Made by a program: the position numbers and the translations under genes
Part shown: positions 1-64,000 of the stretch, in pieces
How positions within the stretch are numbered: position 1 is the stretch's first letter
Layout of the letters: every line of letters starts with the position of its first letter
Notes under the pieces: generated by a model
The model's database searches: none
Told to the model about the DNA's origin: nothing
What the model saw: the letters and a program-made list of their open reading frames with translations, nothing else
From: Labia minor
Taxonomy: Eukaryota > Arthropoda > Insecta > Dermaptera > Spongiphoridae
Direction: 5' to 3'
Length of the DNA: 64,000 nucleotides
Assembly: GCA_963082975.1 (NCBI GenBank)
Contig: OY720350.1
Coordinates: forward strand, 891,001-955,000

Positions 1-103
1 ATGTCTTCAAGTTGGCGAAGTAAATTTCCATTTCAATTTTATTTTTAATCCCAAAAACTTGTGCATATTTATTTATTAATAATTTTTTTTTTTTTTTTTT
101 CAG

Positions 104-441
104 TTTCAAATATGGAGACAATTTTCCCAAGAAACAGGCCATTGTGTAACATCCAAATTAAGAGTGTTTCATACAATTGCAAGACGGTCACGTGGTGTTT
201 GGCACCTTCGTTATGGTGAATGGGGCGATCAGGGATGTCCCAATTCGGTTGGACATTTTCTAGGATTTCTTGAAGAATTAAACAGTGTAAGACAACAGGC
301 AGCTGTTGAAGTTCCTGCTGGCCATAACGGCAATCCACCAATGTTAGTTCATTGTACTGCTGGAGTTGGAAGAACAGGTGTTGTTATTTTAGGCGATCTA
401 CTTCTTTATACACTTGATCATAATCAGGTATTGTTAATTTA

Positions 442-486
<45 letters not shown>

Positions 487-1943
487 TATTTTAGTTTTAT
501 TTTAGACCACTACATTAATTAGGAATAAATTATTAAATAAATTTGTTTTATTATAAAAATACCAGCCTCTTAACAATTAATTAAATAAAAAAATAATAAT
601 ATTTTTTTATTTCTCCACCAATGAATTAATTATTAATATATTATGTTTGTATTCTCTAATATATTACAAATAATAATAATAATAATAAGACCAATATTCA
701 CAGATAAAACGGTTGATTACAATAGACCTGATATTGTTCTAATAAATAAAGAGAAGAAATTAGGATATATAATTGATATAGCAGTGTCGCTTTCTGAAAA
801 GCTAAGGAAAACCGAGAGTACTACAGTGACTAAATATGAAAACCTTTCCTTAGAGATAAAGAATATATGGAAAATAGACAAAGTGGAAATATATTCTTTT
901 GTAATTTCCGTAGAAGGTATAGTCACAAAAAATTTCCAGAAGAATTTGGGAAAAGCTCGAGCTCTCGATTAACATCTTAAAAGAAGGACAAAAAGCGATC
1001 ATTTTACAAAGCTGCCATATTGTCAGAAAATTCTTGAATGCCTAGTCTCCAATTATCTGATTGAAGTGAATATACGTTAATAAAAACAAGAAAAGAACTG
1101 TGAGGGCCAAAATGAACGAAGTCTCTTTCCACACAGTCCGAGCCTAATCCCACACCATCTAAGCAATCTAAGGGATAGGTGAATATTTCCAGCATTTATG
1201 CTGTTCTCAGAAAGTGCGCTCAAATCGGATAATAATAATAATGTTGTGTTGATTATTTATTTACTTATTTATTATTTTTTTTGTAATGTTTATTCGTACA
1301 AAATTGTATTCATTATTAAGAGAAACTAAAAGAAAAAAAATCTTAAAATGTCTTAATATAAAATTTAAAAATATATAGTGCAACAAAAATATCGGAAGGT
1401 TATGTTCTGCTATTTAGAATTCTAAAAACAAAAACATTTTATCCAACATAATTTGAATGTGAAATACCACCTCTTTCTCTATTAACGTATCACTTGATCG
1501 GGTACAGAAGTTCCCATCACGTCGTGTACCATGTTCATTTCATTCACGAACAATCATCCGAAAACTTTGGATTGAAGATATCCTCACAAAAAGTTAGCGG
1601 GATAGCACTACCGATTCATTATTTTTAAAATATCCTCTCCAGAACAAAGGCATACTGCTCTATACGTATTGTTATTGATATGGCAAACCATAACGAGTTT
1701 AATGATTACTCTCGCCCCTTCCTCTGACGTCTCCTCATCCCTTTACGCCTTTGTGAAAATCTAGATATTAAATTCTAAATTTTAACATGTTTTCATTTTA
1801 AATTTTCTTTCTAGGAATTGGATGTTCCACGAGTTGTCACTCAATTACGTCAACAAAGAATGTTAATGGTACAAACAGTTGCCCAATATCGTTTCATTTA
1901 TAGTCTTCTCATATACTATTTAAAACATTCAAGGCTTATTTAA
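104..1943 (+). CDS. Pez: Pez / PTPN14-PTPN21-type tyrosine phosphatase, last two exons (partial)
   Basis: Non-receptor FERM-type protein tyrosine phosphatases of the PTPN14/PTPN21 (Pez) group dephosphorylate phosphotyrosine at junctions and the cytoskeleton. Only the C-terminal half of the catalytic domain is in the window; the rest lies upstream of base 1. Exons are 104-427 (after a poly-T tract and cag) and 1815-1943 (after ctttctag, stop TAA), joined in phase 0, giving about 150 residues. The P-loop reads [11 protein letters not shown] (HCX5R nucleophile cysteine and arginine), the Q-loop reads VQTVAQYRF, and the protein ends HSRLI, like the NSRLI end of vertebrate PTPN14. Oddity: the WPD loop reads WGD (in [12 protein letters not shown]), with the general-acid Asp kept and the Pro lost. 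The 1.4-kb intron carries an R4-like retrotransposon fragment. Family assignment is firm; activity is not shown. Confidence 0.88.
443..485. repeat. (ATT)n microsatellite in Pez intron
   Basis: A run of about 14 ATT units starts 15 bases after the exon end. It makes the upstream reading frame run on as poly-isoleucine, which is intron read-through and not protein. Confidence 0.9.
689..1228 (+). mobile_element. R4/Dong-like retrotransposon, 5'-truncated 3' fragment
   Basis: The fragment encodes the end of the element protein: [12 protein letters not shown], then YIIDIAVSL (restriction-like endonuclease PD...D residues), then VEGIVTKNF, and a frame break before [12 protein letters not shown] 3' UTR follows with CCGAGCCTAATCC, GGGATAGGTGAA and the hairpin CAGCATTTATGCTG, ending CGG. 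It matches the full-length copy at 34662-38441. Both edges abut TAA repeats (671-688 and from 1229), so it sits inside a TAA microsatellite. It lies in the Pez intron in sense orientation and is not intact. Confidence 0.85.
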
Positions 1944-3051
1944 TTAAAAAATAAATAAATATATCTCTTTTTATATATATACCGTCCAAACTAATTTTTA
2001 AGATTTTTTTTTCATATATATATAAAATGAATAAAATTAACATTAATACATATATTTATAATAAAATTTATTTATCTTTATTAATTACGAATTCAATTTA
2101 TATATATTAAAAGCAGAAAAAGTGCAAAAAAATATATTAACATTCTAAAATATAAAATTTTTATATGTATCTTAAAAAAATAACAACAAATCTACATATA
2201 TATATATATATATATTTATTTATTTATATATTTATGTATCTCTTATATGTACAAATATTTACAGGACGTTATATTTAAAATGTAAAAATATTGACATCCT
2301 ATATTATTGAGGTCCTTAAAAATTTAAAATAGATATTTGTTCAAAAATATATATTTATAATAAGACACTAATATAATGATTACCGAAATAATTATAACTT
2401 TTATCCAACCAACCACCTCCACTCTTGCTTTCTCTTTATTTTATATAATTCAATTATCTTATATAAAAATACAATTTTTTATTTTTAAATTTCTTTGTTA
2501 AAAAAATTATATTCAAAATATAAATGAAAAAAATATCAAATCATCACTTCCTAATTAAATGAAATAACCTATTAAATAGAAACAAATATATTTTTATATA
2601 AATGTTATATTATTATTAAATAATAATATAACATGAACACATGTTTATTTAATTCATAACTTTTTTTAGTGTCATATTATTATATATTAAGTGATTCTAT
2701 TTCACTAAACTACACATTTAATTTATTCAAAATTTAGAGGAAAAAAAATATATTTTATTATTATTATTATTATTATTATTTATATGAATTAATTTTGAAT
2801 TAGGCAACTAATTTATTCTACATATAATAGTGAAATATATTATATTTAGTATTTTGCATTAATTAAATTATGATTGTTTTACGCACACCTAATTTAAATA
2901 ACATTTATTTATAAATAAATATGTAAATAGATAGATAGATAATTAATATCATAATCATTAATCATGAATTGAATGATTGAATGTGACAATGAGAGAGAGA
3001 GAGAGAAAGAAAAAAAAAACATCAACTAACAACTGCCTTTTAATTGTGCCT

Positions 3052-3099
<48 letters not shown>

Positions 3100-3686
3100 T
3101 TTATGTAAAATAGAACATGTTTGTTTGATTTTTTTTTTGTTTTTTTATTTTAATAAAATGAATAAAATGATGGCAATTTAAATAATTAATAATTGATTGA
3201 TTTCTATTTCAGATTATGTATTTATTAATTACTCAGACTGAAGGCAGTCGGCTTTCCCTCCTCTACCCTCGAAATGATTATTATTTGTTGTATTTGTTTG
3301 AAAGTCTATATATAATAGAATAGGTTTTCATTTATTTTATTTCAATCCGGTGACACCAATGTGTTGTCACGTGATGAAAACTATACTATACGTAAGCTAT
3401 CGGTGTCACGCTTTTCAACCTTTTCCAATTCATTAGACATATTTTGTTAAGGGACAATTGAGTTTATAGTCGCAAGTATTGAGGGAGGGGTATTGTGGAG
3501 ATAATCTATATATTTAATACGATAGTGTCCGTCTGTACGCAAAAAACTCCAGAGCCTAAACTACAAGGAGTAAGGTAACCAAATTTTTCTGAGGTGAAGG
3601 GTACCTCAAATGAGATGAAAAGTAAAAAAGAAATTAGAATCTTAGGTAACTCCTGAGCTGAGCTGCGGGTGTTCCATTTTCCAGAA
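1944..3686. other. Pez 3' UTR and AT-rich spacer
   Basis: An AATAAA lies about 7 bases after the Pez stop. Beyond that are only low-complexity tracts: (TA)n near 2197-2212 and 3055-3092, (ATT)n at 2758-2780, GATA units near 2929-2940 and GA-rich DNA near 2991-3018. No coding signal was recognised. Confidence 0.6.
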
Positions 3687-4079
3687 TCTATATATATAAA
3701 AAGGAGAGTGTTTGTTTGTATGAATGTAATTTGTTTACTTTTTTGCTGTCATAGAAACAGATATATATATATATATAATTAGAACCTCTCTCTCTCCCTC
3801 TATTTAAAATTTTAAAAAATGGAGTGTTCTAGCCAAATTAAGAAATTTAAATTCCTCATGCAACATTGATAGGTAAATGAATTGGACTGGAAGAGGAGAC
3901 ATATGATTAGAGAAATTGGGGAAAAATCAACCGAAATGTAATTAAACAAAATAATTCAAGAATTATGATACGGATACGACTTATATACAATTAACATACA
4001 AAATGTAGAATTTGAAAAAGTATAAATATTTAAATACTTAAGATCTCTAATCACGAAGGATAATAATATTCGAGAAGAA

Positions 4080-4760
4080 TTTAAATCGACGTTGTAATTG
4101 AGTAACGATCTTATTATGCAGTAAATGGGCTTATCTCATCAAAGAGGATCAAAATTAAAATATATAAAACAATTATTTTTCATGTTGATCGATGATTAGG
4201 GTGACCATATTTCGAAAACACCAAACCGGGACAAACGGTATACCTTTTTTTTTAGAACTAAATTGAAAAAATTTTGAAAAAAAAATTACGAAATGTCCTA
4301 AATATTGAAAAAACAGTAGGGTGTCCCGAAGACATTTTTGGGACAGACCACTTAAAGACGGGACGTTTAGTCACCCTATCGATGACTCTGGGAGACGAGA
4401 GTAGATTTGGAGTATTTGTGAGATTAATATTGTTCGCAGCATTTATAGGCCAAAAGAAGATGAGATCACAGGGGGATGGCGGAGATGGCATAACGAGAAA
4501 TAATGTCCAGATATAGTTAAGGTTATAAAATCAAGAAGGCTGGGATGGGAAGGGGACGTGGTTGGAATTGGAGAAACTAGAAATTGGGAGAAACCGATTG
4601 GGAAACATCCGGTGGAAGACCAAGGACCAAGGTGGGTGGACAATGAAGGAAGGGACATGGGAGAGATGGGACAGGGTAGGATTTGGTTGGAGCTCAGGAT
4701 AGGGACGCTTAGAGAAATGTGGATGCTGCGGCTAAGAACTTTCGAAAACTGTAGAGACAC
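4080..4760 (+). pseudogene. RTE-type retrotransposon ORF C-terminus, decayed
   Basis: Frame-shifted stretches read MTLGDESRFGVF and, later, KPIGKHPVED, RWVDNEGRDMGEMGQ and LRTFENC. This follows the common C-terminal pattern of RTE-like polymerase proteins (GKRPxGRPRxRWxDNVxxDLxEMGxxW). The same fragment recurs at 8770-9245 and 18275-18632, each time inside or beside a Helitron, so it probably travelled as Helitron cargo. A hAT MITE (4197-4378) interrupts it. Confidence 0.55.
4197..4378. mobile_element. hAT MITE, TAGGGTGACC ends, nested in Helitron A
   Basis: The left end is TAGGGTGACCATA and the right end GTCACCCTA. Flanks are tcgatgat and tcgatgac, a 7-of-8 match to the 8-bp duplication expected for hAT. 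No coding capacity. Confidence 0.7.
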
Positions 4761-4993
4761 GGAGTTAGATAAATATAACATATACAATAATAATATATAA
4801 TTAATTTACTGATTAAATTAAAATATATATTTTCTAAGAAAACAAATATATGTCTTATCTACTTATTGAAACAAAATGGATGAAAACCTTTTACATTCAG
4901 ACTTTCAACCAAATACTATGTATCACTCGGGGGTACAGGGGGCGGAGCCCCCGTCTAGGTGTGAAGAGCGCCGAAGGCGCTCGGAGCAGCTAG

Positions 4994-5674
4994 TATGTAT
5001 ATAATATTTAATGTTCGACTAATAAACTGTTTGTTCACGCGGACATGAATTTAATAATTGAATAAATAAATAAATCAATGATTATTTTCGAATAATTGCA
5101 TTACTGATGAAGTAGGTTCATAGTGTCCGAGCTCCCATTTAAGGAATTTTTTCAATTTTATAAGTTGACTCATATTGGGAAAACCCACTTTTTTGGAAAC
5201 GTTTTGGTTTTTGAAATCTTTTATACCCAGGAGCTATGTCAAAGTTAGTTAGATTTTGGAATTTTGATTTAAGGTTTTTGTCGGCTCCTGAGGAGGTTTT
5301 AACAAAAAAAGGACCGACCACATCCAAAACTATTCACTAAATATACAATGCAAACAGCAATAGTGTTAAGATATCAGGAAAATATGAATTGAATCTTATT
5401 TAGAATCAAAAAAATGGAATAAATCGATATATAAAACATTAATATTGATTTCGTATTTAAAAAAAATGAATTTTCCCCAAAATATAAAAAAAAAAAAATA
5501 AAATCAATATTCATTGTTCTAATGTTAATTTGTAGGATTTGTATGAATTGATTTAATATACAATTTAACATGTTTATTTAATTTAGCTTTGTTATTATAT
5601 TTGTATATATTTTAAAATATATAATTTTAAGGACAAAATTTTATTGGAAAGGGAGCTTGAATGTGGGATTTTAA
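4994..5674. other. spacer between Helitron A and piggyBac-like MITE
   Basis: AT-rich sequence with no coding region or known repeat that I can recognise. Confidence 0.4.
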
Positions 5675-6055
5675 CCCCTCAAGCCGGAAACGAGAGTCCG
5701 TACTCGCCGGCTTCCGGCGTTTATATAAATATGCATTTCACTGGCATCTCTCGATCAATTTTGAAAATTTTTGCACTTTTTAAAACTACAATAATTACTC
5801 TTTCTCTTTTTTCCACTTTTTTATTGTTATTTTCGAGAGTCTTCAAAACTCAATTTCTAGCTAAGCTGATTAAATTTTTTGCATACAAAGAAACAACTTC
5901 CCTTGACATCTCTTGAAAATTTCAAAAATTTATTTTGAGTATTTTATGAGATATTAATTATTTTAGGTACGAGTGCAAGAAAGTGCATTTTTCGCTCATT
6001 TAATTCCCACCGGACCGCTGGCTTAGGAAAATTTAATTCCCGGCTGCTTGACGGG
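5675..6055. mobile_element. piggyBac-like MITE with TTAA duplication
   Basis: TTAA at 5671-5674 is followed by CCCCTCAAGCCGG. The other end reads CGGCTGCTTGACGGG followed by TTAA at 6056-6059, so the terminal inverted repeats begin CCC(C/G)TCAAGC. TTAA plus CCC ends are typical of piggyBac transposons. The 381-bp interior has no transposase; the open frame crossing it is fortuitous. Confidence 0.72.
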
Positions 6056-6059
6056 TTAA

Positions 6060-6989
6060 AATCTTACACCTATTATTTGGTTTTATTAATGACGTCACGT
6101 TTATATATACTAGAATTGGTGTCCAATATCGAAATGAATGAGAATTCTGATTGTGTTTACTTTCTTTTACGAGGGTGCGAATCGAATAAAAGTAATTAAT
6201 GCTGGATGCTGGATTCTGATGGCCACTGCTCGATCGGCCTTATGTATCAACAACCCAATGCCTGGATAACACAAAACAACAACAGATATTCGCCCGAGCA
6301 TGACTACTAAGAATGAACATCGAATATAAATTTTATATACTTATATATAATTAATTGTGTGTGTGTGTGTGTGTGTTAGAAATAAATTGTTTTTATAAAA
6401 TATACAAGCTATTAATTGGAAAGTTTAAAGAAGAAGTCTTCCTATACTGATAAAAAAAACATCTAAACTCCGAATTTATCCCCTACACCGGCTACATATT
6501 CTTATCTTATCTTCTTATGAGAGTAAAAATTGTTTGTTTGTTTCTCTGTTTGTTTCTTTCTTTGTTCTCAAAAACCTGATATTTGATATTTGATATTTGA
6601 TCCCTGTTTGGAAGGACTTCTGTGGAACTGATTTTGATCCTATTTTCACTTTAATATTTCTCTTTCTTGAGAATATCCTATTTTTATATTATTTTATAGG
6701 AACTTCTCCCAAAATAAAACTTCCCAGAACCGCCATTTACTAAAATATCACTTCAATATGAACCTATATATTATATATATATGTATTATTGAGGAGCACA
6801 AGTTCATTCATTTTAATCAGATTGATGCAAATGTGTAACATTTAATAATTGTAATAAATAATTAAAGAATTGTATATCAATACTTTTTAAAGAGTAGAGC
6901 GAGAGCTCGGTGTCTCGGGTATTAATATTACCAGCCAAATCCAATAATAATGAATCATTTTTTTAACTTAAGTACCAGTACTTTTAACC
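6060..6989. other. spacer, possible body of a Helitron
   Basis: Contains (GT)n near 6357-6376 and a three-fold GATATTT near 6577-6600. TCTTATGAGAGTAAAAATTG near 6514 resembles a diverged Helitron 5' end and could belong to the 3' end at 7074, but this is weak. No gene seen. Confidence 0.35.
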
Positions 6990-7074
6990 AAATACGATGT
7001 ACCACTCGGGGGGGTACAGGGGGCGGAGCACCCGTCCAGGTGTGAAGAGCGCCGAAGGCGCTCTGACCAGCTGG
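6990..7074 (+). mobile_element. Helitron 3' terminus ending CTGG
   Basis: The GC-rich Helitron tail carries the hairpin GAGCGCCGAAGGCGCTC at 7047-7063, then TGACCAG and CTGG at 7071-7074 followed by T. A truncated reverse-oriented tail (CTAGCTGCTCCGAGCGC) follows at 7089, so two Helitron tails face each other across a short TA run. Confidence 0.7.
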
Positions 7075-7384
7075 TATATATATATATACTAGCTGCTCCG
7101 AGCGCTTAGTATATCTTATATATAAAATTCTCGTGTCACAAAACTTTGAAATCATACTCCTCCGAAACGGCTTGACCGATTCTTATGAAATTTTTTATGT
7201 ATATTCAGTAGGTCTCAGGGCATGTCAGACTTCCTTTAGAAAACCGCTAATTGCTAAGGTGTGTCCAGGAAATGCTAATTAATTAAAAATAGTTTAGTTA
7301 CCATACTAGCTCATAGAGGCGCTGGTGGCAAAAATTTGAAATCTTATATATACCCTTATAAGAAGCTTCCAAACAAAAGCGGTT

Positions 7385-7452
7385 CCTGGCCGAGCGAGCT
7401 AGCGCGTCTTCTTATGACTTTGCACCCTGAGTTCGAAACTTGCAAAGGCACA
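7385..7452 (+). repeat. tRNA-like segment (SINE-type) within Helitron unit
   Basis: TGGCCGAGCGAGCTAG resembles an A box and GAGTTCGAAACT a B box at tRNA spacing. The same segment occurs on the minus strand near 9908-9985 and 15650-15720, always inside Helitron DNA. I see it as carried cargo and not a working tRNA gene. Confidence 0.5.
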
Positions 7453-8769
7453 TTTTTTTCTTTAAGTATTATATATTTTTTTTTAAAATTTATTAATTTT
7501 TATTATTTTAATATTTTATTAAATTAAATTTTATTATTAAATTTTATTTTATTAAATTAATAATTATGTAAACTATATAAAATTTGAATTTTCATTCATT
7601 CATTTAAAATGATATTAAAATATTCCTTTGAAATATAATAAATAATTAAATTAATCCCTACTAGGGCCTCGGGGGGGGGGGGGGAGAGGTAACTTTCTCT
7701 TTTTGGAAAAACCCATATTGCCATCCCCAGCTCGACTATCTATATATATAAAAAAGGTTTTTGTCTGCATATTGCTCAGAATTTAAAAATTATTATAATA
7801 TTTCACTTTTTATTTTAAATTCTAATATTTAAATATCAATTAAATTAAATAATTTATTCTAAAAGTTGTCATTTAAATTTATTTAATAAAATATTTAGAT
7901 CATATTTAACTTAATTTTTATTTATTCTTTCTATATAATTGAATATTTCTTCTTTTTCTATTTGAAAGTGAAAGCTTAAAAAACTGAATATATTATTTTT
8001 AAACTATTATGAATACAAAAATATTTTCAAAACTTCAATTAAAATGACTAAATTATATTATTTTTGTTTTTGTTTCAATTATTAATTACAAATATATTTT
8101 AAGTGCAAAAATGATTTCTTGGTTATATAAAATTAAAATATGATTTTTTAGACAAATGATATAAACGAGATGTTTTAAATTTATGTCTTTTTTATATTGA
8201 GTATTTTTTTTTTAAATTAAAATTTGTTTTAAATCAAAATTATTGTATTCTATTATATTTTTTTATTAATAGGCTTCTTTTTTTATTTTTAATTTTTAAT
8301 AAATTCTCTTTTTTGATATGATATTAATAAAAAATAATATTCAATTGTATATAAAATTAAAAAATTAGAATATTTGAATTTTTTTAAATTTTAACACATG
8401 TAATTAATCATATGGATAACGAATGGAACATTTTGAAAATCAAGTTGGTATTAAATTCAGAAAAAAATACTGATATATAGAATATAATAGACCATTCGAA
8501 TATAATTTAAAACTATTTATCTCCTTTTATTTTAAATTTAAAAAAAACGGAGTGTTAAGAAATTAAGAGGCCTGGATAGGCAAATGGACTGGAAGAGGAG
8601 GCAATTTATAATTTTCTTCTAATTCAGATTGAAATTAATGGTGATAAGAAAAAATATTTAGTAACAAAATCTTAATATACAAAATGTAGAATTTGAATAT
8701 GTAGAAAAATTGAATGTAATCAGGAAGGATAATAATATTTGAGAAGAATATATTTAAATCGAAGTTGTA

Positions 8770-9245
8770 ATCGGGAAACGCCTGTTATCATGCAGTAAAG
8801 AGGCTTATCTCATCAAAATTATTATCAAAAGGAATCAAAATTAAAATATATAAACCAATTATTTTGCCTGTTGTATTATATGGGTGGGACGCAAGGTCTA
8901 TGACCCTGGGAGATGAGAGTAGATCCAGAGTATTCTTTCCAGCATTTATTGGCCAAAGAAAGATGAGGTCACCGGGGAATGGCGGAGACTGCATATCGAG
9001 GAATTGCATGACCTCTATGCATCTTCAGAAATAGTTAGGGTTATAAAAGCGAAAAAGCTGCGATAGGCAGGGGGCGCGGCTAGAATGGGAGAGGAAAAAG
9101 ATTTTGGATTGGAAAACGTCCGCTTGGAAGACCAAGGACGTGTAGGAAGGGACTTAAGAGAGATGGGACTAGGGCTCAGGATAGGGACACTTGGAGAAAT
9201 GTGGTTGCTGCGGCCTAGAACTTTCGAGTTCCTTAGAGTCACATA
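8770..9245 (+). pseudogene. RTE-type ORF C-terminal remnant (copy 2)
   Basis: Decayed frames read MTLGDESRSRVF, then NGGD with an ELHDLY-like stretch, then fragments of the C-terminal REMG...W pattern. It is clearly related to 4080-4760. It is missing from the inverted partner unit at 10798-12065, which has an internal deletion here. Confidence 0.5.
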
Positions 9246-9480
9246 GATAGATAGATATAACTTATACAATAATAATATATATAATTAATTTAGTGATTAA
9301 ATTAAAATGTATTTTAAATAAGAACACAAAAAGAAATGAATGTTTTATGTAATATACTGATTGAAACAAAATGGATGAAAACCTTTTACTCGGGGGGGTA
9401 CAGGGGGCGGAGCCCCCGTCTAGGTGCGGAGAGCGCCGAAGGCGCTCGGGGCAGCTAGTATATATATATATATATATATA

Positions 9481-10237
9481 CCAGCTTCGGCGCTCTTCAC
9501 ACCTGGACGGGTGCTCCGCCCCCTGTACCCCCCGAGTGTCCCTATATATTCTGAGCTATAACCATCTAACTCCTACCCTGTTCCATCTCTCTCACGTTCC
9601 TTCCTACATTGTCCACCCTGTTCACAATTGGTCTTCCAAACGGACGTTTTCCAATCGAACACTCCCCACCAATATATTTTTCCACTCCCATTCTAGCCAT
9701 GGATTAATTTAATTATTTATTATATTTTAAAGGAACAAATCGGAAAAATATTCAAATTTTATATATAGTTTTTTATATGTTTATTTATGCAGAAAAAATT
9801 AATTGACATAATTATTAATTTAATAAAATAAAATAATTTAATAAAATATTAAAATAATAAAAATTAATAAATTTGTAAAAAAAAATATATAATACTTAAA
9901 AAAAAAAATTTGCCTTTGCGAGTTTCGAACTGAGAGTGCAAAGTCATAAGATAACGCCTTAGACCGTTCACCCACGAACCACTTTTGTTTGCAAGTCTCC
10001 TATTACGATATATAGAGATGTCAAATTATCGCCAGCAGTGCCTCTATGATCTAGCATTGTAACTAAACTATTTTTATTTAAATACCACCCCTGGACACAC
10101 CTTAGCGAAACGGCGTTTAAGTCTGATATGCCCTGAGACCTACTGAATATGCATAAACAATTTCATAAGAATCGGTCCAGCCGTTTCGGAGGAGTATCAT
10201 TTCAAAGTTTTGTGACACGAGAATTTTATATATAAGA
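9481..10237 (-). mobile_element. short non-autonomous Helitron, CTGG end
   Basis: On the minus strand it begins A|TCTTATATATAAAATTCTCG at 10237 and ends GAGCGCCGAAGCTGG|T at 9481. The 3' hairpin has lost its second arm. The interior carries the tRNA-like segment and the CCGAAACGGCTGGACCG repeat. Its tail faces the tail of the plus-strand unit across a 22-bp TA run (9459-9480). Confidence 0.7.
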
Positions 10238-10261
10238 TATATATTGATTGCTATATTATGA

Positions 10262-10620
10262 TTAGGTTACATTAAAAAACAAAATTTTAATATATAAAGC
10301 ATTAATATTAAAACCAATCTGGTCCTACACCTGCCAACTATGGGGAACTGCATGAAATGGAGTCCAATATCAGTAAAATTCAAAAAACCAGATCTAAGAT
10401 CCTTAGATTTATCACCAACGCTCCTTGGTATACCATATAACGATATAACTAATGAATCTTTGCATAAAGATCTTCTTATCCCATCAGTCAGGGAAGTCAT
10501 AATCAAAACATATGAAAAATATATTTGCAAACTGGAAAATCATACAAACCCATTGGCTATCAACCAATCAACCTACTTGACAATAGTCTAACCAAAACAA
10601 GATTAAAAAAATTTCATTTA
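10262..10620 (+). pseudogene. Jockey-type retrotransposon RT C-terminus, decayed
   Basis: Across several frames one reads ILIYKALILKPIWSYTCQLW, KILRFITNAPWYTI, LLIPSVREVI and KLENHTNPLA. This is the usual order at the end of Jockey-clade reverse transcriptases. Stops and frameshifts break it throughout. It lies between two Helitrons. Confidence 0.7.
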
Positions 10621-12189
10621 TTGAAAAAATAAATTCCATTAGAGATCATCATTGGAAGACAACTCTAAATCACTTTGTATGAATGATGTATGAATGTAAA
10701 ATGTAAGTGTGAATGAGTCTTAAATGTGTGTAAATCATTTTTTATTTTTTTCAACTGATTGTAAATATATTTAAAAAATCAAAAATATATATATATACTA
10801 GCTGCCCCGAGCGCCTTCAGCGCTATTCACACCTGGACGGGTGCTCCGCCCCCTGTACCCCCGAGTGGTACATAGTATTTGGTTAAGAGTAGTAAAAGGT
10901 TTTCATCCATTTTGTTTCAATCAATGTATAACATAAAACATTCATTTCTTTTTGTGTTCTTATTTAAAATATATTTTAATTTAATCAGTAAATTAATTAT
11001 ATATATTATTATTGTATAAAAATGCAATTAATCGTTATTTCAACCTCGATTTAAATTCTTCTCAAATATTATTATCCTTCCTGATTACATTCAATTTTTC
11101 TACATATTCAAATTCTACATTTTGTATATTAAGATTTTGTTACTAAATATTTTTTCTTATCACCATTAATTTCAATCTGAATTAGAAGAAAATTATAAAT
11201 TGCCTCCTCTTCCAGTCCATTTGCCTATCCAGGCCTCTTAATTTCTTAACACTCCGTTTTTTTTAAATTTAAAATAAAAGGAGATAAATAGTTTTAAATT
11301 ATATTCGAATGGTCTATTATATTCTATATATCAGTATTTTTTTCTGAATTTAATACCAACTTGATTTTCAAAATGTTCCATTCGTTATCCATATGATTAA
11401 TTACATGTGTTAAAATTTAAAAAAATTCAAATATTCTAATTTTTTAATTTTATATACAATTGAATATTATTTTTTATTAATATCATATCAAAAAAGAGAA
11501 TTTATTAAAAATTAAAAATAAAAAAAGAAGCCTATTAATAAAAAAATATAATAGAATACAATAATTTTGATTTAAAACAAATTTTAATTTAAAAAAAAAA
11601 TACTCAATATAAAAAAGACATAAATTTAAAACATCTCGTTTATATCATTTGTCTAAAAAATCATATTTTAATTTTATATAACCAAGAAATCATTTTTGCA
11701 CTTAAAATATATTTGTAATTAATAATTGAAACAAAAACAAAAATAATATAATTTAGTCATTTTAATTGAAGTTTTGAAAATATTTTTGTATTCATAATAG
11801 TTTAAAAATAATATATTCAGTTTTTTAAGCTTTCACTTTCAAATAGAAAAAGAAGAAATATTCAATTATATAGAAAGAATAAATAAAAATTAAGTTAAAT
11901 ATGATCTAAATATTTTATTAAATAAATTTAAATGACAACTTTTAGAATAAATTATTTAATTTAATTGATATTTAAATATTAGAATTTAAAATAAAAAGTG
12001 AAATATTATAATAATTTTTAAATTCTGAGCAATATGCAGACAAAAACCATTTTTGTATATATAGATCAGGTGTGGCCAAACTTTTAGCTTTTAGGGGCTA
12101 CATTTTCAATAAAATATAGTCTGCGGTCGACTATGGATATGGGCAAATAATTTTAAAATTTTAGATGATAATTAAAGAAGTCATTATAT

Positions 12190-12400
12190 CGCCGATTTAA
12201 ATTGCAAACCTCCACTTTTGGTCAAAAATTACATTTTCACACTATTAGAAAGCGAAAAACACCTTACATTGGCTATGAAACACCGCTATTATGCACCTAT
12301 TTAATTAAAATAAGGTGACAAGCAAAAAATTTATGCGTTTTAAGAAAGTTGTGCAAAATATGCTGAATATGAGTTAGCAGGTTTGCAATCTAAGCCGACG
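12190..12400. mobile_element. small MITE with CGTCGG-type ends inside hAT
   Basis: Left CGCCGATTTAAATTGCAAAC and right GTTTGCAATCTAAGCCGACG form imperfect terminal inverted repeats flanked by TATAT. The outer CG(T/C)CGG and TA-rich flanks match the larger MITE at 46965-47520. Confidence 0.55.
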
Positions 12401-13261
12401 ATATATTTTTTATTTTATGAATTCTAACAATATTTATTAAAATTTTAAAAAATACAATGTTAAGAAATAAATACGAACAAAACAAATTTTAAAAATACAA
12501 TTTTTATTTGGATGAAACCTGGCATTGCATAAGAGCAGCAAGTTTCTCAAAATTTTGCTCCTATGAACTTAAAGCAATTCTTAAGCATGACTCTAAATGT
12601 AGATCCGTTATTTGCGATCGCTGTTTTGTTTTGATCGCATTCATATAAGAAAATGCGGATTCACATAAATATGTGGAGCCAAAGAAGGAATTGAAACGAG
12701 CAACCATTGTCCAAATATTTGGATATTTATCTTTGCTTATTAGATTCCAAAATCTATTTATTATGTAAAAAATAAATATATTGTATATCTATATTATTTT
12801 TGATCAACGAATAAAAAAATTAAAATATATAATATGTTTGTAATAAAGTGCTAAGATATGGGAAAAAATTATATAGTCAAATACTAAAATATAGAAAGGT
12901 TAAATCAATAATATACTTATATATGTTCTTAGATATATGAAAGATATGTTAGTTTTAATTATTATAATAATATTAATAAAAAAAAATTGTAAATGGAAGG
13001 GCTGTTATTTTTCATTTAAATTTATAACTTCAATTAAAATAAATACTTCATTTTGGAATTGATATGATATGAGAGGAAGGGGAGGTAGAGGCAAAATTTG
13101 GGTAGAGTAGAGTAGTCTAGGACTAAACGGTGTTTTGCGAAAGGGAAGCCCTTGGATAAAAAGTATATAAATTATCGGGATAAGAAAAATATAAATATAT
13201 GGTATATAAAAGATGTATTGATAACATATAGGATGGATAATTATGATCTAAAATTATTTTT

Positions 13262-13445
13262 TAATAAATTTAAAAATAATATCCCGGGTAGCGAGTAGAT
13301 TCTTTTCTAAAACCCAGTAGAAAAGAATTCTATTTCAGGGATTGGCGTCCCTGCCCTCACGTGAGCTCATGATTTCTTCTAAATCCCTCTTCTACCTGAA
13401 GGAATCATGTCCTTTACCCGTTGACTCCTTTCCATCCATTCCCTT
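13262..13445 (+). repeat. dispersed repeat, copy 1 of 2
   Basis: About 180 bp beginning near AAAAATAATATCC(C/T)GGGTA and containing AGTAGAAAAGAATT and GATTGGCGT recurs at 14882-15045 in the same orientation, both inside the hAT element. Origin unknown. A short GC palindrome (CCCCCCTTCGGGGGG) lies close by at 13601-13615. Confidence 0.6.
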
Positions 13446-14881
13446 ACTTTCACTCCCCCCCCCCCACCCCTGATTATTCAAAAAATCAAATTTATTTGGA
13501 TGAAGGAGAATACCTAGCATAGATCATTAAAAAGAAAAAAAATTTGAAATCTTCACTTTTATAGGAGACTCTTTAGAGTCTCCTATATATATTTGAATAA
13601 ACCCCCCTTCGGGGGGTTTATTCAAATATATCCAGATCACGTCAACCCTTCGACTAGCAAAACCCCTTATAATCACGAGTGAGACATGTCTTATATGCCT
13701 CTGAGAGGACCCACCTCTCCAACGCTTCACATTAGTATAAAACTTGGAACTCATATTTATAGAACGCTTTGCAAAATTAGAAAAAACCAATTAAATCAAT
13801 GTTTTTCATTTTATTAACATTTTTGACTAAATCTTGTAAATTGTGACCAAGACCAATCTATTGACCATAATTTTAGCCAGATTTTAAATAAAATCGATTT
13901 TTTGTATCATTAAATGGAAATTTTTAATTAATTTTAATATCGGTTTATTTTTACAGTTCAACAAAAATCTTGCCTCATAACAACAGATAAAACCTATACG
14001 AATCGATTCATCATGAAACGTAGATTCATTTTCATTACTATTATATAATTTTACGTTGCTTCGTTGATTAAATATTAATTATTGAATTTTGACACAGATT
14101 GAAAACATTTGCCGCCATGTTGCCCCCCTCCGCCACCTCTTCTCACCTCACCTCTCCCCACCCACCCTCCCTCCTGGCCTGCTGGTGAGCAGCTTCGAGC
14201 GCAATCAGTTCCCATTCCTTTTCCAGTCGAAGATGTTGAGCGGCGTCACCACCGAAATCATCCCTCAATCAAGAATTTATTGTAAATTTATTTATTCCTA
14301 TTAATTTAAATGAAGTTTAATAAATTTTAGAAAAGATTCAAATAAAAATTTAATTTTATAAAATGATAGATTTATAACTTTTAACTGATATATTAATTAT
14401 ATTAATATATTTAATAAATTTCGCCCCCACCTCCAATGCTTTGCTTCTCGGTGACCTTGAAGGGGACAGCATAGCAATGCTGCATTGCTTACCCCCAATG
14501 GATGAGATTCAACTGCCTTTGACTTTATTTTCAAAATAAATTCTATTATTTCCCCTTCCCCCCCCCCCCCTTTGAAATTATATACAAATTAATTATACTA
14601 CGTATTATACGACAAATAAATTAATACGAATTATATTAATAAATCGATTTAACCAACTTTTCCATCCCAATCATTCCTTCTTTTTTGTATTTTAACATTG
14701 AAACATTTTCCCTGCTATTCTATTCTATTTTCAAATTTTATATTCAAAAATAAATAACTTAAAATAACATAAAAATTACTTGAAAAGGAAGGAAATAATT
14801 TTATTGTTTTTATCTAAGAAGCAATAAGAAAAAAAAATTGAATAAGTTTCATGAAATGTAAAATTAATTGTTAATAAATTT

Positions 14882-15045
14882 AAAAATAATATCCTGGGTA
14901 ACGGGTAGATTCTTTTCTATAATCCCAGTAGAAAAGAATTATATTTCGGGGATTGGCGTTCCTGCCATCACGTGAACTCATGATTTTTTCTGCCTTCCCT
15001 CTCCCATGGAAAAATCACGTCCTTTACCTTTTAACTTTTCCAACT
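14882..15045 (+). repeat. dispersed repeat, copy 2 of 2
   Basis: Direct, diverged copy of the segment at 13262-13445, sharing the GATTGGCGT, CACGTGA and TCATGATTT blocks. It lies just inside the right end of the hAT element. Confidence 0.6.
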
Positions 15046-15443
15046 TTGGCTTCGCGGGCTACTTTTAAAGCCTTTGCGAACGACCGGTCGACCGCGGTCG
15101 ACGTATTGCCCACCCCTGATATAGATAGTCGAGCTGGGGATGGCAATATGGGTTTTTCCAAGAAGAGAAAGTTACCCCCCCCCCCCCCCCGAGGCCCTAG
15201 TAGGGATTAATTTAATTATTTATTATATTTCAAAGGAATATTTTAATATTTTAAATGAATGAATGAAAATTCAAATTTTATATAGTTTTTTATATATGTT
15301 TATTTATGCAGAAAAAATTAATTGACATAATTATTAATTTAATAAAATAAAATTTAATAATAAAATTTAATTTAATAAAATATTAAAATAATAAAAATTA
15401 ATAAATTTGTAAAAAAATATATAATACTTAAAGAAAAAAATGT

Positions 15444-15648
15444 GCTTGCTCCGATTCAAGCGCTTCAGTCCGCTTGAATCGGAGCAAGCGTACGGTTACT
15501 TGAAAACGACTGCAGAATAAGCAGTTGAAACGTTGTACAATTATTTTAATTTAATAAATAATTTTATACAAATAATGTGGTCTTTTAATAAAAATTCTCT
15601 TAATAATTATCAAAATAACCACAAAAGCTTTAATAAATACAAAAAAAT
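15444..15648 (+). repeat. insertion led by a perfect 19-bp hairpin
   Basis: 15444-15462 and 15471-15489 are perfect inverted repeats (GCTTGCTCCGATTCAAGCG) around an 8-base loop. The insert ends near 15648, flanked on both sides by AAAAAAATGTG, a likely target duplication. The interior has AATAAGCAGTTGAAACGTTG, which resembles the hammerhead-like tract of Penelope-like elements. It is absent from copy 1 of the Helitron unit. Family assignment is tentative. Confidence 0.45.
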
Positions 15649-15989
15649 GTGCCTTTGCGAGTTTCGAACTGAGGGTGCAAAGTCATAAGATGCCGCGCTA
15701 GCTGGTTTACCCATGAAGGAGTATTGTTTGCAAGTCTTCTATTAGAATTTATATACATGTTAAATTATCCCCACCAGCGCCTCTATGATCTAGCATTGTA
15801 ACTAAACTAATTTTATTTAAATTCCTCCCCCTGGACACACCTTACCAATTAGCAGTTTTCTAAAGGAAGTCTGACATGCCCTGAGACCTACTGAATATAC
15901 ATAAAAAATTTCATAAGAATCGGTCCAGCCGTTTCGGAGGAGTATTTTTTCAAAGTTTTGTGACACGAGAATTTTATATATAAGATATT

Positions 15990-17944
15990 ATGATTAAAGT
16001 TCTAATCGTATAAAAATTATATTTGGTGATTATGGGGTGAAGATGAATTCCTTTTTTTCTACATCATTTATTATTGGCTAATCGTAATCCATACAAAACG
16101 GTGAACATACTAGCAAAAGCTTAGAAATAAATAAATAATGGAAAAATAAATGATAATAATCATATATATTATATACAATAGAGAGAATTTATAGAATATT
16201 AAGTATAGATAGGTACATATATCGATTTATATATATATTATAATACTTTTAAATTAATAAATAAATAAAAATATACGATATATTCACCTCAATACAGGTG
16301 TATTGTAAATTTATTAGATTTTAAATCACACAAACAAACAAAACAAAAAAAATAAATTCATTTGGAATAAAGGAAATAAAAAAATTATAAGAAAATAAAT
16401 AAATAAATTAATTAAATAGTATAGTAAAAAATTTTTTTTTTCCTTCTCCCTCAGCCCTGTGCTCTCATTCTGTTTTTTTTTTTACTATCTCGCTAGAGAT
16501 AATAGTTTTGTGATCACGAAAATTTTCGATGTTTTTATACGTTTTGAAGGTCCCTGAGTCATTTTCACTTGTAAGGTTGAGAAAAATGTCTCTTTGTGTG
16601 TGTATCAGTGTGTATGTGTATGTGTATGTATGTAGACAAGATTACGTAAAAAGGATTTGAGCTCGAATCATGAAATTTGGTATACGGGCATTATTCAAAA
16701 TTCCTAATTTTCTAACAACTTTGGAGAAATGTAGCTCTTTCGGAAGAGGGTCATTACCTACCACCTATTCATTTTTTTCCTCTTAAACTGACCGTAAAAA
16801 TAAAGATAGATGTTTGATAGTTTTTTACATGATTAAAAATTGTATAAAACTGCTATATATAGATAAAATTTCAGTTTGATTGAATCACTGAAAGTGCTGG
16901 AATTAATTTTTTAACACTTTGACTGGCAATCACGCGCCAGCACGTGACATGTGCCATCAACAAAGAGGCAAACACGCGCTGGATTAATAAATATTATTTA
17001 TTCATTTTAATTTATAATTTATAATTAATTAAATTTAATTTAAATATAATAGATTATGTTATTTAATTTAATTTAATTCAAATTGCGAGATAGTCGAGTG
17101 GAGACACTACAGCTTATTTTTATTAACTTTTGCACTGTAAAGATGTAAATATATGCATAAACATGAGTAACACGTCAGCAAAACCAGAGAACAAATAATA
17201 ATAATAATAATAATAATAATACAAAGAGACAAGTTGAAAAATAAATGACCAATGTGTCAATTATTATTATAATTATTTTATTTTTTATTCTTTTTATAAT
17301 TTCTCATGTTTTTAAAACATTTGATTATTGGAGGAGAGAGAGAGAGAGAGATTGTGTGTGTGTGGGTAAGAGGAAGAGGATGGATATATTATATCTTTTT
17401 TTTTTATATTGAATTGTATTTTTAAGATAAATGAAAATGTAAATATTAAATATTTGTATAGTACTACTACTACCATTACTATTATGAAGTATAATAGTTG
17501 ATATTATTATTATTATTATTATTATTATTTGTTAATAATTGGTTATTTATTTAGTTTTTCTATCTATTATTTATTAATTAACTTTTTATTACAAAATACT
17601 ATTCTACTGTTAAATAAATCATTAAATTAAACATTTCTAAATTGTAAGTATATTCTTAATTCTAAATGCTCAACAAAAAAGCGAGTGCGCATAGTAGGTA
17701 AAGAATTTAATATTTCACTTTTTTATTGAGCATATATATATATATTTGAAATTTGAAATGTTTAATTAAATTCACAAATTTTAAAAAGCCGTTTATTTGA
17801 AAAATTCAAAATATTTATTTTTGATTATTGCAGTGTCATCGACTTTCAATATACGTTTCAAATTAGAGCGAAATAGCTCAACTAGAAGTGGGATAAAATC
17901 TAATTACAAATTTTGAACATTTGAGAAAGACAAAAAAAAAAAAA
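15990..17944. other. repeat-rich spacer upstream of mariner remnant
   Basis: Includes an arthropod-type repeat at about 16485-17095 with ATCATGAAATTTGGTATACG and a GTAT-rich run. Its edges carry ACTATCTCGC (left) and GCGAGATAGT (right) as short inverted ends. (AAT)n lies at 17197-17219 and (ATT)n at 17503-17530. No coding exon recognised. Confidence 0.4.
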
Positions 17945-18245
17945 AATGAAGTTAATAAGAAGCTCGATGTTTAGGTGCCAAAAAACATGTTGGATTGAAT
18001 TTTCATCTTCGAGCTCTCTTGGCCAAAATCCAATGAAATAGACGGTGACTGGGAATGAGAAATGGGTTACATATAACAATATAACAATAAACAGCTCAAA
18101 TGGTGGCTAAATGAGGACTAAAAGCCTGGAAAGGAATCCTTTATTATGAGTTGCTTCCGTATGACCAAACACACCAATCAGATCACTGAAACGGCCAGAA
18201 TTGCCCAACAGATGAAGTTGAAGTGTTTCATCAGGCCACACACAC
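17945..18245 (+). pseudogene. mariner transposase remnant
   Basis: Broken frames read KLDV then VP (the WVPHEL region), VTGNEKWVTYNNI and ILYYELLPYDQT. These are mariner transposase landmarks in order. The first catalytic Asp of GDEKW is Asn here and there are stops, so it is inactive. Confidence 0.65.
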
Positions 18246-18274
18246 ACACACACACACGTCTGTAGTGATTTATC

Positions 18275-18632
18275 GGGTAACACCTCTTATCAGTCAGTAA
18301 AGGGGCTTATCTCGTCAAAATTATTATCAAAAGGGATCAAAATTAAAATTTATAAAACAATTATTTTTCCAATTGTGTTATATGACTGTGATGGATGGTC
18401 TATTGACCCTGAAAGATGAGAGTAGATTTAGAGAATTTGAGAATAGTATTCTTCACTAGCATTCTTTTATGGGCCAAAAAAAGATGAGGTCATCGGCAAA
18501 TGGCGGAGACTGCATAACGAGGAATTGCATGACCTCTATGCATCTCCAGATTGGGGGGGGGGGGGGTGGCTAGAATGAGAGAGGAAAGAACGTCGAAGGA
18601 TATATTAGTGGGGAGACCGATTGGGAAACGTC
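18275..18632 (+). pseudogene. RTE-type ORF remnant (copy 3)
   Basis: Nucleotide sequence closely follows 8770-9100, including ATTATTATCAAAAGG and ATGGCGGAGACTGCAT, with a G tract insertion at 18554-18566. No intact frame. Confidence 0.5.
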
Positions 18633-19167
18633 CGATTCGGCGCTCTTCTCACCTACCCCCGAAGTATAATTCATAATATTTGGTTGAAAGTTTATATGTA
18701 AAAGGTTTCCATCCATTTTGTTTCAATCAGTTTATTACTTACATAAAACATTCATTCCTTTTTTGTGTTCTTATTTAAAATATATTTTAATTTAATCAGT
18801 AAATTAATTATATATATATTATTATTGTTTATGTTATATCTATCTATCTATCAACCTCTCCTACCCTGTCCCATCTCTCTCACGTGCCATCCTACATTGT
18901 CCATCCACAGCGTCCTTCCTCCTTCAAGCGGATGTTTTCCAATTGTTCATGTCTGTTCATAGGCTATAAATTTTATTAATTTTTTAAAATTGTATATGTA
19001 CATGTTGTCAATCATCAGCACAAATAATACAATACAAAGAATGTTTATAATATTTTTATTTTTCTAAATTCTAAAGTCATTTTTGGATTCTAGAGATCAT
19101 GAAACTCGAAGATATGCAAAAATTCTGAGAAATGTGCAGATAAATACCTTTTTTTTATATATATAGA
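18633..19167 (-). mobile_element. Helitron fragment, minus strand
   Basis: The minus strand starts TCTATATATATAAAAAAAAG at 19167 and runs to the tail GTGAGAAGAGCGCCGAA at about 18633, where the hairpin is cut off. The interior matches 10880-11030. It ends 0.7 kb upstream of the first GPCR exon. Confidence 0.6.
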
Positions 19168-19648
19168 AGGAGAAGATAATGTAGTAGATACATTTTATAT
19201 GATGATTCCTTCAGTAATAAGTATATTAATTGTTTTTTTGTTTCTTTTCAATTCATTAAGTGTGTCACAAGCATATTTAATAAAATGAAGAATCATTTAA
19301 TTTAATTGGTATTCTATTGATAGGTTAATGTACTTAAATATTATTAATATAAAAGTGATGGATTAGTAATAAAAAAGAGAGGGTGGGTGTGGGAGGTTAG
19401 GGGGAATGTGGTTGATTTTACTCGATTCTCTTAAATATTAAACATTTTTTTTCCCATTCTATACGTTATGTTATAATGAAAATATATAAACATGAGAATT
19501 AATAAGTGTACTGTGTGTATGTGTATGTGTGTGGGTGTGTTTGGAGGTTGAGTTGGAGATAAGATGAAAAAAATATTTTGGAAAGGGGAAATGGATAAAA
19601 ACAGGTGTAGGAGGTAGAAAGAAAGAAAGAAAGAAAAAGAAGTAAAAC

Positions 19649-19708
19649 TCTATTATTATTATTATTATTATTATTATTATCTTCTTCTTCTTCTTCTTCT
19701 TCTTCATC
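19649..19708. repeat. compound (ATT)n-(CTT)n microsatellite
   Basis: About ten ATT units run directly into about nine CTT units, 140 bp upstream of the first coding GPCR exon and within its presumed promoter or 5' UTR intron. Confidence 0.85.
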
Positions 19709-19850
19709 TTTTCCAGACTAGCCCCTCTCACTCTCTTTATGTATGTATGTATGTATGTGTGTGTGTGTGTGTTTACGTCAAATGTGCATTATTCAATTTT
19801 CATTTTAGTTCTCCAGCAACTGTTAACAGAAGAGGATCTCACATCGCATT

Positions 19851-20095
19851 ATGAATCAATCATCATTTCATGTTATTAATACTACAACAAACACCAATAC
19901 AACGTATGTAATTATATTAAATGTAATATATTCCTGTTTTCTTAATTTAAAAACAAATAAATAAAAATTAAATTAAATTTTCATTTAAAAAAAAAACACA
20001 TTATCAAAAGACAGAAAGAGAATGAAAGAGAGAGAGAGCGAATGAGAAAATTGCAAGAGGGGAGTGAGGAGGTGAGAAGTGTTTGAAAGGGATAC

Positions 20096-20127
<32 letters not shown>

Positions 20128-20387
20128 TGTCAGTTCATGTTATTTTAAAATATATTTCATAATAATAATAATAATAATAATAATATTAATAATAAAAATA
20201 ATAATAGTAATATTTAGTAAACTTGTATGTTGTCCCATGGTGTGCTAACGCCCTCCTGCTCATCTTAGGATATGTGAAAAGTTCAAACAAAATAAATTCC
20301 AATTTACTTTTTTCTCTTTTGAGATGAAAATTATACAGATACTCTAAATCTTTAGAATGCCATGCTGTTAGGTATAACATCAGAACA

Positions 20388-20421
<34 letters not shown>

Positions 20422-22422
20422 TTACATTAGTTTTAAAGATAAAAAAAAAATACTTTCGATTAGATTGATTTGATTTTAAAAAATATTTTCATTAAAAATT
20501 ACAACTTTACAACTAAAAAATAAAAAGATGAATCCATTTTCATTTGCCTTTTTCATTGTGAATCAAAACAAATGTTGACGCATTTTTGGTTGGGTTTGTC
20601 ATGCCCAAGAAATTTAAGTTAATTTAAAACCTTTGGGGAGAAAAGAATAAAATTATTCCGAGATGAGAGCCACTCTCCCCTAAACAATAAAAAAAACAAC
20701 CTCTGTTAACCAAAATAAGAATAAAGGAAGGAAGGAAGGAAGGAAGGGTGGGGATGAATGATTAATATACATAATAATTTATAGATTATATCTAATTTTG
20801 AATGAAAAGGGCAAAAGAAAGCAAAAAGGCTAGGATTGGAAATGTTCCCTTCCACATCGATCATCGATTATGTGAAAACCCTGCAACTTTTCGGTTAACC
20901 CGAGGTTTCCCATTCATTTTTACCATGCAATATAATCCATATCCGTTGGATCGCGACGTGCTAATAAATTCCAATACAATTCAGCTACTTCAATGATACC
21001 AAGTGGCATCAATAGAAATAAATACGTAATGGATATCCATAATAACATTAATGTATTATTACGATGTTGATGTTGATGTTGGGTTGAGGAGCCATTCATG
21101 GGAGAATCAACACTGCCCACCGATTTTGGAATCCCTCAATTACGGCCAATTGTTCCTTAAAGAAATCGTATATGACGATTGATGGATCTCATTTTTCTCC
21201 AAGCAATCTTTTCATGTAGAATTACAAATTTTCAAATTCAATTCAACTTTTTCGAAAGGACAAACGATTGATTTGACTCTCTCAAGTAAGAAATCCACCA
21301 ACACTCTTTCGAGTTTTAATATTATTCTGATTATATATATATATATATATAAATATAGATGTCTTTCTTAAGGGAGATTTTAAAGTCATGTTCCAATGCC
21401 CAAGAACTTATATTATTTATAGCCAATGGAAGGATATTTTTGATAGAACTTAATTTAACTGTTTTGTAATAGATACACAAAGACCTATTGAGTATCTACA
21501 TTTGATTAATATACAATAATATCTATAAAGAAATAGGAAAAAAAAAAAATAATAATAAAAATAATTAAAAGGAGGTGGCTTGGCCGAGAGTGTAGCGTGG
21601 CCAACTTCTACACAAGAAGTCGGCGTTCGATTCTAACCAAGAACGGATTTTTCTAATAAATTCAATTTAACATCAGTTGCCTCCGGCTCCAGGAACTGAC
21701 AAGCCCTGGTTCTATACAACCCTGCACCAGCAGGACTACCTCAAAAACAAGCAACCATAAGCAACAATGGATCGTGATGAGAATAACTCCAGTTGTTACC
21801 CATTCCACCTGTCACCTGGAGGATTCGGATCTTCACGAGCACTCAAAAAGAAGAATAAAAGTTAACACCTAAAAAACATTCATATATGGGCACACTTAAC
21901 ATCAATACTCCTTGTATATGGGAGCTTTGCGTGATCCTAGATGGTCCAGACGCAAATAATAATAATAATAAATAATTAAAAAAATAACGAACGATTTTTA
22001 TTTTTAATATTATTATGTTTTTTTTTTTCAAAGTACAACAAAAAAAAAAAAAAAACTTTTAAATTGAAATGACCAATGCAGAGAATAAATGACGTTTTAC
22101 CCATCATTTACCATTCATCCATTCATCCATTCATCCATCCATCCATCCATAATTTATAAATAATAATGACATTCATTCTTCCGTAAGAGAGATATAAAAA
22201 ATTCATGAAAAATAATTTTTTTCATATCTCATTTCTTTTTATTAGAAGTAAGAGTGAGAGAGGTATTATTTAAAGAGGAAATTTTTTAAAGTTTGTTATT
22301 TTATCACAATTCATTCATTTACTCACATCTTTTCTCTTTTCTCTCATTTTTCCTCATTTCATTTATATGTTAGTAACTTATTTATTCAATTTTTAATATA
22401 TATATATATATTCTTCCCTATA

Positions 22423-22468
<46 letters not shown>

Positions 22469-25400
22469 AATGAATGAATGAATGAAATCTTCAAAGGAAT
22501 TAAATCTCTTTCAATCTTTCTCTCTCTCTCTCTCTCTTTTCCTTTCTTTCTTTCTATCCCCTATTACTTATTTATAAAACAATTTTTTTTCTTTATTTTC
22601 TTTATTTTCTTTATATTATTATTCAATTTGATCGTGAATTATGAAATTTTTATACATTACTGTATTTATATTTTTATTTAGTGTTAATTTAAAATCAATT
22701 GTGAATGATAAATAATCATTGAGAATTTGATAAATCAAATTGACTGGCATTCGAATATCGAAAGAAATATTAATAAGTTGACCTGTGGCCAGGTCCGAAC
22801 CGACCGACGGTTTGAAATAAATTAATTTCCAGCTACAGAAACAATTTCAAATAATTTTAATATATCTATTAATGTAATAAAAAACAGATATGAATATAAC
22901 ATAAATATTTTTAATTTTATTTTATTTATAATATATATGCAAGACCAGGCTGTGACGTCATGAATGGCTGGATGACGTCATATAATTTTAAATCAAGAAA
23001 AAACTAATAAAGATGATTTTTCTCGAGGATAAAACCAATACAAAGTGCATGATTCGTGGTGATATATAAAAAAAACTCCTCATGTGAAATTTGGTGTGAA
23101 AACAACCCTTCCCTTCCTATCGTCGATCGCTAATACTACCACTTCCGGTTTCCGGATTTGCACCAAAAGTTGATCCATTCATCCCACTGATGCATTAAGT
23201 AAATATACCAAATTTTATCAAAATCGGTTGAGCCGTTCAGGCTGTACACATCTATACGGACGGACAGACGGACAGACGGACGGACAGACATCATGCTAAA
23301 AATACTTTTTTCTGTTAAGAAAATGCATGATTCGCGGAGATATGTAAAAATCTCCACATGTGAAATTTGGTGTGAAAACAATACCCCCTTACTATCGTCG
23401 GTCGGTAAAAATTGGATGAATTGGATTTCATTAGAGATGTTATTATGAACATAATAACAAAAATTTTTTTTCTTTTTAAAAATAGAAAGAAGTAATCACA
23501 ATAATAATAATAGATTAGAATATATTAGAAATTAGAATATTAATAAGTATATTGATATGTTTAATTAATATTATTATAATAATATGTAAGTAAGTAAGTG
23601 CATATATGATATGTTTTTTAGGGATGTAAATTATTATTCTACAAATGCTAATGTGTTCTTAATATCATGTCGATATAATATTTCCGTATTGGATTTTCTT
23701 CCAAATGACATACAAACCGATGAAGAGCGTTATCCATGTGCAGTAAGAGAATATTGGATAGAAATATTACCATATGTCCGATTTGTACGTTTCTTACTTA
23801 CTTACATTACATCATTACTTGTTATTATAGGTAAGTATAATATATTTTTTAGTTAATTAAATTTAAAAATATTAATAATAATTATAATAAAACATCTGCT
23901 ACCTTCTCTCACATTCTCTATTATTTGGTGTACGTATATATAAATTTAAAATGTAAATATATAATTATAATACCATATATATATATATATAGAGGCAAAG
24001 AGATTAATTAAATTCATTAATAATTCATTGATTGATAATGATTAGATCATATATCAAATAATAATAATAATAATAATAATAAATAGTTTAATTTATAATA
24101 ATAAACCTGGTTCCTTATATTATCAGGTCGAGTCATAAATAACTTCCGTTTGTTATTCATACATTTATTTTTCGATAACACAAAAACAAATAAAAATTAA
24201 TCTAAAATGTATTCTCCATTATTGGATATGACTTGCTGCCATCTCGTTTTCAGCATATCGATACCCTTCTCGTAAAAATTTATAGGCTTTGACTGAAAGA
24301 ACTCCAGGACAGCTTCATTTACTCCCTGGTCTGAAGTGAAGGTTTTTCCATTCAAAAAATTTTGCAATGAACAGAAAAGGTGATAATCCGTTGGAGCAAG
24401 GTCCGGAGAGTATGGAGGATGCGGCAAAACAGACCAGCCAAGTTCAAGAATTTTTTCTTGAGTCACCCTTGCTGTGTGTGGTTTTGCATTATCATGCAGC
24501 AGAATGACGTTCTTGCGGTTGACGAGTGCATGCCGCTTTTCCAACATTTTTTCTTGAACTCTTTGTAGCTGCTGAACATATACTTCTCCACTCACCGTTT
24601 GATTCCTGTTTAACAGCTCGTGGTGAATTATTCCTTGGCGATCCCACCATACACACAACAAAATTTTCTTGCCGTGTTTGTTTGCTTTAGGATCTGATAG
24701 AGGAGGTTGATCTTTGTCTAGCCACTGTCTTTTACGGACGATGTTCTCATATGTAATCCATTTTTCATCACCAGTTATAATTTTCTTCAAAAAAGGATCA
24801 TTATTTTCACGTGAGAGCAGACTTGTGGCAATTGACATCCTATCCGCCTTGTTGCGTTCACTCAATGTATGGGGTACCCATACACCCAATTTGCTGGCTT
24901 TCCCCAGTTTTTCCAAGTGACGGCAAACAGTTGATTGGGATGTATTGAGCTTCTGTGATAACTCTCTAGTTGACTGGCGTGGATTTTCTTCCAAAACTGA
25001 CTTCAAAACATCGTCATCAAAGTCAGAAGGACGACCCATCCTTGGCTCGTCTTTTAAGGTCATGTCTCCAGAACGGAATTTTACAAACCAATTTCTTACT
25101 GCCCGATCAGTTATCACTCCTTCACCATATACACTGCAAAGTTTTCGAGCCGTAGCTGTAGCACTATTGCCTTGTTTAAATTCCCAAAGCATCACATGTC
25201 GAAAGTGTATTTTTTGATTATCCATTTTAAAGGTATAAATAAAAAAATATTTACGTGCGCACCGAAACGAGGTTGTCTAGAGACTGACCAGTTTATACTT
25301 GCTAAGCAAAAACAAAAATCCCTTATCAAGGGGAATCTCATTGTGTACAAACAATACCAAAAGAAGCACACTACTTAGGCGGAAGTTATTTATGACTCAA

Positions 25401-25692
25401 CCTAATATTTTGGTATATTGATAGACAATAATGAGAATCGCCATGAGACAAAAGTAACAACGAACACATAAAAGAAAGGGAGAGAAAAAATAAGAGATTT
25501 ATATATATTTGAGAAATGAAAATATACAAAAGGTTTATCAGCTATTGAGAATTCGATTTAATAAAGAATGATAATATAATAATATATATAAAGATTATAA
25601 ATAAATGAAGAGGGATATCATTTTCAAAAATTATTAAATTCAAATTTAAAAAAGAAATCATCTGGAACAGATAAGATACCTGTAAAATTAAT

Positions 25693-25738
<46 letters not shown>

Positions 25739-25908
25739 AATAATAATAATAATATTAATAATATAAGTGAGAAAATTTTGCTAGAAAGAAATAATATTGT
25801 GTCATCGTCATCATCATCATCATCATTTATATCTCAAATCAAACAAATCAAACAAAGATTATTTATTTTCTTTATAAATGTACCTACTAATACTACTACT
25901 ACTACTAC

Positions 25909-25946
<38 letters not shown>

Positions 25947-28330
25947 TGATATAAAATGAAAATGAAAGTCGTCAATAGATGCCGGAAGTGTGGGTTGCCG
26001 GGAGAAACGATTGAATTCCGAGCCCAATCCCATATAACATCTAAAGGGATGGGTGAAAGTTTTCCAGCAATTTGCTGAGAAAGTGAGCTAAATTCGGATA
26101 ATAATAATAATAATTGATGCAATAATACTGAAGCAGGTACAGGTTAATAAACGTAATGTCCACATGTGCCATATTGACTACAGTAAAGCGTTTGACTCAG
26201 TAGCACACGATTGGCTTATCAAAACTCTCGAAATTTACAAAGTGTCGCGCAACATCATAGACTGTTTGCAGGAAATGATGAGAACCAGGAGGACAAACAT
26301 CTTCTTCAATAATAATAAGACATCGGACCAGTTGTCGTCAAACAAGGCATCTTTCTCCCCTGTGGTTCTGTTTGGCACTGAACTCGCTCTCGACTTTACT
26401 TTCTAAAACTGAATTGGGCTATAAGGTCAGCTGACATGGTAATAGTGTAAGGTTATCACATCTCTTATTTATGGATGACCTGAAGCTGTATTCGGACAAC
26501 CGTAAGTCTTCACACCTTGGTGTCTACAGTTCGGAGGTTCTCTGAGGACATCTGTATGTCGTTTGGCCTCGATAAATGCGCTGTTGTGAATATTAAACGT
26601 GGAGAAATAAAGAACACAGGAGAATCAGTTGCGAGAATAGAAGAACTGAAATCTTTAGGGATAACATTTAGGGATAACACAAAACAACAGAATAGAACAG
26701 AATATCCAATTAAAAAAGCAATTCCGCGAAATGTATCGAAAGAGAGTAACTAAAGTGTTAAACACAAAATTATCAGGGGGAAACACAATTACAGCCATCA
26801 ACATATCCGGGCCGTACCCATACTAACTTACTCGTTTGGCATATTAAAATGGAGTAACACAGATCTCAACAACCTAGATAGAACAACTAGAAGGTTATTG
26901 ACAAAGTTTCGACATCTACATCCAAATTCATCTGTGGTTCGCTTGTACACGCCTAGGAAAGAAGGTGGGAGAGGACTGGTTAATATCTTGAACTTATGTA
27001 GGTCACAGGAGTTTAAAATGAAAAATCGCCTACTATCATCTGAGGACGACCTTATTATGGCGGTAAGAGAAGTCGACCAGGGTTTCACTCCCCTCAACTT
27101 GAAGGAATTGAATAATCCTGCCCCAGTAAGAGAGGAAATAAGTAGAACATGGAGAGAGAAGATACTTCATGTTAGATTCCACTTAACGATTGACGATCCA
27201 TACATCGATACCATGGCATCTATCCAATGGATAAAGGATGGCTGTCTATATCCGGAAACCGAGGGTTTTATGATAACTTTTACACATAACTTAAAAAAAA
27301 GTGAAAGCGAAAAACTATCCAAATATGAGGAACTTGCATTTCAACTAAAAAAAAATCTGGAAACTCGAGAGAGTTTTAATTCACCCTATCGTCATCTCTG
27401 CTGAAGGAGTAATTTCAAAAAAAACATCAAGATCCTTTGAGAAACTTTCCATGCCCAACAACTTACTGAAAATAGGCCAAAGAGCAATCTTGCTCCAAAC
27501 CTGTCATATAGTTCGAAAGTTTCTCAATTGAACATTGTCCGGAGGATTGTCTGGGATAGGGTGAAATCCCTCCCCAGGCCGCCCGAGCCTAACCCTTAGA
27601 AAAGAAAAGAACAATTAGGGTAGGTGAAATTTTACCAGTACGTAGTACTGAGTAAGTGTAATAAATCGGATAATAATAATAATAATAATAATAATAATCA
27701 ATTGTCATTATTTTAAGTCAGTATAATCGTATAAAATCAATCGTCTCACGAGTGATTGTAGTGCATACTACACTTGAAGACATAACAAATACCACATACA
27801 AATTTCTCTCCCAGAACCCTAAAGGCGCCATTGGGTGTGTGGGTAGCGAACCTGCCTCACATTCACATGGTCCCTGGCCTGGCAAGGGAATTTCCCTAGC
27901 TGGGGTCTATGGGACGGAGTCAACCCAGGGGAAAAGCTACTTGATAGCGCCTCCGATCAAGAAAATCAAGGTAAAGGTGGAGAGGACCCGTTCTACTGAT
28001 CATAGGACACCTCATTGATAGGCGTTGTCCTTGAGTAGAACGTACAAAGTCAGAGGTTATCCCAGAACCATGTGTTGTACTGGGATTGCCCCCCCCCCCT
28101 CCCACCCATAATAGAACTTATAAATTCATCGATTTCAATCGCCTTGACCTTCATGTTGATCGATAAAAAGAGAGAGAGAGAAGGAAAAAGAAACAATAAT
28201 AGAGGATTAAGGATCTCATAACATCCTTAAAACCAAAACCAAGAAAGAAAAATAGAGCAAATATCAAAATCTTACGATGAAGCTGAAATCTGAGTGAAAA
28301 AGTGTTGTGGATTTCTAGATGTCAATAGTG

Positions 28331-28385
<55 letters not shown>

Positions 28386-31300
28386 GGGGTACGACAGCTT
28401 CTAGAGCTGATAGGGCGTGGCGGCCCTTCCCCTACCGGAGCCACCAACACACCCATGAAAATGGAGAAAAAAGAGCAAAGTCTCGGAAAACGGCCGCTGC
28501 CTGGGGGTAGCCAGAGACAGGTTAGGGTAAATTCCCTCTCCACACCTTCCGAGCCCAATCCAATACAACAATCTAAAGGGATGGGTGAAAGTTTTCCAAC
28601 TATTTGCTGAGAAAGGGAGGTAAAATCGGATAATAATAATAATAATAATAACATCCTGTATATGATATTAAACTGCCTGCTCCATGAAAATGGAGTCCAA
28701 ATGTTAGCCATAATATTATATGTACTATTAGACCAATGTTTTTAAAGGTAGGTAGGTAGGTAGATAGAGTGAATCAGAAAGTCCAAGTCCTCTACAACCC
28801 GAGCTTAAAAAATTTGCTTCACTACAAAAAGAAATTCGGAATTGAATGCCAATGACAGGTGTTTCTTTTACTGAAAAAGATATTGTAGATGCGCTGAGAA
28901 AGATGGCGAATTGTAAATCGTGTGATCCAAACAGGCTGAAAAAATTGCTTACTCTCCTTTTTTTCAGCCTTATCATTACGAACCATTAAAGAATATGCTT
29001 TTCTGAAATCATGAAATGAAAAATTTATCTTATTTTAAATGAATGGTAGTGTACAACATTAGGTACATCTGCCTCTTTCAGTTTTTATATAATATAATAT
29101 AAACTATTACTTCTATCATATACAATGAAATACAGAAACAGTGCATATGAAATAAAATAATTAAAGATAACCAAACAGCAATTGATAATGGATGGAGTCA
29201 AATAGGCAAAAACAAAGATGGAGTATTCGTATGTGATAGAAGATTTTAATTTTATTTCTCAATATTGTGGTTGGTGACCGAGTTTCACCGTTTGTGGTAG
29301 TTTGTTGGTGTGAAAAGATGAGAAAAGAACAAACTTAGCTTTGTATGTCAAAAAATAAAATGAGTATGATCATCGACATAAAAAGAGGTCTCTTTGACCG
29401 CATTGATTTTGTTTAGAACTTTATTCGTGGCGAAAGCATCCTGGAACAAACAAAATCAAGTTATCAAATTAAGAAAAGGGAAAAGTCGGAGATATCATAT
29501 TTGCTATTTATGGATGACATTCAACTTTATGCAACTAACATGAGATGCGACTAGATATCTACTTACTTATTTACTTACTTACTAATTTACTTACTCCGCA
29601 GCCTTACAAGCTTTCGCGTTGGTTCTATCTAACATAGTAGTACCTCAATCTTGGACGACCACAACAACATCTCCTGCTAGTCGGTTTTTCTTACAATACT
29701 CTTCTTACTTGACGATAATCTATATATATATATTATACTTATTATATGACCCAACGATTGTATTCTTTTGGATTTAATTTATTTGTGGATAATGTTTGGC
29801 TGGTAATATAATTGATTTATTTCAATCCTCACTTTTATATTTATATATTATGTGTAAGTATAATTAATATATTTATATTTATATTTATTAATTTATTTTT
29901 TACTAGATAGATAGTTTGAAAGATAGATAGATAGTCTTTTAATATTTAATAATTAATAATAATAATAATAATAATAGATTATTTAATTATAATTTAAATT
30001 ATTTAAAATGATTATTAATGTATTTATTGTATTTTAGGTCTGATTTTAAATACATTAACATTTCTTGTATTAAGTACATCGCCAATTAATAGTAATTCAT
30101 TATCATTATATTTACGTGCCTTGGTTGTATCTGATAATGGTGCATTAATATTTAATTATGCTGTTGGTGTCATACGTGCCCATTGGCCAGCAATTGATAA
30201 AATTTATACTGTAAGAAATATAATTTTATTTATTTTATAATATTAATTTAATTTATAATATTAATTATTTTTTTTTTTTTTTTTTTTTTTTTGTTTTTCT
30301 ATTACAGGAGAAGTTTATAATTTGTAGTTTTCATAAAGTAGCAATGGATATATTTTTTTATTATTCAACATGGCTTGTTGTTGTTGTTACATATGAACGA
30401 TGGCTTGCAATACGTTATCCAATGTCAATGCGCAATTATGAACATAAAGCTATACGAATTATTATTTTTGTTGGTATTTTCTCATTATTAATATCATTAT
30501 CTAAACTTTATTTTAATAGTAAGTATGTGTATATAAATTAGGATAGTAACATTATTAGTTATGTTTTCATTCATTCATTTAACTATGTTTAATTAGAAAG
30601 TGATTGCAAAAAAATTACATAATCTCTATGCATCTAATTAATTAATTAATTAATTTTATTGCACATCTATCACAAAACATCTGAAAGAAAACCAATAACC
30701 TGGGTTATGGTTAGTAACGAAATTGGTGATATTCAATCAAAATAAAAAAAAAAAAAATAAAAAAAATGAATCGAGTGGTCTTCCCTATTGCAATCAAAAA
30801 TAGCAACTTGAAAGATATCCTTCTAGAAGAATAAAACAAACACACACAAGAAAAGTACAAGAAAAAAATAAATGAGAAAATGAGAATCGGATAGATAAGC
30901 AAAAGATTAATACAATAGAGTTAGTTAAAGAGTAGGGTGGATCTTCTAGTGAATCTTAAAGACACTGATAACACTCGAGTTGATAAATAGATAGATAGAT
31001 ACATTATAGAGTATAATATAGTTATAGTAGATAGCGTATACATAGTATATAGGCAGGGATATTCATTCATTCATTCATTCATTCATTATTAATGAAGAAC
31101 ATCTTCTTCTTCTTCTTCTTCTTCTTCTTTTTCATAATTCGTATATTACTTATTTAAAATATTCAATTCAATTCACTTATTATTATAAAAATAATATAAT
31201 TACATTTACAAAAACAAATGATATATATAGAAATATTTATTTTAATTTCAATCAATCATTATGATTATAAGTATATTTCAATTTCTTAGATTGAATTAAT

Positions 31301-34300
31301 AATATCATAATTATCTAGAACAAATAAAAACAAATAAATAAATTTAAATATTTTTTGATTATTATCATTATTATTATTATTATTATTTTTTTTTTTTTAG
31401 GTTGGGAGGAGGATAGTTCATTTGAATATAAACCTTGTCGTATGGCTTATATGCAAACTAGTCTTATTTCAATGTATTTTTATGTTGTAATGTCAACATG
31501 GCTACCATTATTTCTCATTTTTATTGGAAATATCAATTTGCTTGTGCTTATTCATCAGTATGCCAATCAACAACATTCACTTTATGGTAAATCGATATAA
31601 TAGTAGTAAGATGATATTTGATGATTTTTATTTGCTTATTACTGCTATTTTGCTAACCAAATATCGTTAACGGACTTTGATAAAATTTGGTATATTTACT
31701 TAATGCTTCCGTAGCATCAACTTTTCGTATATATCCAAACCAAGATAATATCATTTATATAGTCATTTTAATTCAAGTGTTAAAAATATTTTTCTCTTTT
31801 TTGATACTTTATATATACCACATCGTTGAATAAGTCCCGAGACTAACAAAGAAAACAACATTTTTTTTTTTTCAAAAATCATTTTTATTCATTAATATAA
31901 TCTCCTTTTAGAGTGATACAACGCAGTGATTCCAGCGCCTTTCCAACATTTCTATACCAAGTTTATAGAAGGATTTATCCTTTGTTTCAAAATAGGCGGC
32001 TTCAGTTTCGGCAATGACCTCCTCATTCGAGCAAATTTTTTTCCCTGGAGCATTTTTTTGAGATGAGCAAAGAGCCAGTAGTCGCAGCGGGTATTTGGTC
32101 TCCGAGTAATGCCACCAGTTGACTGAAATCTCCTGTAGTCCCTTGAGACAGCAGCTGACTTAACAGACGTTCAACAGACGAGCGACTTTTCTTTGGCAAT
32201 GTGACCCTGCTCTATCCAAACGACCACTTGAGCGGCAACCTGTGACTTTGTAGTCATGATTTTCTAATAAAAATGGTGTCCATTTGTGTCAATTTAATCC
32301 AATCAACATTGGAAATGCGATTAATAAGAATAATTGGTTGGATGGAAGACAATAAGACAATAAGACAATTGCAAATAAACAGTAGCGGTAGCTAGGAACA
32401 TCATTTTTTCCAGTTCAGCCATTCAGATCACATAATTTAAAAACTAATCAACCAATTTGCAAGATATTGATATCAATGTAAAGCGAAATAAATAAGCTTT
32501 AAAAATATATTGATTTTATAAATATCGGCTTAGCCATTTCAAAAAAATAAGACTTTGTATACGCGCTTATGGGTTGAGTCGATTTAGCTGCACCCAAGTA
32601 TATACTAGATTCAACATTAAAATAATTAATTTTCAAACCCATGATCGATTGGTAGACCAAAGGATGCGACGAGTAGACAATATAAAGGAGAGAGTTGGAT
32701 AGAGGTGGCGTGGCTGATAATGATAGAGAAGGAAGGAACTATCCCCTCGAGATCACAACATAGAATAGAATAGAATTGAAATGAAAACACCATTGTCCAA
32801 AATAAGCAATTGTAGTTCAAGATAGGATATGCTTTTTGATCATTGTCTAGCAAGGAGAAAGATCACTATAAAATGATGATGCTGAAGAAATGATGAAATT
32901 TCTATGTAAAATTAAATTATGTAAAATGTATAATGAGAAATGAAGTGAATATCAATCCAATTTTTCTGATTACTTTATCAAAATCGAATTAAAAAAAAAA
33001 AAATAAATAATAATTGCCACTAAATGATCATTAGAAAGGCGAGATTGAGTGTCAAAACACGAAATTGGTTTAGTAGTTAGAAAGTTATTTGCGTTCAACT
33101 ATGGAGAAAAATAATGAAATCATTAACTTGATGTTTGTAATCCATTATCACTTAATAATTACTATGATAGCTATTATTATCATATTTAATTCTTTTATTA
33201 TCAAAACATTTATTTTTATCTTAATTTTATATCTGAACGAATTCAATTTTACCACATTTCCCTAATCAACCTTTGCGAATTCAGCAATCTATTTTTATAT
33301 AAAATTAGCCCGAGTGCTACCCAAAATAAATTCAACCTTAAAATTATTAATTTTCAAACCCAAACCCAAGATTGGGCTCGGATTAAAAACACACCCTTTG
33401 TAAGGGGCCTATGCCCTTAGCTTAACCTGGCTCCATATAAAATATCTCCATGGTACATACGATAGCATCGTTGAATCCGGTACGAATCCGATGCAATATA
33501 TAAGGGGAGTCATTGCAGCATTGGGTTTATCTCACGCCATGGAATGAGTAATCTGGGTGTAAAAAGAATGGCGAATAATTGATTTAATAATCTACGATTA
33601 TTATTCTGTTTCTTATTTTTAAAATATATACCAATATACCAAATTTTGATTTGAATATAATAATAATAAAAAAAGGTTCTTGTTATTTATTATGTTAACA
33701 GCAACAAGAGGAGGAGGAGGAGGAATTCCAAAATCGGTGGGCAGTGTTGATTCTCCCATGAATGGCTCCTCAACCCAACATCAACATCAACATCGTAATA
33801 ATACATTAATGTTATTATGGATATCCATTACGTATTTATTTCTATTGATGCCACTTGGTATCATTGAAGTAGCTGAATTGTATTGGAATTTATTAGCACG
33901 TCGCGATCCAACGGATATGGATTATATTGCATGGTAAAAATGAATGGGAAACCTCGGGTTAACCGAAAAGTTGCAGGGTTTTCACATAATCGATGATCGA
34001 TGTGGAAGGGAACATTTCCAATCCTAGCCTTTTTGCTTTCTTTTGCCCTTTTCATTCAAAATTAGATATAATCTATAAATTATTATGTATATTAATCATT
34101 CATCCCCACCCTTCCTTCCTTCCTTCCTTTATTCTTATTTTGGTTAACAGAGGTTGTTTTTTTTATTGTTTAGGGGAGAGTGGCTCTCATCTCGGAATAA
34201 TTTTATTCTTTTCTCCCCAAAGGTTTTAAATTAACTTAAATTTCTTGGGCATGACAAACCCAACCAAAAATGCGTCAACATTTGTTTTGATTCACAATGA

Positions 34301-34431
34301 AAAAGGCAAATGAAAATGGATTCATCTTTTTATTTTTTAGTTGTAAAGTTGTAATTTTTAATGAAAATATTTTTTAAAATCAAATCAATCTAATCGAAAG
34401 TATTTTTTTTTTATCTTTAAAACTAATGTAA

Positions 34432-34465
<34 letters not shown>

Positions 34466-37400
34466 TGTTCTGATGTTATACCTAACAGCATGGCATTCTA
34501 AAGATTTAGAGTATCTGTATAATTTTCATCTCAAAAGAGAAAAAAGTAAATTGGAATTTATTTTGTTTGAACTTTTCACATATCCTAAGATGAGCAGGAG
34601 GGCGTTAGCACACCATGGGACAACATACAAGTTTACTAAATATTACTATTATTATTTTTTTCCGAGTTAATTCACTTTCTCAGCATTGCTGCTGGAAAAC
34701 TTTCACCTATCCCTTTCAGATCTTATTAGGGATTAGGCTCGGTCGATGTGGGAAGGGAGTTCACCCTGACCCATACGATCCTCCGGATAATTTTCAATTG
34801 AGAAACTTTCTGACTATGTGGCACGTTTGCAGAAGTATCGCCCTCTGTGCCTGCCCTGCGATGGTCTTCGGCAATCCTAGTTTCTCAATATTTTTATCAA
34901 AGTTGGATGATACCACTCCCTCCGCTGACATCACCAGTGGACAGGTCGCGACTGTGTCCAGCTTCCAGATATTCTTCAGCTGGATAGCGAGTTCCTCATA
35001 TTTATTTCTCTTTTCGGTTTCAGTTTTTTTGACATTATGAGTAAGAGGAACTCCTATCTCAATTATAATGGCTGTTCTGTTGGTGTTATTGATGAGAAGG
35101 ATATCTGGCCTATTGTAGTCAATAGTTCTGTCGGTGAGGATGGGTCTGTCCCAATATAAAATCATGTTATTCTTTTCAACCACTGGAGCCGGGACGTATT
35201 TGTAATATGGTGGCGTCGACTTATCAAGCAGTCCATATTTTATTCCCAATTGCTGATGGATTAGCTTTGCCAGTTGGTTATGCCTGTTTAAGTAAGCGTT
35301 GTCTGCTAATGTGGGACATCCACCCATGACGTGTTCTATACTTTCGCCGACATTTCCACATTTCCTACACTTGTCCTCAAGGTTTTGCTTAAGTATAAAC
35401 TTCTCATAGTTTCTTGTTCTTATTACCCGGTCCTGTATAGCCATTAGAAACCCCTCAGTTTCCGGGTAAAGAAATCCGTTGGACAGCCATTTCAAGGAAG
35501 CGTTCTTATTCACAAACTCGTCGTTCAGTAGGGTCGGGAACTTTCCATGTAGAACTTTATTCTCCCAAGAGCCTAGGTCTTTCTTGGCGCTCACAAAGTT
35601 AGAGCTGCTTAGGTTCAGAGGCGTATATCCCTGGTCTAATTGGGTTAACATCTTCATGAGATTGTCCTCTGACTCCAGAAGTCTCTCTCTTATTTTGAGT
35701 TCTTGGGTTTTGCATAAGTTGTGTATATTGACCAAGCCTCTCCCTCCTTCTTTCCTTGGTAGGTAAAGCCTGACTGTGGAAGAGCTTTTGTGTAAACATC
35801 GGAACTTTGTGAGCATTCTTCTTGTTGTCGTATCCAGTTTATCTAGGTCTGTATTAGACCACTTTACCACTCCGAATGAATAAGTCAACGATGGTATTGC
35901 CCAGGTGTTGATGGCGGTTATTAAATTTTTCCCAGTCAGCTTAGTGTTGAGTATTTTTGTTACCCGTCTCCTATATTCATCGTGGAACTTGATTTTAAGT
36001 TGTGTGTGGTCGATCTTTAGGTTTTGTTGTAGGCCAAGATATTTGTATACTCCATCAGATGTCAGCTCCTCAATTCCCTCTAATCTCTCTCCTGTCAGGT
36101 ATGGTTCGCCACCCCTGACGTGCAACACAGCACATTTGTCCAACCCGAAAGACATTTGGATATCTTCACTAAAGCGCTTAACCGTGGAAATCAATGAATG
36201 CAGTTTCCGATTGTTCCCAGCGTAGAGCTTCAGATCGTCCATATACAGGAGATGATTAATTGTGTTGTTGTTTCCGGCCTTAATTCTATATCCAATACTC
36301 TCGTTCCTAAGTAGTGTCGACAGCGGATTTATTGCAAGACAGAACCACAGAGGTGAAAGAGCATCCCCTTGGAAGATTCCTCTTCTGATGTTGATAGGTC
36401 CGATATTTGTGTTGCCCAGATGAAGGTTTGCTCTCCAAGACCCCATAATTCCCCCGAGGCAACTCACGATGTTTGGGGCGACTCCATAGATGTTGAGAGT
36501 CTTCATCATCCAGTCATGTGGTGTGGAGTCAAATGCCTTTGTGTAGTCGATGTAACCCATTGATATGTTGCGCTTTTTTTCCCGTGCGTGCTTAAGAACA
36601 ATTGAGTCTATTATAAGTTGTTGTTTGCATCCCATCGCATTACGGGTGCATCCTTTTTGCTCTTCTTCTATAAGGTTGTTAGTTGCGCAGTGTTCATAGA
36701 TTTTATCGCTTATTAAGGCTGTGAATAGCTTATAAACAACTGATAGGCAGGTGATAGGCCGGTAGTTTTTAGGGTCTGAGGCATCTCCTTTTTTATATAG
36801 AAGATATGTGTTACCCTCCATAAGGTGTTTAGGTACGTTTCCAGGGTCAACCAGGGCCTCAGAAAAACACTTTGCGAGGGGTGCATGGGCAGCAGATAGG
36901 TGTTTAATCCAGAAATTGTGCAATCTGTCAGGCCCTGGAGCTTTCCAATTGCCCAGTTTCCGGGTAACATGGGCCACATCCTCAGTGGTGAATCCATCGC
37001 AGGTCATGGGTCTTATGTCTGAACATTGTTCTTGAATTATATTTACCCAGCTTGCCCCCTTGTGATAATATGCGGGTTCGGACCAGATAGATTGCCAGTA
37101 TTCCCGGTGTTTTGAAATATCATCATCATTTGGGGCGTTATGGTTTTGATTACTGAGATGTCTAAAGAATTTTTTCCTGTTGGTGAGAAATTCTGTGTTT
37201 TGGGATTTTCTTTTAGATAACTCATTATATCGTCTAAGGCGGGCTCCTTTAATTTTTGACTTCTGTCTGAACAGATCTTTTAGTTCTAAGAGTTTTTCAT
37301 TGTCTTGGATGTTTATACCTGCGTCTTCAGCTAGCTTAGAGACCCTTGTAGTTATTTTTTTGGGTCGAGTATTTTGCAGATATGCATGAATTACATCTGC

Positions 37401-39033
37401 ATTGGATCTAAACCTTTTTATATCCGACTCAAGTCTTTTCCTCCAAGCAGGGACAAAGTCTTTCTTGGGTTCATTCCTATCACATGGCTGGTAGGTTCTC
37501 TGGCCATTAACCTCGATTACTGTAACTGCAGCGCAGTAAATGGCCACGTGGATTTCTTGCATACTTCTAGGTGTTTTAAAGTATTCAGCCAAGGTGGAGT
37601 TTACTAACGAGATTAGAGGTTTCGAGTTTGTGACATTCTTCAGTACAGGGATGCGAGGTCTGCTATTGGGATTCGAGCCAATATAATGTTCGAGCAGGCT
37701 ACAGAATTTTTCTCCTATTTTCTTCTGTCTTTCGGGCATACCAGGTGTTAGCGGTAATGCTGTATTGTCCTGTTCAGGTGTTGTACAGACAGGATTTTGC
37801 TCGACATATTGCTCCTCTTCTGTGTTGGTCATTTGGTTCTGTTGGATCTCCCAACCCGCCTCGCGGCGGATTGTTTCTAATTCTGCAGGGGTTACATATC
37901 CCTTCTTCAGGATTACGTTCCTCCTGTCAACCAGGTTTTGTTCGCTTAGTCCTAGCTCCGGGTGTAGTTTTTGGTATTCTGTATGGAGGAGGTGTCTGTA
38001 TCCAGGGCGTGGGCAATCTTCGCATTTGTTGACTCGGTAGAAGGTTTTCATGACTTCGATATTCATTTCTCGGGTCCATTTAATGCGTTTTTTAACTCCC
38101 CTGCGGGGGGCCTGCACTAAATCAGGGTGATCAGGCTGTCCCCGAGGGTGAGCAGCTGTAGTTGGGTCAGCTTCCTCATTGTCCACTTCAGGTGTTGGTT
38201 GGGCTGTCTCTTGTTGGATGGCAGGAGCCCGCCTCGTCAGCATCCTGCCACCGACGGTTCGCTCACTGTCATGTCCAGCGTCGGCTCCAGACATGCCCTG
38301 ACGGTCCTCAGGAAGCGGTCCTTTTCCGAGGTTTCTATTATTCTCCATTTGCATGGGTATGAGTGATTCCGGTGGCGGAAGGATCGTCACATCCTATCAG
38401 CTGCCGTACCGGTAGGCAGTTTAATATCTTACCAAGGATGTAATTATTATAATATTATTAATATTAATTAATATTAATAATCTATAAATTATAGATGTTT
38501 ACATGTTTACATGTTTACATGTTATTCTTATTTTTATTATTAATATTATTATTATGGATAGGAAATTGAAAGTTATTATTAAATAATCTAGAGAAAGGTT
38601 GCATTTCCACTGGGCAAAATTTTAATAATCATTCATCAATAGGAAAAAAAAAAAATTGAAAAAAACTTGTTCCAAGGTGAGCCATTCCATTCTCCCCTAT
38701 TAAATAAATCATTAATTAATATTTTTTTTTTTTTTTTTAAGGAGAAAAGAGAAAATTTTATTGAAATGGATTCGTGCATTGGGTTTTTTTCTTTATCAAT
38801 GGAATTTTACAATTAATTTCTTTTTATATTGTTTATCAGGAAGAAAGTTTCGTGAAAGTGTTAAATACTTTTTAAAAAGTATTAATAATCGTTATAAAAA
38901 TAATAAAAAAATTATAATTACTAATAATTCTTGTAATATTATTGTTACTAATAATATTAATATAACCAACAACAACAACAATAATAATAGTGATAGTAAT
39001 AATAAAAAACAAAAACAATTAAACTCGAAATAA
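19851..39033 (+). CDS. neuropeptide-type rhodopsin-family GPCR (7 exons)
   Basis: Seven in-phase exons: 19851-19903, 23622-23830, 30038-30210, 30308-30518, 31401-31586, 33702-33933 and 38742-39033, giving 451 residues. The short first exon (MNQSSFHVINTTT) carries N-glycosylation sites and joins in phase 2 to the extracellular N-terminus. Seven membrane segments lie near residues 72-98, 108-130, 155-174, 193-210, 237-262, 312-336 and 364-386. C151 and C228 can form the usual disulfide. TM2 has SDN (D120), TM3 ends TYERWLAI (ERW in place of DRY), and TM7 has NFFLYC in place of NPxxY. TM6 lacks the classical CWxP (FLLMP). The C-tail is Asn-rich and encoded by AAT/AAC runs. These features fit invertebrate FMRFamide/myosuppressin-like receptors; the ligand is unknown. 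Transposons fill introns 1, 2, 5 and 6. Confidence 0.85.
20194..21132 (-). repeat. inverted copy of GPCR exon 6 and flanking intron
   Basis: This block is the reverse complement of 33725-34659 with only small length differences in a TTA microsatellite and a homopolymer. It contains most of the sixth-transmembrane exon (at 20924-21132, antisense to the gene) with its donor site and about 725 bp of downstream intron. The splice acceptor and the first 23 bases of the exon are not included. It lies in GPCR intron 1. It is either a very recent inverted duplication or an assembly error. Confidence 0.85.
21574..21975 (+). mobile_element. tRNA-derived SINE ending in (TAA)n
   Basis: The head has CTTGGCCGAGAGTGTAG (A box, Ser/Leu-tRNA-like) and GCGTTCGATTCTAACC (B box). 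A 300-bp unrelated body follows and the end is CCAGACGCAAATAATAATAA. A Pol III-type head plus a TAA tail fits a SINE; I do not recognise the family. It lies in GPCR intron 1. Confidence 0.55.
22975..23400. repeat. arthropod-type dispersed repeat with GGACAGAC tract
   Basis: Contains AAAATCGGTTGAGCCGTTC followed by a GGACGGACAGAC run (23256-23289). GTGAAATTTGGTGTGAAAAC occurs twice (about 23084 and 23359), so the unit is partly tandem. It ends about 220 bp before GPCR exon 2. Such sequence is common in arthropod genomes; its element of origin is not clear. Confidence 0.5.
24123..25405 (-). mobile_element. intact mariner transposon
   Basis: Terminal inverted repeats of 26 bp (24123-24148 and 25380-25405) share GTCATAAATAACTTCCG and differ at two positions near the ends. 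Both sides have TA (24121-24122 and 25406-25407). At 1283 bp it has the usual mariner length and a complete transposase frame. It sits in GPCR intron 2, antisense to the gene. Confidence 0.93.
24197..25225 (-). CDS. mariner transposase
   Basis: This 342-residue DDD transposase performs cut-and-paste transposition at TA sites. An N-terminal helix-turn-helix region (about 1-110, with ITDRAVRNWFVKFRSGD) binds the terminal repeats. The linker has WVPHTLSERN (116-125). Catalytic residues are D153 (TGDEKW), D245 (LLHDNAKPH) and D280 (YSPDLAPTDYHLF), with 34 residues between the last two, the canonical D34D of mariner. There are no stops or frameshifts, and the length matches the family (about 345). 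The start is the first Met, 6 bp before the conserved KIHFRHVML block. It is the only gene in its element. Apparently functional; activity untested. Confidence 0.93.
   Translation of the reverse strand: MDNQKIHFRHVMLWEFKQGNSATATARKLCSVYGEGVITDRAVRNWFVKFRSGDMTLKDEPRMGRPSDFDDDVLKSVLEENPRQSTRELSQKLNTSQSTVCRHLEKLGKASKLGVWVPHTLSERNKADRMSIATSLLSRENNDPFLKKIITGDEKWITYENIVRKRQWLDKDQPPLSDPKANKHGKKILLCVWWDRQGIIHHELLNRNQTVSGEVYVQQLQRVQEKMLEKRHALVNRKNVILLHDNAKPHTARVTQEKILELGWSVLPHPPYSPDLAPTDYHLFCSLQNFLNGKTFTSDQGVNEAVLEFFQSKPINFYEKGIDMLKTRWQQVISNNGEYILD
25697..25733. repeat. (TA)n microsatellite
   Basis: About 18 TA units, followed by (AAT)n at 25737-25752, in GPCR intron 2. Confidence 0.85.
25947..26097 (+). 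mobile_element. R4/Dong-like fragment, deleted, between TAA runs
   Basis: It opens within the zinc-knuckle coding region (RCRKCGLPGETIE), then jumps to the 3' UTR (CCGAGCCCAATCC, GGGATGGGTGAAAG, hairpin CAGCAATTTGCTG) and ends TTCGG. (TAA)n flanks both sides (25910-25946 and from 26098). Confidence 0.75.
26114..27669 (+). pseudogene. R4/Dong-like retrotransposon, 5'-truncated and deleted
   Basis: Reverse-transcriptase blocks in several frames: CHIDYSKAFDSVAHDWLIKT, LFMDDLKLYSDN (catalytic Asp pair), STVRRFSEDICMSFGLDKCA, then a longer open stretch (26898-27404) with LYTPRKEGGRGLVNILNLC and LYPETEGFMI. The zinc knuckle and endonuclease are deleted: the frame jumps to SEKLSKYEELAFQLK, then VISAEGVIS and [13 protein letters not shown]. 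The 3' UTR has the hairpin CAGTACGTAGTACTG and ends ATCGG before (TAA)n (27670-27699). It starts just after another TAA run. Inactive. Confidence 0.85.
27815..28130 (+). repeat. tRNA-derived SINE-like repeat
   Basis: GGGTAGCGAACCTGCCTCAC followed by ATGGTCCCTGGC resembles the A and B box spacing of tRNA-derived SINEs. A GC-rich body follows, with a C tract at 28090-28098. Family not recognised. Confidence 0.4.
28331..28385. repeat. (TAA)n microsatellite, about 18 units
   Basis: One of the longest TAA runs in the window. It directly abuts the 5' end of a short R4-like derivative at 28386, so it is likely the target-site microsatellite of that insertion. Confidence 0.9.
28386..28629 (+). mobile_element. 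short internally deleted R4/Dong-like element (SIDE)
   Basis: The first about 120 bp match the 5' end of the full-length element: GGTACG(A/G)CAG, GCTGATAGG, the hairpin, CCCATGAAAATGGAG and CTCGGAAAA(C/G)G. From about 28524 it matches the 3' UTR: GGGTAAATTCCCTCTCC, CCGAGCCCAATCC, GGGATGGGTGAAAG, GCTGAGAAAG and final ATCGG. The whole coding region is gone. (TAA)n lies on both sides. It resembles the short non-autonomous derivatives known for R2, which depend on the proteins of complete copies. Confidence 0.8.
28651..29550 (+). pseudogene. R4/Dong-like 5' end and decayed RT fragments
   Basis: ACATCCTGTATATGATATTA and AACTGCCTGCTCC, directly after (TAA)n at 28630-28650, match the 5' terminus of the full-length copy; CCATGAAAATGGAG follows soon after. 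Downstream, weak fragments read VDALRKMANCKSCDPNRLKK (28886-28946), YRNSAYEI and LLFMDDIQLYATN (29497-29535), the expected RT order. Many stops and gaps; there may be two insertions. Confidence 0.55.
31823..32610 (-). pseudogene. Tc1-like/mariner chimeric transposase remnant
   Basis: On the minus strand a Tc1-type DNA-binding region (MTTKSQVAAQVVVWIEQGHI, then VSRDYRRFQSTGGITRRPN) runs in frame into a mariner C-terminus (CDYWLFAHLKKMLQGKK, then SNEEVIAETEAYFETKDKS and KLGIEMLERRWNHCVALKGD). The first two catalytic Asp regions are missing. The 3' side ends at a mariner-type terminus (TTGAATAAGTCCCGAGAC, near 31826). The 5' flank (32260-32610) resembles 63672-64000. Inactive; lies in GPCR intron 5. 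Confidence 0.6.
33725..34659 (+). repeat. source copy of the inverted GPCR exon-6 duplication
   Basis: Reverse complement of 20194-21132. It starts 23 bases into exon 6 and runs through its donor site (33933) into intron 6. It stops at the poly-T/TTA tract where the R4-like element begins (34662), so one breakpoint coincides with that insertion. Confidence 0.85.
34662..38441 (-). mobile_element. full-length R4/Dong-like non-LTR retrotransposon
   Basis: On the minus strand it begins ACATCCTTGGTAAGATATTA at 38441, after a TAA-like run, and ends GAATTAACTCGG at 34662 followed by A7 and TAATAATAG. The 5' UTR has a hairpin at 38380-38395 and the 3' UTR has CAGCAGCAATGCTG. It holds one open frame with RT, zinc knuckle and restriction-like endonuclease, the arrangement of R2/R4-type elements. 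The 3.78-kb element lies antisense in GPCR intron 6. Confidence 0.88.
34794..38390 (-). CDS. R4/Dong-like polyprotein: RT and restriction-like endonuclease
   Basis: A 1198-codon uninterrupted frame. It should nick target DNA and reverse-transcribe its own RNA there (target-primed reverse transcription). A Myb-like KRIKWTREMNIEVM motif lies near residue 100. The RT region runs from about 470 (GNWKAPGPDRLHNFW) through YRPITCLSVVYKL, GYIDYTKAFDSTPHDW and GIFQGDALSPLWFCLA to LLYMDDLKLYAG (near 715). A CRKCG...H...C zinc knuckle (about 1004-1025) and a PD-(D/E)xK-type endonuclease (YNRPDILL near 1092, IIIEIGVP) close the protein. The last acidic residue is Glu where the copy at 689 has Asp. The first ATG lies inside a predicted RNA hairpin; Met13/Met15 (ATGCAAATGGAG, conserved as ATGAAAATGGAG in other copies) is the likelier start. 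Potentially active. Confidence 0.9.
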   Translation of the reverse strand: MTILPPPESLIPMQMENNRNLGKGPLPEDRQGMSGADAGHDSERTVGGRMLTRRAPAIQQETAQPTPEVDNEEADPTTAAHPRGQPDHPDLVQAPRRGVKKRIKWTREMNIEVMKTFYRVNKCEDCPRPGYRHLLHTEYQKLHPELGLSEQNLVDRRNVILKKGYVTPAELETIRREAGWEIQQNQMTNTEEEQYVEQNPVCTTPEQDNTALPLTPGMPERQKKIGEKFCSLLEHYIGSNPNSRPRIPVLKNVTNSKPLISLVNSTLAEYFKTPRSMQEIHVAIYCAAVTVIEVNGQRTYQPCDRNEPKKDFVPAWRKRLESDIKRFRSNADVIHAYLQNTRPKKITTRVSKLAEDAGINIQDNEKLLELKDLFRQKSKIKGARLRRYNELSKRKSQNTEFLTNRKKFFRHLSNQNHNAPNDDDISKHREYWQSIWSEPAYYHKGASWVNIIQEQCSDIRPMTCDGFTTEDVAHVTRKLGNWKAPGPDRLHNFWIKHLSAAHAPLAKCFSEALVDPGNVPKHLMEGNTYLLYKKGDASDPKNYRPITCLSVVYKLFTALISDKIYEHCATNNLIEEEQKGCTRNAMGCKQQLIIDSIVLKHAREKKRNISMGYIDYTKAFDSTPHDWMMKTLNIYGVAPNIVSCLGGIMGSWRANLHLGNTNIGPINIRRGIFQGDALSPLWFCLAINPLSTLLRNESIGYRIKAGNNNTINHLLYMDDLKLYAGNNRKLHSLISTVKRFSEDIQMSFGLDKCAVLHVRGGEPYLTGERLEGIEELTSDGVYKYLGLQQNLKIDHTQLKIKFHDEYRRRVTKILNTKLTGKNLITAINTWAIPSLTYSFGVVKWSNTDLDKLDTTTRRMLTKFRCLHKSSSTVRLYLPRKEGGRGLVNIHNLCKTQELKIRERLLESEDNLMKMLTQLDQGYTPLNLSSSNFVSAKKDLGSWENKVLHGKFPTLLNDEFVNKNASLKWLSNGFLYPETEGFLMAIQDRVIRTRNYEKFILKQNLEDKCRKCGNVGESIEHVMGGCPTLADNAYLNRHNQLAKLIHQQLGIKYGLLDKSTPPYYKYVPAPVVEKNNMILYWDRPILTDRTIDYNRPDILLINNTNRTAIIIEIGVPLTHNVKKTETEKRNKYEELAIQLKNIWKLDTVATCPLVMSAEGVVSSNFDKNIEKLGLPKTIAGQAQRAILLQTCHIVRKFLN

Positions 39034-39957
39034 AATGGAATTGAAGATGGCAATATAATGAGTGAGTGAGATACAAATTGTATGTAAAAAAAACAACAAA
39101 AACATTTTGGTTATAATATAATAAATAAGAAGGAATAATAAATAATTTATATCATTTTTATATTTATTTTTTTCATTTTACATTTATAATATAGGAGTAG
39201 ATTTACATTGTAATTGTATGTATTGAAATGAAAGAGGAAAAAGAAAATCAAAGTTTGAATAAGATAATTTATAACTACCAGATGTGTTAATTAGTCAATG
39301 ATAAATATTTATTTTGATTTTTTAAGTTTTCATAAATGTTGTCTCTATAGAAATTTAGACATAAATAAATACAAATTACACCATGGATTATCAATGCTAA
39401 TTATTATACTATTTTAAAGTAAAAAAAAGAGAAAAAGAATAAAATAAAACCGAGGGATATGACGCACAATTCGAGTTTTTGCCTAATCTTAAATGCTAAT
39501 ACCTATTAGGATAGGAAAAAAAGTAAATAACTTGAATAATATATTTATACAAATCTGTGCCTATGAATATTTCTCTCATCTTATTAAATTGTTTTGGAGG
39601 CGGGGGGGGGGGGGGGTTCAACTGTTAATCAAAAGTAAAACGCACATCATATCCCTCGCAAACGCAATACGTCCAATCACTCCTTCAACACAATTTTAGA
39701 TAAAGACTTGCAAATAGTAAACAATAAGGGATATTGGAATAAATTAGACTTAATATTAATTTTAAAGAATGTGCAAAAACGTAGAATACACAATATTTAC
39801 AAAAATTGCAAAAGCAAACAAATTACGAGCCTTTAAAATAAATATGACGAAATTCCCCTTGAATTGATCTTCAAAATGGTGGACAAAACAAAACCTCTTT
39901 ATAACGAATTGTAAGGTAGACATGCTTCAGCTGGTCACGTAGGTGGTTACTTGAAAC

Positions 39958-40176
39958 CAGTGGTCTTCAAACTCGGTTCCGCGGAACCAAGCCCAAGGGT
40001 TCCGAGACTATCGTTATTTTTTTACGTTTTCTTTTTTTTTAAATTATTGTTCTTTGGTATAATAATAAAAGTAAAATACCGAATGCCTCGAATAGAACAA
40101 ATTTTTTTTAATATTTATTTAATATTAATATTAATTCGATAGGGTTCCGCGACTCCAGAAAGTTGGAAGACCACTG
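39958..40176. mobile_element. hAT MITE, CAGTGGTCTTC ends
   Basis: CAGTGGTCTTCAAACT on the left and AGTTGGAAGACCACTG on the right form 16-bp inverted ends. Flanks cttgaaac and ctttagac match at 6 of 8 positions, as an aged 8-bp hAT duplication would. No coding capacity. Confidence 0.72.
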
Positions 40177-40459
40177 CTTTAGACCCACAATGGCTTTCAT
40201 ACACCAAAAGGGTTAGTTTTCGAAATATAAAAAACACGTCAAATCCTTCAAAATTTACCTTATATCTAATTGACTATTATAATAAATATTACAATTTCTA
40301 GACGACAATATTTAACAACAGCAATAGAATAATATCATTACATCAACAACAACAGCAAGATCTTAAATAACAATTATGTAGATTGTAGAACATCAAATAT
40401 ATTTACTTTTTTAAATTATATTATGTATTTATTTTGTAATTTTAATATCATCAAAAATT

Positions 40460-40499
<40 letters not shown>

Positions 40500-40579
40500 A
40501 TTATTATCAGATTATATCCCGGATAAATCTGATAATAATAACAATAAATTAACTCACGGAAATCTAAACCAAAATATAG

Positions 40580-41211
40580 GAGGGCAATTCACAAAGTAGA
40601 TTACGTTTTGGAATTAAGACAAAACTAGTACAGGAAAATGTTTTTTATTATATACTCTTTTGAAAGAGAAACTAAAACACTATTTTTCTACATAATCGCC
40701 AAAAAAAGATGAGACATTTATCGTAGCGAAGAACGAGCTTTGAAATTCCTTCCTCATAGAAATTCGCCGACTGAGTGTGGTACTCACCTGGCACAAAACT
40801 TATGGTAGCTTAACTTTTGAAGAAAGTTCGGTTATGGTGAAACGACGGTTTCCTCTAATTTTTTCATTGATCTTTTCCACCAGTTAATTTTTTTTTACCG
40901 CGGTTTCACCATAACCAAACTTTCCTTCAGTTTTCAGTAAATTTCACGTACTTTATTGTACGAAAGTGTTTTTCAAAAGTTAGGCTACCATAAGTTTTGT
41001 GCCAGGTGAGTACTACACTCAGGCGGCGGATTTCTATGAGGAAGGAATTTCGAAGCTCGTTCATCGCAACGATAAATGTCTCATCTTTTTTGGCGATTAT
41101 GTAGGAAAATAGTGTTTTAGTTTCTCTTTCAAAAGAGTATATAATAAAAAACATTTTCCTGTACTAGTTTTGTCTTAATTCCAAAACGTAACCTACTTTG
41201 TGAATTGCCCT
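40580..41211. mobile_element. foldback element with arms of about 270-310 bp
   Basis: GAGGGCAATTCACAAAGTAG at the left and CTACTTTGTGAATTGCCCTC-like sequence at the right start two long inverted arms that meet around a spacer of about 50 bp near 40895. The arms share GTTTTGTGCCAGGTGAGTA-type blocks and differ by substitutions and a small deletion. TA-rich flanks and the ends suggest a Tc1/mariner-superfamily derivative. No transposase. Confidence 0.7.
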
Positions 41212-41247
<36 letters not shown>

Positions 41248-41981
41248 TAATCTTATTTGAGTAGTAATTTAGAAATTGACACAAATTATTACTAAATTAT
41301 AATAATAATAAATCGTAAATCTTTTATTTTGGTTTTTTATTATTATATATCTACTATAACTATATTATATATTTACTTATTTTTTTTTTACTTTTCAATC
41401 GAAAATAAATATCCAAATTTTTTGAAAGTAAAGGTATTGTAATCCCAACTCATCACACACAACACATGCGTTTTTTGCAAACTCCATGTGAAATCATGAA
41501 TATTTTTCCTGTTGACATGAGTATGTGTGGCAGAAATTTTGTGAATTCCCCCTCCCCACTCCACCCCACCTTATTTTTATACCTTTAATTCATTTTGCTT
41601 TTAATTTCTCACACAAATTCACTTTTTCAAGTATTTTTATTCCATATTCCCGATTCTTTTAATTAATAGTTATTTAATGTCCACTTTAATAATTTTTTTT
41701 ATATTTTAAAACATTTTAAAAATATCGTTTTTTAATTTTTATAAGTTAAATAAATTAATTTTTCTTATATTTAATTTAAAAAAATAAAATGATAAATATT
41801 CAACTACTGTAAATATCGATTGAAAAGTCTTATGGAGCTACCACGTATACGACTTTTATTTTTATTTTTATAGATTTCTATGTACTTTTTATTATTACCC
41901 CTCAAATAATACCTAAATAATGTTTGAAATACACATCAAAATACAAGTTTAAGTTTGGTTATAATCTAAACTAAATTACAT

Positions 41982-42377
41982 CAGTGACGAATTGCACACT
42001 AGGAACACTAAGCACATGTTGAGGGGGTCCATTTTAGAAGGGCCCCCATCATTTAAAAATATTATTTTGTAAAGATTAAATTTTTATTTAGAAAATATTT
42101 TCTGATTTTGTATTTATTTACTCAAGAAATCACTATTGAAAAATTTATTTGGAAACACACACAAACGCGTATAAAGTTTAATTTTAAATACAAATACTAA
42201 ATAATTGTATCAATAGAAATAAACACTTATAAAATCTCTATTTCTATTTAAAATATAAAAAGAATCAATTTCCAACGAATTACTTGTTGTTTTAGTTAAG
42301 GTAGAACAAAAAATAATTGCATAAACAATATCAAAGAAAATGCCTCGTGGCCCTAAAACGACCTTAATTCGCCACTG
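41982..42377. mobile_element. hAT-like MITE, CAGTG(A/G)CGAATT ends
   Basis: CAGTGACGAATTGC at the left and AATTCGCCACTG at the right are inverted ends of a known hAT type. The flanking 8-mers do not match well, so the target duplication is decayed. A small GC hairpin (GGGGGTCC...GGGCCCCC) lies inside near 42013-42046. Confidence 0.6.
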
Positions 42378-43669
42378 ATTGTACATGCTATTTAAATGGA
42401 TGGGGAATACATAAGATGAGTGAGAGATGATATATGAATATATAATATGTAAGTGCATCCGTTTCTTTTATTTTCGCCATGAAAATATCGACCTTTCAGA
42501 TCTCAATCAGATGTGCGAAGGTGAAAAACATTCGATGACTAGGAGTTGGAAAGTGTATTTGTCGAATGCAAAAAGGTCCCAAAAACAGTACGTCAACTGA
42601 GAGAGGTGAGTCGAAAGTTATTCTTAGATAGAAGCAAGTGTTGGAGCAATTTGCACAAGGCATCTGGTGGAGAGCTCTCCTCTCTTGAATGTTTCGATAC
42701 TATCCGTTGGAGTTACTGGACCATTGCTTCCTTTAAGATTAATTAATTAGAATTAAGTCATTTTTCTAATAATATTGTTTTTCCATTTTCATACTTTGTC
42801 GTATAGTGTCATAGTCCTAGTCCTAGTAATAAGAAAAGGGTTATGAAAGTGGACTCAAGATTACGGTAATGTAAAAACAAGCTCACAGAGGTGGTGGCTC
42901 GCCAAATGTCTTGGTCTAGGAGTTCCAAGCAGAGAGAGTCTTCCATCTTTTCCAGGCACAAGCGACTTCTCTCCATTTTCTAATTATCAATTTGTTGCCA
43001 ACCAATTGTTTGTATCAAGTCCATATTATCTCCATCGATTAGAAATATTATTTTTAATTTGTACAGTAATTATATATATATATATATATATATCATAATA
43101 TGGAAACGCAAACTAATGTGTTCATTTTTTTATTTGAACATTTGTGACTATTCCAATAAAATTATAAATTATATCTTGTATTTCTATTTTCCTTTAAATG
43201 TTACAACATAGGATTAAGGAAGAAACCAGCCATGAATTGATTCTCGTTATTTTTTTTTTTTTTATAATATATATAAATTTTTAAATAACATTTTAAAAGA
43301 AATGATTAGATTTAACCCCAGGTACTAGTTGAAATATTTTAATATGTTAAGTAGATTAAAATGAAACTTAAAAATATATGACTTAATAAAAATAAGTTAA
43401 ATAAATAACAAACATTTTGTGAGGTTTCAAGCCAAGTTCAAGATATAAATATGTATTTATTTATCAGTATTTCGAATGTTACACTATCGACAAAAGCTTT
43501 CTTCTTCTCAGCAGTTGAAATTTATTATTAATATTCTTTGTATGTGTAATCACAGGAGGAATATAAAGTGTAGTCCTTCCACGAGAAAATAAGTAAGCTT
43601 TTGATGACGGCGTAAAAAATGAAATATGCATTAAAAAAATATAACAATAAATTTAAAAAGAAAGAAGTT

Positions 43670-45494
43670 TTAATTATTGATTAATAGTTGTATTTGTTGT
43701 TGTTGTTGTTGAAGTGGTTCTGTAATAATTAATGTTGTTATCTTTCCTGTATGTGTTTTTAAATGATATGTTAAATGACTTTTTTGTCCAAATTTCTTTA
43801 AACAGAAATGACACTGAAATGGCTTTTCACCTGAATGTATTCGTTTATGTCGATTTAAATCTGATTTTGTTGAAAATTTTGCTATACATTGATCACATTC
43901 AAATGGTTTTTCACCTGTATGGCGTCTTATATGTGAGATTAATTTACTTTTTTCTAAAAATTTCCTTGGACAATAATTACAATTAAATGGTTTTTCACCT
44001 GAATGTTTACGTGAATGACGTTCTAAATCAGATTTCTTTAAAAAACGTAAAGAACAATGTTCACATCCATATGGTTTTATATCTTCATGAAATTTCATAT
44101 GTAAAATTAGATCACTTTTTTTTATATATTTGTTTGGGCACATATCACATTCAAATAAATTTTCATGTGTATGTCCACGTAAATGTTTTAATAAACCAAA
44201 TTGATTTGTAAATCGTGATGGACATTGATCACAAGCAATAGGCATTTCATCGGAATGTTTTTCTTGATTATGTAATGCTAATGATGGACCATTTGGATAG
44301 TTTAATTTACATATTATACATTTAAATTCTTCTTTAATATGTTCTTGTTTATTATGTTCATCTAATTGATGTTTTTGTGCAAAAGTTTTCGGACATTTAT
44401 TACATTTCAGTGATTTTTTTTTTAATTGATCCTCTTCCAATTTCATTTTCATATGCAAATGATAATGCATTTTTAAATGACCAATTAAACTAATCTTTGT
44501 TTTAAAATTTTTTGAACAAATATTACAATAATATTTTTCAATTGCATCTTTATTATTATTATCAACATTCATATGTTTTAATAATAAATGTTTTTGTAAT
44601 GAAAATTTATTAGGAAAATTCAAAGAACATTTTAAACATAAAAAAAATACTTGTTCATCAATTAATAAATTATTATTAGTATTAGAACTAGTAGTAGTAG
44701 AAATAGTATGACATTCATTTATATGTGTACGTAATGTATTTGTATTAATAAATAATTTTAAACATTTATTACATTGTACTTGTTTCTGTTGCTGTTGTTT
44801 TTGTTCTAATTTTTGTTTTTGATAATGATGATGATGAGGGTGATTAGGTGTCTGATGTATTTCTATATGTTTTAACCAATCAGATTTTATATTAAATATT
44901 TGTCTACAATATTGACATTGAAATGTACCTTTAACAACATGATTTGTATTTAAATGATTTTGAAATTGGTTTAAATTTATAAATCCACAAAAACAATCAT
45001 CACAAAAATAATTCTTTCTTTTATATGGATTTATCTCATTTTCTTTTATTTCTAAAAAAAAGAAAAAAATTAATATTAATATTTGTTCCAAAAAGTTATA
45101 TTTATTAGTTCAAAAAATCGATTATAATCTAATTATGAATATGAAATAATAAATAATTACCAGAGTTAGACATTTTTAATTTATTTTTCATTATTATAAA
45201 TAATTTAATATATTCACATTTCTTTTTATGTTTAATTAAAAATTCCTCACTAATAAATAAGGTTTGACAAAAGCAACATGGGAAATGTGGTCCTGAAATT
45301 GATCATTTAAATAATAATAAAAATTAAAATAAAATACACCTTTCTTTGTTTATTTATATTAATTTCTCAATTAATAATAAATACAAATATATTAATAATT
45401 AAATTATTTTTTTTTCTTGTATAAAATAATTTATATTTTTCTCTAAATTTAACAAACCTCTATAAATTGGATATTTGTTGACATTTGCTTCCAT
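43670..45494 (-). CDS. C2H2 zinc-finger protein (3 exons)
   Basis: Exons 45494-45458, 45292-45161 and 45051-43670 (minus strand) join in phase 1 to give 516 residues. Exon 1 starts MEANVNKYPIYR. Exon 2 carries an atypical finger (CCFCQTLFISEEFLIKHKKKC). Exon 3 encodes about 13 C2H2 fingers; the last four are joined by HSGEKPF/HTGEKPF linkers typical of DNA-binding arrays, the earlier ones by irregular spacers. A His-rich and Gln-rich stretch separates fingers 2 and 3, and the C-terminus ends in a Gln run encoded by CAA repeats. The protein is probably a nuclear sequence-specific regulator; the target and ortholog are unknown. The open frame extends 5' of exon 3 into intron (MEQILILIFFFF), which I exclude because a poly-pyrimidine tract and ag precede the join. 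Confidence 0.87.
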
Positions 45495-46964
45495 TTTTTT
45501 AATATATTTATCTTTTAGAAATTAACTAATTAGAATAAATATATTATATATAATGGTGGTAATCTTTTTAATAAAATAATTATATAACAATAGATTGCTA
45601 GATTGATTTAATGCAAATTATCTTATTTTATATGCAAGTGTCTATTGATAGATGAACCAAATTTTTCTTTAAAATGAAGTAAGTCACATCATAAAATCTC
45701 ATTAATTACTTTTATTACCACAATCAAATTTCAAAATAAATTATTTTAAAAGAATTTAATTTCTAAAAAATATTTCCTCTTAAATATAATTTTATAATCT
45801 TAACATGTGAATTTGTTAATCGAATTAATTCAAACTTAATAGAAGCAATTTACTTTGATTAAAGTAAATTAATTAATATAATTAAAGTAAATAATTATTT
45901 AAATGGATAATTTGACAAATAATTACTTTATATATATATATTTAAAAAAAACGAAAAAAAAAATTAACTTTAAAAATAAAATCATGCATTTTTTAAATCT
46001 TAAGTAAAACCATTTTAAATTAATGAAAAATATAATAAATTAAATTAATACATATTTTTATTTTTTGGCAAAAGTTTTAAACATTAAATTTCCCTAAATA
46101 AATATAAATGAATGTGAATATTGACTTTTTCTGATAAAACTTTAAGATATGAGATTTTAAGTGAAAAATATTATTCCTCCTTTAAATAATTACGATGTTA
46201 ATCAGTATTATTTCCGAAATAAAATTAAAATCTTATTCTTATCTTATTGATGTTTGTGCTTATTCTTGTTCTTATTTTTACTTACCCAATATTCGTATTT
46301 TTAAAATTTAATAAATTAAACAAAAGATATTACTGTTTTAATGAAACGAAAGAAATTTTTTTAGATTTAATTAGTTATTTTTAGCTTTTCTCAATAGTTT
46401 TAAGGTCGAATACATTATCTTCTTTTAAAACATGATGCAAATGAGTAGTGTTCAATGATTATTCAAAAACTATATCAAAAAGATAAAGCGGAATAATGAT
46501 AGACAATTTTTTTTAGTTATTCTTATTAATATCATCATCATCATCAACATCCTCAAAAAATATATAATTTTATAAATATAAATATTATATATATATAAAT
46601 ATATTACATTTTAAAGTATCTGAGGGATTAAAAAAAAATTTGTACAAAATTTTCTACAATTTAATAAGATACTTATATTTATGTTCATTATTAAAAATCT
46701 AATGGTCCCATTTAATATACATAAATAAATAAATATATCTATATATATTTATATATATTTACGGGTGAATTGAAAGGATGGAATTTGCCATATATTATTC
46801 TATAATGTTACATTTTCTTTTTCATATATAAAATAATAATAATAATACAAGTTTTAATGATTTTTTAATATAAATAAACTCTGATTATATGATTATTTCT
46901 TTGTAATTTATATCAATTTAAAAATTAATTATTTAAATATAATCTATAAATTACATATATATAT
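45495..46964. other. AT-rich spacer upstream of zinc-finger gene
   Basis: Very AT-rich DNA with short tandem tracts. No coding region, RNA gene or known element recognised; the zinc-finger promoter should lie at its left end. Confidence 0.45.
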
Positions 46965-47520
46965 CGTCGGTTTGGAAGAATACCGTCACAACTCAAAAAT
47001 TATATAATTGAGATTTATATATAAAACTATTGTCAAAACTTATTGTCAATATATTATGTGGAAAAAAGGCACAAGTTATAACTACTGTTAAAATCACTAG
47101 ATAGCATTTAAAACAGTCTGTAATTCCCGCAGTTTTATACGGCCATTCTGTGCAAGACCGTCACATATATGAAATAGTGTCACATTTTATAAAGTGCCAT
47201 GATATTGATTTCATAGTTTTGGTGAATACAGACCTATTTTGTGTTGGATTATTGTGCAGTATTCAAATGGCGAACTATTTTTTGGACAAGACTGTTACAT
47301 ATTTAAATAAAGGGGTGTAAAAGGGTTCGTAAGTGTACATAAATTACAAATTATTAGTCGAAATCATTGTTTAAAATACCTCTCAATTATATGTAGAGCC
47401 GTTTGTTTCTATTATTTATCCCTGTAAAGATAGAATTGTTTTAATATTTTACAAATTTTGAAATGCTTTTCCTGGAAATCTATTAATTTTGAGTTGTGAC
47501 GGTATTCCTCCAAACCGACG
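46965..47520. mobile_element. MITE with 36-bp terminal inverted repeats
   Basis: The left end CGTCGGTTTGGAAGAATACC is mirrored by GGTATTCCTCCAAACCGACG at 47501-47520; the repeats continue through GTCACAACTCAAAA, with one mismatch in all. TA-rich flanks (ATATAT on both sides) fit a TA-targeting Tc1/mariner derivative. The 556-bp interior is non-coding. A smaller relative with the same outer bases lies at 12190-12400. Confidence 0.75.
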
Positions 47521-47976
47521 ATATATGAAAAAATGTCTGTTACAATACGAAACAAAAATTATAAAATTAATACAAAATTATATTATTATGATTTATATAT
47601 AATTAGAAAGAAAGAAGTAAAATGAATAAATATTATATTTCTAAAATTTAAACATATATTGTTACAGAGTTTATTTTTTTTTTATTAATACATCCCTAAA
47701 GATAAATATTATTATTATTATCATAATATTTATTTTATTAAAGTAAATATTAAATATGTTAATCTAAAATGAGTAGTTTAAGAACATTATAAATATATTA
47801 AATATCACTTATTTTCATATTTCTTCATTTTCTGGCTGATTAATTTATTTTTTGAAAATTGAGCGTTTTAAATATAAGCCAAGGCACCAGATCATTATTT
47901 TTTCATTTTAATCTTTTAAAAATTAATTTAAACTTATGTTACCTTCTTTCATATATATTTGAATCTATGGTGTTTT

Positions 47977-48024
<48 letters not shown>

Positions 48025-48105
48025 ATGTTCAAATAAATATAAAAAGAAAAATTATATTTTTCTCTTCTTTTGTTTTATGCCTATAAAATTACGTTTTTTT
48101 TTTTA

Positions 48106-51100
48106 TTAAAGGGTTGGAATTCGATCAACAAAAGAAGCAGGAAATTGGCCTGTGTGCCCATCGTATTCACCATACAACCAATCAGAATTTATTTGACGTA
48201 TCACATTGATTTTAGCTCCCTCCTAAAAAGAATAAGTAAAAAACAATCATGGATTAACATAAAAAAATTATTAATATTATTAATAGATATATAACTATAT
48301 TTGTTTAAATAAATTTGAATATTTATGTTTCTGTGGCGCTTCTCGAAAGTTGTTGGAGGCATCAACCCCAATGCTAAACTTTGTGAGCTATGTCCTTCAA
48401 GTATTTTATGTTCTAATAAACTTCTTATAGATTGTTTTGTTATTTCATCGTGTACATTAAATACATTTCAAAAAAATGTTTAAATTTTTTATACCCAATA
48501 TCTAGAGGTGTTTTGTTTTATTAAATAGTTATAGATATAATAGATAGAATAAATTAGTATTTTTTAATTTCTCATTTGTCAGATTTTGTTTTTAAATGAA
48601 ATGCCAAAAATTTTAAATTATACAACCAAGTTAACAATCAATTAATTTATCAAATTCTTAAAAAAAAAATATAATCAGTTTCAAATTAAATAAAAATTTC
48701 ATAAAAATACATACAGGAAATTCCAAATCCTCCCAACTTTCAGCGGTAAATTTGTAAATTGCCGTAACAAGATTTTCTTCCCTGATTTGTCCAGATATGC
48801 CATTAGATTTGAAAGGCACTATGATATGTATAAAATTTGCAGGAAACATGCCACGACGATTTCCTACTCTACCATAAAGCCATTCACCATTTACTTCATT
48901 CTCGATGTATATTGTATCGTTTTTCTATTAATAAAATAATTACAAAATAATTACTAAAAATATATATGAATAATTAATAATATAAAAATTTATAAAAATA
49001 TAAAATATTTTAATATTATATAGAATAAAATATAATTGGATCAAAATTTGAATTTCAAATGATAAAAATCATTCAATTTATTATTTTCATTATATTATAA
49101 TTAACAATCGATTTAATATCTTCTGTTTATTTTCTTAAGTCGAAATATTGGTTCAAAATTTATCAAAATTATATTAATAATACTACTTCTAAAGAACTTA
49201 TTGAAAAAAATCTTAAGATATATTTAAAAAAAAGAAATTATATATATATAATATAAATTAATACCTGAAAAGGTAAATCATCCGAATGCATTGTTTCGAA
49301 ATCATAAATTGCAATCCCATGTGGAAGATGATTTTGATTCTGAAATTATTTATATATAAGTATAAATATTTAAAAATATACTCTTAATTTGTTTATAAAT
49401 CATTTAAAAAATGTGGTGCTTACAATATTTGTATCTTCATTGAATGTGTTCTCATCGAGATCTTCATAGGCCTCTGGAGGTGGAGGGGGAGGTGGAATGG
49501 ATGGCATTGGAGGTGACCAATCATCATCTTCTGAGATTATACATCTATTAACTTTAGAATCGGATTTTGTATGAGTATTTTTATTTGTAAACTTTGGTTT
49601 GGGAGCGGGGCCTTTTGCTCGAATAATCGTTGGCATTATATTACTTGGCTGTTCGTTATTAAACCAGGTTGTTGTTGTTGTTGATGTTGTAGCAATATTT
49701 TTTGTGAAATTCGTTGTTGTTTTGATATTTGAAGTTGTAATTGGAGAAAATGGATCTTGTTGATTTTTATTCATTGTCCATGGATCATTCTGTGTTATTG
49801 GTTTGAAATTAGATGAGGAGAGGCCACCAAAAAAGTCGAAATCATCCTCAAAACCAGATTCAAAGGCCTGTGCATTTCTCAAAGGACCTGGTCCATCGCT
49901 TCCAAAACTATTCACACTCACTCCATCACTACTTGATCGGGTGGTTGGCGTTGGTGAACTAGGCGGAGAGTGGAGATCAATTAACGAAGCCACTGTTACA
50001 TTCGGATTAAAGAATCCCGATCCATGGTTAGGAAGTGGAGGTTTCGGTGGGCGCAATTTATTATTTTGGTTTTCACGTAATTTCTGAGATTTTCTTGAAA
50101 AAAATCCAGAAAGGAGTTCACTTGGTCGTGATGGTACTTTGCCCTTTTTTAATGGCTGATTAAATTTTGGGGGTGGAGGACGAGGTGGGGGTTTCTTTTT
50201 TATAACACCCACACCATCTAAAGGATGGGGCGAGTTCTTCATCCCTGAGATGAAACTAAAATTAAATTAAACAAAACAAATAAATCAATAATTTCATTTG
50301 TTTAAATAATTAATATATTATATAATATGAAACAAAAGATAAATTTCATTTTTAATGGACGTCTTTCACCATCCAATTCCAAGTTTAAAAACTTAATAAA
50401 TAATAAATATAGAAAAACATCTTGTCAGAGAGAATATATATAAGGAAATTGATATTATGTAATGAAAATATACATAAAATCCCCATAGAGTATAATGCAA
50501 AATTCTTCAGGATTAGAGAGTGTGAAATTATTAAATATCAAGGAATTTAATTTTGCTATTATAGCAGAAAAGAATAATTAAAGAGGAAAAAATTTAATAA
50601 TCTTTACGGTTATATTATATAGATATTAAATATGTTAAAAATTTATATAGAATCCTTGTTTTATTATTTAAATAAAGAGCATATAATACAATATAATTTC
50701 TTCTCTGCCATGAGAAAATATTTCTTATAATATGCCTATCTATTAGATATATCAAAAGGGTTTAAAAAGGCATCGTTAAATATTTTAAAAGATGGCAATA
50801 ATAATTTAATTACAAAAAAAAATTCTAATTTAAATGAAATTTCATATTATTTTTTTTATTTAACATTTTTTTTAATTTAAATAAAAATATATAAAGCATA
50901 ATACCTGTCATCCCATTTATCAGAATTATGATATGAATTTTGGTTAATACTTTTTGATGTTGATGGTGGTGGTGCAGGAGCTGGACGGACTGGTATTTTC
51001 ATTCCTAAAACATTTTTTTATTTTTTTTTTAAATTAATTATTAGTTAGTATCATCCAATAAATAAACTTACATTTTTTTATTATCAATAGGAAATTATTA

Positions 51101-51476
51101 TCAAATAAAAACTAATATTTGCTTTCAAGGTTGTTTATTTTATCTACGCCTACTTGTTTGATAAGTAAAATTTCAAATAAAAAAAAATTAAAATTAAATA
51201 AAAACGAAAAAAATCTCATAAATTATTCTATATAATTTAAATACCACTAAAATAAAAAAAAACATGAAACATTCTTTCAATTAAAGGTTACGTAAAAATG
51301 TCAAAAAATTTGACAAAGAAAATTGTTATTTACAAAAATTTATTTAAATATAAGATTTAAACAAATGAAATACAAATGAATTTATAATGATATATACATT
51401 AAATTAAAATTAACTAAAACAATAAACTATAAAAAATTTAAATTAATTAACTACCTGTATGTTGATATGAGACCAT
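48106..51476 (-). CDS. proline-rich adaptor with two SH3 domains (SH3D19-like)
   Basis: Six in-phase exons on the minus strand (51476-51455, 51004-50905, 50255-49424, 49339-49265, 48924-48715, 48222-48106) give 451 residues. The N-terminal 320 residues are disordered and proline-rich (KKKPPPRPPPPKF, IPPPPPPPEAYEDL) with NDPW and QDPFSP motifs and acidic-aromatic FEDDFDFF, the kinds of motif that bind endocytic AP-2 and clathrin partners. SH3-1 (about 325-385) has GIAIYDFE, DDLPFQ, EWLYGRVGNRRGMFPANFI. SH3-2 (about 393-450) has AIYKFTAES, DLEFP, DWLYGEYDGHTGQFPASFV. The layout resembles the C-terminus of SH3D19 (EVE1); the orthology is tentative. The 22-bp first coding exon (MVSYQHT) was chosen by phase; an overlapping ATG 11 bp upstream is out of frame. 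Confidence 0.85.
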
Positions 51477-51639
51477 TTTCCTCCATTTCAGACTTCAAAT
51501 CACTTCAAATTATATTCTGAAGTTGGCAATAATTAAACCGATCTGACATTTCGGGTTAGTTCCTCTCGGTTCCACTTGATGTTCTGTGTAAGTGACATTT
51601 TCGTCGCGATCGTCCGTGGTTTAAGCGCGGGTACATTAG

Positions 51640-52053
51640 TACTTGTCATTGCCGAAGGACCATATTTCGAAAACACTAATAAAAAAAAATTATCTTTTTT
51701 TTTAGAGACATATTGAACGTAAAATCAAAATCAGAGCCAACTTTTTCAACGGGCCGGCGGACGTTCAAAAAGCCTAGTTTACACGGGCTTAGTACTTGTC
51801 ATTAGTTCAGGGGTGGGCAAAACTTTTAAGAGCTGGCTTTTGAAACGCCCGTCGGCCCGTTAAAAAAGTTGGCTCTTATTTCGATTTTTCGTTCAATATG
51901 TCTAAACAAATAGATAAATTTTTTTATTAGTGTTTTCGAAATATGGTCCTTCGGTCCAGAAGAAATTTTGAAAAATTCATTTTGACCCGCGCTTAAAAGT
52001 ATTTGCCCACCCCTGAACTAATGACAAGTACGAAGCCCGTGTAAACTAGGCTT
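51640..52053. mobile_element. nested hAT MITEs forming a foldback
   Basis: CAGGGGTGGGCAAAA at 51808 and TTGCCCACCCCTG ending at 52015 are hAT ends. Outside them, 51770-51807 and 52016-52053 are nearly perfect inverted repeats (AAGCCTAGTTTACACGGGCT), so the flanks are inverted and not duplicated. 51640-51766 is in turn an inverted copy of 51838-51955 (shared GTGTTTTCGAAATATGGTCC). It lies 160 bp upstream of the SH3-gene start codon. Confidence 0.65.
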
Positions 52054-52268
52054 AAAGGAATCTTGTGATCGTTAACTGAAATGCACCCCATTTCAATATT
52101 CCATTGAGAAAATTTTTTTAAATAGTTAATTTAATATTATAAATTTGTTTTTTTTTTTTTTGTATAATAAATTACATTATATATATAATATATTATATAT
52201 ATTATATAAAATAAAATAATATATAATCGAATAATCAAGTTTTATTTCTCAATATTGTATTGTATTCT

Positions 52269-52503
52269 TAACGTGACCATTTATTTTTTTTCCTAAAAAC
52301 GGGACATTTTTTAATTTTCGGTAATAGTTTGGGGATGCTATGAAGAAAAAACGTATATTTTTCATTATTTCTGTTTATACTAAATTTTATGAAAATAACT
52401 GAAAAATATATTAAATAATATAACAATAACTAAGTATAATAATATAATAATAAATTTAAAATAAGGGACAAGCTACCTGGAAACGGGATGTATGGTCACT
52501 TTA
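52269..52503. mobile_element. MITE with TAA(C/A)GTGACCAT ends
   Basis: TAACGTGACCAT and ATGGTCACTTTA are inverted ends enclosing AAACGGGACA and GGGACAAGCTACC blocks. The ends and GGGACA cores resemble the hAT MITE at 4197-4378. The duplication is not clear. Confidence 0.55.
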
Positions 52504-52621
52504 TTGTCTGCTGTATTCCATACAATTCCATATATATAGATAGGGATGGTCTGCGCTCTATTCATTTTACACATCTGTCAAACTTCTGCCATCTATCTTT
52601 TGAAAAGTGAAACATTCTACA

Positions 52622-52656
<35 letters not shown>

Positions 52657-54484
52657 ACATTCTCTCCTAATATCATGGCCTTTTGAAGTTTATTTTTGTT
52701 TCTTGGATAAATTCCATTAAAAAAAAATATTTGCTCATACGTTTCTAATTAATCTTTTCTTATTAAATATATAATTATTATACAATTATTTATAAATTCA
52801 ATGTTTTGCATTTTTACTTTATATTTTATAATATTTAATGAATTAAGATATATAATTAAATGTCTAAAATAAAAAAAAAATATAAAATATAATTCGTTAA
52901 AAGGTAACAAAATATTATTTTAGTTTTCATTGATTTATTTAAAATAATTCCTAATTTTTTTTAGCAATCTAAGAAATAAAATCACAAAATTAATGAAATA
53001 ATTTATAGAAATTTTTATCTTTAGGTAACTAAAATATTATAATTTGTTTCTTTGTCATATAATATTTAATATTGTTTGTATTAATAGCAATGACTTCAAT
53101 TAAATATTTATTATAAAACTCATATATATGATTAATAGTTATTTTATATTTATATATATATTTATAAATAAAAACAAATAAAAATTCTACTATTAAAATA
53201 TATATATATATATATATAAATAAGTACTAAACCTAATAATATTATTTGTATTATTAATTAATTTGTTTTTTATTGTTTTGTGAGTTTAAATCTAGATAAT
53301 TATTTTGTTTTTATTCTTTTTTATGTATTTTTTTCTTTTGTAATGCCTTGAGCAGATAAGTTTTTAACTAAAATTTATCATTTCATGTTACACATTCTTA
53401 ATTTTGTCTATTTTGTAATAAAATCAAAAAACTTGAAAAGTCTTACTATTATCTCAATATTTTTCATATTAGTTATTGCTTAGAATATATACATTTTAAA
53501 TTGAGACTAATTTGAAAATCAAAATCATTTGAGACTTGTACATGAAAAGAAAATTAAAGTTAATACTATATTTATTATTAATAAATTAAATTTCTCAATA
53601 TACCTATATATATTTTGTATACAAATTTATAAAGTACAATGAAATTTCGCATCTACTTTTTTAGTTTAATCCTTTAAGACAAACTCTGGCATATTTTTAT
53701 TCAAAACAGTAACAAAAGTGATATAGATCATACGAAGAAACGACCAGAATTGATATGAATGATAAAAAGTTAGTTTCGTTTAATCTGTTGGTACTATTAA
53801 TAAAAGATTGACCTCGCTTGTATTAACATATTAATGGTTCAAGCGAAAATTATTGAATATGAATAGTAAAAAAAACAAACAGATTATTAATATTATTATT
53901 AGAAATTCTTTTCTATGATTCAAGTATATTTGGATTCTCATCCAGTCGGATATGTGACGAGATTTAATCCTTCATTTCCTAAACAACCATCGGCAATAGT
54001 TATAACATTTTAATAAGTTATCTAAGCTAATATCAAACTTAATAAGAATAATTTTTAATTAAACACATACTTTTGATAATAGACAAAAGCTGATATGCTT
54101 ATTAAATAAATATATCAATAAAATTGAATATTTACCGAGTACTATTAAATTAAAAATTTCAGTTTATATAGAGCATTGCACAACCATAAATATACGTATA
54201 AATATTTTTATGGGTTTTTCAAATTTTATAGAGAGTGGATTTGTATAAAGTATGCACTATTAAAAAAAATTAATACTTCCCCCCCACTCTATTCTATTGT
54301 AAATAAAAAATTTATTTATACCACATTATAATATATTTTAACAATTATTTAACAAACATAATTAAGGTCATAAATATATATATATACATATATAAATAAT
54401 TATCATTAATTTCTTTTTTTTTTTTTTTTTTTTTTTTGATTTCAAGTAAATATTTTGAGTAGAAACAGAAAATAAAAGGTAAAA
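52504..54484. other. AT-rich divergent spacer upstream of C2CD5
   Basis: Holds (ATT)n at 52625-52651, TA runs near 53200 and a poly-T tract at 54414-54437 shortly before the C2CD5 start. No coding region or element recognised. C2CD5 5' UTR and promoter should lie at the right end. Confidence 0.45.
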
Positions 54485-57400
54485 ATGCCTGGAAAAGTGA
54501 AAGTGAAAATTCTTGCTGGACGTAATTTGCCTGTAATGGATCGTTCAAGTGATACTACAGATGCCTATGTGGAGGTTAAATATGCTAGTTCGGTATTTAA
54601 AACGGACGTTTGTCGTAAAACATTAAATCCAAAATGGAATACAGATTGGTATCGTTTTGAAGTGGATGATTCTGAATTACAAGATGAACCATTACAGATT
54701 CGACTAATGGATCATGATACCTATTCCGCAAATGATGCAATTGGCAAAGTTTATCTTGATCTTAATCCGTTACTTATCAATGGATCACCTGTTTCAATGA
54801 AAAAAACATGCAGTGCTGATTCAGGCCCTGCATCAAACACAGGTCTAAAAGGTATAGGAAATTGAAAAATTATTAGTAATATTATTATAATATTTATTTA
54901 TTCTCTCTAATTTATATATATATATATATATAATTTATTTGAAAATTAGGGTCATCTTTAAGTGGTTGGATTCCTGTTTATGATACAATGCACGGCATAA
55001 GAGGTGAAGTAAATTTAACAGTAAAAGTTGAACTTTTCTCTGATTTCAACAAATTTCGACAATCATCATGTGGAGTACAATTTTTCTGTTGTAAATATAT
55101 TTTATTTTTACTTTCACTCTCTCTCTCTCTCTCGTATACTATATTATATAATCATATAGGACTGAATATATAGTCGAATTTTATATTAAAGATCGTCTTT
55201 AAGTATTGGAGAAGCAGGCAAGTTTCTCTCGTGGCATGTCCAACAGGTGATAATCCAGGATGAAAAAATCCGGCTTTGGGAGTTACCTATATCCGAGTCT
55301 ATCGTCTTAAGGGGGTTAAATATATGATCTTAGTCTAATATCTATAATTAGTAAATATACTTCAAACCGCAAAAGGGAGGGATGTGGAATGAATGAATAA
55401 ATAAATAAATAAAATGTATTTATCTTAAAAGCAAAAAGTGTAATTGTAACTTGTAATTGAAGAAGTAAATAATTATAATGTGTAAAAAATAATTTGTATA
55501 TTTTGCAAATAAATAATAATTAATGCTTGTTACAAATAATAATTTTGAGGTTGCATTGTAAATAAAATAAAATCTTTAACTATCTTAAGACGTCATCTAA
55601 ATTCATAGTCACTATCCCTTAGGATGACCTTTGCTATAAGATTCGACTATGAACTCGGCCCATAAATATATAAGTTAATAACAAATAACATTTATAATAT
55701 AATTTTTGATTCAAAGAGTCTAGAAATATAGAAAATTAATTTGTATATAAAAGTAAAATTAAAAATTGTTTCTTATTTTATTTTAAAAGAATTTTTTCTA
55801 AATTATAATTTAAATAAATGATTATTTATTTATTTATTTGTATTTTTATTTTGATAGCACAATCAATTCCACATGGATTTCATGCTCAAGTAATACATGG
55901 TTTTGTTGAAGAACTCGTTGTCAATGATGACCCGGAATATCAATGGATTGATAAGATTCGAACTCCCCGAGCATCAAATGAAGCTCGCCAAACACTTTTT
56001 CTTAAATTATCTGGTGAATTACAACGAAAAATTGGACTTAAAGCATTGGACCTTGGAGGAAATGCTGTCATTGGGTATTCATGCATTTTGTTTTAATTTA
56101 TTTATTTTATTTCTTACTATTACCTTTATTTTTTTTTTTTATTATTATTTTAAACAGGTATAAACAATGTTTTGATCTTGAAGGAGATTCAGGAATTGTA
56201 GTGAGAGGAATTGGAACAGCAGTTACATTAATTAAATTTCTTGATAATTCACAAACAACAGACTCAACAGATGAGTAAGTTTATTTATAACCATCTTATT
56301 ATTAAATAAAGCAAAATAACACTTTAAATAAAAAAATATTTAAAAATATTTGTTTTGTTTAACTCATTGTCAGTAGATAAATGAAATGATAAACTACTTG
56401 TAAAAAATATTTTTATTCTAAATTCATTAAGTTGATATATAGACTTATACCTTATTTTTAACTATTAAAGCTAGTTCACTATTAAACTATAAGTATATGT
56501 CTGTATTTTATAATTAAAAATTAATTAATTTTTTTTAATAAATAAGTAATTTCATAAATTATGTCTTAAAAGAAAAATTAAACATTTTTAATTAAAGTAA
56601 ATTTAAATAGTCTTTAAATCCAATTTTATTATTGAAAATAATCAATTGTACGAGGTCACCATCTGTCTGTCTCTGTCTCTGTTCCCGTATCTAACAAAAT
56701 ACTTTCTCTTTCGTAGGGCTTGGTACTTGATCAAAATCGGGTGATTGGGTAGATGTTATAGGATTATTTTTTTTTATTATAAATAAGAGGGCAGATCAAT
56801 AAGTCCGTGACTTTATGAATTTCCTGTCTCTTAAATAAAATGGCAACACTGCTCATGTCAGCAGACAACTATCAGCTGACCCCTGTCAAAATTTGAACCA
56901 GCCGGGTCTTTTAATTTTAGTTTGACATCCATTAACAGCAGATTAAGTCGTGATTGGAAAAGAAAATGGAAAAAAAATTGAATTTCATGTGTTCATTAAG
57001 TATTATTTTTGCGGAAAAAAACATCACTGAAACCAAGGCTAAGCTTGATAAATACGACTCGGCACCATCAATTTCAATGGTAAAGAAGTGGTTTAGGTAG
57101 GGATTTCGTTGGGGCCGTAGAAGCACGCAAGATGCCGAACTGAAGTCTCTACACCCGTAACAATTGAAAAAATTCAAGATGGTGATGGCCGATCGCAGAT
57201 TGAAAGGGAGAGAGATTGTGGATGTCATTGGCATCTCGCATGGCTCAGTAGTTTCAAATTTGAATGATCATTTGTGGGTCTGAGAAAGCTTTCCGCAAGA
57301 TGGGTGCCTAGTGTGCTCACAATTCCCCACAAACACAATTGTATGACAACTTCACAGGAGTGTTTAGCGTTGTTTAACCTCAATATGGACGAGTTTTTGC

Positions 57401-59874
57401 GCCGTTTCGTAACAGTGGATGAAACGTCCACATCCACCACAACACACCAGAGACCAACAGCAGTCAAAATAGTGTTCGGCACCAAAGAAGGCCAAGATGC
57501 GTTTGTCAGCCAATAAAGTTATGGCGACCGTTTTTTGGGATGCACGCTGTATCATCCACATTGATTATCTTCAAAAAGATAAAACAATCAATGGGGAATA
57601 TTATGCCAACTTATTAATGACGATTTGAAAAAAACGACCGCAAAGTTCTTTTCCATCAGGACAATGTAAGGGTACACACATGTGCAGTTTCCATATCAAA
57701 AATTCATGAACTGCTCCCTCATCAGCCCTATTCTCCGGGGAACGATGAAATCATCTCACAAACAAATACCTATTTTGATGTTCTCGACAAATTTTATTTT
57801 TTGGAAGGGATAAAAAATATTGGAGAAACGTTGGACGAAGTGTATTTTATCCAAAAACCTGTGTTTCATTCAAAAAGTCACGGAAATATTGACCTGCTCT
57901 CGTAATAATAAAATTGTTTGTTTTTGAACTTTGTTATTATCTAGTAATCAATAATTTACAGTTAATTTATTATTAAATACTGAAAAATATATATTGTATA
58001 AAGACAATATATATAAATTGTGTTATACATACCTTTAGATATAAAAATATCTCTTAGATATTTCACTAAGTATTATAAATTTAAGTTATAATTTTTACCA
58101 ATCTTTCTTATGCCCTTTATATATTATTTATTTGAAAACAAAAAAACAAAAAAACAAAATGAATTCTTTTTGAATGCACCACCACCTTTCTTTCTCTTCT
58201 ATCTTTCTCTCTATCTCTCTATCTCTCTATGTTTCTATGTTTTTTATTATTATTATTATTCTCAAATTTATATATTATTTTTTATTTTTGTCTCCCCTAT
58301 TGGCAAAAATGATTTAATTTTATGTCGAGTCAACTTTATTATTTATTTAATCTCTTTCATTTTTTTTTCTTTTTTTTACTTTTTGTGTGTCTTTTACTGG
58401 TTACATTGTATTTTTTTTATTTTTGTATGATGAATTTTGAATTTATTTTTTATTAAATGGAGGTAATTTTCATCTTCATCAATTAAATATTTATTGTCTC
58501 TCTCTCTCTCTCTCTCTCTCTTTCCCTCCACTCCCTTCTTATTTTTTCATCTTAGTGGCCTGAAAACTAAATTATCTACTAATACTAATTCTACTAATTT
58601 GCTAGAAATGGATGCTAGTAGTTTAGTGCTAACTGTTGGTCCACAATCGCCAAGAGATATTCCGCTCTATTTTCCACATATCGGGAATAAATTTCCTATA
58701 TTAAAACAAGGCAAAGTATCCCCAGTAAAAGTTTGGCCTCCATCAAAGGCCCGATCAGCCAAGTATGCTTCATTTTTTCCTCCGGCCGGTGTAATAACAG
58801 ACAACACTTCTCGTTCGTCTTTTTCACCTTCATCCAAGACTAAATTGTCTTCTTCAGCAGCAGTGACAAGACGTAGTACGCAAAGTTTAAATGATAGCGG
58901 ACGTTTTTCCCGTGGGATTACACGTCTTTTGCCAAACAATAAAAGATTATCATTGGGAATAAATGCAATTAAAGCGAAAATTTCCTATGAATCACGTAAT
59001 ATGGGCTCCTTGGAGGATATCCGTCAAAGGAATTATCGTATTCATGCCCGGTCATCAAGTGACTCTGTCACTTCCGTATTAATCCGAAGCCTAATGGAGT
59101 CTAGTTTTGCATTGGATCGCGTTGTGGAAGTGAAAGAGAGTCCATGCTCTTCCAATTCGGCCTCGAGACGGGAGAGTTTCATTAATCCAATGCCACCCCC
59201 TATTCTACAACTCACTCACTCCGATTTATCGATTCCTGATGAGACAATCCAACCCGATGATATCTCCGAAAGTTTAAGATTTCTTGAATCGAACACAAGC
59301 TCAGCAATGACATCCTCTAGTGAGAATTCATCGACATCGGATGACGATGGCGATGATTTTGAATCAGATGAGTCTAAATCGAAACAAATCGAGAAAGAGC
59401 AACAAGATGAAACTATTCATTTAATAAAGAATTCAAATGTAGAGTTAATAAATGTAACCCATAAACCAGTAATAGCGTTGAAATATAATTTTTTGCATGG
59501 TCCACAATCTACCATCTCCAGTGGTTGCTCCCCACAATTGCTTGTTCCTCCTTCAGCATCATCAACAACAACAGTGCATAAAAGTCGGAGTGCTAATAGT
59601 CTTTTGCCGTCGACCTCTCCTGTCCCTCAGCATAATCTAACTGTATCTGACCGACTCAACATGAGTGACTTGAAGCATGCCCTGCCCTGCTTGTTGCCCC
59701 CTAAAAATAGGCCTTCCTGCGAAGAAGGTGCTCAGCCAGGGTCACCTGCAGCTGGTTCCTCAACAGCAGCAGTCACCACTACCGGCGCCATTCCAAGGGT
59801 ATCACCATCACCAGCAAAATTGTCTACTGTACACCGACGTTCTTCTGATTCAGATCTCAGTATTACACCCAAAG
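54485..59874 (+). CDS. C2CD5: C2CD5 (CDP138)-like C2-domain protein, 5' part
   Basis: C2CD5 is a calcium- and lipid-binding C2 protein that promotes fusion of GLUT4 vesicles with the plasma membrane in mammals. Five in-phase exons (54485-54851, 54950-55090, 55858-56074, 56158-56274, 58556-59874) encode the first 720 residues; the gene continues past the window. It starts MPGKVKVKILAGRNLPVMDR, followed by the C2 core with DHDTYSANDAIGKVY, then WIPVYDTMHGIRGEVN, HGFVEELVVNDDPEYQWIDK and GIGTAVTL, all highly conserved in the family. Exon 5 is an unusually long Ser-rich, acidic segment (about 440 residues) ending SSDSDLSITPKG, which matches the SSDTDLSLTPK site of the vertebrate protein. Intron 4 hosts a dead mariner. 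Confidence 0.92.
56786..57902 (+). mobile_element. dead mariner in C2CD5 intron 4
   Basis: Inverted ends (AGAGGGCAGATCAATAAG at the left; its diverged complement at the right) are flanked by TA (56784-56785 and 57903-57904). Broken frames read KNITETKAKLDKYDSAPSIS, LKGREIVDVIGISHGSVVS, ECLALFNLNMDEFLRRFVTV, VMATVFWDARCIIHIDYLQK, FHQDN and PYSPGNDE. Many stops are present, and the third catalytic Asp region is lost to a deletion. It belongs to a different mariner lineage from the intact copy at 24123. Confidence 0.88.
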
Positions 59875-61015
59875 GTATTCTATATTTATAAATATTTATT
59901 AATTAATAATATTCTTTCTTATCCCTTTAGAGTAGAGTTTTCATTTAATTTAATTTTCAATGCATGTGTATTTTATATTGATGATGATGATTATTATTAT
60001 TATTATTCGAGTTTTTGCACTTACTCAGCATTTAATGCTGGTAAATTTTCACCTGATTATTCATCTGATTATTATTATTATTATTATTAAGAAACAAACA
60101 AATTTTGCAATATAAATATAAAGCACCCATTTTAAAATAATAATAAGAAAACAAGACAAAAAAAAAAACAGAATATATAATTTTCAAAATTAACATTCAA
60201 TTAAATTAATTATCCAGTGTCATTTATACATTAGATAAGAAAATATTATTCAATAAAAAGTCCATTTTGATTTTATTTAAATATTATACACTATTTTTTT
60301 AACTATTATTATATTTTGCAATTTCTTTTAGCTTTTATAAAATATATTTTTTAAATAGTTTCTTCCATAAAAAATATTTATTGGTAAATAATAAAACAGA
60401 CAAATCATTAAGGATATATATACTACTTATCCCATTTGTCATTTAATTGATTTATTTATTTTTAAATAATAATCTTAAGGGGAATCTAAAATTAATTAAT
60501 TAAAGCAATGAAAAAAAAATCAAATAAATTTAAAAGATTTATCTATTTCATGTCAATACTTGTTTTTATTTAATAATATTATATATATATATATATATAC
60601 TATATATATAGGATAAGAGGTACAATAGTTGTCCTCCTTCTCCTCACTTAAACAATTTCTTCACTTACACCATTTATTTAGCAATGACTGATATTATATA
60701 CATATATTATATTGCCAAGGAATATTCTTCTAGTTTAATTAACGAAAGATATTAGTAAATTTTTTTCTACATACAAACTATAAAATAATACATTTATAGG
60801 CACTGAAAGCCTTGCTGTAGTGCAACTAAATATCAATTATTAAAGTATAAAAGTGCGAAATTTATATAGGGAAATAATAATTTTCAAGTTATATAATCAG
60901 AAATATGGCTACAACTGTTAGATTGACTTCTTATTCTATTGTATATAATAATATTTATTCATTTATTTATTTATCTTTATTTATTTCATATTTTATCTTA
61001 ATAATCTTTTAAAAT

Positions 61016-61065
<50 letters not shown>

Positions 61066-61934
61066 TTTTAATTTTATCACTAGAAAATTGAATTAAAGCA
61101 AAAAAATAAATAAATAAATAAATAAAAACAAAAAAAAAAAAAGAAATAATTAAAATTAAAAACAAGTCATTGACATGTCATTAAATTGGATTTATTGAAC
61201 CTCTTAGCGTTTTTTTGGGTTTTTCACCAAACACGTCGGCTCTCTTTACCTCTAGGCATCTCGACAAAACGTAAGTTTTGTTTTGATTGTTTTATTTTTC
61301 CACCTTTTTTGTATTACCATCCAACGTGTCTATATGTCGCGTCTTTTTTCGGTATAATGTTTTTATTATTATTATATAATTATAATTATCAATGTTGTGA
61401 GCTCGGTTGTTTGAAACTCCATAACGTTTACAATAAATAAATAAATAAATATATATATAAAATTGATACATAAAAAAGTATTTAAAGGTGTGACTTGGTT
61501 TGTGAATTTGGGAGTGAAGAATAATAATTTTAGAATTGAGAAAAATAGGATCTGAACTGAACTGGGGAATGAGGAATAAAATAATAATAAAATTCACGTC
61601 CTTTATGCATACGAAAATATAGTCAGAAGCATTAATGTTTTAGAGAAGTTGCGAATAGATGAAAAAAAGATTGGTGGGAAATTTATTATATATCGACAAT
61701 ATAGAAGAGAATTAATTGGATGGAGATAATTCAGAAAAAAAATTGATAATAAGAGAAATGTGGTTTTGTGCTGCAACTCACAACTTTTATCATAGAGATA
61801 GATGGTGATAGATATTTTTTTTAAAATACATATGTATACACTATATTAGGTGTTGATAAATGTTAACTTTGCACGATTATAATACATATACACTCAACTT
61901 TTTTCTTTAAAAAACTGTGTAAAAAAAGAATAAA

Positions 61935-61971
<37 letters not shown>

Positions 61972-62451
61972 TGTTAATTTGTTTACATATTTTGGTTTCC
62001 TGGTTACCTGGTGAATCCAAACAGGAGTTTGGGATTTTGAATGTCTACCTGTTGGGTGAATTATGAACATATTGACTTGAAAATTGCCTAGGCCGATTGT
62101 AATGAAATTTTACCAAAATCTTCCTATATACCCCTTTTTTTAAACATGGGTATACATTTTATCAATCTTTTATATAAAATATCTCGTATTACTGTGTTGG
62201 CCAAAAACTAAAAACTCCTCTGAAAAGCTCGATCGATTTTAATGAAATTTTGTCGGTATGAGAATAGAATATAAGTTATGAATTTTATCAATATCTTATC
62301 AAAAATCGAGAAGTTAATTTTTTAAAATCTATAACAAGCTCAACAAAGCTTTACGTTGCCTTGGTATCTGAATCATGAGGAAATTTTAATTTATTTATTT
62401 ATTAGTAGGGTCTCATCTGGTTTATTATATTGTGAAAATATTTTTAAAAAA
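59875..62451. other. C2CD5 intron, AT-rich, no exon seen
   Basis: Contains (ATT)n near 59990-60088, (TA)n at 60584-60609, 61021-61061 and 61939-61966, and poly-A stretches. A repeat with CTCGATCGATTTTAATGAAA near 62230 resembles the arthropod-type repeats elsewhere in the window. No C2CD5 exon recognised. Confidence 0.45.
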
Positions 62452-62917
62452 AAAATCATAAAAACAACAATTCTTATTTTGCCAATGAAATCGCATTGGC
62501 CGTTGCATCATCTGACATTTCAGTTCCTTTATTGGATGGAGACAGAACAGCTCATTGCTGTTTTTAAGCTGCCTGTTGAATATTCATAATAACTCAAACG
62601 AAGTGTACAATATTAAAGAACAATCAGTCATAACTACAGTAATGTAATAATGCAAAATGATTATCTGATTTTAAGAGTTGAAGTTGTCAAATTTAAAGAA
62701 ATTGAACTTAAATTATTCAACAGAGTTTATTTTTAAACACACTGAACTCTTTCCAGGCATCCAGTCATCACATCGTCTACGATTGAAAATTGGATCTCCG
62801 GTTATTTTACTTCGGAATTTGTCTGTGAGTCTGTGCAATGCGGTTCAATTGGTCATTAAGAAATTAATAAAAAAAACAAACAAAAACATTACCGAAACCA
62901 CTATTTTGAATAGCTAA
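62452..62917 (+). pseudogene. Helitron PIF1-like helicase remnant
   Basis: Fragments read NEIALAVASSDISVPLLDGD then RTAHCCF (helicase motif with LLDGGRTAH in the family), and after a gap GIQSSHRLRLKIGSPVILLR, NLSVSLCNAVQLVIKKL and ITETTIL, the C-terminal block of Helitron/PIF1 helicases (GxPPHxLxLKxGxPxxLLRNL). Stops interrupt it and most of the helicase is missing. It is the only autonomous-Helitron coding remnant in the window. Confidence 0.7.
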
Positions 62918-63489
62918 AGACGGAATAAAGTTTTTTTTGCTACCTCCAATTCCAATGATTACAACTACATAATATTCCAATTGAATTCAAACTATTCGAT
63001 TGGCATTCAAAGTTGTTTGATTTGGACACACGAACAATTCTACTTGGCATGATCTCAAGTGGGCAGGCAAACCATTGAGCTTATTTGTGTGTGATGGCTA
63101 AAGACCAACTGACAAAAAAATATACTGTACACCCAATTATTATTCACAATTAGTATTGATTGATTTATTTTAGTTTCATAGTTTATATATATTTAAAATG
63201 ATATATTTCTTTTCTTTTTTTTTTTTTTTTCACTTTACGTGTTTAACTATAAATAGAAGATCAAACTAGGAATATGTTTGTTAAGTAAATGAAATAAACT
63301 TTATTGAGAGAATGAGATATTTTGAAAGCTTATTTATCATTTTCATTGACTGTTCATTTTCATTCTGCATGACATAAGCCCTTTTAATAGGTGTCATCAA
63401 TATCATAAAGAAATCGCTTATATTTTGAACTTGAGAGAGTCTGCTGTTTCATGGGTCTATAGGAGATTTCAGCACAGTACTAGTTAGAG

Positions 63490-64000
63490 TCGTAATTACT
63501 TTTCACTCAGAAACGTAACTCTGAACTCACCACCAATATGCAAAAGCAGCTGAAATATGATCAAGGTGTGACTGACAATCAGTGGACGGCGAGAAGAAAC
63601 TTGGAGGAAGACACAACCTAACATGTAAAAGACAACAATTTGAGCAGCAATTTCAGGTTTCGTATTCATGACAATCAAAAATAAATGGTGTATATATATA
63701 TATATACGAAAAAGTGTTTAGGTCAACTTACAGCTGTAGACCGATTAATAAGAAAAATTGAGTGTATGAGATTTTATAAGTCAATTGAAAATCTACAGTA
63801 ACGAGAGGTAAGAAAAGTATTTTTGTATATCTCTGCCATTGCGATCATATAATTAAACACATAATGAATCAATTTGCTTGATATTAATATAAATTTAAAG
63901 ATAATTAAATATGCTTTAAATAGATCGGTTTAGTTATTTAAGAAACAGGTTTCTAGGTTGAGTCGGTATAGTCGGCATTCAAGTGTAGGTTGTGCGACGA
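63490..64000 (-). pseudogene. Tc1-like transposon 5' part, decayed
   Basis: The minus strand reads MNTKPEIAAQIVVF from about 63669, then fragments like VSHTLIIFQ...HIGG, parallel to the DNA-binding region at 32085-32256. The upstream 0.33 kb (63672-64000) matches the 5' flank of that copy at 32260-32610 (shared GATTAATAAGAA, GATCA(C/T)ATAATT and GGTTGAGTCG). It runs to the window edge and is probably incomplete here. Confidence 0.45.

Follow-up and report, generated by a model that had tools for sequence, protein, structure and literature searches.

TAA targeting by Dong elements is already in print. (TAA)n is given as the target of Dong in most insects, molluscs and cnidarians, and a SANT/Myb-like domain is reported for R4/Dong (PMC7998251). 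DONG is described as targeting the (TAA)n of the rDNA spacer (PMC2887409), the RNA of a (TAA)7|Dong 5' junction as self-cleaving by an HDV-like ribozyme (PMC3774820), and DongAg and DongBg as inserting in microsatellites, with target duplications stated for all known R4 and CRE elements (both PMC3636483). The R2 elements insert in 28S genes and have N-terminal zinc fingers (PMC7998251 or PMC3774820).

Very probably, the element described here is a LINE of the Dong/R4 type that was active recently and, equipped with a presumed restriction-like endonuclease, uses pre-existing TAA microsatellites as sites for target-primed reverse transcription. Most of the sampled copies are found between two TAA stretches, with TAA on the sense strand and with the 3' phase CGG-A-TAA. 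The Dong/R4-type clade label is presumed, from the protein match to R2 taken together with the TAA target. What is added to the published picture is the empty sites, the fixed phase, the 5' microhomology, the covarying 3' RNA fold and the 5' module of two diverged families.

The full-length element and its relatives

The window, that is, the whole stretch of 64,000 nucleotides analysed (G000:C9:891001-955000 of a 604-Mb genome), has an A+T content of 71% and contains one full LINE and at least five older partial copies. The full copy is made up as follows.

34661..38522, minus strand: full-length LINE, with a 3' end common to 29 loci listed and a 5' part common to 12 loci
34794..38393, minus strand: single open reading frame of 1199 amino acids, stop to stop, with reverse transcriptase, Cys-His motif and presumed restriction-like endonuclease

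The full copy starts with ATGTAAAC repeats and an AT-rich part followed by CATCCTTGG... and ends in ...TTAACTCGG(A). Its 5' end had been placed at 38441 in a sequence-only reading of this DNA. The end is here corrected to about 38522, as other copies also contain the roughly 80 bp that precede position 38441 and consist of ATGTAAAC repeats and AT-rich DNA. The 3' end given in the same reading stands, with CGG at 34664-34662 (minus strand) followed by A7 TAATAATAG at 34661-34646.

The 1199-aa frame matches RVT_1 in Pfam (E=1.6e-26), and the nearest solved proteins are R2 (9nl2, 3.1e-37; 9nl3, 2.4e-31; 9dou, 4.9e-31). The match to 9nl2 (E=3.1e-37) falls in two stretches, of which the second and weaker, at residues 958-1048, spans the C-terminal Cys-His region. 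Non-LTR relatives are found among the matches, and the R2 entry 8gh6 is at 6.5e-20 no better than the LINE-1 entries (about 4.5e-20). An RPDILL..IIIEI motif outside the R2 match is presumably the catalytic motif of the restriction-like endonuclease. Weak Pfam matches below the cut-off were obtained to PF15518 (E=0.0023), a viral endonuclease family, and to zf-RVT (E=0.042). The first 206 amino acids gave no Pfam match at all at E<=10, neither to a SANT/Myb-like domain nor to a zinc finger. The search for relatives in IMG/VR and in prokaryote genomes gave 2 and 14 pattern-matching stretches respectively, none of which was confirmed.

Dong, an R4-clade element of Bombyx mori and other animals, is likewise a LINE in (TAA)n with a reverse transcriptase and a restriction-like endonuclease; in the element of the window the endonuclease is presumed. 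Dong has an HDV-like ribozyme at its 5' end. Neither the window nor two separately searched 5' ends gave an Rfam ribozyme match at E<=5, and a pairing scan yielded candidate stems only. The young families here start with ATGTAAAC repeats, followed by an AT-rich part. The R4 elements of nematodes make target-site duplications, and a 13-bp duplication is suggested here. Burke et al. in 1995 reportedly found R4 to be specific for the large-subunit rRNA gene, whereas the target here is TAA. For R2, the reverse transcriptase and the Cys-His region align with the frame in the window, but R2 has a 28S target and N-terminal zinc fingers where the present element has TAA and no N-terminal zinc finger by Pfam.

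Older and short copies in the window

689..1229, plus strand: older partial copy, preceded by (TAA)6 and followed by A(TAA)4
25947..26098, plus strand: older partial copy, after (TAA)12 and before (TAA)5, with a BLAST match from 26018
26114..27670, plus strand: older 5'-truncated copy, directly behind the TAA tail of the 25947 copy, with (TAA)9 next
28386..28630, plus strand: short internally deleted copy, its GGGGTACG... 5' end joined to the 3' UTR, between (TAA)18 and (TAA)7
28652..28700, plus strand: 5'-terminal part of another copy (CATCCTGTATATGATATTAAACTGCCT), directly behind (TAA)7
60008..60067, minus strand: copy of about 60 bp resembling the L079 family, with the 3' end TCGAATAAT and TAA runs at 60088-60068 and 60007-59990

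The last two of these had been overlooked before. In the third-listed region, similarity of the 25947 copy to the full element by BLAST starts only at 26018, and the boundary at 25947 is that of the sequence-only reading. According to that reading the copies end in CGG directly followed by (TAA)n; all five 3' ends that it listed are present, but in four copies one A intervenes, and the 3' TAA runs begin at 1230 (4 units), 26099 (5), 27671 (9) and 28631 (7). Several copies had also been said to start after (TAA)n, which holds for the runs that abut 689 (6 units), 26114 (5) and 28386 (18) and for a run of 12 units that lies 2 bp from 25947. Nine of the 30 TAA/TTA tracts of at least four units in the window are within 6 bp of an element end.

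Copies in the genome and their 3' junctions

When the 3' end of the element was searched against its own genome, 50 matches were obtained, and the best 40 of 508 candidates were scored, so that the copies discussed below are a ranked sample. Near-identical copies (L003-L030) are scattered, with 96-99% identity over the 3' query and 97.4-100% over the aligned element, which agrees with the proposal that the lineage is active or was so recently. The terminal base is the same in all 29 loci listed, the window copy included; they end in ...TTAACTCGG and, in L027, in TTAACTCGA. The element end is followed by A's and TAA units in 28 of these 29 loci, while L027 instead continues AAAAATATTAATATG. The 44 distinct 3' junctions collected by pattern from the window and the loci comprise 35 of the type A+TAATAAT, five of the type An+TAATAA and four others (L020, L022, L027 and L030). 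The phase CGG-A-(TAA)n is thus found in 35/44 distinct junctions and either other perfect phase in 0/44, in a collection whose pattern picks up just those 3' ends that closely resemble known ones.

TAA in the 5' flanks

The flanks were scored for 33 copies, which are the 40 scored places minus the window copy, the empty paralogue and the full-length copies. The 20 nt upstream contain at least three TAA units in 24/33 of these non-full-length copies and at least two in 27/33, and the 20 nt downstream contain at least three in 32/33. In the background, consisting of 84,294 bases of host DNA around copies and two window stretches, a 20-nt stretch contains at least three TAA units at 0.44-0.59% of the positions and at least two at 4.1-4.3%; for the upstream enrichment (24/33) the binomial P is about 1e-46 with the 0.59% background. 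Antisense units, two or more TTA, were seen in 3/33 copies on either side, and the strand of insertion is thus fixed.

Nine of the 33 copies were upstream misses. Three of them (L007, L010 and L069) have two units and then filler. Five have no units there: L013 with an ACTT repeat, L070, L072, and L028 and L075, both with TTA-type repeats. The remaining one, L027, has none either and is flanked on both sides by AT-rich DNA that contains no TAA run, which suggests that the element can also use AT-rich sites lacking TAA. For L027 and L072 the 5' end was badly parsed, and both were scored as misses among the 33 copies.

All 12 full-length 5' ends (L031-L042, window copy included) are located behind TAA-rich runs, as judged by eye, with a variable number of ATGTAAAC-type repeats between the TAA run and the body. 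The runs are imperfect in the window copy and in L037, bases intervene in L035, L040 and L042 (in the last case tens of them), and the run of L033 and that of L038 directly abut the AT-rich part. In an older family with the 5' end GGGGTACG, as at 28386 in the window, TAA precedes 6/6 fetched copies, drawn from 29 listed non-window places matching in the 5' part, and the run in L084 is imperfect. Most of the sampled copies therefore carry TAA on the 5' side when compared with the background (24/33, 12/12 of the full-length copies and 6/6 of the older family), as would be expected from the TAA targeting first proposed. Tract length did not differ significantly between the 5' and 3' sides (means 18.7 and 14.8 nt, 21 copies, P=0.09).

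Empty and occupied sites

Several copies are harboured by a host repeat with three TAA runs. This repeat (L089-L093 and the flanks of L014, L018, L032 and L034) is present in high copy number, with 1024 first-look candidates and repeated landing sites; the search with it gave 42 matches, 40 of the 1024 candidates were scored, and five unoccupied copies were fetched. Empty sites lacking a TAA run would have spoken against targeting, but 5/5 of the fetched empty sites, which are paralogous copies and not the same locus in another individual, carry TAA runs. Run 2 has 6 units in 5/5 of them and run 3 has 6-10 units. Since the empty host repeats carry TAA runs, the target run predates the insertion.

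TAA is the target, and the run probably grows a little on insertion. The occupied run 2 has 7 units on the 5' side and 5 units on the 3' side in L014, which is 6 above empty, and 7 + 3 units in L032/L026, which is 4 above empty; these two are the clean run-2 cases from which the unit gain is taken, and TAA runs also change length by slippage. In L034/L077 the 5' side of run 2 has 6 units and then an impure longer stretch, and the 3' side has 4 units. Occupied run 3 has 8 + 4 units in L018, 8 + 6 in the second L014 copy and, in L064, 15 units and then further TAA on the 5' side with 4 units on the 3' side. In L063 the host-repeat run 2 is found on the 5' side, and the 3' flank is not from the host repeat. 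The earlier suggestion that TAA tracts are both target and product of insertion thus holds for the target, and as regards the product it receives modest support from the gain of 4 and 6 units in two clean occupied runs. Copies are also found in the TAA flanks of each other, at 26098/26114 and 28630/28652 in the window, in L086 and in L014 (runs 2 and 3).

The full copy in the window can be compared with an element-free paralogue.

20160..21137, plus strand: paralogous site without the element, in which a TAA run is followed by 944 bp that match the 3' flank (33720-34659, in inverted orientation) at 99.5% identity
34646..34661, minus strand: 3' flank A7 TAATAATAG, forming with the TAA-rich flank just above 38522 a candidate imperfect 13-bp duplication (12/13)

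The inverted duplication joins 20194-21137 and 33720-34659 (944 bp, 99.5%), and the element is located at the edge of one copy only. To the left of the full element, 33 bp of TAA-rich DNA match the 20160-21137 paralogue at 97%, and the left and right flank matches overlap by 13 bp on the element-free paralogue. The right-hand copy of the candidate duplication is AAAAATAATAATA and the left-hand one is AAAAATAAGAATA, and this one imperfect site (12/13) suggests a 13-bp target duplication at the full copy. The +4 and +6 units in the two pure runs agree in size with such a duplication. Further to the left of the full copy the loci are unmatched, so a rearrangement also touched that TAA tract.

Alternative explanations

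The TAA next to the elements could in principle be a simple-repeat tail, made by the reverse transcriptase at sites without TAA. The 3' junction phase is fixed, at least three TAA units are commoner on the 3' side (32/33) than on the 5' side (24/33), and because the two clean occupied runs are longer than the empty ones, the tail may be partly new. This explanation is nevertheless improbable, given that TAA is also found 5' of most copies, that the empty sites have TAA and that the impure 3' flanks of L022 and L028 resemble target DNA. With the A+T content of 71%, the 30 TAA/TTA tracts of at least four units in the window and the position of L027 in AT-rich DNA without a TAA run, insertion anywhere in AT-rich DNA might be proposed, the TAA targeting then being only apparent, TAA runs being common. 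With three or more TAA units per 20 nt at 0.44-0.59% of background positions, the 24/33 upstream flanks make this highly improbable, as does the fixed strand (two or more TTA units in just 3/33 copies on either side).

The TAA that flanks both ends could also have come from recombination or assembly collapse between TAA tracts, and not from insertion. The left flank of the full copy matches the paralogue for about 33 bp only, the break of the rearrangement coincides with the TAA tract, and in L063 host-repeat run 2 is confined to the 5' side. However, L014, L018, L032/L026 and L034/L077 keep the expected halves of the host repeat on both sides, and the copies have many different 5' truncation points, so that this origin of the flanks seems very unlikely. 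Insertion into pre-existing TAA microsatellites remains the preferred reading. Many young copies together with a multi-copy host repeat, empty and occupied, allow target choice, phase, the length of the duplication and the growth of microsatellites to be measured, and provide a natural catalogue for an endonuclease that would be aimed at a microsatellite instead of rDNA.

3' RNA structure, microhomology and proposed insertion mechanism

34662..34742, minus strand: predicted 3' UTR three-way-junction RNA, with a closing stem that reaches the last bases of the element

Folds of single 3' UTR sequences gave z values of -1.95 to -4.01 (5 sequences). Over 10 sequences from several families, 93.9% of the cells of the three-way junction pair, where several rows are close relatives, columns 15/34 are unpaired in 7/10 and the structure was derived from one member sequence. 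Changes on both sides were found in 7/23 pairs, compared with 0-2 in slid versions. The covariation score was reached by 0/500 shuffles, the pair count by 2/500 and the number of further pair types by 454/500.

Truncation at the 5' end is common, with many different truncation points. The microhomology with TAA at the 5' truncation junctions has a mean of 2.0 nt compared with 0.87 nt in random joins (P=0.0006, n=15). The set consists of 17 of the 24 TAA-flanked copies minus two irregular ones; L066 and L067 (filler) and the diverged L068, L071, L073, L074 and L076 were omitted. The excess fits target-primed reverse transcription on a nicked TTA strand and joining of the cDNA to the TAA strand.

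For nicking, priming and second-strand cutting the proposed mechanism follows the known R2 pathway. The protein would bind the 3' RNA fold and nick the TTA strand within the run, and cDNA synthesis would be primed at the nick, that is, by target-primed reverse transcription. The second strand would be cut about 13 bp away, leading to the duplication, and the cDNA end would join the TAA strand, possibly aided by microhomology in the truncated copies. The fresh TAA flanks could then take in further copies.

A more speculative and rather doubtful extension is that the element propagates its own target. Pairing of the 3' UAA units of the RNA with the nicked TTA strand would fix where cDNA synthesis starts, insertions would seed and lengthen microsatellites that are reused into head-to-tail arrays, and diverged families would swap 5' modules via the tandem junctions. 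This builds on the fixed strand, the fixed phase CGG-A-TAA and the gain of several units per insertion, and less confidence was placed in it because the gain comes from two clean cases.

Family relations and other features of the window

The protein identity between the window family and the L079/L080 family is 55-62%. Both families share approximately the first 300 bp, comprising the repeats, the AT-rich leader and the first codons (about 38220-38522, minus strand, in the window). Identity in this 5' module is 86-100% per 50 columns, the low value being due to a short indel, and 50-76% beyond it. On the simplest reading of these alignments, the two families would have exchanged the 5' module recently. 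Some copies (L032, L077, L080 and window 28386-28630) have lost internal sequence but retain the 5' end and 3' UTR, and resemble short non-autonomous derivatives.

Elsewhere in the window, a 359-aa open frame at 24197-25276 (minus strand) looks like a mariner-type transposase. An inverted repeat of about 1.03 kb (7738-8771 and 11037-12066) has 99.2% identity, and further local repeats are numerous from about 4.7 to 19 kb. A long G+C-rich hairpin at 9393-9533, matched on both strands by miRNA precursor models below gathering scores, is probably a repeat palindrome.
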